A stretch of DNA of 64,000 nt, taken from assembly GCA_026874595.1 (NCBI GenBank), contig CM049307.1, positions 51,705,370 through 51,769,369 on the forward strand, written 5' to 3'. Numbering within the stretch: position 1 is the first letter of the stretch; each line of letters begins with the position of its first letter. Source of the DNA: Sipunculus nudus (Eukaryota > Annelida > Sipuncula > Golfingiida > Sipunculidae). The notes beneath the pieces are model-generated. The model worked only from the letters and a program-made list of their open reading frames with translations, searched no databases and was not told the origin of the DNA. Position numbers and translations under genes: made by a program. Below, in pieces: positions 1-64,000 of the stretch.

Positions 1-797
1 TATAGATCGGCCCCCGATAGCAGCCACGTCGAATAATTGGGAGGCTTTACCAATCAGAATTCAAAAAGGGCGTTGGTATGCGACACAAAAGTACTCAAAA
101 ACATCAACCAGGCATTAATGTTTTCTGCAGACAGTTGGTGGCAATGGGACATAAACCGGCTAACTGAAGAACGGAATAACACCTTTCTCTGACCACGCCC
201 AAATCCACAAATTGTAGTTGGGTGCCAGACATGTTTTTTTTCAGCTTAAAGACTTCAGCATTTGTTAATGACTTTATAAAACCAAACTGGTCACGGTTGA
301 TCTTATCAGAAATACACCTTGTATAAGCTATAATTATACAAATTGCTTTGATACAGGGTGAAGAAAAGTAATCATATCTTTAGAATTTGGAAAGCAATAT
401 ACATGAATGACACACCAGATGAAAGCTATAAATGTCTACTATCAACTGACATCGAACTTGTTTTAAAAAAGGCACACATAATATGTTATAACTAAATACT
501 ATTTTTATATAACTTTGTCTTGCAAAATTACAATTTCGGTGCAAGTACATTTCAAAACAGGCTGATATTTTACAGAAAGCTACCACTTTCATACTGCTAT
601 CAGGCATTTTTATTATCTTCACACATACACCTTTCATAAAATCATTGATAGCAATTGTCACCTGTTTGGTACCGATGAACCCTCTGGCTGATGTACTATA
701 AGGAGAAAAGACCACTCAGTGTTCCTGACGAGTGAAGGCCAGTAGGGGCCCTGATAAAACAGAGCTGTCGAACACAAGTAAGTGTGTTTAAGTCCTG

Positions 798-798
<1 letters not shown>

Positions 799-844
<46 letters not shown>
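799..844. repeat. (TA)n microsatellite
   Basis: Pure TA run. Confidence 0.9.
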
Positions 845-846
<2 letters not shown>

Positions 847-1849
847 CGAAAGTTAAGATAAATACTGACGTCTTTTAGATAGACTAAGTAGTTTATTAAT
901 ACACGAGCTTTAGAAGTACAAAGACTTCTTCGTCAGGTTGTAATTAAGTTCCCACTTAATTTGTCCCACGCTTCGGTGTTGGTATTAGGTCCGTCGATGT
1001 TAATGTTGCAGCAGGTATATATGGTCTGATTGGCAGAATACACCCTTTAGATACAACATATTTACCGATTTGCATTCATGTCAGATCATTTTAAAAAATA
1101 CTCAGTATTCCTCAAATTGTTTTATTATTGTGCATTCTCATTAACGCCATAATAACAACACTAATATCACAAACACATATTAAACATATATAAAACTTAC
1201 GTACGTCATTGCAGTGTTTTGATCATGAATATGGATTCTGTCTTGTCTCTCCGCCGACTACTAGCAAACTGTATTGGTGTGTCTCTGCTTGACAAGGAAG
1301 TAAACACTTAGGCCCAGAGAACTCACTGAACTCCTTGATATTTAGCGATGAAAATAATCCTTCCACATGCAAAGCAATACTAATATTCGTTTATAAATGT
1401 TAAGTATCTCCGACTGCCACCAAACACACTACTGGGCCACCCCACCCGGTTCCAATTTTTTTTTGTGTGTAGACTATTCAAGCGTACGATAGCGCCTTTT
1501 CAGTAATTGGAGTAGTGCGTATAGTTCTTTATGTAAATAGGTGCCCTGTCAATCATATACTATAGTCTTCTACGTGGCGTGTCGCTTACGAATATAAATT
1601 AGTATAATGAGCAAACTTATTCAGGATGTACTGATGGATAGTGCACAGCATATACTAAAACAAATTGCATCAGAAATAACACAAACAAATACATATAGAC
1701 AGATAACGATACACACTATGAAATTGACAAGATAGTTTAGTTGCACACACTTCTTATTTCGACAAAGGTGTAAGATTTACATAATAAAAAGAGTGTTCGA
1801 TATGTTCCATTTCGTGAATATATATGCATTTTACACACAGACATATGTG

Positions 1850-2115
1850 TGTGTGTCACAGGGTGAGAATGTTTGATGGATCGTGGAATTTGAATTTATT
1901 GGAGCACTGTGACAGTCACACCCTAACAAAGATGTTCTGTCCCCAGAACGCCGGGATACCAACCCAAGGGTCACATCAGTGAACAAGGTTGAGGTAATCA
2001 CACAAACCACATTGGGCGCTTTATGTCACAGGCTGAGAATAACTGATGGGCCGATTATGAAATCGAACCCGCAAAACTGGCTCATGAGATCGCCGTTCTG
2101 ATCGCTTCGCGAGAA
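1850..2115 (-). repeat. SINE-like relic with direct repeats
   Basis: GTCACAGGxTGAGAAT recurs at about 1,856 and 2,027. On the minus strand GCGGGTTCGATTTC looks like a worn B-box preceded by GCGAAGCGATCAGAACGGCG. Confidence 0.38.
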
Positions 2116-2322
2116 ATGTATTTTTTATCAAGGAAATTGGACCGCTTATTATTGGACTGCAGATTCTTCATCTGTGAATAAACAGAAGTTGGAGTAAGTA
2201 CTGAAGGACTGGATGTAATGAAGGGCCGCCTGGTGGAGCCACTGTTACTCCTCCGATAAATACAATATATTACTAAATATATAAGCCTGGTTTACATGTA
2301 TAAACATATGTATCATATACAA

Positions 2323-2323
<1 letters not shown>

Positions 2324-2373
<50 letters not shown>
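2324..2373. repeat. (TA)n microsatellite
   Basis: Pure TA run. Confidence 0.9.
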
Positions 2374-2377
<4 letters not shown>

Positions 2378-3508
2378 ATGCCTAATTGCTTCACTGAGAT
2401 TTTTTTTATGGTGGCCATATAGAGGAAAATATAGTAAATAGACCATTATGACACGCTTGCTATGGTTCCATAAACTTCAGGACAAAAAGGAGTTCCCGAG
2501 GCGTGGCTATAGTAAATTGCTTCGAATGTCTACACCGTCAATTGTAATACAGTTTCATATGCAGTTATGGGCTACATAGATCTTAGCATCAGGTAACTTT
2601 ATTATGTATGGTCAACATATAATTCACTTGGTCACTAGATAGAAACGTATACAAGAAGCCCAAGTTTATCTGTATAATGTTAGAATGCTAGCAACCAAAT
2701 ACAAAACATTTCATGTTCAGGTCCCAGTGTACAGAATTTTATATGACCATAAAATATATTGGGGATATATAGTTAATATTCTTAGGACTTGAAGAATATC
2801 CTTGTGCCTTTTACATGGCTAGCTTCGAGTCATCAGCAATATAATGTTGGCGCAGCATTTCTGTCTGATCATAATATACTGAATGTAAGAACATAAGAGC
2901 AGTTTTCTTATAACGGTTTTACTTTTTTCACTGAATTACACCATGCACACCATGTGATCCAATGTATCGAATACGTTGTTCTTATAATATAAAAAAGTAC
3001 TAAAAGGTTGAATGTGCCAACGTATACTTATTGTAAACGTTAAACTTTTATTTCCACGACCTATCTCTACCTGTGAAGGGGATTATCATGTGTCAACATG
3101 GGGTATAGTCGACCAACAAACGGGTTAACGACCAGCAAATGCCTGCAGTGACATTATCGAGTACAACCTTGGATTGGAACAACAACATATGATACGGATA
3201 TAAATCAACCGGATGTATCATGGCTATTAAAAAGGAACCGTATAATATTCACGTGTGTTGTTGAAACCGGGATAATTTAATTTGGTGACTAGAGAAAAAT
3301 GAGTCATAGCGCATTATAAACTTTATTTAACATGGAGCCAAATTTATTCAGTATATGTCATTTAAAAGATTTCATAAATATTCTGATATATTTTGAACTG
3401 TTTATTTCTTGTTGTGCTGCCCTATAGAAGCATACGCGGCAGTGGAAGGAGGATCGTTAGTTCCCTGAATGTTATACCATTATAATTGACAGGAAGAACA
3501 TTCCTTTC

Positions 3509-3765
3509 TCATAACTGTGTTGTTTGGTTCCCTCTGGGTAACTGATAAAACCGTATCGGGTAAATCCCCTCCAGACTAAAGTAAGAACCACAGGTCTGAT
3601 CTCTGATATGTTTTGCCATATTGAAGTTATAAGACTGTGTGGCGGTATGCGTCCATGCATTGTCATTGTAAATTGTAACAGTAACCGTTCCAGTAACTTT
3701 TTTTATTAGGCCGGCGGTAGATACTGCATGGATCAAGGTCACACGCACAGTATGGATATGTAAGT
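3509..3765 (-). pseudogene. Possible orphan exon or degraded coding fragment
   Basis: Minus-strand open frame reading TVTVTIYNDNAWTHTATQSY and later GSYFSLEGIYPIRFYQLPRG, which looks like a beta-rich extracellular protein rather than random AT-rich translation. It ends in a stop, and a related continuation (VLPVNYNGITFREL) lies in another frame. Family not recognised; no exon partner found. Confidence 0.25.
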
Positions 3766-4599
3766 ATACGGCGATGGTCCATGTAAGCTTACACTTACGT
3801 TAGGTATGGTCATTGAGTATACTAGAGGGAACATTAGGTACTGCAAGGAAGACGTACCGTAGTCGCGGAGATCACACGTGTGAATCGTTCACGAGAACAA
3901 CGTAACTTAGGTATCTTAAGTCTTGTTGTTAACCCTAGTCGTATATATTCTTAGAAAATGAGATACATACATGACAGGTTCTTGCGGTCAACAACAACTA
4001 AAATTGATGACAAATGATTTGAAATATGTGTCGTCAAACGATTTCCGTGCATATAATCCAATGGATGGGGAGGTTCATGTGTGCATGAGATGTGCGCTAA
4101 GGTACTCTTTATATTAATAAACTAGACAACGAGACATAACAAAATTAGTGAGGGCAGACTATTGGTAACCCTGCAATAACCGGCATTATAGCCATCCCCC
4201 CGACTGCTTAAAAGAGCACAATTTAGGGGTAGGGGAAACGTAAACGTTTATATCTTTGGATATACAAAGCACAGAACAACAAATGACCACTTAAATTGTT
4301 GATATATAAGTCCCCTATCCATTACAGTTATCAGTCTATAAATTAGTATGATAATGAGGTCACAAGCGGTCAAAAGGTGGCAAAAATCTGGAATAAATGA
4401 AAATTTTACAAATCTCCATTTAGGAGTTATGTTACATGAAACACGCAAAAAGAATCCTGTCGAGAACAGCCTCTACCTTTGATATAATCGGTAAGAGATA
4501 CGAGAGGCAAGCACACCTGTGAAAGAGGCACATATAGCCGACATAATAGCAACCTTCAAGCACTTACACAAATGTTAGGACTGGAATATAGTTGTCACC

Positions 4600-5550
4600 A
4601 ATCGGGACTTAAACAAAGAACCCAAACTTAGCCCCGACGAAATTGATATGACGAGCGCATCAATGAGCATGTACAACGTTTCGATCTGGTAGAACTTGGG
4701 ACAGGAACAAATGCAGAAGCAATAAAAAAAACTGTACAGCTCCTGGTCCTTCAACTGCAGAAAGAAAAATTTGGAAATCAACAACAAGCTTATGCAGCAG
4801 CCGTCAAGAGAGCAACCCAACCACCAGGTGTTATCCTATCGTTCTGTAAGGGCCGATCAAGTGAAAATACATGGATCCCCCAGCAGAGAAATTGCACAAA
4901 CACAAAAAAGTACAATCATACTATGATATCACAAAAGAAACATTGGTAAAACAGACGTACCAAAAGTATATGGGCACAGGGTTTGTCGGGATAATCACAG
5001 CAATCGGGAGTCAAATACGGATGATTTCTTGTACCAGTGGCAGGAAAAACAACGAACGGCCCGGAATTGGGAATGTATTCAAACTAAACGCAATAATACA
5101 ACCATCAGAAGTGGTGCAAAGTATACTCACTTATTGGGTGCCGTGTTCATGTGAATTCATTTCTGAGGAAAGTGTAAATGAAGAGACACTTGAACAGATT
5201 TCACATCCAGATACGGGTATGAATTTTTTTTAAACTGACTATAAACTGAATGGACATTACCACACTGATGAAAGAGGACTTCTGGCCAGATGGAATCTGG
5301 TGTAGAAAGTTCTTTAGAAAGAGCAATAACGTGTCTACAATAACTAAATCTCCATCTTGATTATGGCTTCTTAACAATACTCTACAGGTTCAACAGTACA
5401 GGTTTCTAAGAGACAGTATATTAAACACGTAATGAAAGAACAAAACGCTTATATTATGTTTCGTCAGGAAACCTGGCTTCAAAATAGTAGTGAAGATGAT
5501 TTAAAGGTTTCACACACAAATCAATATTAATATAATCCTTTGGTAGGTGG
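4600..5550 (+). mobile_element. Decayed non-LTR retrotransposon (ORF1 end and ORF2 start)
   Basis: Broken coding sequence with the ORF1 motif MKEDFWPDGIWCRKFF at about 5,268-5,317, followed by an ORF2-like piece with RQETWLQ at about 5,460-5,490. The same two landmarks occur in order in the larger element at 29-34 kb (GIGCRKFF and QETWLI). An open frame at 4,871-5,233 belongs to this relic and has no recognised domain. Confidence 0.6.
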
Positions 5551-5694
5551 ACTTGGTCAAATATTGCTTCTCTATCTTATTCGTAGTTTTACTTGCTTCT
5601 AATACCTAGGCTTTTGTCTTTTATTGGTCTATTTTATTCAAGGATACACTTGCTTCTGGTTGGTAATATATGTAATATGTTTAATTGTTTCGTC

Positions 5695-5809
5695 TAACTT
5701 CAGCAGTCTGTATGATTGTTCTGGAACTGTGAGCCTACTGGTCAGTGTGACAAAATGTCTATTGCCTTTCTCTATAAAGCAGGCGACCTTCCACCTTTTC
5801 GCGTCCACG
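5695..5809 (+). pseudogene. Decayed EGF exon a (related to exons 7-13)
   Basis: Reads DCSG in one frame, then NCEPTGQCDKMS and KAGDLPP in the next, matching the NCS..NCDPPGQCDKRSGTC..KAGYKPPLC pattern of exons 7-13. It has a frameshift after DCSG and lost cysteines (TCLC has become AFLY, LC is gone). A donor-like G|GTATTT and an acceptor-like cttcAG remain. Confidence 0.7.
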
Positions 5810-5974
5810 GTATTTATACAGAGCCATATATATATATATGGCGGGTTAGTCATAATACAGGATCAAAGACGACTCCGAAGAGTTTGTTCTCGACCCTCAT
5901 CAAAGTACGAGTATTATTATCAACGCTGTGATTATATTTAAATAATCACTTTAAACATATTCGATATTTCGTAG

Positions 5975-6094
5975 AATGTCCACAGGGAAAGTATGGATTT
6001 TATTGTACAAAAGATTGTTCTGGTAACTGTGACCCTGCTCGTCATTGTGACAAAACGTCGGGGATCTCTGTTTGTAAAACTGGGTGCGTTGACG
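5975..6094 (+). pseudogene. Decayed EGF exon b, frame still open
   Basis: Acceptor atttcgtAG, donor G|GTTAGT, phase 1-1, 120 bp. Reads ECPQGKYGFYC...NCDPARHCDKTSG. Compared with the 135-bp exons it has lost one Cys and four or five codons where GYxPPL should be. It could still be spliced, but the fold is damaged. Confidence 0.72.
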
Positions 6095-6696
6095 GTTAGT
6101 ATTTTATAGGTTACCAAGATTTCGAAAGCCTATCTCAATATAATCTCAATACCATGCATATAAGCATCCGAACCACGTGTCAACCCATTGCTCAGTAAAA
6201 CACTTAAACCACAATAACAATTGGCTGATGTGAATATACGAATGCACGACTTCCTTACGATAGACGCAGACTTTATAAATATCGGAAATTTTGATAAAAA
6301 TAAAATATAACTGCTCCATCACTACCCCGACTGCGGAATAAGAGGAGGGCAGAGCCAGTCTAACACGAGGATTGGGAGCTGAATCTCGAATTCAAACCCC
6401 TTCAATACCTTATTTGCTGCAATGTCTAAACACATGGAGTATTCTAGGTCATATGCATTTAAAACTTGAAAATAATTCAGAGTGCTTACCAATAATATAT
6501 CATTCAATGCCTTTTCCTCATCCAATGATATTATATTTATCTTTTAAATGTATGATATAATACAGTCTTCATTGGATAATTTCCCTTGTTGTAATGTTAG
6601 TTTCCTTCAACCTAACCGCCTTCCCTGTACATTGAAACCATGCAAAACCTTTTGTACGATATCTCCATGTAAGTCTGTATCATATTCTTATGAAAC

Positions 6697-6838
6697 CTGA
6701 AAGGACGGCAGGTTTGGGGTCAACTGTACCGAAACATGTAACTAACATAATCAAACAGACATATGCGTAATGCAAGTTGAATATGCAGACAAAGTGGATG
6801 GATCCAAATAGGATGGCATGGAGCTTCATGTCAAAAAG
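6697..6838 (+). pseudogene. Decayed EGF exon c (related to exons 6 and 15)
   Basis: Reads GRFGVNCTETCN, stop, HNQTDIC, then after a frameshift GWHGASCQKG before donor G|GTAATT. This matches the FGxxCxxxCxC...GWxGxxCxxG form of exons 6 and 15. Confidence 0.62.
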
Positions 6839-7479
6839 GTAATTTCTTTTTGAACCATTTAAACAAATCACTTTTTTGATTTCAACAAGAGCAGCTTCTG
6901 GTATTGATGACTGACAATTTGTGATGTGGTTGGGCGCATCGGCAAAGAAATAAGAATTTGATAATTTTTCACTTCTGCTAATTCTATATTACAGCAATGA
7001 TCTACCTTTTATTTAGCGGTATTTAATTTTTAATTTTATTGTTTAAACTTCCATTTTTATGCTTCATACAACTTACGCGTGCCCGGTCAGACATGGTGAA
7101 GTGGTTTAAGATAAATCATCAGATACACCATATATTATGTTATATGCAAAATAAGAGCCCTTGTCATTCAACATTCTGTGCAGGACATAAATATATAACG
7201 GATATAATGACATCTTGCAAATATATGTAGAATACGGACCACGGGGTACGGAACAGGATTATGGGCAATTACCGGAGTCTTTACGGTATAATTTCTAACG
7301 ACACCGACGGTGCTAGTCATTACTTGTTTGTAAGTGTATTCGTAACTTAGCTTCTGAGTAATTTTGAGTGTTTTAATTTAAAGGAACCACGATATTTGAA
7401 TGCCATATTTGTATTTTGCTTGAATCCTTAACGAGTTTTTCAAGTTCGATGAATAAAAGCAAAGTATGGTACACATGTA

Positions 7480-7481
<2 letters not shown>

Positions 7482-7540
<59 letters not shown>
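7482..7540. repeat. (TA)n microsatellite
   Basis: Pure TA run; it translates to an artefactual Tyr/Ile frame. Confidence 0.9.
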
Positions 7541-7543
<3 letters not shown>

Positions 7544-7689
7544 TGATAGTTCATTGCTGTTTAATATTCAAAAGTACCTTTTTTTAAGCGAAATCGTCTT
7601 CCAAAACCCGATCGAACGAGACTCTGAAAGTAAATGTATTTTAATTAATTTTATTTTTTTTTTAATAACGTTATATAAATATAGTGTCT

Positions 7690-7870
7690 GAACGATCGAG
7701 GGTAAAACGGTCGGCTGTCTCCGCTGGCGACCCGGATTCCATCCCCTGTGTGGCCATGAGAGTGGGATGTAGTTGCCCGTCCAAGGCCGATGGCTTACTC
7801 CGGTTTCCTTCACCCCTACACACCACAGAACGGCATCATCTGAGCGATTGAAGTTGCCCTGGTTAGTTTA
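7690..7870 (+). mobile_element. SINE-like fragment
   Basis: GGCGACCCGGATTCCATCCC resembles a Pol III B-box region; it is followed by GTGTGGCCATGAGAGTGGG and CTCCGGTTTCCTTCACCCC, a sequence common downstream of tRNA-type SINE heads in invertebrates. The head is worn. Confidence 0.5.
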
Positions 7871-9017
7871 ATAACTATTTGTATAACATATGTAAAACAA
7901 ATAAGCTTATACCAATTGATATGTTACAGTGTTACGATGTATTACATATTGTTAGGAAATCTATAGCAGATATCAACGCAGTAATATCTTGAATGAAATA
8001 GTTTCTAATATTTAGTATGATCTCCAGGTATCGCCACGCTTGCAGGACAGACTTCGGTCAAAGAACAGGCGGTAAGTCTTAGACCTGTAAAAAATTAAGA
8101 AATACGCCATCCACTTGTACATGGTGGTTATGCAGATATATTAAATCACGATACAAGTTTAATTGGGCTATTCGTGCGAAACATCGAATAATTGTATGTT
8201 TCAACTGGATTATACTATCCTTTTTTCAATGTTTGCCCATTATCGATAAGTATTCTTGCGGTATAAATTTGGCATAATATGCGATGCAAATAAATTACAG
8301 TATATGAATGCTCCCGTATGGTTCTTTGTAGACTGGAATAGGCGACTTATATGAGAACAGTAAATAGTTTTTCATATTTTTTTAGTAATATAGTGGTGCA
8401 CATGCTATATGCTTTTTGTGTTGAAGGCTCACGTCCCAATGTTAACCAAAAATATAAAAATGCAGGAAGTATAAATATACAATATTTATTGATGTTCATA
8501 AATTGTATCTGATCAAGACAAGCGATTTTTATTTTAATTTTGTTCTTGTTTAATTACCAAAAATGTCCTTGTGACATCTTACTTCAAACGTTTTAAATTG
8601 ATTGTAAATTAATTACGTTTCAGGAGCGGCAAAGGAAGAAAACCAAGGACTTATGAACGGCTGCATTTCAACAAGGACCACAGTCTGAAAGCTCCGAAAA
8701 TGTATGACCAACATTCAGGAAGGTGAAGTTGAAAGAGCTTAAAAATACAAAAATCAAAGGAGGAATAATTTCACAGCAGAATAAGACAATAACGGTAATA
8801 TGTTATTTTTATTCCCAATTCCGCTTCATTCCCAATTCCAGCCATATCATGTCACCCTAAAGCTAAACGAGAATAAATGCTTAGAATATCATATCTTGGC
8901 TTCATAAGATGTGTCACCGAAATTCGTAATAATCAAAGTTATTTCAAGTAGGGAACTGGAAATTTGAAATTTCTGAAATTAAGTATGATAATCCATCTTG
9001 GAATTTTTTTTTCTCTC

Positions 9018-9870
9018 AAACCAGACAGACGGTGCCACCTATCCTTGCTTTTCTTTAAAATAAATAAATGCCCTTTTCTCAGGAGTAATATTGGTGTAAA
9101 ATTGTGTATATCCATAGATCTTGAACTCCTCCATCTTGTAATCAAGACTAGTGCCATCATCTGCGAAATTTTTCCCATGGCGTCCATCCGTACATGTGCT
9201 TTGGGTGAAATTGTTGAAGTCTCAGGAGTGAGTCAAGGTATTGGTCTGAATTGTTGCATGTTCGTTCCATCTTGGAAAGTTTTCTTTTAAAGTAGACAGG
9301 TGGCGCATCTTACCTTTCCGTTTTCGTAGAATAAGTTAATGTCCTTTTCTCAGGAGTGCCTCACAGTATTGGCCTGAATTATCAATAGATCTTGGACTCT
9401 TCCATCTTCTACTCAAGACTGGTGGCACCATCTGCAATCGTTTTCTTGTGGCGCCCATATGTGCATGTGCTTTAGGTGAAAATTGCCCATATCTCTGGAG
9501 TGGGTCAAGGCATTGTTCTGAAATTTGGCATGTTCATCCATCTTCGAAAGTTGTCATGTAAACCAAATAGGCTGCGCCACCTACCTTCTGGTTTTCGTAG
9601 AATAAATTAGTGCCCTTTTCACAGGAGTGATTTGTAGTATTGGCCTGAAATTGTGCATATCCATAGATCTCGGACTCCTCCCTTTTATACTTAAGACTGG
9701 TGGGGCCATCTAAAATCGTTTTCCTGTGGCGTCCATTTATAGCTTTGGGTAAAAAGTGATCATATCCCAGGAGTGTGTCAAGGTATTGAAATTTGACATG
9801 CTCATCTATCTTGGAAAGTTTTTTTTGTAAACCAGACAGTTGGCGCGACTTACCTTTCCGTTTTTGTTTA
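9018..9870 (+). repeat. Tandem array of 269-bp units
   Basis: Landmarks ACCAGACAG/TGGCGC recur at 9,021, 9,290, 9,558 and 9,828 (steps 269, 268, 270). Each unit also has CTTTTCTCAGGAGTG, CATAGATCTTGGACTC and CATCTTGGAAAGTTTTC. No coding frame is shared by the units. Confidence 0.75.
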
Positions 9871-10190
9871 AAGGGACATAATCAGGATTATATATTATGC
9901 CGCTTATTTCACACTATCAGTTCAGTTTTGTTTCATACAAAAGTTTCCCAGCAGAACAATCTAAGCACACAATCTAATTTCCTCGCATACGGCTGTTTAA
10001 CACCACGTGTGTCTGTTTACCATAATAAGGTCGCTTGACTGGAGGTTCGGTTAATAGGGGCAACACGCGGTGTTTTGGCCAGTGGGAACATGTATTATAT
10101 TTTTTGGCCAAGTCAGTCAGGGCATCTCCTGATTGACACGTGTTGTGGCTCTGCGTTGCACACGGCCCGAAACACTGTGTTTTGGGGGAC
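9868..10190 (+). mobile_element. TTAA-type MITE, 5' part
   Basis: Begins TTAAAGGGACATAATCAGGA and follows the same sequence as the fuller copies at 24.1 and 58.7 kb, then diverges. Confidence 0.6.
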
Positions 10191-11168
10191 GAAATAGAAA
10201 ATCGCCGACCCTGGGCGAGCCGCTACAACCTACTCTCATGGCAACACTGGAAATAAAACCTTGGCCGCCAGTGGAGAGATATTAGCGTTTTACCACTCGA
10301 ATTTTAATTATATTGAACGAGATATAGCTTTAAATTCTTAAAATTGATAAATACAGTAGATTTCAGCAAAATATTCATCAAATAACTTTTACAATTCGAT
10401 GTGCTGGTATAAAAAAGCAATTCTAACACAAATTTATTTCTAACAAAACAAGAATTTCCTAACAGGGTCATTATACAGACTTTAAACCCTGATAAATAAA
10501 TTTCCCGATCCTAAAAACATTGAGGTAGAGCACTTGCAATGCATTCTTGGGCGAAAATAACCGGATCTGTTTCTATTTATAATTTGGCGGCCATCTTGGT
10601 CGCCATATTGGATTATGATCAAGATATGGGGAATTCCGCTTGGCCACGAATATGAAAATATTGAATATGGAATATCTGAACAAGTATTATGCCAAGTTTT
10701 TATCTACTTTCATCTACTGCACGATTCTTCTAATTATTTAGCTGGACTAATGGGAATGTTAGGCAAATCTAGATAAAAAACGGCTAATGAGTTCCTGGAG
10801 AGGTTTGAGCCTCAAAAATTTAATTTTGCAGGCCCAAAACATAGAAAAAGAGTAGTTGCAATGTTTTCTCGAGAGACCATAATTCAAGTCATTGTTTTTT
10901 TTATCTGGCGTCCATCGTGGCCGCCATCTTGGATTTTGGCCAAGATAATTTATTTTAAGCTTAGCCTTATATCTGGTTCATCATTAAGCTAAAACGTCTT
11001 CCGACTATCTGAGCTAAACCTCTGGACCAGAATGAATGCAGTTTCATTATTATTGCCATATAATTAGGGCGTTTTTTTTAAATATCAGATATACACCAAA
11101 TTGGGCGATATGTAGAGCCGTGAGGAGAAATGATTTACGAACAAGCACTGAACATAAACTCAGATGAG

Positions 11169-11305
11169 TTGAAACTACTCAGACTGATAATGCTCTCAGT
11201 GACTAGTTCTACAAGGAAAACTACTCAACTTGAGTAGTTTCGTACGTGAAAACTAATCAAAGTGAGCAGTTTGCAACGAATAAGCTGCTCGGATTAAGTA
11301 GTTTT
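11169..11305. repeat. Series of short quasi-palindromes
   Basis: Three to four imperfect dyads of about 23 bp in a row: AAACTACTCA..TGAGTAGTTT (11,218-11,240), AAACTAATCA..TGAGCAGTTT (about 11,250-11,272) and GCTGCTC..TTAAGTAGTTT (11,284-11,303), with a fourth, weaker one before them. Confidence 0.55.
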
Positions 11306-11935
11306 TTACTAATTTAACTTTCCTTAGATTCCTTTTCAGACTGAGTACATTCAAGGAGCAATAATCACCTCATATTTAAAAAGTAATTTTTTTTATAATA
11401 CGTGGCACTGTACGTTGGAATAGTTTTTACCTCAGACAAAGTTATATTTTAAACATGCATGGTTAGCCCGTTGGTTTTCCGGTTTCTTCTATGTGCAAGA
11501 TTGCGCAAAAGTAACGACTAAACCAATATCAAAGGAGCAGGATTATATCCTGCTTAGCTATTATAAAACTCTGAGGACGCAGTCTCTGATCAAATGAATA
11601 GTTTCTTAAAAATAACAATGATAATAAAATCTGAGGGAACTTAGATTTATTTTTAATAAGGTAGAAAACATACTTAATCTGTGCTGATGAGAACATGCAT
11701 AAGTAAATAAAGCATTAAGACTCCCTCATTTAGAAAGTTGACATGCATGGATCTGCTGCCACAACTTCTGTACAGAACCACCTTTGTTGTTAATGAATTC
11801 GCAGTACATAGGAGGCAGACATAAACCGGCGCAAAATAGCTGAATTAAATATGTAAAGAGACACAATTATAAAGAATATTTGAAAATACAATCTTGACGA
11901 TATCTTGACACTATGTACAAGTAAATATGCAAACA

Positions 11936-11938
<3 letters not shown>

Positions 11939-11980
<42 letters not shown>
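11939..11980. repeat. (TA)n microsatellite
   Basis: TA run. Confidence 0.9.
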
Positions 11981-11984
<4 letters not shown>

Positions 11985-12849
11985 ATAGGTTGTTATGTAA
12001 ACTACAATGTAGGTAAATTATTAGTTTATGGTATATTCTAAACTCCGATCGATCAAAATTAACTCAACACATTCATAGGGTATTAAAACAGGGCTGGATA
12101 TTGTATTTGAATGTTTATACGTGATAAATATTAGACAGACTAACATTAGTTAATGGTTCACGTCTGTTCAGACACACTGACCTGACTTCTAGATCCCTCT
12201 CAAGCAGATTTAGATCTTGGCGCGAACGATCAGTTTACAATCTGGGAATAGTGGCACTCCCACTTTGCTTACATTTATATGGAAAATGATGTTATATTGG
12301 AAAATGAAATCATATTGAGCAGTATAAGCCTCGCCGATGAGATGTTTATGCATGGCAAAGAAAGAGTGAGTAAGCCACACTACTCCGACTTGTAACGTAC
12401 CACGGATAGTTAGCATGTATGCAAAATGGCAGCCAGGTGTCGACAAACTGGGAGAAATAAGGTCGAGATAAGAGATAAGGGAGATTTGACGGAGACTTAA
12501 ATACTCAGAGGAGAGCGTCCACGCGAGGATCTACTGGCAGAAAAAGATTTTGGTGGCAAGTTGACGTTTGAAGTTTAGAGTGGAATAACGCATATTTCGG
12601 AGCACGCCCAAATTCCCACTGAAAGTAGGATGCAGTTATTTTCAGAGAAATGATATTGAAACAACAATGGAAACACTTAGCGAGCAATGAAGAAAATGTA
12701 GAAGATATAGTGGTATTTTTGCCTAACAGTCTACTTATTTACGTTAAATATAACAACACGGATAAAAACAGGCATGCTTTGGCTTTCGTTTTGTTGGATT
12801 GGATTCAGTATGTCCTAAATCCTAGGAATCGATAAACAATTCATTAAAA

Positions 12850-15800
12850 TTGAACAAGAGAGTCATGTTTTGCGTCCTGATCTTATGGTGGTCAATTTCG
12901 ATTCCGCTAATTTTACCTGGTGGGTTAAAGTCAAGGTCAAATTTGATGGTAAAATTTTCAGTACTTCAAAAATTATTTGGTTCAAATTATAATATATTTT
13001 ATCAACAGATTTTGTCATAATATCAGGAACTAATGTCTTAATGCACTAGAAATTTAGAAATGCAACATCATCTCGAAAATAAACTACCGTTAGGAAAAAA
13101 TTTAAGATAAAGCTATTAAATTCATTTTTTTAAATTTTTTATAAAGTATAGTGATTAATTGCTTAATCAACAAAAATACATAACATATTCATATAATTAA
13201 TGTTGTCAATGACTTTTCCCAACTATTTGCGAGCATAATGCAGTTTATTCAAAGTGAATATTTCTAATATTAAGCGAGTTATAAACATTATATACCCCTA
13301 CCCCCTTATCAAGGCTACGTGTGCGCGGGTGCCATGCGTAATGACGCGGTTGTCTTTAAATGACCTCAAAAGGTAGTGTATCCCAAAATAATCAATGTTA
13401 ACATCTTAATTCATTAATTGGGGATCCAAAGATACCTATGTCATAAAATCCCAGAGGGGGTGCACGGTGACCCCTCCTAGCCAATGGATTATATCTAATT
13501 TCTGGTTTAGCCTGAAATATAACAATGAACTCTATATATTTTCAGGTAGAAAACGCTTTAATCGGCGGTGTGACGATTGTATGAGCTTTTTTTTTTATCT
13601 ACAAACTGTTAGTAAGCACAGCAATGAATACAAACGGAAAACCTTACGTGAATGGCTGCACATATGTTCAATCTGTACACCCTTTGCACAATTCTGATTC
13701 ATCTATCTTGAAAATAAGAAAATAATCTAACTCAATGCACATCTTTCATTCAAATTATTTTTCTGTTTGAAAACACATAAGATTATGCTTTAAATCGAAA
13801 ACATAAGCACTAATACATCACTGCAATGATTATCATACCAAAAGGATTGACCTGTGAGGAAGTCCACCGGGTTCAAACATAGCAAATTTAAGACTGATAT
13901 ATGATAAAAATACATATTTCACCATGAAGGTCTCCTATTGACCGGTTACTGAGGAAGAGAAGATCTGATACACTTTATTTGTATTTCCGCTTATCATATC
14001 GCACTAAGATAAGAAAATACTATAAAAGCGCTCGGAGAGAGAAAGAGAGCACACTGGCCACCAAGCGTGCCAAGACCAAGGTTGGTAGTCGTGCATTTCG
14101 CGGACACAGGACCGTCATAATCTCCAATAAAATGCCTCTAAAAAATTCAGAATTGATTTTTTAATGCAAGCGTTAATCAAAGATCACATGATTTCACTAT
14201 CAAATGTGAAATTTCTTTATATACATATATATCTTTAAATGATAACGTAAGTTTTGCATTTGCAGACAATTTACACTTGACATAAACCAGACGTTATCTT
14301 TTTTGAATACTTTATAACAATACCTATCATGGGCGAGAACAATCAGTCTTAACATAAAAAATACTCAGTATATTGGTAAAATGGGCCAGCCAAAATCTGA
14401 AAAGTCCTCTAGAATGTTTTGTATTGCTTGTTAATAGCATTTTTCATGTGCAATCTGTGCAGCGTAAAGAACTGAAAAGGATATCATAACGAAACTTGAA
14501 GTCGAAGGGCATTGTGAAGGTCGTCAAGGTTACAAGGTTTAACATGTTTTTTTTCCCTTGTTTTGTGTAACATAGGCCTTTTTTTTAATTAAGAATGGGT
14601 TTGTTGTTTGCAAGTGAATGTTAAGTATTAGAAGAGAAAAAATTACAATGAAATAAAAAAAAATATGTAGATAATTTACTACACAGAACTGTGATTTCAT
14701 TGATTTTGTAACCCTGTGTTTATACACACTATATAGTCTGATCGTCTTGTCCCCGGTTTGTGTGTTTCTCTCTCACTCTTCTGTGGGTTGTCATGGCAGT
14801 TTGTCACGCATGGGCCATATAAGAAGCCTATTGTTTTCTATACGACGGTGGCCACCAGGGGGTGATGGCGACTATGGCACAGCTACGTCTTGTTTTGCCA
14901 TAGATGTCATTTTTACCATTAGCCATTACCCAAACTATATTTAAGTGACAGTTTAGTGAGTCCTGAGAAGTTGGTTTTATCGGTTTCTGGCAACTGCATA
15001 TATATAGTGTCTCTGTCTTATTGACAAATTCTCTTAAGCATTAACTGATACATGGATCGGTTACAGTATTTATTTTGGTGCCTAGACAGCTTCGTAGATC
15101 CTTATTGAACTAAAAACACACAATAGTCCAATTAATATTTGATGACTTACATGTAATGATAGAAACCGACTTTTGTTCGTCATTGTTACAGCTATTTTTA
15201 CAGCCACATTGCACGTTTCAGTACGCCTTTTAACTGGGGAAACACACAAAAGCATCCTTTAATTCCTGTTCTATATGTATTGATTCACACTAGAAAAAAA
15301 ACATTACCATGTTAACAAAAGCACACTTTTAACTTCAACTTTTCAAGAAATTGTGAACATTATCATTATGTGCAATTTTTGTTGCACTTGACACAAAAAT
15401 AACCGTTAAGCCCAAAGTTACCGAATATACCTTCATTTTATTGATAGGGAAGCACTCCAATTTTGTATGGTTTGACTTTGATGGCATCCCCCTACACATT
15501 TTTCCAACACTGTTTGGTTGTTTGATGTAGCATAGATGCCTGATATTAATAAACAGTGACCAAAAGGTAAAAGATCGACCTTGGTCGGCCCATAGTTCGG
15601 TTTACCACGAAAGTTAAAATTTAAGGTTGCATCTACCAACAAACCTTTTCTAAACTCTATGTGTTATTGATCAAGCATAGATGGCTGCTGTTGACAAGAA
15701 GTGCCCTTAAAGTGAACAGAAATCAACTTTGGCTCGCTCACTATATATTTAGCCTTGACAACACGACTCAGTTCGACTGGTATGTCTAACTTGAATCACC

Positions 15801-17610
15801 AGCCATATCGAGGAATGCATCGCAGAGGTCTCTCATCAAGTTGCATTGATATCAGTGTAAACAGTCAATAATCTTAACATTAGGCTATGAATAAAGAATT
15901 AACACAAATGATAACATGTGAACTCAAAACTCAAACAGACACTCTGTCTCTATGGTAACGAGTCATTTCCTTATCCTGTACGAATTGGCTACGTCAAGAA
16001 ACACGTGCAAGGCATGCCATATGGCCAGAAATTAAAAAAGAAAGAAACATGATTAGATATTTACTAATATGATGAGTTATATCGGAATTTTATTGTAATA
16101 TATTGTTAGACAGTTTACTAAAGGATTGGTTTATATCAAGTGGTTTATACCAAGTTCTCAAAGCCCATATAGCTTTGTTAAAAATTAAGAAAATATATGC
16201 TTCCTCATAGAATCTTAAAGTGAGTTCCCCACTGAATGATGTAACGGCACTCCGACAGAAATACGCTGGTCGTAGACTCTTTACTTTCAGAGGGCCGTAA
16301 TTGCGCCATTAAACCCCCCCCCCCCCCCCTGAATGTAAAATGAAATGACTCGTTAGAAGTTTCAGTTTGAGTTATGAGTTCACGTGTTTTCTTTTCTGTT
16401 GATTCATTAATTGAAGCCGAATGATAAGAGTACCGGCTGTATACCACGTTATGAATGTAAAGTGTAAGAAGGCCACTGCATGACCATGCATTCTTCGGTT
16501 TGTCTTGCATCACGACTCAAGTTAGGCTTTCCAGCCCAATAGTAGTACCTACTGAGTCGTGTGCTCAATGCTAGTTCGCCTACTGAGTGACACAGCAGGT
16601 GCTGTACCTAATACATACGATTTGACGACTTCTAACTGAGGACAAAGGAACCCCCTATATCAAAATGTTTTATAAGAATTACAATAAGAACAGCCTGATT
16701 GTGAATACCTTAAAATTATTAAGGTTTCTTCCTGATACATTACCCTAACACAATAACATTAATCAAAATCAGTCCATAACGTTTTGCGTGAGTTAGCTGA
16801 CAGACAAGCTAAACCAACGAATCAAAACTGAAGGAATTTCTTCGTCACAGAATGGAAAATGCTTTGATCGGATAAAACATATACCTACAGATGTTAACCA
16901 ACCTTTTTTGCGCTGTCAGTTTCTAGGACCCATTAATACGTGATTTTACGATGGCAACTCAATAAAGTATGAACATTAAAGCAGGACTTACCGTGTGGCC
17001 CTGTATCTCGATGATAACATGTGTGGCTGATTAATGTCTCATGCTACGACATACTTTACTTTTTATTCATACTACTAACAAGTTATGCTTAATAAGCTCG
17101 ATGTCCTGTAGACCTGTGGCATGTTATCACGGCCTTATAAAATTAATTACCCCAAAAGACGATCCTATGCTACGACGCAGGCTTCCTAAAAGCAAGTAGG
17201 CTTACCCTTTGATATGAATTAGACATAGCTGTCGTGATAAATGAATTCTAAATAAATTTGATGCACATTGGGTCATCTTGATACGACTTGATTAATAATA
17301 ATAACGCCTCAACATATAAAAGTCCAAGACAGCAATACCTAGCAGAGATCTGATAACAAATCGCCCTTTACTTCCTCGTCTGGATCCCCTCAGGTTGCAT
17401 AGAAAACACCTAGAACGGATCAGATATTTGTGATATCTGGCAACAAGGTGCCTCAAGGATAATGAGGTATGTGACACAATCTTAAAAAGTACAGCCAAAC
17501 AGAATTGCCCTCCCTCATGCTATATAAATTTTCTTATACATACACGGACAAAAATATACACCACCGTACCTACAGCAAAATATGCATTTTCACAAAACCT
17601 GTTCTTTATC
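12850..17610. repeat. Segmental duplication copy A
   Basis: Non-coding DNA that matches 34.8-38.87 kb in the same order and orientation, in blocks: 12,890-13,000 with 34,820-34,930, 13,630-13,910 with 35,540-35,810, and 15,250-17,610 with 36,530-38,870. About 600 bp more lies between the blocks than in copy B. No gene seen. A TATATAAA word is kept in both copies (here at about 17,520). Confidence 0.75.
15755..16570. repeat. Foldback (inverted-repeat) element, copy A
   Basis: Left arm 15,755-15,975 and right arm 16,335-16,570 are imperfect reverse complements: GTGAACTC...GAGTCATTTCC pairs with AAATGACTCG...GAGTTCACG, and GGAATGCATCGCAG pairs with CTGCATGACCATGCATTC. The loop is about 360 bp. 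Confidence 0.68.
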
Positions 17611-18229
17611 ATATATCTGAAGAAGGTAGTTCAAACCGCACCGGTTTTTGTTTATTCGATCGATGTCATTAGTTCGATCTACAAATGCTTTGGCGTAGCC
17701 TCCGCTTTACACCATCTAGAGCCCATGGAAGTATAAAAATTAGTCTATCGTCCGCTGCAGCTGTCAGTTTCCAGATATACTGAGGGTGCACTAATTTGCC
17801 AAAATAGATATGTTGACAAAGGGTCTGCAATCCAAAATTTATGGTCATCTGATTCTAGATATCTCTCAAAATATTCAATCCTTAATGCTTTATAGTGTAT
17901 AAAATATTCGTAAAGAAAGACAATATAAGTAATTATAGAATGAGGTAAATTATTTTTAAAATGGCAAACTTCCTATCTGGTTATATAGACAAATTTATAA
18001 TAGAAAACCTACATCCACGCATTATTATACAGCAGTATATCCATATTAAGTTGGACCATAACCGAAATTGGTTTAATATCTATCATGAGGTTCCCACTCA
18101 CAGTTGGTATCAATAACAACTAGAATATGGATAGTCGACAAGCGATTACGTGTATCCGCCGTAACCAAAGTGATACGGGTGCAGTTGGGCAGGGTTGAGT
18201 GGTAATGGAAAATAGAGTAAGATGTGTTG

Positions 18230-18540
18230 CATATTAAAATGGGTGTCTGTCACGTAAACATGAAAGAAGGTGGCGCCACCTGTCATTTGAAAAAGAAGGT
18301 TTTTTAGATGTATAGGCCTACACATGCTAAATTTCAGGCGGATCAGTCAACCCACTGCCGAGATGAGATATTTTTATATCCAATGCAGATGGACGCTGTG
18401 CAAAAAATGGTTGTAGGTGGCGCCACCAGTTTTATGTATGATATTAAGCTATCCAAGAGCCACACTTTTAGCCCGATATATCAAACGAGTCAAAGGATAT
18501 GTGGGTTTATATGTGAAAAACAGACGGACAGATAGACGCT
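18230..18540 (+). repeat. GGTGGCGCCACC-bearing dispersed repeat
   Basis: Two GGTGGCGCCACC palindromes (18,271 and 18,416) in related units, ending in AACAGACGGACAGATAGACG. Confidence 0.5.
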
Positions 18541-18780
18541 GTGCCAGGAGAAAAGGTCAGTGGTCAACCCAAAATGAGAACACAGCATTTCACATTTGAT
18601 CCGATCATTATTCCGAGTTTCGTGAATTTCCTTCCATTGGTTATGGAGGAGTTCTCCGGAAACTTATGCGTCGCTTGCGCCGGCGCCTGGCTTAAAACAT
18701 GGTTTTCGAAAACCTCTGGGTCGGCGGATACAATAATAATAATTATAATAATAATGACTAGAAACCTGCATCCGGTGAGC

Positions 18781-19018
18781 GCAGACCTCCGCCAAGGTAC
18801 CTCATAACCCCGTCTAGTATTGTCCAAAATGCATCATTTTTTATTTAAAGGCTTCCTGGATCAAAAATTTAATCCGAATCACCCCTATAAAAAATTAAAT
18901 GTCCCTTCTATCACTGCCGAGCTATCCTGAAAATTTTATAAAAATTTTAACTTTTGAGTATGTTGCTGACGGACAAACAAGCCAGCGTCACCAAAAACAT
19001 AATTGGCGGAGGTAATAA
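18781..19018 (-). repeat. CCTCCGCCAA dispersed repeat, MITE-like
   Basis: Ends are CCTCCGCCAAGG and TTGGCGGAGGT, an inverted pair about 235 bp apart. Interior shares CACTGCCGAGCTATCCTGA (minus sense) with the 58.4 kb copy. Confidence 0.5.
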
Positions 19019-19070
19019 ATTAAACAAGCCATGATGAACAACAACCATGTGCAATACACGTGCTGTCTAT

Positions 19071-19240
19071 GTTGACACATGTGATGGCGCCCGGTGCACT
19101 GTTTTTAACACCCTTTTACAGGAGTAAGCAGACGGTTTCAAGGCAATATTTTTGCAGGTACACATTTATTTCAAAGGGAAGAAGTTATTTATCGTGTTAA
19201 TTCAATATGCTTTTTAGGTAATTGGGCTCCTTTATATTAA
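19071..19240 (+). mobile_element. TTAA-type MITE, 3' part
   Basis: Shares GTTGACACxTGTGATxGCG, CAGGAGTAAGCA and GGTAATTGGGC with the 58.7-59.2 kb copy. Only the last third is present. Confidence 0.6.
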
Positions 19241-20439
19241 AAGCAGAACTTCATACCCATTACCACCAGTTATCAGGACATTAAAAAGATCATTTGACCA
19301 CTTCATGTTTAAATTTTTGTACGTGTTACAAATATGATGAATGTTCAGAAAACGTGCATATCATCGCACACAGGCTGCTTGTTTTGTTTATACCAGCGTG
19401 TTTATAATAATGGGAGAGGGGCTCGCCAAAATAATCTAAACAAGGGCATCTAGCGGCAAGTCATATTAGCCAGATCTTTGCAAATGGCGTTCTGCAACAA
19501 GTAACCTTTCAACATCTGCATATAGGCAAACCTTCCACCTTAGGTTACATGTTTTTTTTCTGTTTGACAGCACTGCTGTGTTTACAAACATATTGTTGAT
19601 AAACAAGTTCATGCAAATTTCCCTAAGGCGTTATAAAAACTTTTCGTGATCAAAATTACCCTTTCATCGTTTATATGTACACAGAGGGAGCAAGAAATCA
19701 CAATCTTTTTCAAAAGGCAGGTGAATGGACACTTTTAACCTCAGGCGTGCCCAGGTTTTTTGGGCCAAACTCCCATGAAGGGTGGAGGGGGGGGGGGCGG
19801 GGGGGGGGGGGGGCGGGTTGGCTTAAGTTATTTACATTCTTATTTGCAACAGGGCCCAGGAATATAAACAAAACGAACAATAACCACTTTTCAGGGGAAA
19901 CGTCACGTACACGTGGAGTGATGTCACAATGCCCACATTTGTCATTACATATAAAAAACCCAAATTCATTATGATTCTTCGAATTTACCCTCGCCACGCT
20001 TCGTAGCTATCCTGTGGTGAGTGTTAAATCGGTACAAAGGAGGTAGAGGTCACCCAGTCTCTTATTCTGTGACATCCTCACATATATAATATGAATTATA
20101 TAATCATCCCAAATTTCCTTATTAACAAACACACTACTTACTAAAAAAAATAGGAATATGTTGTGTATATAAGATTTGTTTGAGAATTTCTCGTTACTGT
20201 GACGATGGCAATCCCGTAAGCGTGTATGGAATCCAGAATCTTATTTGTAGGCAGGGGCTATATCCTGCATGGTTGCGAATCGAACAGGAAGCCATTGTGG
20301 TAGATTGTGGTAGAGAGTAAGGGGGGCATACGGCAACGAGACTGGTAACAGAGGAATTGTGGAAAGCATAATGACACACAAGTTACATTAAGTCTAACCT
20401 GTCTTCAGCGAGTTTTGTTTAATAGAATTGCAGGGAGCT

Positions 20440-20690
20440 GGCTCGTACTCACGGGGGTGCTATTTATATACAGCCGGGCCCAAATATAGGGTTGTGGGTG
20501 CATATCCCCCCCCCCCCCCCCCAACCCGCCAACTATAACAATGGGGAATGATCAATGTAGTCATGCCCCCGATATTCAGAGGATAATATTTATATATTGA
20601 AAATGAAACATATTATAATTATAATTATTGGTTCCGTTACTGAGCTTACAATAAAGTATAATATATCTAAACCTGGTTCAGAATTTACTT
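20440..20690 (+). repeat. Poly-C dispersed repeat (pair with 63.05 kb)
   Basis: A poly-C run followed by GATATTCAGAGGATAATATT and ATTGAAAATGAAACATATT. The same order occurs at 63,050-63,300. Confidence 0.5.
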
Positions 20691-21330
20691 ATACTGGAAT
20701 ATATAATTATATATGTGTGTGTGTTACAGTCAATATGTAAAATCAGTCAATTTGTAAATTGCCTAATATTTTCACCAAATTTACAAATTGCCTGATTCAC
20801 TCAGGCACTTTATAAAATGACTGAAATTTTCAGGCAATTTGGGACAACAAGTACCCCTTGAGTGTTGAATTCAATCAGACAGGGCTAGGGCTCCGTGTAA
20901 CTCGTGTATTATAAAGGCCTTAATCATAAATCAGTGATGAGGAGAAAGGAAAACATCACCTCTTCGCTTGTCATTTGTCTGTCCTCTACTGACATGACGC
21001 CGGTAAACCAGGTTGTGTTCCTGTGTTGGATCATTTGTTCTGTGAACCTTAGTAGCAATAAGCCGGTCAGAAGAATTAACGCCTGGACAGTAGGAACTCG
21101 CCACGGTATTCCCTTGGAAAGTTCCCAGACCTTTACGGATTTTGCAGATAACGGATTATCAGCGACATTTGAATTTACAAATCAATTCCACACAAATTAG
21201 CTACATCCTACGTTCGCATTCGAATATTGAATATCACACAAATCAGCGACATTCGATTGCCGCTAATTAGACAACCTAGTAAACGTGGGGGCATAGTTCA
21301 TATATATATATATATAAATATATATATATA

Positions 21331-21380
<50 letters not shown>

Positions 21381-22149
21381 CTTATAACAATGTTCTTTAA
21401 GCACTAAGATGTAGGTACCAGGAGGCTTCTGATTGATGCTTCACAGATCTTGTCAAACGGCTCAGAAAAAATTCAGAATGGCTGCTTAATGTATGTTAAA
21501 AGCATGCCTTTTCATATTGTAGTCGTTGGGTTATAGTTTTCTGATATAGAACCTACTAATGCTCCGGTCAGTTTTGTATTGAGATCGTGGATTCACATTT
21601 TTCTTTTTGTTGAAAAAAATAATGATATGAGAGATATGCATATGTTTTTTTTTTTTTCGGTCAGGCGGAATAATGAGTAAAAGATATCACAGTTATAAAT
21701 ATTTCCGGTAGCCCTCCATAAATTTCAGATCTTGGTGATACATTTAAAACATCTTTTAGCACAAGGTGAAAATACACAATGTTTGAATAAAATGAAATTT
21801 TAGAATTATTCACCTATGACGACTGATATTTCATTTTATATCCATTTCTGCGTCCATACTTACAGCCGTTTTTTTTTCATATTAAAGTACATCACTTGAC
21901 TTAGATGTTGCACGGGAGTTTAAACTGGTTATTTCAACAATTTTATGATAAGAAGAAACCATTGATATACAGGTAGTTCCACAGAATAGTCAAATAAACG
22001 CCCATATTGGTTCCACACATTAGTTCCGCATTACTAATATGAAATTCATCTTAATTGTGGTAGCCATATGGAAGCTATTTTTAATGATTTAATTTCGCCT
22101 TTTAATTATAAGTCGTTATAATCTGTTAATGTTATAAAGTACACTTTTA
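20691..22149. other. Intergenic, no gene recognised
   Basis: A 98-codon frame at 20,904-21,200 has a hydrophobic stretch but no recognised family or splice partner. Short inverted words (CAATTTGTAAATTGCC and TTTACAAATTGCC) lie at 20,750-20,840. Confidence 0.45.
21299..21377. repeat. (TA)n microsatellite, interrupted
   Basis: TA run broken by AAATA and TTTATA. Confidence 0.9.
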
Positions 22150-22465
22150 GGGGATGTTACAACTGATAATGTAATAATAATTTTACAATGTAACATTAAT
22201 CGATAATGTTATGAGAAATTAACCGAAAATGTAACACAAATTGATAACGTAATAACAGTTCAATTGATAATGCAATACCAACCGAAAATGTAAAAAAGAA
22301 ACAACCGATCATGTAACACTAACCAACGATGTTATTCAAAATCAACAGATAATGTAACAACATTGGCTATCCGATAACGTTATACGAAATTACCCGATAG
22401 TGTAACAAAGTTCCCTAATCGTAAATGTAAATTGAAATTAACCGATAATTTATTAACACTTTAGC
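22150..22465. repeat. Degenerate short-period array (AACCGATAATGTAACA)
   Basis: The word GATAATGTAACA or a near variant recurs about eleven times with spacing of roughly 25-35 bp, usually preceded by AACC or AACT. No coding frame. Confidence 0.6.
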
Positions 22466-22699
22466 GAACAGACATGATCGTTTATGATCAATTATGCAAA
22501 CTGCAATAAATTTAAAAGATTATTAAAGAACAAATTATAGACTTAATCCCCAGGTAGGTCTCTTGCAAACCCAAAATTAGGATATTGTGACCTACATTCT
22601 ACGGGTAAAGTAATTGTTGTATTTTGTGGAACTTGTACTAGTGTTCTGTGCCGCAAAGAAAATGTTGGCGTTCAACCAAGAAAAACTATGTGTATCATC

Positions 22700-23115
22700 T
22701 GCACAATTAACATTATTACATGACCTATGGGTCTCTACGCTCAGCTGAATATGTCTAATACGATATTTTTATTAGCTTTTTCAAAATGTTGGTATTGTAA
22801 TTTTGACCCTCGACCTCGTGACCCAAATATCGATAGAATTCATACTTCTGTGGTAGGCCATTATATGAAGTTTAAAATACATCCACAACCTTTTTCAAAA
22901 AGTGGGTCCAGTGACCTATAACTTTTACCTGATGACCGAAAATAGTTCTTGCTTCAGAGATTTACCATGTATAAGTTTGAAATCCGTATGTCAATTCAAA
23001 CTGGGGTTATCATTTTGTAACAGTTTTTTGACTGGACGGACGGACAGACAAGCGGAACGACGGGCGGTCAGGGTTTATACTAAAGGGCACCCGCTTATGA
23101 TCAATTAACACACCA
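22700..23115 (+). repeat. TGACCT-rich dispersed repeat
   Basis: TGACCCTCGACCTCGTGACC, AAAAAGTGGGTCCAGTGACC and the end GACTGGACGGACGGACAGAC are typical of the same family as 24.6-25.2 and 43.1-44.2 kb. Confidence 0.5.
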
Positions 23116-24108
23116 GGTTTTGTTACACTAGATTAAACCATAGCTGAGGAAATGATTGATGTCATTTTAGTTTGAAAATAGAAAAAGTTAAAATTAGGAA
23201 AAAAAGGGGTTCTTTGGAACTGACAGATCCAGTCATTGTCACTATTCAAGGCAAGATTCATGGCAATCCATGCATAATTATGAAAATACTTGAAAGTTTG
23301 AATATTTTTATAATTATTCTGAGGGATACTTTCAAGCCCGATAGCTCGGAGGATATAGGTCCCAGTGTCCTAATTTTTATTGACCTTCATGGGTGTCCAC
23401 TTAGAAGTTTCTAGAATCAGCGGTGTCTATCTGCGCCTTGCCAACGAACGAACGGCTGAGCTAAAAATGAAGAAAATTGAAGCAGCCAATTCTTCAAACT
23501 GTTGAATATTCAATGCGAAATTTTAACATTTTGGCTGTTGATGTAGGTACCTGAGTTACACAATGAATCTATCAGCATGGAAATTTTGAGGAAGTCTGTC
23601 CAATCAGTTTTTACACTTACTGCAGACAAATTTACAAAAATACTTATGTGGCAGCTAAATTTAACTTATATTTATATTTAAACTGAGAAATCTCAGTCAT
23701 TGTTGCATGGTATGATTTGAAATGTGATACGTTTATAAATCATGAATTGCTCTTTCATGTGTGGAAGGCTATAGATGCCATCTATTTTTGCTTCATGTTC
23801 ACGCATTTGGTTGTATTGTTTGTACTCAGAAATTACGACTGGTCTTTGTCAACAAGGCACACATTCTAAATGTTAGACCATAATATTGTCTTACTTATTA
23901 TCAAGGTAGGTCATAAGTCAATATTCTCGCATGCATAAAAAAATCAGGTCACTGGGACCTATATCATGCGAACTTTGCATATTCCTGTGTGGATTTAACC
24001 CTTATAAATACTTATATCAATCTTCTTGGCTAAAATTTTGCATTCGACCCCCCCCCCCCCCCCCCCAAAAAAAAGAAACATTGTTCATCATCTGCACATA
24101 TAACATTG
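23116..24108. other. Intergenic, no gene recognised
   Basis: AT-rich DNA with a poly-C run at about 24,049-24,066. Nothing else seen. Confidence 0.5.
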
Positions 24109-24588
24109 TTAAAGGGACATAATCAGGAGCAATATTATGCCTATTCTTTCACACTATCGGTTCCATTTTGCATTAAACAAAAGTGTCCAAGCAAACCCAT
24201 CCGAGCACACAGTGTTAGTACCTCGCTATGGCTGTTTAACACCTTGTTATGGTGCTGCGTGTTTGTAAACACAGTCCAGGTGTATATGTTTACCATAACA
24301 AATCCGCGTGACCGGAGGTCCGATTTTGATCCGCAACACGCGATGTTTCAGCCAGCGGGAACATTGTATTCAATTTTTTGGGCCAGAGCATCTCCTAATC
24401 GACACGTATTGTGGCTCCGCGAAGCACGAGGTTCCACAGGCTTTGTTTTTGTTGACACCTGTATTAAACACTCGCTTACAGAAGTAAAAACAGCAAACTG
24501 TTTTGGCAGTTACATATTTATTTTAAAGAGAAGAAGCTATTTTTCGTGGTAATTCAACATGCTTAATATGTGATTGGGCACCTTCAAT
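24109..24588 (+). mobile_element. TTAA-type MITE
   Basis: Begins TTAAAGGGACATAATCAGGA and ends near GGGCACCTTCAA. Closely similar to the copy at 58,671-59,172. A long open frame inside is not conserved in frame between copies. Confidence 0.66.
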
Positions 24589-24639
24589 TAACAATTCAGG
24601 TGAGAAAATGTATTTGTTTATACTCATCATGGTTACATG

Positions 24640-25190
24640 GAAATCCATCAGATTTTTGGCAAGTCAGTGTGGTACCGTCCAAGTGGAGCGACCTCTGACC
24701 TCATTAAATATGCATGTATTTTGCTGGAAATAGAACGTAGGTGAGATATTATATTGATAAATATATCTTTTGAGTTTTATCAAAATCCATTATGTTTCGT
24801 GTACGTTATAGCGGTGACAGCGCGTTTCAGTTGCACAAAGCAGCCTGCTGACATCTGACCTCATTAGATGCATGAATTTTGCTGAGGTGAGAAACTCTTT
24901 GGTTCAAATATATAATGCATTTCACAAAAAGCCATGGGATGTTTAGTAAGTCACCATGAAGGCTCCAAAGTGCGGTGACCTTTGACCTCATTGAATATGC
25001 GTGGATTTTGCTGGAATACGAACTTAAGCGAGATATTTTATTGATGAACATTTCATTTGAGTTTAATCAAAATCCAATATATGTCACGTAAGTTATCGCG
25101 GGCAATACTAAAAGTTAACGGACGGACGGCCCGACAGAAGGCGGGCGGACGGTGGGTATACCATAATACGTCCCGTCATAGACGGGCTTA
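24640..25190 (+). repeat. TGACCTCATT tandem-like repeat
   Basis: Three units carry TGACCTCATTxAATATGC, TTTTGCTGGAATA and GAGATATTxTATTGATxAA (24,690, 24,850 and 24,980), ending GGACGGACGGCCCGACAG. Confidence 0.58.
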
Positions 25191-25539
25191 TAAAAATGGA
25201 TAAACTCGGCCCGGCCATTGCTTCAGCACTGTTGTAGTCACAATTGTGCAATTTTAATATTTTGGTTGTTGATGAATGAAATTCATATTTCAGATAAGAT
25301 ATCTCAGTTTGCCTGAACCTTTTTGAAATATCTTGATGTCCTAAGTTGAGCTTTTTAATCTTAAAACACGATATGAAAAGTGCGACGGAGAAGGGACCGA
25401 ATTCTGCTCAGACGGACAAGGGGTGATCACTAAAGCTCTGGTGAGCTATGGTCAAAATAATGCAGGTAATGGACTGCTGGGTCAATGCAACATGCGGAAG
25501 GTGTCATCATTGGGTAACATTGGACGCAAAGTGGTTTCT

Positions 25540-27100
25540 TTTACGGTCACTCAGGCGCTGAAAGTCATCTGAGCTAAAACGATCACACTTTGTCCATCTG
25601 TCCGTCGTGCCGTCCATCCGTCCGTTTGCCTATCCGTCTGTCCGTTAACAAGGCACTAATTGTAACCCCTGGACTAAGAAACTTCTAACTGGAAACCCTT
25701 AGAGGTCAATAAATTAAAAATCCTTGCAAACTTAAAATTAGGCCACTTTGACCTATATCCTCCTAGCTATAGGATTCAAAAGTACCCCTTCCCCCATCGA
25801 ATAATTAAAAATGTGATACAAAATATCCATTATCGGAATAACCAATGATTTGATTGACATGATTTTTTCCAAGCCTATTGATCATCGAGTATTTCATTAT
25901 TTCCTGAAGATTGGCGCCACCTGTATATTTCTACGTAATTTTTACGTATTTTATCTCTATTTTTGATACCTTCAGATGAAACAATTCGTCCGTTAACAGG
26001 GTACAAATCGTTAGACCTAGGAACTTTTAACTGTATATCCAGGGAGGTCCTAAGCCAATTTTCTTGGAAATCTAAAATTGGGTCATGGTGACCTATGTTT
26101 TACGAACTACGGGCTGAATTCATGATTTTGAGCATCCGGTCAGTCAGTTGGGGCACACATTTCATCCGTTCGGCCTTACAGTCTTCTAACGTTATACGCA
26201 TGGCGGTCTATAAAAACATCTCATGGGAAACTTGAAATTAGGTCACAGAGACTTATATTCTCCGAGCTTTCGGGCTCGAAAGTACCCCCAAGAATAATTG
26301 AAAACTTGATACAAAAGTTCCAATATCTGAATAACTAATGCATTGATTTCTATGATTCTTCCTATGCATATTGATCATTGTTTTGTGAAGACTTGTGGCG
26401 ACACCTGTATTTTTTTATAATTTTTAAGCATTTTTAGCGAACCTGTGAACTAATGCGATGATTCGTCCGTCGTCTGTTCGTTGACCCATATCATTTAATA
26501 AATGGCAGAAGCTAGCATCACTAATTTTTATTTAATAATATTAAAACAATATCGGATTTCGCTTATTTTTTGCAATTTGCATTTACTTAGATTTTTTTAA
26601 GGGAAAAGGCTAAAAAAAACTTTAAATTTTCTTCTCCAAAACTGTGCAGCCAAATAGTCTCATATTTCACCAAAAAATGATCAAAGGAAAAGCCTTTCTC
26701 AAGTTTGTTCGAATGGTTTCAGTTTGGTGATTTTTACCAAATCACAGGTTCTTTGTAGCGCCACCTGCATCAACTTACATTAAACGGGAGAAAAGCTTGA
26801 AACCCTTTTAAAAACTTTGTCTCTGATATCTTTCAGTCAATTTGTTGAATAATTCAATTAAAGGATCCTTCAAGTTTGTTCAGATGGTTTGGGTTCGATG
26901 AATTTTGGCTGAGTTACAGGAAATTCAACTTAGTCATTTGGCCAAGTAAACATACTAACACTACAATCTCAGAAACAACAGGGGCGAGCATCACCGACGT
27001 TTGTGCAAATGTTGGTCACGACCCATATTTAAATTGAGGTTTTAATGGCGCCACCTATTTCGACCTTTTTTATAGTGGCAAAAACCTCGTAGCTTTAGCC
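25540..27100 (+). repeat. Dispersed repeat of the GGTGGCGCC / CTCCAAAGTACCCC family
   Basis: Shares TCATCTGAGCTAAAACGATCA, GTCCGTTAACA, GACCTAGGAACTT and GGCGCCACCTGTATTT with the 60-62 kb cluster, in several degenerate units. Non-coding. Confidence 0.6.
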
Positions 27101-27870
27101 TCTGTCAGCTAAATTTTTTTTATGAAGATAATTCATAACAAGAATTATCCTACGGTAGGGTTTTTTTTCAATTTGATAAGAATGTTAGGGTGAAGTTGGT
27201 CGTGTGGCCATTAGGAAGCCTATTCCAAACTGAGGGCTGCAAAAGTCTTCTTCTGCAAAACTGTTGTTCCAACTTCTGTAGCACTGCAAAAAAATGCTTC
27301 TTAGGAGGCCTTTGCTCAATTTTACTTAAAGGATTTTTGGCAGAATTGTTGGTTCTTCAACAATGAGATACTTTGGTAAACAAAGCTAGTAGATGTGTTT
27401 TAACACACTAAACTCCCTGGGTATAAAAGCAGATCTGTACAGACAACATAAATAATTGGTTCCATATCCAGCTTATGTGTAAGATAAATCCTTGCATAAA
27501 ATATATCTGTATTGCTTTCCATAGGATCGCGCGAATTTATAATTTTTCCAAAACCTTTTGATTAAAAAATCTTATGAATAAGCAGCGTGAAAAAAGCATT
27601 GAAGCAACAGTCTTTCAGTATGTATTAACAGATTTGGCAACATGCCAAAATTTTGTCTGTTAAAAAGATAGCTTGACAGACTGCCAATTTTTTAAGATTT
27701 GTCAACAGACCAAATTTCAGTCTAATCTATTTGTAGCTTTGGCAGACTGCAAAATGTATCAGATTTTGCAACAGGTCAACAGTTTACTCAGTGCAGCCAG
27801 GTATAGATCCGGAGTTCACTCAGTGCAGCAGCCGTAGCTAGCCATTTGCTTTGCTTGACATGGGGCAACT
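27100..27870. other. Non-coding, low-complexity; TTTGxCAACAGxC repeats
   Basis: No gene seen. At 27,630-27,780 the words TTTGGCAACATGCC, TTTGTCAACAGACC and TTTTGCAACAGGTC recur with CAGACTGC between them, a small degenerate tandem. Confidence 0.4.
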
Positions 27871-28460
27871 GCCAGCCTTATATAAGCTTGGCAAGCTCAG
27901 TTCGCCTGTCTCAAGAGAAGTTTGATATATCTGCCTGGTCTACTCATGCCTCTGATGGCTTTCTCATACAAAAAATGTGGTCGCCACGTACAATGATTTT
28001 AAGCATAGTATATATCCCTGCCTGTTTCTCAGAAGGGATCTGAAATATCAGCATGAAGCTGGGCATATGTATACATCTCCGATAGCTTTGTCGTATGCAC
28101 GACTGGTGGCCTCACCTACAATAAATTTTGCACAGTGTATGCTCCTGCTCATATCACAGGAGTGATTTGACATATCAACATGAAATTATGCATATCCATA
28201 CATCTTGGATAGTTTTGTTGCAGGTAAGACTTGTGGCGCCAACTTCAATTGTTTTCGGGTTTCACGTAGACCAAGAGTGGTATCTGCTGGAAGTGTTTCA
28301 TGACCATACATCTTCGATTGTTTTCTCGTACACAAGACTGGTGGCGCCAAATACAACCATTTACTGTTGTGTACATCCAAACCAGTATTTCAAGAGTGAC
28401 GTTGGTGTAATTGATGCTTATACTCGGGTTCAAAATATTTAGTACTTGCATTCTACATAA
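27870..28460 (+). repeat. Tandem repeat with CATACATCTT...GGTGGCGCC units
   Basis: Three units of about 115-125 bp (CATACATCTTCGATTGTTTT, then ACAAGACTGGTGGCGCCAA and variants). Related to the 9.0-9.87 kb array. Confidence 0.58.
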
Positions 28461-28539
28461 ACATCTCACATTTGTACTTGAAACAGCATGGAAGCATTAC
28501 ACGTGATGTATATATTTCATTGCACAGGTTCGCATAAGG

Positions 28540-29130
28540 CCTGTAGGCCCCGATTTCTTTATTTTTGAAACCTTCAGATCAAGCAGGCTGTCCGTTAACA
28601 GGGCACAGATCGTAACCGTTGGACCTAGAATCTTCTGACTTGACATCCAGGAAAGTCCATGATAAATCTCCTTGGAAACCTGAAATTAGGATATGGTGAC
28701 CTATAGTTTGTAAACTACAGCTTTAAAACATGATTTTGAGCACCCAATCAGTCAGACGGGGCACAAATTATATTTGCTTAGCCTAGAATCTTATTACATG
28801 GCATTCGAGCAGGTCCTGTTTAATCTGCATGGAAACATAAAATTAGCTCATGGTGACCTATCTTCGATGAACTATGGGCCAAAAGCATGATTTTTAGCAC
28901 CCCGAACATCAGTAGGGCACGAATTGTATCAGCTAACCCTAGAATGTTCCAGTGTAATATACATGGAAGTTATGGGCAATCTGTATGGAAACGTCAATTC
29001 AGGTCATGGTGACCTGTATTTGCGTGCTTCTGGCCAAAGTATCCTGGGAAATCTCCATTGAGACTTGATATTAGGCCATGGTTACCTATATACGTGACGT
29101 CATCAATTTATGCGGTGGACGTGATTTCAT
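28540..29130 (+). repeat. Dispersed repeat of the 60-62 kb family
   Basis: Shares GTCCGTTAACAGGGCACA, TAGAATCTTCTGACTT and GAAATTAGGATATGGTGACC with that cluster. It ends close to the LINE start. Confidence 0.55.
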
Positions 29131-29471
29131 GGCTACGCATCAAACGAGCCAAACATTATTAGTTTTTTAAAGGGGGAGAGCAGATTTCAACGGAAATTGT
29201 AACACAATAGATGGTGCGTGAAAAAGGAATATCAAACAGATCAAGGTTGGTTAGAGAACTGTTCGAATTTCGGCCAATCGCGAGCTTTAACCGGGGCCTA
29301 TTGTGGTTGCTATAGCAACCATCGTGAATTCCTTGTATTATCGCCCAGCGACAACTCACTTTATATGAAGTTGTTGGTGTAATATTAGGTAATATACACT
29401 ACAGATATGTTATGATTAAGATATTTATAGAGAATATTTGATAAAAAATACATATATAAATAAATAGGCTG

Positions 29472-29819
29472 ATGGCTCGCTTATGCTCGAAGTGCAAACA
29501 GCAAAAGAAACGTGTGGACCTTCGTATAGATGATGACCTGCATTGCCTAGACTGTGCCATTAAAAAATGGCCAAGGATATATAAAAAATATGTAGGCCGC
29601 CAGCAAACTGAGGAAAAAGTAAATAAGAACAATGCAGAGGAACCAGCAAACGCTGGGAGGAAATCGAGAAGCGAACGAAACACATCTAATGTAGATAAAA
29701 CAAGGGAATTATATGACTGTGTCAATAACTGTCTGCTGTCATACGTCCAGTACTACATACATAGGTCTTCAGCGGATAATTTACGTGCTGAAGTTAGCAG
29801 GTTTTACGAGAGAAATTAA
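29472..29819 (+). pseudogene. LINE ORF1, N-terminal zinc-finger-like part
   Basis: 115-residue open frame starting MARLCSKCKQQKKR. Two CxxC pairs (CSKC, then CLDC) suggest a small zinc-binding module of the kind found in LINE ORF1 proteins; the rest is basic and charged. It stops early, and further ORF1-like sequence continues in other frames (for example 30,133-30,408), so this is a truncated ORF1. Confidence 0.5.
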
Positions 29820-30429
29820 ATCTGTAGGGCGAAAACCCTGCTATGGACAGTCGGTAGCACGGAAATACTTGGTGAGCAACCAAGTAGGGTGACATCAAGT
29901 TAAAAAACAGCAAGAGAAGCTGATGCAGCGGATATTGTATTTGCTTTTCAAAAACTGGACAACAAAAATATCAGTCTCCCGAGTTTTGGTGAATGTGACC
30001 TTGAACGATTACCAAGAATAGATGGAACATTTAGCAGTCCTGGATATGATAAACAAATTAGGCCAGAGACTTAAGTTGGTAGAAGTAAGATCATAGCAAA
30101 CTTCTGATTCAGTTTAAGCCCTTACCGCGAATGTGCATCAGGAACTAATCAAAGTTGAAAGTATCAGGGACGCTAGTCACGTGAAGAAAGTTGTAGGTCC
30201 AAGCCAATCCCTTCAGGATACTAGCAAGGAACCCTCACCCAGGCTACTCAGTGACGTGATTAAAGAAGGCCCTGGCCGCAGGCTTATAAATAAGAATAAA
30301 ATATCTACGGAGAATAAAGCAAGCTCTCTGCCTGAACTGATCCAGGTGCACACCACACTGAAAATGATGGTTTCCAGTTTCAGAAACATGAGAAACGAGG
30401 ATAGATAAGACGAAACGAGCCCACGGTTA

Positions 30430-30720
30430 TCGGTAAGAAGGATCACGACACGATAAAAGGTGGTCCAAGAACTGTCAACCTCTTTGTGAATAGAGTCAGT
30501 AATGACGTAGATGATAGTGGATTGAAGATTTATATTCTTAACGAAGGAGTAAATGTGATGGGTATTGAGAAAGTATCACATGAAGATTCATATATGAAAT
30601 CGTATAAGATTAAGATAAATGTTGAAGATATAGATAAAGTAATGGATAAGGCATTCTGACCGACTGGTATTGGGTGCAGAAAATTCTTTATAAGGAGAGA
30701 GTACCCGGATAAGAAATCTA
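30430..30720 (+). pseudogene. LINE ORF1, C-terminal RRM-like remnant
   Basis: Contains TVNLFVNRVSNDV and, after a stop, TGIGCRKFFIRREYPD. This pattern (xVFVSR...D..FWPxGVxxRxFF) is typical of RNA-binding ORF1 proteins of invertebrate LINEs. Confidence 0.5.
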
Positions 30721-30723
30721 CAA

Positions 30724-31540
30724 ATGAAAACCACCATTAATTTTATTGCTATGCCAACAAACAATCTGTTAAACTTGAAAATTATATCATATAACCCAAC
30801 GGGGATAGAAAATGTTATGAAAAGGTATTATATCAAAACACTTATCGATGCACATCGTGCAGATTTAATATTTTTACAGGAGACATGGTTGATTAAGGAA
30901 CGAGAATCATTAATAGCTTCTATATTTAATAAGTATATGTTCACAGCTCAAACAGGTATTGATAGCTCTAGAGATATTCTCTATGGACGGCCACATGGAG
31001 GAGTGGCCATACTATGGCACCAATCACTCTCTGCCTGTGTCCAGCAACTATACCTGGGGTCAAATCGCTAATGCGCAGTATCTCTGAGACTGTCAGACAA
31101 TTCTAGTGTTATATTAATTTGTATATACTTACCGTGTGATGATCGTTCCAAAACTGATGTTAATGAAGAATTCTTGACACCTTAAATAAGCTCTAGCAAG
31201 CACTCGAAATTTACAATGAAAATCCCATTATTATTGCTTGGGACTGTAATGTGGACTTATGCAGGCATAATAGTCATACAAAGTACTTAAAACACTTCCA
31301 GTGATAATAACAATCTTTATTTTGTTTGGAATAGCTCGCAGGCTCTGCCTGATCAGACTTACAGGAACATTGAGGGAGAGGGTACTTCCACACTTGATCA
31401 CTTCATCTGCTCAGGTGATATTTATAAATCAAGTTGTCATGTGGGAATTATAGATGACCCATCAAATGCCTCTAATCATAATCCGGTGCTTATGAAATGT
31501 GATATTCGTGTAGATAAATACCGAGTTAATTGTGATATTT
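30724..31540 (+). pseudogene. LINE ORF2, AP-endonuclease region
   Basis: 30,724-31,071 reads LKIISYNPTG and IFLQETWL, the start of an exonuclease-endonuclease-phosphatase fold. A stop at 31,069 interrupts it; further matches follow in other frames (IIAWDCNVDL for the GDFN motif, STLDHFICS, and SNHNPVLM in place of SDHxPV). Confidence 0.68.
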
Positions 31541-32229
31541 AACCTAAACGTGATCAGGTTGAATGGTTTAATGCAAATAAGGATGCGATTCAGGGATACA
31601 AAAGCACAGTCGATATAAATTTAGAAAAAAATAATATTTCCAATGATATTATTACATGCTCCAACATTACCTGTTCACCACATACCCACAAAAAAACATA
31701 TAGATAAGCTTAATACAGACATTGTTCAAAGTTGTATAGATGCAAGTTACAAGTGGCTACCATACCGAAAACAAACAAGCTCTAACAGAAAACGAATACC
31801 ATACTAGTAAAACCAATTAAAGAACAATCCTTGTTCTGGCACTGGCTATGGATACAGAATGGTCGCCCAGATACAGGACATGTGATTGTTATTAGACGTA
31901 GGACCCGTGCAGAATATCACAGAATATTGAGAAGCTGCCAAAGACAAGAGAATAACCTACGTAAGCAACATATGGCAGAAATGATAAATAATAGTCAGGA
32001 CAGAGACTTATGGACCTAGGTAAAGAAGATGAAGTCAGGTGACCCTTCACAGACCAGGACTGTTGATAATAAATTTACTAGTACAGGAATTGCGTATCAC
32101 TTCGGGGAAAAATACAGACACTTATATAATAGCCTTCCAGATAAAGCGGAGAAACTTAATAATATTGTTAATCAGGCAATCAAAAACATATCACCAGGCA
32201 ATCAAAAACATATCACCAAAGGATACTCT

Positions 32230-33257
32230 CAACATTGGTGTATCCGACGTTAGGATGGCTGTAAATCATTTAAAAACTGGTAAATCCGATGGAAGATCGA
32301 TTCTACAGTCTGACCATATCATTAGTGGAACACACCGTTTGTATGTATATATATCAATTTTATTTCATTTTATGATTTTACATGGACGTGTCCCAGCGTA
32401 TATGAATACTTACGTAATTATACCTATACCGAAAGACCCAAGAGGTGACCTAACCTGTAGTGATAACTACAGGGGTATCTCATTGACAAGTTGTTTCAGC
32501 AAATTACTTGATAGTGTTATTATTCAGAAAAATGTAGATAAACTTGGCTCTTCCTCAATGCAATATGCTTTTAAGAAGGGGCATTCGACTAACATGTGCA
32601 CAATAGTGCTGAAGGAGGTTATTTCACATTACATATGGAACGGGTCATCAGTTTAGAGTTGTTTTGTTGATGCCTCACGCGCTTTTGACAGAATTAATAT
32701 TCCCAAGTTGTTCCATTTACTCATGAAACGTAATGTTTCACCTACTGTCATTAGAATACTAGCAGATATCTACCAGAGACCTGTTATTAGGACAAAATGG
32801 AATGATGTTGAATCTGAACAGATTGGTGCCAATAATGGTGTACGCCAAGGGGGTGTACTATCCCCTCTTCTGTTTAATATTTATATGGACGAGCTTTTAA
32901 AACGTCTCACAAATAAGGGAATAGGATGTTATATTGGAAATTATTTTGTTGGTGCTGTTGGCTATGCGGATGATCTTACGCTCTTATGTCCGACTCGCAC
33001 GGGGCTTCAACAGATGGTTCAAGAATGTGAAACGTTTGCTGAAGAATTTGATATGTTATATAACGCAAAGAAAACAAAATGTGTTATTTTCAACAGGGGT
33101 GTATCCAGCTAGATCAGATAAGATCGTTTTAAATGGTGTAGCCCTAGAATGGCGGGATTCTGTACAGTACTTGGGGAATACAGTAACTTGGAACTTGTCA
33201 GATAACAATGACGTCTTCGGTAAAAGAGTAAAATTTATTTCAAGCTTTACACCTTAA
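32230..33257 (+). pseudogene. LINE ORF2, reverse transcriptase region
   Basis: Shows NYRGISLTSCFSKLL, then after a stop at 32,654 FVDASRAFDRI (motif A), GVRQGGVLSPLLFN (motif B) and GYADDLTLL (motif C, YADD). A frameshift follows at about 33,112, after which LEWRDSVQYLG continues. Catalytic Asp residues are kept, but the frame is broken. Confidence 0.85.
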
Positions 33258-33439
33258 CGGCGAATTTCGGATGTCTGTCTAACAAGGTTAAGAACAGGTT
33301 ATTTCACTCTTATTGTTGTTCCTTTTACGGCTGTCAAACCTGGTTATTAAAGCATAAGTCAATTGATCGATTAAGTACATCATACAATAAGGCTCTGCGT
33401 CACCTATGGCACTTACCATATAACTCGCACAAGAATATT

Positions 33440-33805
33440 GTGGGTTCTCCGGCTCTGATAAAGATAATCAACTCACGCTTTATAAATTTATTTCTGAACA
33501 TGCAGGATGTTGCAAATGACTTTGTAAATTTTCTGACAAAGAGAGCCCTTTATACCTCAATTGGTGTACTTGGAGGTAACTTACGATATCTTGAAAGTCA
33601 GATGCACAACCATGGGATACAACGCGACATTAGAAATATAAAGAAACTTAAGAGACAGTTGATGATAGCAACAACGTCCATTAACTTAGATTTACTGTCA
33701 GAATTGATAGAATGCAAAGATGGGATATGTATCTCGCATTTGACATCCGATGAGGTTAAAGCGCTAATTGATATATTACTATTTTACTATATTACTATTT
33801 TGTAA
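33440..33805 (+). pseudogene. LINE ORF2, C-terminal fragment
   Basis: 121-residue open frame with no recognised motif (SPALIKIINSRF...), collinear with and directly downstream of the RT region and ending shortly before the (TA)n tail. Read as the end of ORF2. Confidence 0.5.
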
Positions 33806-33908
33806 TAGGTACGGACTGAACTTTCATTTTTTCTTCCTTCTTTCTGTATATCTTTCCTTTATTTCATATTTCTTTTCATTGCATGTAATGTGCTGTACTT
33901 CCTTGTAC

Positions 33909-33973
<65 letters not shown>

Positions 33974-33990
33974 TTTATATATATATATAT
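33909..33990. repeat. (TA)n microsatellite at the LINE 3' end
   Basis: TA run directly following the LINE; possibly grown from its tail. Confidence 0.85.
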
Positions 33991-34108
33991 GTAACTAGCT
34001 AGAAACATTAAAGCAACCATACAAGCAGATATGGTAAAAACTGTACTTTTGGACTAAGAATCATCTGTCTTGACATTCAGGGATGTCCTTCAAAAATGTG
34101 GATGTCAT

Positions 34109-34308
34109 TTTTAGCTCAGCTGACTGTTTAAAAAAGGCTATATTTCATGAGAATGGCTGTATATATATCAATGACACTTTTTTATCTTGTTGTTATTGAA
34201 GAATTTTAATTGCAACAGTTGGATTGGGAAACCAGCTATAAAAGATAACATTCCTTTTGTGAATGTCTTCCTAATCAGCAGAGCATTATGACCCATGGGT
34301 AACTTGTT
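34109..34308 (+). repeat. Short (200-bp) member of the TTTAGCTCAGCTGAC family
   Basis: Bounded by TTTTTAGCTCAGCTGACTG and CATTATGACCCATGGGTAAC, the same ends as the 60.1-61.95 kb cluster but without the units between. Confidence 0.55.
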
Positions 34309-35811
34309 TTAAATTTGTAATGGTTTGTCCTGTTTGCTAGCCGGGTAGGCATCATGCCACGGAGAGAAGCCCGACGTTTCCCCGCTCCTTGTCTATCAGC
34401 CTGGTTGGTGGTCAGCTGACGATGATTTATGGGCTTCAAACGAAATAGCCATACAGATGGATAACCACACACAAATTGCAGATGACGCCAACTGTCTTAT
34501 ATAAGAGAAAAAGATATAATCACCTGTGAAAAAGATTGCTTGGTTATCCATTAGTTTAACAACAAAAAAAACAAAGGTAGTCGTTTATAGGTATTTCAAA
34601 AACCAAATATCTACAGGGTTTTTAATTAAGTGATAGGACAGGCATATATGAAGACTGAATCCAATCGTTATGGCTCTACATAGAGGTTGCACACGAGAAA
34701 AAAAATCAAGGCCAAAGACACCAGGTATCAAACTCTCCTGAAAAATTGTTTGGAACATTTTGTCCATCATGTTATCACATTCTCAAGTTATCATGTTGAC
34801 AAGAAAGCTTAAGATGGTGAACTATAAATTGGCTGATATGAATCGGCTGAAATCGAGGTCAAAATTGTTGGTAAAATTTGTGGTACTTCAAAAGTCATTA
34901 GGTTCACAATTATGCTAAATTTCAGCATATTTGCCCTTGGAGATCAAGGTCAAGCTGCCAAATTTACCAATTTATCAAAGAATATGGCAGAAATAACTGG
35001 TATGTCAAGTTTGAAGATAAAAATGTACACTACTTAAAATTTTAAAGGGTCATAATCATCATATCTTTCTGAACAAGATCGAGGTAAAGGTCACCAGTCT
35101 GGACCTCTTCTGCAGAAATGGTGAAAAATCAAGTGTGCTAGATTTGTCAAATTAGATAGGCAATATACACTACGTTTTTGTTTATCAGGTTCACATGTTC
35201 AGTATAATGCATTTGATTTGACCTTGAAAATCATGTCAAAGCTCAACATTGTTTACCTCAGCCACCAGTTCTATGCAACTGATGAAGCTGTCTTTAATCA
35301 ATAAGCTATAAAAAATAATTGCATTTCAAGCAATTATTATCGAGATACTTTGGGTTTTGTATCATTTTTTTATTATTCTAGGGTCATCAAACAAGTCTCA
35401 TAGCTTGAATCGCAGAGATCACTTGAATTTGCATAACAGTAAGCTTTTTCTTTTAATGTACAACGCCCATGACGATCATTACATATAGATCAATAGCTAA
35501 ATATGTACCGCTTGACCAGCAGGTTGCACGCGCTAAAGAGGAATGTGGTGAGAATTAGGCTGCACATATGCTCAATTAGAACACCCTTTGGAAAACTGCC
35601 GTTCTTTTAACTTGTAAATATGAAAAATATCTCATATAATGCACATCTACGATTAAAATAATTTTTATTCTAGTGTGAAAACATTAGTTATGCTAAAATT
35701 GTAAATATAAGCATTGAGGCATCACTTCGATGATCGACGTTATCAAAACGCTTGACCTATGAGGAAGTACACCGGGTTCAAATAGAGCAAATTTAAGTTT
35801 AAGATACAGTG

Positions 35812-36110
35812 AAACTCCTACTTGCGGACAACTCAGTAAGGCGGACAACTCGCTAAGGCGGAGATTAAATCTCATTCCCTTCAATTTTGCATCTATATTA
35901 TGTTTACCGTAAACTCAGTAAAGCGGACAACTCAATATCCCGGAAAATGGACACATGTTCCCGTCCCACCAGCATATCCAGTACATATTACGACCCTCTA
36001 AAGCGGACAGACATCGCGAGTTCTACTTTGTTCGTATATTTGCCGGCAGATGGCGCTCCTAGGTCATGACCGCGTATGACCTGTTTTGGTCATAGCGACA
36101 GGCCAGGGAC
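35812..36110 (+). mobile_element. pogo/Tigger-like terminal region
   Basis: Begins at a TA with CAGTGAAACTCCTACTTGCG and contains GGCGGACAACTC and AAGCGGACAACTC repeats, typical of the subterminal repeats of pogo/Tigger transposons. No transposase is seen and the other end was not located. Confidence 0.48.
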
Positions 36111-37079
36111 AAGCGTAATTTGGTGAACCATAGGAATGTTATATGTAAATATACAGTATCGAAATTGTTGTTATTTCTATGTGTTGATAACAATCATTAT
36201 TAAAATAAAATTGACAGGTCGATTATACAAAAAAACTTTCAAACTGAAACAGCTTTTCATTCCACAAGACCACCATCAAAGACTACTGTTCGCACGTGAT
36301 CAGCGTCCAGCCCGGGGAGGCGTTATTATAGTTTGCGACAGTTTGCACTTTGTTATTGTGAATACGAGGTTAAAACTGTTCTTAAACAAATAATCTTGCT
36401 GTCTGGATGCTGTCACTAAGCAATCTTTGAAATGCCAAGTGCAGCCATACATGAACTCTCGCTTGCTTAAAAGATGAACCATAGTACGTCGAAGGGAAAC
36501 TACCAAGATTAGTTTGCGAGGCCTAGCCCCTTAATTCCTTTTCTATGTGTCTTGATTAAGATTAGGAAAATATTATCATGTTAATAAAAATACACTTTTT
36601 ACTTCTATTTTTCATACATTGAAGTGTAAGAAATTGTGAACATGATCATTATGTGGCATTTGTGGGTTGCCCTCGACACAAAAATAACTGTAAAGCCGAG
36701 GTTACAGAACTTACTTTGGTTTTATCGATGGAGAAATACACTGACCTTTCAGGTTCAAATTTGTTCGGTTTCACTTTGATAACATCCACCAACACAGTTT
36801 TCTAACACTGTTTGGATGTTTCATGTAGCATGGATGCCTGATATTAATTAGCAGTGTCCACAAAGGTAAATAATCGATCTTGACTGGCCCATATTTCGGT
36901 TTTACTTTGAAAATGACCTTTAAAGTCAAAATTAAAGGTGGCCTTTAACCACACATTTTTTTTTCTTAACTTTATGGGTGATTGATCTAACATTTATAGG
37001 CTGCTATTAACAAGCAATGCCTTTAAAAGTGAAAAAAATAAACTTTGGCTGGCCCACTATAAATCTAACCATGAAAACA

Positions 37080-37880
37080 CTACTCGGCAGGAATTTATAT
37101 TGGACTGGTAAGCCTAACTAAAGTCCTGACACCATTCATATCGAGGAATGCATCGCAGTGGTCTTCATTATTTTTCATTGCTGGTAAACAGCCCATAATC
37201 TAAAAATTAGGCTACGAATGATGAATTAATACAAATATAACATGTGAACTAACAAATCAAACTGAAACACTATGGTAAAGAGTCATTTCTTGTATCACGT
37301 ACAAGTTAGCTGCGTCCAAAAATCTTGTGCGAGGCATGCTTGTATCCATGTGGTCAGAAATTCAACAGACATGCTCAGGGATTTACCAAAATGTTGAATT
37401 AAAAGGGTTTTTTCTCACTCATATTTTGCATTATTTAAAAAATATACAAAATAGGTTGACAATTTGTCTGTTTTATGTCAAATGTTTTATGTCAAGTACT
37501 GGTATAAGCCATGAGGTGTGTCAGAAATGATGAAAATATATGCATCATCATAGTCTTAAGGTGAGTTCCTCGCTGATGGATGTAATGGCACTCTGACAGC
37601 CATTACGCTAGTCGTAGACTCTTTTATGTCAGAGGGCCGTAATAGCGCTACTAAAAATCCCAATGCATGTGAAATGAAATGACTCGTTTGCAGTTTCAGT
37701 TTGAGGTGTGAGTTCACATGAATTCTTTTGTGTTGCCTAATGTTAAGATTATTGACTTTTTATCATGGTATGAATGCAAGGTGTTGGAAGGCCACTGCGG
37801 TGCATTCCTTGGTTTGTCTTGCATCACGAGCCCAATATTAGTGCCCACTGAGTTATGTGCTTTTGGCTAGTTCCTCTGCT
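37080..37880. repeat. Foldback element, copy B
   Basis: Same arms as copy A: AGGAATGCATCGCAGTGGTC at about 37,145 pairs with GGCCACTGCGGTGCATTCCT at about 37,790. Confidence 0.66.
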
Positions 37881-38870
37881 GAGTAAAAAGAGCAAACGCT
37901 GCACCTATTATCTACAATTTGGCGACTCCTAACTGAGCACTAAGGAAGCCCTTATATCAAAATGTTTTATAAGAATTACAATTAGGACAGCACAACCATG
38001 AATACCTTGAAAATTTAAATTATTCTCCTCTATACATTAACCTAACACAATATTATTAATATAAAATAGTCAATAACCTTTTACGTTAGTAAGCTGACAG
38101 AAAAACCAAACCAACGAACAAAGAGTACAGGTATTTTTTCGTCACAGTATGGAAAACGCTTGAATCGGACAAAACATGAAGCGACAGATGTTAACCTGTC
38201 GTTTATCTTGCGCAGTCCAGGATCCAGTAATACCTGATTTTATCATCGCAAACTAACAAAGAACAAACTTTATGACAGGACGTATCTCGTTGATAACATG
38301 CGTGGCTGATAAATGTCACATGCTACGACATACCTTACTTCTTATTCATAATGCTTAACACTTTTGCTTAATATACACCGCTGTCCTGTAGACCTGTGGC
38401 GTGTTATCACGGCTAAGTAAAATTAATTACCCCGAGAGACGATCTGATTGTACATCGCAGGCTTCCTTAAAGCAGGTAGGCTTATCCATTAATATGAATT
38501 ATACTTAGCTGTCGTGATAAATAAACTCAAAATCTATAGGAGGCACAGTGGGTCATCTTGACATGACTTGATTAATCATAATTACGGTGCAAAGAATAAA
38601 CGACCAAGTTAGCTATATCTAGCAGAGATATGATAACAAATCGCCTTTTACTTCCTTGTCTGGAACCCCCCCCCCCCCCCCAAGATTGCATAGAAATCAC
38701 ACAGAACAGATCAAATATTTGCAATATCTGGCCACAAGGTACCACATGGTCAACTAAGGTATGTAACACAAACTTAAAAGGTACATGCAAACAGAATCGC
38801 CCTCCCGCATGCTATATAAATGTTCGTATACAGATACGGAAAAATATACTAAAACCTTTCTTGGCGTATA

Positions 38871-41450
38871 TCATTAAGTGTCTGTGTAAATAATGACATT
38901 CTCGTTTGATGGACATTCAATATCTGGTTTACACATATGCTTCTATCACAGAGGACTTACATGAAATATATACGGAAAGATTATTGTGAAGGGTTTTTTT
39001 AACAAACATGACCTGAATAATATTCGAACACATTTCTTGAGAGGAGTGGTGCTTTGGTCACGAGTAGGAGTCTGTAACAAGAAGCTGTTTAAATATAAAA
39101 TTCCATTACTAATTAAACTGCAGAGCATTATTTTTTGTTTTTGCTGTACAAACAATACTATATATTGAATTTTCACAGATTATCAGCGCGCTTTATTATC
39201 CCCTGCACTCTTCCTTTGGCACACTGGATGCAGTTTACTGAATCGGCACAACAACAGTATACAACGCAACTGAAGGCAATTGCGTGCAAAATCATCATTC
39301 ATCTGCGTATTACAGTTATTTTCATTGTACTAGATTAAAAGCCCCAAATTTTCTAAATGCAAGCACAAGTAGAGGTCAAGAAATGAAAACAAATTGTACT
39401 TCAGTATAAGTACCAAGTACCTTTATTAAATCCTGATGTACATTTTCTGTATCATAGGTGTCCCTGTCTACCTGACGTGTATTATACAAACACTGCACAT
39501 GAAATGTAAATTATCTTGTTTAGAACAATGCTGAATCCATCTCTTTATTACATAGTTCTTAATTATTCATAAATATATCGTAGAGGTATAAATATTCTGT
39601 AGATGATGTTTAGACACAAAGGCAGAATACACACTAATTGTGGTCCGGGGCACACTCCTCCCCAGTACATTTTGGTAAACTGGAAAAATTATAACTGGAT
39701 ATACCATATTAAACTAGAAGTGTAGATGGAGTATCACATTGAAGCTGTTTCTTTAATATTTAACAATCTGTGATTGAGCAAAGAAAAATGTTACCCAGCT
39801 AATTTTCAGAGACATCCAGTCTTTATGTTTCAAGATATTTATACGATAAGATAAGCTGAACATTAATATTTAAAGGTAAGCGAGTGAATCAAAGGCACAC
39901 AACTTTACAACCTTCTGGCTGAGGGGCACAGAAAAAAAAACTAGTTTTTAAAATACCATAATACTACTGTGGTAAATAGTGCAATAGAATATGCTCTAAG
40001 CAATTATTTTAAAGGTCGAATGAAAACAAAATGGTTTCCGGGAAAGGGGAGGGTCTCCTACAATGACCCCCCCCCCCTCCACTTACACACTTCATCCATC
40101 CTCCGTTCCAACCCATCACAAGCATGTTCTATAGGTTATGGGATGCACCTAGTGCATAATACAATCGATTGTATTGCATTACACTCCGTGGAATTTAATC
40201 GTATTTTGGCAAATATGCACGGGTACCTGGGTATATTCAGAGTTTTATTAATATGACCCAGGTCATGGAATGTACACATTAATCCAATAAATTTTTCCAC
40301 GCACACACACGAATATATATATATATATATTACAAACGGACACGTCAAACCAATGCAAAGATAATGCATGGATTTATTCAACGGATATATGATTGTAGGT
40401 GGCGCCACCATTCATGTGTGAGAGATTTCTAACCGAGATAGATGGACATGAATAGTTTCAGGTCAATACATTGTGTCCCTGGTGGGGTATGAGTGATTTT
40501 TCCCTTTAGCAAAGCACACATGAAAACCATTATACAGAAGGCGCTACCAGGCAACCAATGGCTACAATGGCAGCCAAATACATGGGATCCTTCCTTAGCT
40601 ATTTGCCATTATCACTATAAGTGACGCACAGGTGAAAAGCACCAAAAAAAAGGAATGTAGGTATCGCCAGAATGTTTTGTTCGGAACCAGTTCACGTTAG
40701 ACCCTTCGTTAACAATTTTGTCAAAGCAGTCATGTATTATGACATCTGACTGACAGTAAACAATCAAAATTTAAATTGTAAAGTAACTCTATTTATTGCG
40801 GAACAGATATTGCCCAATGATTGTATGATCCCTTAAATACTTGATACTTTTTTGTTAATCAAACAATGTAATATGAGGAAATCAGATGAGCTGGTGCCTG
40901 TATGGAGCATAGCTATTTACGTTACGTTCTGGTATTGTTTTCAACTTTTATATGATCATCCGAACTAAGAACAGGAATTCTCCCTGTGTGCCAAACATAA
41001 AACATAATTTGCTTCCACGCGTGCTTATATAACAAACAAAAATCAGGACTGGTAACATCAAAACCTTCCACTCACCCGCTGTGAGAAATAGAAGGAATCT
41101 TTAGGTTTGGTAAGATGCCAAGCACCCAGTCAGTTTTGCCGGAAAAGCTAAAATCTAATTTGCTTAAGCCTGTTAACAAAGATGCAAATATGTTAAAAAG
41201 AAATTTGATTGGCTAAACATGTTAACATGCATGGATGCGTCCATGCCAAACTCGTTCTGCACTGCAAGAGAGGAGATATGCAAAAAGTGACCTCAGGCCA
41301 AACAAGCAGGATTGAAGAGAGACTGTCTTGAGGGGTGACGATTGCATTGTGTGTATTCCAACGAGCGAAGGAAACAATCAGTGCTAAAAGCACGTTCGAC
41401 AGCAGTGCAAATCGACCGGCACCTCGAACAACATCTGATGGTGATTACGC
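38871..41450. other. Intergenic, no gene recognised
   Basis: Poly-C at about 40,069-40,078, short (TA)n at about 40,315-40,330, and a GGTGGCGCCACC repeat. No coding sequence recognised. Confidence 0.5.
40380..40680 (+). repeat. GGTGGCGCCACC-bearing dispersed repeat
   Basis: GTAGGTGGCGCCACCATT at about 40,396 followed by an ATGGACATGAATAGTTTCAGG segment; degenerate further units follow. Confidence 0.42.
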
Positions 41451-41537
41451 GGGGGGGGGGGGGGGGGATTCCCCAGAGACAGAAGCGCCATCGGGGGGGG
41501 GGGGGGGATTTCCCAGAGACAGAAGCGCCTGATGGCA
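41451..41537. repeat. Duplicated poly-G / AGAGACAGAAGCGCC unit
   Basis: Two units of about 43 bp, each a run of Gs ending GGGATT(C/T)CCC followed by CAGAGACAGAAGCGCC. The junctions match the kappa-B consensus GGGRNNYYCC at 41,465-41,474 and 41,505-41,514. About 1.1 kb before the phosphatase start codon. Confidence 0.55.
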
Positions 41538-42583
41538 AACCTTGACTAGCAACCGCGGTTTCTTGCAGCGGTTAGTGTAGCCAATAGTTGAGCATAGCGT
41601 AACCGCTGCCTATGGAGCCTACGTCGAATAGCACTTGCGGCAGATTCTTGGATTTGATTCTCCGAGTACTGCTTATAAATAATGCCCTATTTTCGTGGCG
41701 AATCTCTGTATCTTTTTGAGACGCTATGGCATTTTAAATATGTTGATGTGCATGTTTTATTTTATATTGCCAAACGTTTCTGAACTTTTGAATGATATCT
41801 GTTTTCTAAGATCACATTTTTACCTGCCGGAGAATTGAGCGGTAGGGTCACATGTTTTTGCTGGTCAATATTACTTTATAACTTTGGGATAATATATCAG
41901 AGTACTGCCTGCATTTTATCCAGAGAAACGTTGATTCACTCTGTATGTCAGTCATGTTCTTTCTAGACAATGGACCAGTGTGCCTAATCATGAATATATT
42001 TACATGATATATGCCGCACACCATGAAAGGCCATCAGTTCTCCTTGCTGCATGCAGGGCGCTGTGTCGTTAAATGTCGAAAGTAATCGATGGAGCAGTGA
42101 TTAAATATTTCTGAATTTTTTACTTAAATTGATTTTTCTCTTCACTACCGACTACAGTGTGATATAATGAATTAATTATTGTCTTTTCTGGCGCGCTTTT
42201 AAAAGCAATCATGCGCACTTACCGCATCGACCCTTTTCGATTTCGATAAAATCAAATGTATAACCATAATCGGACTTTTAGGGACAGATTATGGTGGGAA
42301 CATTTAACATAAAATGGATAAAGTATCAGGCATTATGTGTCAATGTGTTGATAACAACAGTATTTAAACAATTATATATTTTGTGCGGTTATTTCTGCAC
42401 TTTTGACGTACTCTTGTTTTCATGTTTTACAACGTTTTATCTCTTCTACTTTTAGACGATATTAAGACCTTAAACAAAAGTCAATTCTTGTTACACTAAA
42501 AAACATATGTAATTTTAGTAAAATTACGTTTCAGCAGATAGGCCGACGCCAAAAAGGAATGGTTTGAAGTTCAAGTTTTTACA
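41538..42583. other. Upstream region of the phosphatase gene
   Basis: AT-rich; may hold the promoter and 5' UTR. A 3' splice site-like gtttcAG at 42,528 suggests a spliced 5' UTR. No clear TATA element can be assigned. Confidence 0.35.
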
Positions 42584-42600
42584 ATGAGGGGCTTAATAAG
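42584..42600 (+). CDS. Exon 1: start codon and signal peptide N-terminus
   Basis: Encodes MRGLI plus two bases of an Arg codon and ends at donor AAG|GTATGT (phase 2). The next exon completes the codon and gives a continuous hydrophobic leader. A possible 3' splice site at about 42,528 (gtttcag) upstream may join an unseen 5' UTR exon. Confidence 0.65.
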
Positions 42601-45600
42601 GTATGTTTTTGCTTTAAACCTTTATTATTTAAAGTAGGGTCAATATGATACAAACTTTATTTTGCAGAAGAAAATTAGAAAGATGTTTGTTAAAATTTGT
42701 GAAATATCTGTTGATTTCCCCAGGTTCCTTCCTTTGACCTTGGTATACATCCTCTGGATGTTGGTCTTATTGACATCAGCAAAGAGTGAGTATGAATAAT
42801 ATGTGTTCCAAAAGCTCTTGGTACACTTTGTATACATAGGTAGAGTTAAACTTGCCTTACTTACACTGCTACACATCTAACATGATTCATTTTAATCGAT
42901 GATCTTAAATCTAACACATGAATGAGTAAATAGAAATTATTTAGTGCCCAGCTTCTTACTAGCACCACCGAGAAAGTTCTTATCCATGTGACATTTTGTA
43001 ATTAGTATTTTTAATATCATTACATTTAAAAAAATTAGGGGACATATCGTATAATCCCCTCGCAGGGCAGCATAACTAGATTGTGTGTATTACACAGTCT
43101 TGAAAACAGGAGGGTAGTTCTGTGACCTTGACTTTTGACCACATGACCTCAAAATCGATAGTGATCTTCCTCTATGGTATGGCGAGCAGTAGTAAAGTTT
43201 GGGATGAAAGCTTTAGCTTCAACAAGCTTTCAAAAAGAAATGGGCACTGTGGCATGGCCTTTTATCTCGTGACCTCAATATCGATAGGGTTCTTCATCTT
43301 GTGTGTGAGGCGGGGAGGGGGTCATATGTGAAAGATGAAAGGTTTGGTCAAGCAGTTTGGCTCAAAATGCGTCAACAAGCTGTTTCGAGAAGTGGGTCCT
43401 ATGGCATTGGATACCGTGAAATAAAAATCGATAGGGTTCTTCATATGAGGGTGGGGGAGCGATATGTGAAAGATGAAAGATCTGGTCAGACGGTTTGGCA
43501 TAAATTACGTCCGCACATTTTTTCAAGAAGTGGGTGCTGCGGCCTTGACCTTTGACCCCGACATTCCCAAATCCACAATGTTCTTCATCTGTGAGATGGT
43601 GAACATCGGCTTCTGTGGCTCAGGGGTTGAGCGCTGGACTCAAAGCCGGGAGATCGTCCGAGGCGGTGTGATTTTCCACGGTCGGACCCCACCCAGGGTG
43701 ACCGCTCTGCAGGTCTAATAGGAAGGCCGTGCCCATCGGCCGTGTTTCACTTACAATCGAGTGGGCCTTTCATTTGCTCCTCGTGGAATGTCCCAGCAAC
43801 GGGGACGATTACACACCCAGGGCCCGCAGGTTAAGTTGTCACCGGGCCTGGTTAACGCCAGGATATAAAATGATAGGAAGCGTGTGATACTGCCCTTTCA
43901 CGTAGTCCGAAAAAGGAATGAAATTCTGCAGATGTACATATATGTAGGTAAATATGCATTAAAAAGTTAGGCGGTTACCTCTTCCAAAAAATAATTTTAA
44001 AAAAATATGGTGAATCATTTGTGAAAGATAACAAATTTTGGTCAGACGGTTAGGCATAAATTGTGTAGACAACTTTGAAAAAATGAGTTCTGTGGCCTTG
44101 ACTTTTGACCCCGTAACCTTAAAATCGCTTTTCCTCTGTGGATGGATGAGCCATAAGTGAATGATGAAAGGTTTTAGTCTATTGGCTCGGCTTAAAATCA
44201 GTCCACAGGTCAATTCCGGACGGACAGACGTTGTGAGTGGATAATAATGGAAAATTATGTGCTTTCCACTCAATGTATTCGAATAAGCTATTATTAGATG
44301 CAAAACAATAACGTATATATGAAACCACGAAAACACGGAGACGTCTTATTTAGAAACTCTGCATCTAAATAACACCACATTACTCACAGATGCATGCCAC
44401 TCCACTTATAGAATGACTGGGAAGGATTAGGTTGAATGAGGCTTTTGTTCCCCTCTTCATGTTATTTTTAAATACCGCACATTGCCAAATGGAATAATGG
44501 ATGACTATTGTAAATGTTGAAATAGTAGAAGTCACATATTTCCTCTTTCAGATTGCCCAACTGGCAAATTTGGGTGGCAGTGCCGTTTTGACTGTTCGTG
44601 CAACGGACAGTGCAACAACATCACGGGTTACTGTGAAAACTGTCCTGGATTGTCATGGGGCCCAGGGTGTCTTTTAGGTATTAGGATCTGCATATCATAT
44701 TCTATCATATCATGATAAAGATAACGTACGGCATTCTAAATATCTATTAATACAACCGTGTAAAATTAAGCAACCGAATCGCCCATGTTTCCTTATCGGT
44801 ATCTGGACATTTAGCATTCGATATACGCTAATTGACTTATATTTGTCCGTAAACTGCTGAACACATTCACACATTCATAGAGCAAAACATAAGTGATTTG
44901 CCAAACATGAAAATCATCTTATCCTTTGTGTTTATGAGGCACATATATTCTATTATGGAAAACAAAAAACTGTCATCCGTCCCCCGCGATTGATTCGGAT
45001 CGAATTAAACCAGTAAGTAACTCTCCGATAAGGCTAATTTCGTCTGTCAATGCTTTTGTTGATAGACACATCCTGCACATATAATGATCAGCCAGGTGCA
45101 CAGTACCAAGGGAAACGTTCACAGGATGACAACAGCAGAAGCTGTATTCCATGGAAACCGCCGAAAAGAGGTTACACAGCAGACAAGTTTCCTGATAAGA
45201 ACCTGACAAAAGTTTCCAATTATTGCAGAAACCCAACAGAAACTAAACCTCCGGGTTACTCAGAAAAACCTTGGTGTTACAATTCGCCCGACTTATCGTT
45301 TGGGTGGTGTACTATAGGGGCATGTTGTAAGTATGTTTATCACCTTGCTCCTTTTGTGTAACAAAAACAAAAAAATATGTCATTATTCAATATTCATGGA
45401 AAACGTGGTAAACTGGACTTTTATCATATTTTTTTATTTAGTATTCAAAAAAGGCTGTATCTGTTTATATCAGCCCGATATTCATAAATTGAATATATCA
45501 TGTAACCGATGTCATGATTGTATAAATTAAATAATGTATTCAAAGATTTTATCGTTTATTGTTTGGTATGTCATTTTAGCCTGCCCAAATGGTCGATTTG

Positions 45601-48600
45601 GAACAAACTGCATGTCAGAGTGTCACTGTAATGACCCGGCTAATACGTGCTCTTCTGATACTGGTCAGTGTTCTACTGAATGTCATGAACATTTCCAAGG
45701 AACATTTTGTCAAGGTCAGTTCTCTAAACAAGTGATTTTTCGAACATTAAAAGTAATAAATATGTTTTTCAAATCTTATCTAAAAAAATCTATTTAAAAG
45801 ACAAAAATGTGTATAACAATGTATTAAATTTTAAAATATCTTCTAAAATGTGAACATTTTGGAGAGTTACTAGTTTACTAGGCCTCTCCCAAGTGGCGCT
45901 GACGATTGTAACACAGACAGCCAGTCCACACGTAAATGGCCTCTGGCATAAATATGTAATCTGCTTATAAATGCTGAGATTAAAAGAAATAAAACATATC
46001 AGCACTTGTTAATATGATTTATTGGAAATTATTTCTTTGGAGCTACATCATCAGTGTCCCTTACAATCTGATAGTGATATTTATGTTCCGTTTCCGTTAA
46101 TAAATGTTATCTATTTGCAACTATCAAAACTGACACTTGACACGACCGCCGTTGGTATGTGACGGCACTTGAAGTTCTTCTAATGATATTTTGTTTGAAC
46201 ATGTCGAAGTCAAAATGTGTGACTGGTTAAAACTAATCAGTAAGCTGTTTCTCTGAAAATTCCTCAAATTATTATTCATCCTAGTTACTTTTCTTAAATG
46301 CAGCACCGAATCGACGACGTTGTTCATGACAACAAACCTAACAAACGGCAATATATATAGACTCATGACAATAATGTGCAACCACAAATTTTAAATAAGG
46401 AAAATCATCAAAAAAGGTTGCCGGGAAAATGTAAGGTTCCTCCTTAGTTTATCAAGCACACGGATATTTCTACTGCATTACGATTCGCACACATATAATA
46501 AATACTACGAGTTCATGATAAATGAAATGTTAACTATTAACAACAAATAATTCATCTGCCAGGAAGCTAAAACAGATCGTACAATATGACTTATATAATG
46601 TAATGAACCTTATCTTTGCGTTACTAAGAAAAGCCAAAATGTATTTATACGTGTGTCTCGAATATTGTAAGTCAGAAGTTTAACCATCCGAGAAAACAAA
46701 AGGTTAATACTAAAATGTTCTCTCATTTTATAACTCGTTTTGACTTCTCCTTATAATTGTGCCCACAACTGTAGCAAAAGTCACTATACGTTTGGCTTAA
46801 TATTACGTTTTTTCAGGCTATTCTTAAAAAAACATGAATATTCGAATATCGCTCACGGTAATGATCCCAACGGAAAAGCTTCTTATAGATTAACCGTGAC
46901 AGCACGACTCAGCACAGACCTAAATTAGCCTAACTTGAGACGTGATTGAAGCCATATCGAGAAATGCATCGCAGTGGTCTTGCATCATGTTGCATTCATA
47001 TTGTAGTAAACAAATCATAATCTTAATATTAAGCTACGTATGATGATTTAACAAAAATAATAGAAATGAACTCACAACCCAAGACGAAACTCTGTCTCTA
47101 TGGAAAAAAAAGTCATTTCCTGTATCGCGTATAAGTTGATTACGTCCAGTAACCCGTGCGAGCCATACTCGTATTTATGTAGTCAGAAAGTCAACAAACA
47201 TGTGGAGGGTTTTACAAATTATCTGATTAAAAAATCTAATAAAAAAATTATGCCTTTCATTACAGTGTGTAAAGACAAATTGTTTGGGCCACACTGTGAC
47301 AGGACATGTCGCTGCGAAAACCACATGGAAGTGTGCAATAAAAACACAGGCTTTTGTTCATCAGGATGTCCTGCTGGTTGGAAGGGAACCGATTGTCATA
47401 CCGGTGATAAAAATTTTTTTTTTTTTTCAATTTGGTAAACCTAAAACGATTTGTTTGTGCACGTTTGAAACTTAGTGCTCGCTTAGAGACGCACAAGGGC
47501 TCACAGAAAAACAAACAGGAAAAGTTTAACATCGGGAATTATATAAGCAAATAAATGCAGATCTCTGATATCAGGCTCGTACACAACTAATCGTGAGCGA
47601 AATGCAATGCGCTATGCGCACAAAAAAATTATCGTTTACCAGATAATACTTTCAAACCCTGATTTATCTTTTGTCCATATTATATTGTAAACATGTGCAA
47701 CATATTATATTGTAATCGCAAACTTGGTTTCAGAGATACATTATTGATAGTCTCGCTCTTGCAAAATGAATGTTTTCCCAGCCGTACTGCTTTTTCGAGG
47801 AACCTATTCCAATCCCACACTCGGACGCTATAATAATTAGTTCGAAGGCAAACAATATTGAAATGCTCAAGTAGATTGCAGTATAGTGTTCATGGTGTAT
47901 TACTTCCTCTCCATGATTTTCTACCAGTTGCGTTCAACTTATTGAGACTGTTCATCTCTTTAATATACCCTTTGCCCGCTTGTCTGTCTTTAGCAAAGCC
48001 AAAAATTGTTTTGCACAGAACGCTTAATATAGTTTCGCAATTACTGCGTCTCAATTTATCTTCATATAAAAATGTCCGGTTGAAGACAAAACGCAGCGAT
48101 TAAAACAGAAAGGTGATATTGAAAGAAAGTTTTTTCTGTTTCATATAGTTGTTAGTGTAGCAATTAATCAGACATCGTATGATTTTATTAACTTATATGC
48201 ATATATTGTGGGACTGTATCCACGAGATGCAAGGCCTGCGTATTCTGAACAAGTAAACATTTTCAGGACTGAAAATGGAAAAAATAAAGTCCTGTCTTTT
48301 TGTTGTTACAATTTTTTGCTCTAAATATATGCTACAAAAGGACTGGCATGATTCGCATATTTTTCTTCATGGAAGTCTTTGGTTTCAGCGGTTTAGTGTT
48401 TTCGTGTACAGTGGCGGTGATCTGTCCCATAAAATACATTTAATATAAATGAGAACAGTATTGTGTCTGGTTTTAACGAGTAACGTGTATGTTAAGTGTA
48501 GTTAAGTCTTACCGGTCGTGTTCAATTTGAAACATTTCTATATACAAAACAGAATGTGCACAATGGCAATATGGACGGAATTGTAATAACAACTGTTCTG

Positions 48601-50673
48601 TAAACTGTGATCCTTCGGCACGATGTGACAGAAAGACGGGCACCTGCTCTTGTCAACCAGGTTACCAGCCGCCACTGTGTGTGCAAGGTGAATGTTTATA
48701 TTAATTATAAGCTGAAAACGGGAGTAAAGGTTGAGTTAATATATGTAAATATATGTAAAAAAATGTATTGCGGTCACTATTCTATATAATTCTGAGGTAA
48801 CGGGATATACTGTTTATTATACAGAGCGAAGGTGCATTATAAAAATGTATAGCTTATTCAAAAGTGTTTTCCATGTCCAGCCTGAAGAACATTAATTACA
48901 TTTATGCTCTATAGCATATTTGTTGGGATTTTTTATAGAAGACATTCACATTTCACGATTTCAACATCATTTATGGTTGATACATATTCTCCTTTAGAGT
49001 GTTCACAAGGGATGTACGGACTTAACTGCACCAGTAATTGTTCTATAAACTGTGACCCCCCTGGCCAATGTGACAAAAGGTCGGGGACCTGTCTTTGTAA
49101 GGCAGGCTACAAGCCACCATTATGCGTCGACGGTCAGTATTTCAATTATGTCAACGTATCTGTTATTGTTATGCAGTTTTTAGGCTTATACAGACGTGTT
49201 ATCTATATCCTTGTTTAGCAAACATAAATTTCATTCAGGTTCTGTTATATATTTTGTTAGAAGAATTTACTAATTAACTTCACCTGAACATGTACAATTT
49301 TTTTCACATATTTTGTATAGGGTATATATTCTACTTCAGAATGTGAAAAAGGGATGTACGGACATAACTGCACCGGTAATTGTTCTGCAAATTGTGACCC
49401 TCCAAGCCAATGTGACAAAAAGTTTGGCACCTGTCTTTGTAAGGCTGGCTATCAGCCGCCAATATGCGTTGATGGTGAGTTTTTCAAAATAACCAGGTAT
49501 ATAGTACCAGGTATCTTGGTATAGATCATACCACACACAATAGTTATATAATATAAGCCAGCTAATTTTAATCTGCCTTTTCCACAGTAATCCAAATATA
49601 TTTTAATATTAACTACTGAATAGAAAAAGAAGAAAAAACTTTTGTTATGGTATTTTATGCATCGGCGGAACAATCATTGCTTGATCTGTAAACATAATTC
49701 TTTTTTCCTGCCTTCAACATACATGCAAGAAATAATCTGACATTTCGATAAACAGAATGTCAAAGTGGGCAATATGGGCTTAACTGCTCCGGCAATTGTT
49801 CGATGAATTGTGACACCCCTTGGAAATGTAACAAACAAAATGGGCATTGCCAGTGTCAAGCAGGGTATCAACCTCAATTGTGTGTCGATGGTGAGTTTAA
49901 ATACTTTGCCCTTACCTTAAACTGACCTTAGTTAACTTTAGGATTCAGGTGAATCAAAGTTTGTCTAAAATGTATACACCATCATTCAATTTATGTATAG
50001 TCGTCACAGACCACACTAGCTAATCAATTGTGTAATTGACACTTAATTTATTGTCATTTGGAAGCGATAGATGGATAAGTCACTCAATACTTAAGTTTAC
50101 CGCTCGACTCAACTTCGATTCATATGAACCTTTTTTCATTACAGAATGTACGCAAGGACAATACGGATTGAACTGCACAAGGAACTGTTCTCTGAATTGT
50201 GATACGCCTGGACAATGCAACACGAAAACTGGAGTCTGTGCATGCCAAGCAGGGTTTGAGCCTCCTTTATGTGACTCAGGTTTGCAGATCTTGGATAAAA
50301 AAGTAGTAATACCAAACTAGCAAGGAAATGTGCATTTTCGATTAAGGCTGTTATTATAAATAATGCACATGATTTTAATGGAGAATGTTTACTGGTTCAA
50401 TGGAAAAATTTAATTTTGTACGATCATTGAAACAATGATAATGCTTTTTGTGTAGCTGTAAACATAATCCGACGTTAAGCTATATGTTCTTGTGATACTG
50501 TGTTTGTCATTCTTATTCTATGTTTTACAGAATGCTCTTTTGGGCATTATGGGTTAAATTGTAGCAGCAACTGTTCTATGAATTGTGATATCCCCGGCCA
50601 ATGTGACAAAAGATCAGGAACCTGCGTATGCCAAGCAGGTTATCAGCCGCCATTATGCCTTGACGGTTAGTGG

Positions 50674-50737
<64 letters not shown>

Positions 50738-51983
50738 ATTGTTATGGGGTGACATAAAAGCGGACTGAACTGTCTTGGTAGGGAAGCTTGCTTTTCTTGC
50801 GAAGCGCTTGGAACGACGGACCCACATGGGTTCGAATCCCAGATCGGCACGATATTTCCCCTGAGCAATTTGTCCTCGTAACAATATACATATATATATA
50901 TATATATATATATTAATATATATATATATATATATATATATTAATATATATATATATATACATGTCATTGTAGTAAGTTTGTCTTTAGTTTTTCAATATG
51001 TACATTGAATTATAAGATGATTTTTTTTCATAATTCCGAAGCTTTACTTAGAAATTTATTTTTTCTTATGGCTTACTGAAATGACGTGAATATTTTTTTA
51101 TTAATAATTTATGTACTGTAATATACTGGTTACAAAAGAGCTTTCTGAGATTTTGTATTGAGTGGCCTCGTTAATTGATTTCCCTCAATTGTCAGCGTGT
51201 GTAAAAGGTTACTATGGGCGTAACTGCTCTGGTAGATGCTCTATGCACTGTGATACACCGGGAGAATGTAACAAGAGGTCAGGCACCTGTCTGTGTCAAA
51301 CAGGTTACCAGCCGCCCAAATGTGCGGAAGGTAAGGTCTACAACTCTGAACATGAATCCTTCAAATTGTTTACAAACATAAGGCGCTCATTAATGGAGAT
51401 GAAGGCAGTTTCTTAAATCAATAATCATCGAATTCTTGGTAATTTGTCAATAAAACGTTGGTGTTATTTTGATGGAACAAACTCTAACTAATTCATTTAC
51501 GCTGACACACAACGTGTACATTGAATATCTTCTTCATATTGCCCTTACAGAGTAATTACCGACTTGTTAATCCAACGCATGTGTTGAAATATATATATAT
51601 TAATATTACAGTGTCTAAAAAACATGAATATCAAATTTTAAAGCATCTACAAATCAATTATCATTCATTAGCTACTTTATCACAATAAGAATAGTATGTA
51701 ATAGATCATTTGAAAGAAAAACCCTTTATGTTAAATGGATGTGTTGTTTCTTACAGCAAAGTAGTAAATGATTAAGAACTGTTAGGATACGGCAATGCTC
51801 ACAATTGTAGACTTTCTTTCCGTGACTTTATTAGCCTGTGAAGGTGGAAAGTATGGCATGAACTGTAGCAGCGCATGCAGTACGGGCTGTGAAGACATAT
51901 GCCTGAATACTAACGGAACATGTAGGTGCAAGAAAGGCTACTCAGGCATACAATGCATCCAGAGTAAGTAATAATGTAAAAAT

Positions 51984-52046
<63 letters not shown>

Positions 52047-54560
52047 CAAAACGTTCTTCAGTTAACCTCGATAGGAATATTTCATGCCTGCGTTTGTTAA
52101 TTATAATTGTCATTCTTGCTAATCATATTATACACGTTTTAACATATTTTTAAAAGATCCTTTCTATGTTTAAGTAACGATTATGCTGCTTTTTTCAGGG
52201 TGCCCGGATGGTAGCTTTGGCAGGTATTGTGTACATTCGTGTAACTGCTATAACAGGACGGAGGTATGTAACAAAGAAAGCGGTGCATGTGACCATAGTG
52301 GATGTCCTGAGGGATGGCGAGGTGATGGCTGTCAGACAGGTATTACTCGCTTCCATATAGATCATGTTGACAATAATTTAAAAAAAAATCATATATGCCA
52401 TGGTACCTTCATAATTATCCTTTTATAATTTGGTTTTATTATATAAGCATACCTTCTGCAGATTAAGCATAATTTGAACAAGTAACGAGAGGTGTATTGA
52501 ATTGTTGATTGGAATAATCTAATAGTGTTACTTTCTCAGTGTGCAAACAGGGAACATATGGCAGAAACTGCGATAAAAACTGCGAAATCGGTTGTCGAAA
52601 TTCGTCATGTAACATCGAAACAGGAGCATGTGAGTGCAGAGAACCCTACCGCGGACCTCTTTGTGCAAAGAGAATCCAAGGTAAGTTTATTCATCTTTTC
52701 TTGTCATGGATAATCATCAAATTATAACAGAAGCATTAAAATGGAACACGATATTCCGTAATGAGAAATACTTTAAATATAGATTGGTATATTATTCGAT
52801 TATTCTTGACCCGATAACCTTTGCATCACCATAATCAACTCTGATTTTTTTTTCAAGTTTATTTTGTTTAAAATTCAATGGTCTTTATTTAGGAGACCAT
52901 TATTCATTTTTATTACTTTCTAATATACTTATCATTGTACATTTTTATTACGTTTAAGCTTTTTTACGTTTAAAATATTAAGGGAACATTCTTTTTAGCC
53001 TTTTTTTAGCTCATGATAACTCATAACAAGTTATTCGATTGTAGGGTTAAACGTAGGGGCCATCGCAGCAGGGACACTTGTGCCGCTGATTGTTATAGCG
53101 GTAGCAGTCGTCTTGGTTCTATTTTGGGTCAGGTAGACTATAAACTCAATATCAACATTACAATGTTTTAACCTTATGTTTCTAAGATCACGTGACAAGA
53201 CCGTCTCTGTTGACATCTTTTAATTGATAACATTTTTAGTTTATACGCACTAGTTCGTTTATACGGTATTTAATCTGAAGTTAATAATGACAAGAACTAA
53301 TCTAATATCAACATTCCCTAGATATTGCGTGTCCGGGGACTTCATTACATGACATAAACCGCCCTTTAGATGTATAAGCCTGATGAAAGCATCCAAGTGA
53401 GCTTGACCGACTTACTCATTAGGTTTTATATATATTGTATTACCTGTAACAGCAATATTTTTCTCGAAAGGCGTCGCAGGGGACCAAAGAGCACCTCAAC
53501 TCATACAAAAAGTGAGGGTTTTTTTTAGATCAATAGAATAGTATGGTGATTATAGTATATTTTAGTATAAAATTTTGCATGAAATCGAACAACGCTTGTC
53601 AATTGTTTTCTGCGTTTTCAATATAAATACTGGAGCAACAGCTGTGTCAAAAATAATTGGATATCTGTATTCAAAATGATTTTGTGCCCTTTGTTTATGC
53701 TTGATATATGGATAATAAATAAAAAAAAATATACAATATTTTATTGATGTACAATATGTATATACATTCAATAGGTGAAACTCACAGTGAAATGGTGGAT
53801 ATTAGGCAAGAAATCCAGCTAGACCCTGCTGATGATAATGTGTATTGCAACCTGTCTATACTTTACGATAAGACGGATATCGCAGTGGATGTGTTTCCAG
53901 ACTACATAAGACACATGATAGACACGGATCACGCATTTGAAGATGAATATAAAGTGAGCCATTAATGAACATATGAAATAAAATGATTCATTATATTCTT
54001 TTTATATATGGCATTAAGTGTTCTAACATGTCCCAACAGAGCTTACCGCTTGAGCCAAGTGGAAATTGTGGCATAGGCAATATGGCGGAAAACCGACCGA
54101 AGAACAGGTTCAAGAAAATAGTTCCATGTGAGTTATATGTTTTGCTTCCGTTTCGCAAATGACTTCAAATATGAATCATCCGGTTAAAAGTAACATTTCT
54201 GAACTACTGGTGTGAAACAGCCGTTCTGTGTCATAGTATAATAATGATAGTGTTATTCACCGTTTTAAGACATTTATCGTGTTAATAAACAAAGATTATC
54301 GCACCAAAATCCCATCTTTGTTCAATGTTTAGCATTGCTTATAAGATGACCACAACCTTGTGAAGCTTCACAACAACAATGATCCCATCCAGGGATATAT
54401 CAATGCAAGCTTCATACCGGTACGCACGCCAGAATATACACACCTATATATGTATTAACTCATATTAAAAGAAAGTAGAAGGTACACGCCTCAAACATTT
54501 ACATCCTTTAAGTTTAATAAGTAACAACATAGACTATGGATGTTAAAAGATTGTATTCAA

Positions 54561-54613
<53 letters not shown>

Positions 54614-57600
54614 TTTTTATTAATAGGGATACGATGATTCAGTCACCTTCATCGCAGCTCAAGGTCTGTCTCCATAACCGTTTATGAAATAACCTTATAT
54701 AATATAGAACAAATGCTTTGGTCAATTTTCGAATGTTAGGTCAGTGACACCTGAGACATTTGTCTTTGTAATTTTTTTTGTCTAAAAGTGGGTGATTTCT
54801 ATAGGTCCGGTGCCTGTGACCCTGAACGACTTTGTCTTACTGTTGTGGGAGAATAATGTGCCTCTAGTTGTAATGCTGACCTCTCTAAAGGAGAAAAACA
54901 AAGTATGTATTAAATTGTGATATGAAATGTATCTTTGACATTGACTTATTGCATCTTTTTCATCTGCGAAAATATTATTTTAAACAAATTTTTATCATTG
55001 TTCCTCTTGGATTCTTAGAGGAAGTAATGTTGTTTTTAAGATCTCCTCCGTATAACGGATACATTTGAATTTTTTTTAATTTTTTACTGAATTAATCTAG
55101 GTTAAGTGTGAGCAGTACTGGCCGAAAGGGAAAGAACCTGTGTCTTTTGGATATGTCACAATGTCTCTGAGGAACGTTAAACCAAATAAGAAGAACTCCA
55201 ACTATGTAACAAGAGAGCTCTTTCTTCAAAAGGTGAAGGGAAATGTGCCGATTAATCGGATAGCTAAAGCAACCCAACGGGTTAAACAGTTAATGTACCT
55301 GACTGATAACATAAGACAAAGCTATAATAAGCAAATTGTTTTTAAAATTTGTTTAGTCAATTGCATGGTAAACAATATATGTGTCATTACAACAGGATGG
55401 CAAGACGAAACGTGTCATATGCAGTTTACTTCCTGGCCAGACCACGGATCCCCGGAAAGTCCTGCAGCTTTTCTGAATTTCCATCAGGAGGCCAAGAAGT
55501 TTTACAACAGCTCCAAAGGACCAGTAGTGGTACACTGCAGGTAGGGATAAGCCTTCTTCAGCCGTCCAATTGTGTTGATCTCACAGTGATAATAACTCTT
55601 TATTTATCTTTATTTTTCTCCTTTCAGTGCTGGAGTTGGCCGGACAGGAACATTTCTGGCCATGGACTACCTCCTTCGACAGGCCGAGAAAAAGGATACC
55701 ATAAGTATATATAATTGTGTCACGGAGTTGAGAAAACAGCGAGTGAATATGGTTCAGAGCATCGTAAGTAAATTATATAGTTATATAAACAACACTGTTA
55801 TTTTAAAGTAGGACGAAAGCATTATTACCGTATGATTTTGTACATTTGAAAGGGCCAATAAAACATAATGATTTATAAGTATTTGACTGTAGGACCAGTA
55901 CAAGTTTTTATATGAAGCTCTTTTGGAAGCGTTGCATTGTGGAAAAGTGGTATATGACTCAGCAGGGTTTGAAGCCTGGCGTACTCAGGACTACAGTGAA
56001 GTCTTACAAAAACAGTTCACGGTGAGCACATCTGGGATACGTACACGTAAAGACTCTGTATTACTTCTGACATAGGCTTTCATACCGATAAATACATACC
56101 CATAATGCCAATAGTCTCTACCCAGAGAAAAAGTTCAGCTCTTTTGTCACGCAATATCCCACTAATTCTACATTGATAAATATATTACAGTAACATATCT
56201 ATGACTTATCCTGAAATGAAACATCCTTAACACTTCGGATACGGTGATTCCCTTTTTTTATATATTCTTAAAGTCTTCCTATATATAGTCGTATAGCAGT
56301 TATATTAAAGTAAAAGGATTACTGAAATAATCTACCATAAGTAACATAGGAAGTAACATAGGTCTGAAAAATAGCTGTAAGAGTAACAACCCCCTTTACA
56401 GCAATAAAGAACCGAATGAAAATCCTTTCTTTCAGGTATATTATGAGAACAATATAATGCAGCTCGATAAAAAAGCCTTTTCGTAACAGCGTATATGATC
56501 TTTTATTTGGTAACCCTGCTATACGACGAAGGTTGGGAAATGTACCTTAACCGCTTCTTTGAAAATGATTAACAATATGCAGAAAAAAAATGTAGTATGA
56601 GAAAAAATATCCCTCAGATGCTGGAAAAATTGCGTCGTCTCCCTCGTTTTCCCGATACTTCCGCTGGAAGGGATCCTAGCAATAGAAACAAGAATCGGAA
56701 AATGAGTTTACTTCCCCTCGAGAGATGGCGTCCTCTGCTTATGATGAAAGTTCCATCTACCACTGACTACATCAATGCTGTCTTCGTCAAGGTTACTAAA
56801 CCCTAACTATTAACACTGACTGTGTTTAATCATTTAAAATCCCAATATCAATAGATTTATATTATTATTAACAAATTATGTATTAAAATATATTGCTTTT
56901 AAATAACAGTTTAAACTTGGGTTCGTTAGAACCATTGACCATGCAAGTTAGGATATTTCGACCAATACGTTAATAAAACCTAAAGGCATGATGAGTTTGA
57001 CATAAGGATTGTTTGTTAATTTTCATCCGGCTTTAACTGCAGACAGCCTGGAGTAATGATGGCATACTTGTGACGCAATCACCAATGGGAAACACAACGG
57101 TCGACCTGTGGCGTCTAATATATGATTATGAGTGTCATATTGTTGTTGCGTTGAACACATTTGAATCGCAGGTAGGCGCTGGCACATTCTTTTGTTTCTA
57201 GAAATTTGACACGTTGAAAAATTTCAAATTGATATTTTTTATCGTTATATTATTACATGCAGTGTGATTTCATCTTGTTTCGTGTGTATTATAGGTGGGT
57301 CATAGGGCATGTGTAATGTCATCTATATTTGACTGTATCTGTCTGAAAGCCAATGTATTTTCTTGAATCCCTTAGGACTGCCCTAGATATATCCCTGACG
57401 AGACCGATATGTTTGGGCCTTTTAATGTGGCGATAAAATCCGCAGTCGAAGAAGATGGTTTTATAACGACATCATTAATGTACACGATCAAGGTGAGACT
57501 TGGCACGTTCTTATTATATATTTCAGAGCTTAACAGCATGCATACCAGGATTCTAGAATTATAGTCTCATCTTAAAGACACTTGTATAATTACAGTCAAG

Positions 57601-60600
57601 CATTTGATATACGTATTACATGTTTTTTACGCCTGAAGTCAAATCAATATTACAGTTGAAACCGCATTAAGTGCACGTTTACTTTATACACATAGGTCTT
57701 TGAAACTTCTTTTGATAAATAATTTTATCATCTAGCAAGAACAAACTGAACTGGTTCACTTGGCGGTGTGTACTGAGGCTGCTCCAGGAGCACTGCCAGA
57801 TATTGCCCCTTTTCTGGCTCTGACAAAAGCAATCCAATCCGCTCGACAGAATGGGCTCACAGGGCGGATCCTGGTCCACTGCAGGTTAAATAATCAGCGA
57901 TTTTCTAATAAAATATCACAAAACACTGATCGAATTCCATATATCTTTATTAATATAATCTCATTTTTCAAAGAAAGGGATACACACATGTAACTTTTTT
58001 AATGGAAAGTCATTTTGTTTCCCTTTCAAGTCACTATGTGAAAGATTATTAAAACTACTACGTGAACGATTATTAAATCTAGTTCATAATCCATAACTTA
58101 ACTAGTTATGGTAATAATGTCTACAGTACCTTTATAATGAAACTGAACATATAAGCCCGAAAGCAAAATAATTATATCCTTTCTGTGTATGGCTTCAGAA
58201 ATGGCCTGGTAGAGAGCGGGCTGTTCTGCGCACTGAGCCAAATTTGCCACAAAATCAAGGAGGAAGGGGAGGTGGATATATTTCATGCTGTGAAGCAGAT
58301 CAGAATCAGCCGCCCGGAGTTCATCACGTCACTGGTCAGTATGCCAACATGCAACGGCTATCTTGTGTTTTAGTTCCCGTTATTACCTCCGCCAAGCCTA
58401 GCGGCGGTGGTTATGTTTTTGGGCGCGTATATTTGTCTGTGTGTTTATATGTTTGTCTGTTAGCACGATAACACAAAAAGTCCTCAGCGGAGTTTGATGT
58501 AATCATCAGGATAGCTCCGCAATGCGTAAATAACCCCGGAATAAGCTCTAGTATTTTAGGGGGGTCCATAGCAAATATTTGCAGGCTAGCCACGGTTGTT
58601 AATTGTTTCCTGTAAACGGAGTTTAATGACATTTTTGGGATATCTCGGCAGTGATACAAGGAACAATTGTTTAAAGGGACACAAACAGGAGCAATACTAT
58701 GCCTATTCTTTCCCACTGTCAGTTCAGCTGTGCTTTATACGATTCTCAGCAAAACCATTGCAGCACACAAGTACCTCGCACACGGCTTTTTAACACTTTT
58801 TTTATGGCTCTGCGTGCTGGTTAACACAGTCAACGTGTGTCTGTTTACCATAACAAGGCCACGTGACCGGAGGTCCGAATATGAGTCTCAACACGTGATG
58901 TTTGAGCCAGCGGGAATATGTATTACATTTTGTTGGCCAAGTCAGTCGAGGCATCTCCTGATTGACACGTGTTATGGTTTCTCAATGCACACGGCCCCAC
59001 GCGCTGTGTTAATGTTGACACCTGTGATCGCGTCCGTTTTTTTAACACTCGTTTACAGGAGTAAGCAAACGGTTTCAAGGCAATATGTTGTCCGGTACAT
59101 GTTTATTTTAAAGGAAAGAAGCTATTATTTGTGTTAATTCAACATGCTTGATAGGTAATTGGGCCCCTTTAAATTTGGGACACCGATCCATGCGTGTAAA
59201 AGCCCGGAATGAGCTCTGATTTTTTTTTTTTGGGGGGGGGGGGGGGGGGTCTATTGCATATTTGTTTACACTGGGACGTTTAGCCGGTGACGATATGGCT
59301 AATTTTGGAAAGAGTCGCGACGTCATACAGCACAATGACGTCATTGCACTTATCCGTGCCGTTTCCCTGAAAGCTTTCATCAACGTAAAGCAGGGGGGCC
59401 ACGGCTGCTTGTCGTTATTTTTATGGTCCTTGGTCCTGTTTTAATATGAAAGTAAATGAAATAAGCTCGATCGAACCTCCATTCCCAGGGGAGATGGGGC
59501 CAAAACAATTTCCGAGGGCTAGTTTCTTCAGTAGTAGCGTGTAAGATTCTTCATCTACGGAATATGGAATGTGTGTTGAGAGATTTCATATGAACCTGCA
59601 CGGAGGCATGAATTTTTCTATGAGTGGCACCTAAATAACATTAGTAAACTTAAAAATTCACTACATGTAGCGATGACTTTTGCCTGGTATATTAGCATTA
59701 TGCATGCCGGGTCCGCGCATGAGGAATCTCACATTCTTTATTTCTCAATACGTGTACCGATTTTATACGCTTTCCGCATCCTGCATTCCGTACATATAAG
59801 AAATCTTAGCTTTAGTCTGCAAATATATTCTACTTTACCTGTTAATTACCTCCACTAAGCGGTAAGGGGTTATGTTTTTGTGGATGTTGGTTTGTTTGTT
59901 TGGCCGTTAGCAACATTAGTCAAAAAGTTATTTACGGATTTTGATTAAATCTCCAGGATAGCTCGGCAATGATTGAAGGAAAAATTGATTAAATCTTGAT
60001 ACGGAAACAATCTTGATCCAGGAATATTTTAAAGGGGAAATGCTGCTTTTCTGGCAGTTTCATATGAGGCTAATGAGCTGAATTGGCTGATGTCTACGCT
60101 CTGTGAGTGCTTTTTTAGCTCAGCTGACTATAAGTCATCTGACCTATAGGGATCACCTTTTGTCCGTCGTCCGTCCGGCCGTCCGGGCGTCTGTCCGTTA
60201 ACAGGGCACAAATCGTAACCACTGGACCTGGAATCTTCTTACTTTACATCCGGAGAGGTCCATGAAAAATCTCCTTGGAAACCTGGAATTAGGTCTCCAT
60301 TATATCCGTCGAGCTATGGGGCTCCAAAGTACCCCCCAGAATAGTCAAAAATTCCTACAAAAACTTCAATATCTCATTAACTACATAATTGATGCTCATG
60401 ATTTTTGGCATACATATTGATTATGAGATGTTCCATCGGTTCCTTTAGACTGGTGGCGCCACTTGTATTTTTCAATTTTTTTACGATTATTTTTCTCTAT
60501 TTTTGAGACCTTTAAAATGTGGATATATGTTAACAGGGCACAAATCGAAAAGACTGGACCTAGAATCTTCATTCTTAAATTCTGAGAGACCTATGAAAAA

Positions 60601-62231
60601 TCTCCATGGAAACTAGAAATTAGGTCTCTGGTACCCATATTCCTTGAGCTATGGGGCCCCAAGTATCCCCCAGAATAGTCAAAATTTTCATAAAAAAAAA
60701 CTTCAATATCTGATTAACTACTTCACTGATGGTCATGAATTTTTGCATACATATTATTCATCATGAGATGTTTCATCAGTTTCTGCAGACTTGTGGCGCC
60801 ACCTGTATATTTTTTACGAATTGTTTTCTCTATTTTTGAGACCTTTAAGGATGTTGTTATCTGTCAACAGGGTTCAAAATTGTAACGACTGGGCCTAGAA
60901 TCTTCATTCTTGACACACAGGGAGACCCATGAAAAGTCTCCATGGAAACCTGAAATTAGGTCTCTCTTACCCATATCCTTTGAGCTATGGCACTCCAAAG
61001 TACAGCTCAGAATAATGGAATATTTGATACAAAAGCTGAAGTATCTGAACAACTAATGCAGAGATCACCATAATTGTTTGTTAGGGCTTTTTTCGAACTT
61101 TTTTCTCTATTTTTGAGACCAGATATACAGAACAGATATGAACATCTGTTAATAGGGCACAAATCATAACAACTGGACCTTGAATCTTTTTCATTTACAC
61201 ACAGGAAGACCCATGAAAAATCTCCATGAAAACCTGAAATAAGGTCTCTGTTACCCATATCTATTAAGCTGTATGGCTCCAAAGTATCCCCCCAGAATAA
61301 TGAAAAATTGGATAAAAAAAATCCAGTATCTCAATAACTACAACACTGATGCTCATGATTTTTTGGCATACAAATTGATCATGACGTGTTCCATCAGTTT
61401 CAGCAGACTGGGTGCACCACCTCTATTTTATTCAATTTTTTTAGGAATTATTTTCTCTATTTTTGAGACCTTTAAAAATGTGGTTATCTGTCAACAGGGT
61501 ACAAATATAACAACTTGACATAGAATCTCCATTCTTGTCATGCAAAGATGCCCATGAAAAGTGTCTGTGGAAACCTGAAATTAGGTCTCTGTTACCCATA
61601 TCCTTCAAGCTATAGGACTCCAAAGTATCCCTCAGAATAATGGAAAATCTGATACAAAAGCTGAAGTATCTGAACAACTACTCCAGAGACCACCATGCTT
61701 CTTTGCATGGATATTGACCATTAAGTGTTTTTATTAGTTTCTGCAGACTGGTAGAGCCACCTGTAAGTTTACGTATTTTTTTTCTCTATTCTTGAGATAT
61801 ATTAATACAAACACAATCTCAGCCTGTTGGTTAATCTGTTTATGCTTCAGTTCAATGGTTGTAAACTACCATTCAGATGATAAAATATTTCCTTTTGCAA
61901 ATCTCTTCCCAGTCAGCTGAGCGTCATGACCCATGGGTCACTTGTTAGTGTATATGTGCTTTACTTTTGTTGAAAGTTGATATCGGATTGAGGATTTAGA
62001 GTTGCTGTCAAACCTTTACCTCTAATATAAGGGTATACATATGACAAAGATATCCTTTTATTTCAGGAAGAATACCAGTGGCTCCATGAGGCTGCCGGTC
62101 CTTCAGCACTTACGCAAACGTTCATTAGCTGCGTTGACGCTCACATGTGCATATACATATACGTCTACACGACGTTTCAGATAATGTCTATGAACAATTT
62201 AGCATGCTCTATATTAGCCACTGTATATTAG
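42584..62231 (+). CDS. Receptor-type tyrosine phosphatase with EGF, kringle and tandem PTP domains (34-exon gene model)
   Basis: Type I membrane receptor predicted to dephosphorylate phosphotyrosine inside the cell. Order seen: signal peptide (residues about 1-26), EGF-like 1 (27-68), kringle (69-155), EGF-like 2-13 (156-698), transmembrane helix (about 705-727) followed by RRRRG, juxtamembrane segment with YCNL, PTP domain D1 (about 795-1095) with WPDHG and HCSAGVGRTG, then a degenerate D2 to the end. The coding exons sum to 4,181 nt, one short of a multiple of three; the misfit is at the 55,232/55,396 junction and all other junctions agree in phase. Extracellular domain exons are all phase 1-1. 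The start ATG at 42,584 is chosen because it opens a two-exon signal peptide that joins in phase to the first EGF exon. The stop is TAG at 62,229. The EGF part resembles MEGF/Draper-type receptors; the cytoplasmic part resembles tandem RPTPs. The ligand is unknown and no symbol is assigned. An expressed gene is likely, but the frame misfit means a pseudogene is not excluded. Confidence 0.88.
42724..42785 (+). CDS. Exon 2: signal peptide core
   Basis: Acceptor ttgatttcccCAG|G, donor A|GTGAGT (phase 1). Encodes FLPLTLVYILWMLVLLTSAK, a typical hydrophobic leader with likely signal peptidase cleavage near TSA|K. The last base joins the first EGF exon as an Asn codon. Confidence 0.72.
43100..43603 (+). 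repeat. TGACCTTTGACC tandem repeat, left part
   Basis: Units of about 160 bp with AAATCGATAGGGTTCTTCAT, GTGAAAGATGAAAG and AAGAAGTGGGTxCTxxGGC. Lies in intron 2 of the phosphatase gene and is interrupted by a SINE. Confidence 0.62.
43604..44006 (+). mobile_element. tRNA-derived SINE
   Basis: Starts CATCGGCTTCTGTGGCTCAG, with a good Pol III A-box (TGGCTCAGGGGTTGAGCGC) near its start, and ends in an A/T-rich tail. It is flanked by ATGGTGAA at 43,596-43,603 and 44,007-44,014, which fits a target-site duplication. The interrupted repeat continues on the other side. Confidence 0.65.
44007..44235 (+). repeat. TGACCTTTGACC tandem repeat, right part
   Basis: Resumes with GTGAAAGATAACAAATTTTG and CCTTGACTTTTGACCCCGTA after the SINE. 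Confidence 0.6.
44552..44677 (+). CDS. Exon 3: EGF-like domain 1
   Basis: Phase 1-1 exon between tcctctttcAG and G|GTATTA. Encodes a Cys-rich module starting CPTGKFGWQC and ending GPGCLLG, eight cysteines including the closely spaced DCSC. Separated from the other EGF domains by the kringle exon. Confidence 0.85.
   Translation: MAQLANLGGSAVLTVRATDSATTSRVTVKTVLDCHGAQGVF
45066..45326 (+). CDS. Exon 4: kringle domain
   Basis: A single phase 1-1 exon encodes a whole kringle. The six cysteines appear in the family order with landmarks SCTYN, RSCIPW, NYCRNP, KPWCYN, GWCTIG and GAC; first to last Cys spans 84 residues, normal for the fold. Kringles bind protein or lysine-type ligands in plasminogen, HGF, ROR receptors and Kremen. 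Acceptor gttgatAG, donor T|GTAAGT. Confidence 0.9.
45580..45714 (+). CDS. Exon 5: EGF-like domain 2
   Basis: 135-bp phase 1-1 exon, acceptor tcattttAG, donor G|GTCAGT. Encodes CPNGRFGTNC...GTFCQG with eight cysteines, of the MEGF/laminin-EGF type. Confidence 0.85.
46885..47230. repeat. Foldback element, left half only, in intron 5
   Basis: Shares GAAATGCATCGCAGTGGTC and the following sequence up to TAGTCAGAAAGTCAACA with copies A and B. No right arm seen. It ends just before the acceptor of exon 6. Confidence 0.62.
47266..47403 (+). CDS. Exon 6: EGF-like domain 3
   Basis: 138-bp phase 1-1 exon, acceptor tttcattacAG, donor G|GTGATA. Encodes CKDKLFGPHC...GWKGTDCHTG. The intron before it holds the left half of a foldback repeat at about 46,885-47,230. 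Confidence 0.85.
48553..48687 (+). CDS. Exon 7: EGF-like domain 4, first of seven 135-bp copies
   Basis: Phase 1-1 exon, acceptor atacaaaacAG, donor G|GTGAAT. Encodes ECAQWQYGRNC...GYQPPLCVQG. First member of a run of seven equal-length exons sharing the pattern YGxNC-x3-C-x3-CD-x4-C...GTCxCxxGYxPPxC. Confidence 0.88.
48998..49132 (+). CDS. Exon 8: EGF-like domain 5
   Basis: 135 bp, phase 1-1, acceptor ttctcctttAG, donor G|GTCAGT. Encodes ECSQGMYGLNC...GYKPPLCVDG with NCT and NCS sequons. Confidence 0.9.
49340..49474 (+). CDS. Exon 9: EGF-like domain 6
   Basis: 135 bp, phase 1-1, acceptor tctacttcAG, donor G|GTGAGT. Encodes ECEKGMYGHNC...GYQPPICVDG. Confidence 0.9.
49756..49890 (+). CDS. 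Exon 10: EGF-like domain 7
   Basis: 135 bp, phase 1-1, acceptor cgataaacAG, donor G|GTGAGT. Encodes ECQSGQYGLNC...GYQPQLCVDG. Confidence 0.9.
50145..50279 (+). CDS. Exon 11: EGF-like domain 8
   Basis: 135 bp, phase 1-1, acceptor tttttcattacAG, donor G|GTTTGC. Encodes ECTQGQYGLNC...GFEPPLCDSG. Confidence 0.9.
50531..50665 (+). CDS. Exon 12: EGF-like domain 9
   Basis: 135 bp, phase 1-1, acceptor atgttttacAG, donor G|GTTAGT. Encodes ECSFGHYGLNC...GYQPPLCLDG. The donor is followed within about 13 bp by a long (TA)n tract. Confidence 0.9.
50678..50740. repeat. (TA)n microsatellite after exon 12
   Basis: TA run 13 bp from the exon 12 donor. Confidence 0.9.
50741..50885 (+). mobile_element. tRNA-related SINE fragment between (TA)n tracts, intron 12
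   Basis: Carries GGTTCGAATCC at 50,829-50,839, a perfect B-box, in a context like the T-arm of a tRNA (CATGGGTTCGAATCCCAGAT). No clear A-box. Bounded on both sides by (TA)n. Confidence 0.5.
50886..50960. repeat. (TA)n microsatellite, interrupted
   Basis: TA run broken by TTAA; on the far side of the SINE-like fragment. Confidence 0.9.
51196..51330 (+). CDS. Exon 13: EGF-like domain 10, last of seven 135-bp copies
   Basis: 135 bp, phase 1-1, acceptor ctcaattgtcAG, donor G|GTAAGG. Encodes ACVKGYYGRNC...GYQPPKCAEG. Confidence 0.9.
51835..51963 (+). CDS. Exon 14: EGF-like domain 11
   Basis: 129 bp, phase 1-1, acceptor gactttattAG, donor A|GTAAGT. Encodes ACEGGKYGMNC...GYSGIQCIQ, divergent from the seven-copy set. 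A (TA)n tract begins about 20 bp after the donor. Confidence 0.87.
51985..52044. repeat. (TA)n microsatellite after exon 14
   Basis: TA run about 20 bp from the exon 14 donor. Confidence 0.9.
52199..52339 (+). CDS. Exon 15: EGF-like domain 12
   Basis: 141 bp, phase 1-1, acceptor gcttttttcAG, donor G|GTATTA. Encodes CPDGSFGRYC...GWRGDGCQTG, most like exon 6. Confidence 0.88.
52540..52680 (+). CDS. Exon 16: EGF-like domain 13, membrane-proximal
   Basis: 141 bp, phase 1-1, acceptor ttactttctcAG, donor G|GTAAGT. Encodes VCKQGTYGRNC...PYRGPLCAKRIQG. Last extracellular domain before the membrane exon. Confidence 0.88.
53045..53132 (+). CDS. Exon 17: transmembrane helix
   Basis: 88 bp, phase 1 to 2, acceptor attcgattgtAG, donor AG|GTAGAC. 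Encodes GLNVGAIAAGTLVPL followed by a Val/Ile/Ala/Leu-rich stretch ending LFWVR: one membrane-spanning helix with the positive stop-transfer cluster continuing in the next exon. Confidence 0.86.
53471..53511 (+). CDS. Exon 18: stop-transfer segment (41-nt exon)
   Basis: Phase 2 to 1, acceptor ttctcgaaAG, donor A|GTGAGG. Encodes RRRGPKSTSTHTK, which completes the RRRR cluster after the helix. Short, but phases match on both sides. Confidence 0.75.
53775..53953 (+). CDS. Exon 19: juxtamembrane segment and start of D1
   Basis: 179 bp, phase 1 to 0, acceptor acattcaatAG, donor AAA|GTGAGC. Acidic segment with DDNVYCNLSILYD; the Tyr codon is at 53,843-53,845. The end, FEDEYK, is the usual beginning of an RPTP catalytic domain. 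Confidence 0.85.
54040..54127 (+). CDS. Exon 20: PTP D1, phosphotyrosine loop
   Basis: 88 bp, phase 0 to 1, acceptor tgtcccaacAG, donor T|GTGAGT. Encodes SLPLEPSGNC...NRPKNRFKKIVPY, matching the conserved KNRYxxIxPYD substrate-recognition loop. Confidence 0.88.
54346..54419 (+). CDS. Exon 21: PTP D1, YINASFI segment
   Basis: 74 bp, phase 1 to 0, acceptor attgcttataAG, donor CCG|GTACGC. Encodes DHNLVKLH...GYINASFIP, the conserved DYINAxxI strand. Confidence 0.85.
54564..54609. repeat. (TA)n microsatellite before exon 22
   Basis: TA run ending 17 bp before the exon 22 acceptor. Confidence 0.9.
54627..54663 (+). CDS. Exon 22: PTP D1, IAAQGP segment (37-nt exon)
   Basis: Phase 0 to 1, acceptor tttattaatAG, donor G|GTCTGT. 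Encodes GYDDSVTFIAAQ, the conserved F(I)AxQGP strand completed by the next exon. A (TA)n tract lies directly before the acceptor. Confidence 0.82.
54805..54902 (+). CDS. Exon 23: PTP D1 core
   Basis: 98 bp, phase 1 to 0, acceptor gatttctatAG, donor AAA|GTATGT. Encodes GPVPVTLNDFVLLLWENN then VPLVVMLTSLKEKNK, matching the family pattern GPxxxTxxDFWxMxWE...VMLT. Confidence 0.88.
55101..55232 (+). CDS. Exon 24: PTP D1, KCEQYWP segment
   Basis: 132 bp, phase 0 at both ends, acceptor attaatctAG, donor AAG|GTGAAG. Encodes VKCEQYWPKG...YVTRELFLQK. Splicing from here to the next exon loses frame by one base. The frame stays open through the intron, so read-through would add about 55 codons. Confidence 0.78.
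55396..55540 (+). CDS. Exon 25: PTP D1, WPD loop and catalytic Cys
   Basis: 145 bp, phase 1 to 2, acceptor attacaacAG, donor AG|GTAGGG. Encodes QFTSWPDHGSPE and VVVHC; the catalytic Cys codon is at 55,536-55,538. Both the general-acid Asp and the nucleophile are kept. Confidence 0.87.
55628..55763 (+). CDS. Exon 26: PTP D1, P-loop and Q-loop
   Basis: 136 bp, phase 2 to 0, acceptor ctcctttcAG, donor ATC|GTAAGT. Completes HCSAGVGRTG (catalytic Arg codon 55,641-55,643) and reads on to ELRKQRVNMVQSI. Confidence 0.9.
55893..56021 (+). CDS. Exon 27: PTP D1 C-terminal helices
   Basis: 129 bp, phase 0-0, acceptor tttgactgtAG, donor ACG|GTGAGC. Encodes DQYKFLYEALLEALHCG, the end of the Q-loop and the family's C-terminal helix. 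Confidence 0.88.
56436..56482 (+). CDS. Exon 28: 47-nt linker exon between D1 and D2
   Basis: Acceptor cctttctttcAG, donor TC|GTAACA, phase 0 to 2. Encodes VYYENNIMQLDKKAF. Included because it is the only piece found that joins the phase-0 end of exon 27 to the phase-2 start of exon 29. No conserved motif of its own. Confidence 0.55.
56596..56791 (+). CDS. Exon 29: D1-D2 linker and start of D2
   Basis: 196 bp, phase 2 to 0, acceptor aaaaatgtAG (weak), donor AAG|GTTACT. Encodes NRNKNRKMSLLPLERWRPLL and TDYINAVFVK, the standard opening of an RPTP second domain. Confidence 0.78.
57043..57171 (+). CDS. Exon 30: PTP D2
   Basis: 129 bp, phase 0-0, acceptor ctttaactgcAG, donor CAG|GTAGGC. Encodes ILVTQSPMGNTTVDLWRLI, the FIVTQxPLxNTxxDFWRMI strand. 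Confidence 0.87.
57376..57492 (+). CDS. Exon 31: PTP D2
   Basis: 117 bp, phase 0-0, acceptor aatcccttAG, donor AAG|GTGAGA. Encodes CPRYIPDETDMFGPF, the D2 equivalent of C(x)QYWP. Confidence 0.84.
57736..57884 (+). CDS. Exon 32: PTP D2, degenerate WPD region
   Basis: 149 bp, phase 0 to 2, acceptor tatcatctAG, donor AG|GTTAAA. Encodes QEQTELVHLAVCTEAAPGAL and then ILVHC. The place of the WPD loop holds VCTEAAPG: no WPD triad. Confidence 0.86.
58199..58334 (+). CDS. Exon 33: PTP D2, degenerate P-loop
   Basis: 136 bp, phase 2 to 0, acceptor atggcttcAG, donor CTG|GTCAGT. With exon 32 gives HCRNGLVESGLFCAL: the Cys remains, but the Arg of CX5R is Glu (codon 58,212-58,214). Ends RISRPEFITSL. Confidence 0.86.
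58385..58670 (+). repeat. CCTCCGCCAAG dispersed repeat, left part
   Basis: Starts TTACCTCCGCCAAGC..GGCGGTGGTTATG, then GTCTGT repeats and AAAAAGTCCTCAGCGG. It resumes after the nested MITE at 59,173. Related copies are at 59,848 (+) and 18,781-19,018 (-). Confidence 0.5.
58671..59172 (+). mobile_element. TTAA-type MITE nested in another repeat, in the last intron
   Basis: Runs from TTAAAGGGAC to GGGCCCCTTTAA, so the ends are short inverted repeats (AGGG/CCCT) flanked by TTAA. TTAA target duplication is characteristic of piggyBac-type elements. It interrupts a CCTCCGCCAAG-type repeat. Confidence 0.66.
59173..59260 (+). repeat. CCTCCGCCAAG repeat, right part, with poly-G
   Basis: Continuation after the nested MITE (TTTGGGACACCGATCCATGC), ending in a T run and a G run at about 59,219-59,249. 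Confidence 0.4.
59848..60060 (+). repeat. CCTCCGCCAAG-family dispersed repeat
   Basis: TTACCTCCACTAAGCGGTAAG..GGTTATG followed by GTTTGTTTGGCCGTTAGC and AAAAAGTTATTTACGG, parallel to the copy at 58,385. Confidence 0.45.
60110..61955 (+). repeat. Tandem cluster of about 330-bp units in the last intron
   Basis: Five degenerate units: each has TTAACAGGGCACAAATCG, GACCTAGAATCTTC, CCATGAAAAATCTCC, GAAATTAGGTCTC, CTCCAAAGTACCCC and GGTGGCGCCACCTG or a variant. The cluster is bounded by TTTAGCTCAGCTGAC and GTCAGCTGAGCGTCATGACC, which look like inverted ends. Confidence 0.75.
62067..62231 (+). CDS. Exon 34: D2 C-terminus and stop
   Basis: 165 bp to TAG at 62,229-62,231, phase 0, acceptor cttttatttcAG. 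Begins EEYQWLHEAA, matching the EQYxFLYxAL helix, then an unconserved tail. It follows a 3.7-kb intron full of repeats. Confidence 0.78.
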   Translation, partial: EEYQWLHEAAGPSALTQTFISCVDAHMCIYIYVYTTFQIMSMNNLACSILATVY

Positions 62232-62960
62232 GGTATTCGTCAGTACAATTAGATATAATCTGAAGACGCTTAAATGTTATCTTGCATTTGATCATGCATA
62301 GTCCAGAGTCATACCTCTTTGCTGTGGAAGTTGCTATATTGGAATACTTTATTTGCAATTACTTCTAAATTTATCTTTTTTTTTTAAACTTTATATAAAA
62401 CAGTTAGCGTTATGTACTAGAAAAGTAATGTTTAGATTATATGTATGTACATATCTTAATGTATGCATTTATATTGTACATCTCATGACTAGATGACATA
62501 AAAAGTATATGTCATCCGCTGCAGAATATCTGAGTGTGTATATTTGGAATTAATTTTAACTTTGTTTGATGTCAACAATTAAATTTATTTGCACGTGAAG
62601 CTAAAAAAAGCAGTTAGTGGTAATAGAATGATGTCAAACAGATGTTATCATAAACTGTTTATATACAACCGAGTTTTAAAAAAACACCAAGCAATAAACT
62701 GTCGTAATCCGAACATTTGATGCATGTTAACCTTAATTTTCCGTGAGAGGTGAAATGTTAATCCAAGAAAAAACACAACATACAGTGTTTAGGGGATACA
62801 ACTATACTCCGTTCCCCGATACATAGTCCATCCTTTTTTTCATTTATTTTGTTATAATAACTGTAATATTGTAAAAAGGAAAAAAGTGTAAGAACCGCCT
62901 AATATATTTTCGAAAAATTATTATTGAAATAAATGAATATTACCTTACGACGCTGTTGAA
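62232..62960 (+). other. Probable 3' UTR
   Basis: AT-rich non-coding stretch after the stop, with AATAAA at 62,693-62,698 and 62,928-62,933. Either could be the poly(A) signal. Confidence 0.4.
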
Positions 62961-63049
62961 TCATATTTTAACGCAAAACCGCTGAATCTTGTTATGCGGC
63001 AATCACCATATCTTAATAGCCGGAGAGGATGTATGACCAGGGGCGTCAA

Positions 63050-63300
63050 TACAGGGGGGATGGGAGTATATATACCCCCTTCCACTTTTTAGCAAGGGGG
63101 GATGGTCAATGTAAACACTCCCCCCCCCCTGATATTCAGAGATTAATATTTATAAATTGGAAATGAAATGTATTTATAACTAGAATTACATTTATGAGTT
63201 TAATATGAAATATTGTATATCTTGACCTGATTAAGAAATAATATATACGGGAAACATAACTTATTTTTTTAAAACCTTATACCACATTGTATTATATTTG
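63050..63300 (+). repeat. Poly-C dispersed repeat (pair with 20.44 kb)
   Basis: Poly-C run, GATATTCAGAGATTAATATT and ATTGGAAATGAAATGTATT parallel the copy at 20.44 kb. Confidence 0.5.
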
Positions 63301-63832
63301 AAATTTGTCATACAGACAAAATTATATATATATTTATATAGATATATTTTTTATACATACACGTGTTTTGGTGTGTGTGTGTGAAAAAAGTTGCGAGTCC
63401 CCCCCCCCCCCCCTTTGAAAATTTGACAAGTGTGATTGACGCCACTGGGTATGACGTCACAGAAATGGAATGTGCCAACCGACAACTTAGATGGGGTGTC
63501 AGGTCCTTCCTGATGATTCCTGGAGGGTGCGTTGAAGCCTCTTTGGTCAGGAACATTTATTGTCACTTTGCCTGACGATGATTGAAGACGCCTGGTCACT
63601 TCAGTCTTGGTCCTTGCCTCTAGGGTGTCAGATGTGGCTAATTTGAAGGATACAGCTTAGGATAGGGGTAATGAGAGGGTGTGCTCAATTTTTTTAGCGA
63701 TATATATACAGCAAAACCTTGCATTGATACCGTAGAGCAAATAATGGAGTGTCAGTGTCCAGCAAGGTTGTGATGGACATCTATGTTTTTTATAAAGATG
63801 TGATCAGGTACAATTTTCAAATATTATATAAT

Positions 63833-63886
<54 letters not shown>

Positions 63887-64000
63887 ACAATACAGAGTTC
63901 ACGTCAGGAATTGTTCACAGCGTAACGGCAGATAAAACAAATGAGTGAAAAGGGGGTCGGAGGGGAGGGAGAGCTGGATCGGATTCAGCATGCTTAATTA
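63301..64000. other. Intergenic, no gene recognised
   Basis: Poly-C run at about 63,400-63,412 and a (TA)n tract. Short open frames have no recognisable motifs. Confidence 0.5.
63836..63882. repeat. (TA)n microsatellite
   Basis: TA run. Confidence 0.9.

Follow-up and report, generated by a model that had tools for sequence, protein, structure and literature searches.

A kringle exon within the multi-EGF ectodomain of a predicted tandem receptor tyrosine phosphatase in Sipunculus nudus

We found that a 64,000-nucleotide stretch of the Sipunculus nudus genome (assembly GCA_026874595.1, contig CM049307.1, positions 51,705,370 to 51,769,369, forward strand; referred to here as the window) contains a predicted gene in which a kringle lies within the MEGF/Draper-type ectodomain of a receptor with tandem protein tyrosine phosphatase (PTP) domains. 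The initial annotation had proposed, on one strand, a signal peptide, an EGF domain, a kringle, twelve EGF domains, a membrane helix and tandem PTP domains. We recovered the same order, which confirms this domain arrangement at the level of the gene model. Our data point to a type I receptor in the MEGF-RPTP class, with a ligand-binding head probably formed by the kringle and EGF domains. Its likeliest role would be in recognition or adhesion, either on haemocytes or on epithelia, and we give this reading a probability of roughly 0.62.

The gene comprises 32 exons at positions 42683-62231 of the window, all on the plus strand, and was assembled by hand from the three plus-strand frames and their splice sites. 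Its start lies 99 bases inside the position proposed earlier (42584), and its end (62231) is identical. The first exon (E1, 42683-42785) carries the start codon and the signal peptide and ends in phase 1; it is followed by EGF1 (E2), the kringle (E3), twelve further EGF exons (E4-E15), a transmembrane (TM) exon (E16, 53045-53132), two juxtamembrane exons (E17-E18), the first PTP domain (D1, E19-E26) and the second PTP domain (D2, E27-E32). The signal peptide, recognized as a hydrophobic stretch, and the TM helix were both assigned by eye. Splice phases agree at 30 of the 31 junctions, the exception being E23/E24 inside D1, and the 1377 codons that the model has before and after that junction are all open. 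Exons E2-E15, which comprise the kringle and the 13 EGF exons, all have phase 1-1 borders and a length divisible by three. Every one of the 31 introns has GT...AG ends; because the splice sites were selected for these ends, the borders are no independent evidence for the model, while the phases do count. Phase and order together support a single gene that includes both the ectodomain and the PTP exons, as proposed.

The kringle exon (E3, 45066-45326, 261 nt) encodes approximately 80 residues with six cysteines, and NYCRNP and PWCY, which are kringle signatures, are visible in its translation. Searched alone, the exon matched the Pfam kringle family (PF00051) with 42.9 bits (E 6e-11, cut-off 34.3) over profile positions 4-79 of 79, and it scored 40.7 and 40.8 bits when joined to one or the other neighboring exon. 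A roughly reversed kringle, used as a control, had no Pfam match. The kringle was absent from the hmmscan output for the whole 952-residue N-terminal part although the exon alone passes, perhaps because a composition filter acts on such a cysteine-rich protein. Among structures in the PDB, 46 distinct sequences matched the kringle at E <=1, with a plasminogen kringle first (E 1.2e-7) and ROR1 (E 2.9e-6) and prothrombin next. Lysine-binding kringles carry paired acidic residues. Since the stretch after NYCRNP is unlike plasminogen in the alignment and paired acidic residues are not evident, lysine binding by this kringle is doubtful. A single-sequence AlphaFold2 model of the exon had a mean pLDDT of 43.0, which is too low to use.

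The phase 1-1 borders and 261-nt length of the kringle exon mean that its skipping would keep the frame, and the exon could thus lie outside the main product, either as a skipped cassette or as part of another transcript. Its donor is weak, scoring 0.24 on the gene's own donor matrix, a value reached by 50% of the 3578 GT sites in the window; it is the second lowest of the 31 donors, the EGF1 donor being the lowest, and its intron side nonetheless reads GTAAGT. The acceptor is good, with only 4.2% of 3341 AG sites reaching its score. Against a place outside the main product, the exon is flanked on both sides by EGF exons of the same strand, its phases match theirs, and no other gene was seen in the list of open reading frames (ORFs) or in the ten intron ORFs that were scanned. 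We consider this alternative very unlikely.

We found that each of the 13 EGF exons encodes eight cysteines, which gives 110 cysteines with those of the kringle (13 x 8 + 6), plus one in the signal peptide. EGF1 (E2, 44552-44677) precedes the kringle. The exons after it are EGF2 (E4, 45580-45714), EGF3 (E5, 47266-47403), EGF4 (E6, 48553-48687), EGF5 (E7, 48998-49132), EGF6 (E8, 49340-49474), EGF7 (E9, 49756-49890), EGF8 (E10, 50145-50279), EGF9 (E11, 50531-50665), EGF10 (E12, 51196-51330), EGF11 (E13, 51835-51963), EGF12 (E14, 52199-52339) and EGF13 (E15, 52540-52680). All were placed by the gene model, together with the cysteine count in most cases, with the identity to E7 for EGF6 and EGF9, and with both the cysteine count and the Pfam scan of single exons for EGF8 and EGF13. 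Ten of the 13 exons were scanned singly, of which two passed the Pfam cut-off and two matched nothing at 0.01. The N-terminal part reached 63.9 bits for EGF_laminin when its stretches were summed, and none of them passed alone. Because few single exons pass Pfam, the EGF assignment rests on the eight-cysteine pattern and the likeness of the exons to one another. EGF4-EGF10 are 50-80% identical to one another in amino acids, with E11 80% identical to E7, and E7 and E8 are 83% identical in nucleotides, which is a sign of internal duplication. The ectodomain contains 18 N-glycosylation sequons. Long runs of TA dinucleotides occur in the introns at 50677-50739 (by EGF9), 51986-52044 (by EGF11) and 54565-54609 (by E21).

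Remains of three more EGF exons were found on the same strand approximately 36 kb upstream of the gene by tblastn, a local EGF HMM and blastn. The first (5715-5809) is 73% identical in nucleotides to E7 over 96 bases (E 5.6e-10), and its HMM score of 4.1 bits is at chance level, given that 20 letter shuffles of positions 1-42500 had a top score of 4.3 bits. The second (5977-6093) is 75% identical to E7 over 101 bases and scored 32.6 bits, and the third (6701-6778) scored 15.0 bits and has an internal stop; another of the pieces is missing five residues. The better-kept piece matched no Pfam family at E <=1. Neither the kringle nor the PTP domains had an upstream tblastn match at E <=1, and the sole other upstream match was between the protein's tail and a simple repeat at 11942. 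These remains probably represent an older copy of the ectodomain, that is, a decayed sibling gene; its presence suggests that duplication and loss occur in this gene family.

Among the longer or cysteine-rich ORFs listed outside the gene, we recognized, by eye, only the relict EGF exons and LINE-like ORFs. A LINE-type retrotransposon lies at 30694-33109 on the plus strand, with matches to an endonuclease/exonuclease family (27.3 bits, cut-off 24.5) and to reverse transcriptase RVT_1 (85.8 bits); the element may also include ORFs at 29460-29816 and up to 33802. The last intron holds an array of approximately 336-base units at 60194-61722, to which stretches at approximately 25.6-26.4 kb and 28.6 kb are related. 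A dispersed repeat, with copies 70-82% identical, occurs in the same 3.7-kb intron (58666-59175) and upstream at 24105-24587, 9864-10181 and 19057-19238. A second one, at 46927-47232 in the intron before EGF3, is 72-77% identical to 37111-37404 and 15801-16015.

The intracellular part begins with two juxtamembrane exons, of which E17 (53471-53511) starts with a basic run and E18 (53775-53953, plus strand) contains the tyrosine motif Y-C-N-L, which is of the YxN type, a type that can bind Grb2. D1 is encoded in its first half by E19-E23 (54040-54127, 54346-54419, 54627-54663, 54805-54902 and 55101-55232), which fall in the N-terminal part with a Pfam Y_phosphatase score of 117.2 bits, and in its second half by E24-E26 (55396-55540, 55628-55763 and 55893-56021), which are entered through the out-of-phase junction and carry WPDHGSP and HCSAGVGRTG. 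D2 is encoded by E27-E32 (56618-56791, 57043-57171, 57376-57492, 57736-57884, 58199-58334 and 62067-62231); the C-terminal part scored 270.2 bits for Y_phosphatase, with its best stretch in D2. The motifs KNRF and YINAS are also present in D1, so that it has the KNRY/F, WPD and HCX5R motifs of a classical receptor-type PTP, albeit with its E23/E24 entry junction off phase; a QTxxQY-type motif had no match in D1 with one pattern whose spacing we chose ourselves. D2 has lost its catalytic motifs. It reads HCRNGLVES, which keeps the cysteine and is without the arginine of HCX5R, and it is also without WPD, so that D2 is most likely a degenerate, inactive pseudophosphatase. The layout of a signal peptide, an ectodomain, a single TM helix (by eye) and tandem D1 and D2 is that of a receptor-type PTP. 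Among the best 60 of 244 matches, D1 scored 210.5 bits with PTPRT, 207.8 with PTPRS D1, 202.7 with PTPRB and 199.4 with PTPRK, about equal values that single out none of the vertebrate subtypes R1-R8 among the matches listed. The best 60 of 242 matches of D2 had PTPRE (114.7 bits) and PTPRA (109.5 bits) on top among single-domain D2 chains.

The single off-phase junction lies within D1, where the strongest donor (55232) and the strongest acceptor (55396) are one base out of phase. We listed ten in-phase pairs of sites. The best of them, 55232/55425, scores 9.5 and drops approximately ten residues before the WPD loop, and the second best scores 5.9 and would insert unrelated residues. Micro-exons were sought by eye only. 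At 55101-55540 on the plus strand no stop interrupts the frame across the presumed E23/E24 intron, so that a transcript retaining this intron would stay in frame and gain 55 residues in D1; by eye, these residues are unlike a PTP. The mismatch may reflect an assembly error, a genuine lesion or unseen splicing. Were the lesion real, the gene would be a decaying or already broken copy, a recent pseudogene beside the older remains upstream, and both the one-base offset with the cost of its in-phase alternative and the decayed EGF exons, which indicate that gene loss does occur at this locus, are in keeping with that reading. However, the codons beside the junction are open, all EGF and kringle cysteines and the four listed D1 motifs are intact, and a one-base assembly error would account for the junction equally well. 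We regard a broken gene as improbable.

We compared the predicted receptor with known receptors that share parts of its architecture. Draper, MEGF10 and MEGF11 are type I receptors with tandem eight-cysteine EGF repeats and short tails that signal through tyrosine motifs, and to our knowledge they have no kringle. The S. nudus receptor resembles Draper and MEGF10 in its tandem eight-cysteine EGF repeats and differs from them in its tail, which is a tandem PTP. Draper and MEGF10 also have an N-terminal EMI domain; Pfam did not list one for the N-terminal part here, in the same scan that missed the kringle, and no further head-domain exon scored above the Pfam cut-off in the ten intron ORFs scanned. 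In ROR receptors a kringle is combined with Ig and Frizzled domains and a kinase, and in Kremen with WSC and CUB domains; we know of no EGF array or PTP domain in either. The common feature is a kringle in the ectodomain of a membrane receptor, and ROR1 is among the PDB matches of the kringle found here.

Tandem RPTPs of vertebrates (PTPRS/LAR, PTPRT/K/M and PTPRA/E) share with this gene a D1 with active motifs followed by D2, and differ in that their ectodomains are built of FN3, Ig, MAM or carbonic-anhydrase modules, not of EGF domains and a kringle. Human RPTPs are described with FN3, Ig and MAM ectodomains, and tandem RPTPs as having an active D1 and a D2 that is inactive (PMC7959691); carbonic-anhydrase domains are described for PTPRZ1/G (PMC11788884), and subtypes R1-R8 for vertebrates (PMC5336234). 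The initial annotation had set the gene apart from RPTPs with these four kinds of ectodomain. This contrast stands for vertebrate RPTPs and needs correction, since multi-EGF RPTPs are known in a snail (PMC12297450). The annotation of Biomphalaria sudanica includes 17 RPTPs that combine MEGF and galactose-binding domains with PTP domains. SudRes1, a region of schistosome resistance, holds three of them, and of the 14 elsewhere 13 are clustered nearby (PMC12297450). Genes and EGF domains have been gained and lost in this family, with EGF domains lost in a resistant snail, and its authors propose a host-pathogen interaction, with no ligand named in the sections on these receptors (PMC12297450).

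By description, the S. nudus receptor is like these snail RPTPs in its multi-EGF ectodomain, single TM helix and tandem intracellular PTP domains, and unlike them in carrying a kringle where they have a galactose-binding domain. The ectodomain exons of our model are all EGF or kringle exons, and no galactose-binding domain was found in the Pfam output for the N-terminal part, which also missed the kringle, or in the ten intron ORFs, a scan that small or split exons could escape. An antistasin-like neighbor, as in SudRes1, was not found in six frames with a loose cysteine pattern, which is a weak test. The main text of the snail study (PMC12297450) does not contain the word kringle. In oysters, more than 40 RPTPs are expressed at higher levels in agranulocytes, and haemocytes express many RPTP transcripts with alpha-, kappa-, mu- and T-like annotations, in passages that do not describe their ectodomains (PMC13070813). 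In a study of domain combinations, the kringle is listed as a hub of those specific to deuterostomes, and Y_phosphatase as a hub of those specific to animals (PMC2394772). We found no kringle RPTP among the listed titles and abstracts of the open-access literature, and the two papers naming both kringle and receptor-type tyrosine-protein phosphatase were, by their listed entries, about HGF/MET and lipoprotein(a). Kringle also occurs together with a tyrosine phosphatase term in a few further papers, among them one on astacins (PMC9848320). The multi-EGF RPTP class is thus already described and, as far as searched, the kringle head is not; of the combination initially called unusual, it is the kringle that remains so.

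We hypothesize that the kringle and the adjoining EGF domains form the putative ligand-binding head and that the internally duplicated EGF4-EGF10 array serves as a long glycosylated stalk. The ligand might be matrix, a self marker or the surface of a pathogen. Its binding would cluster the receptor or shift its position, and such clustering or exclusion would alter the access that D1 has to phosphotyrosine-bearing kinases and adaptors in its vicinity. Docking or regulation may be the task of D2 and of the Y-C-N-L motif. It is probable that an MEGF-RPTP gene acquired the kringle through the shuffling of a phase 1-1 exon.

Several of the same observations would be consistent with a receptor that acts in development or adhesion, as LAR and the R2B RPTPs do, that has no immune role and whose kringle binds a matrix or signaling ligand as in ROR-type receptors. 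ROR1 is among the kringle matches (E 2.9e-6), D1 is as near to PTPRT as to PTPRS D1 (210.5 and 207.8 bits, among the best 60 of 244), and adhesion is described as a widespread use of RPTPs (PMC7959691). By analogy, the multi-EGF ectodomain and the decayed sibling are nearer to the polymorphic snail family (PMC12297450) than to single-copy guidance receptors. We regard a purely developmental or adhesive role as possible, although we do not favor it; because of the snail analogue, recognition is likelier than adhesion or development, and a role as a recognition receptor is plausible.

More tentatively, MEGF-RPTPs might be the modular receptors of a recognition system: a single chassis (EGF stalk, TM helix and D1-D2) would carry interchangeable heads shuffled as phase 1-1 exons, galactose-binding in Biomphalaria and a kringle here, with birth and death of genes in tandem and a kringle head that recognizes a pathogen or self protein. 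Taken as a whole, this extension by analogy is rather unlikely to hold. The MEGF-RPTPs of B. sudanica sit in a region associated with schistosome resistance (PMC12297450), and a member with a different and well-studied head provides a defined module with which to search for a ligand. A kringle-headed member would also allow head swapping on a constant signaling body to be tested. Our data suggest that RPTPs outside vertebrates span a broader range of architectures than the set of FN3, Ig, MAM and carbonic-anhydrase ectodomains.
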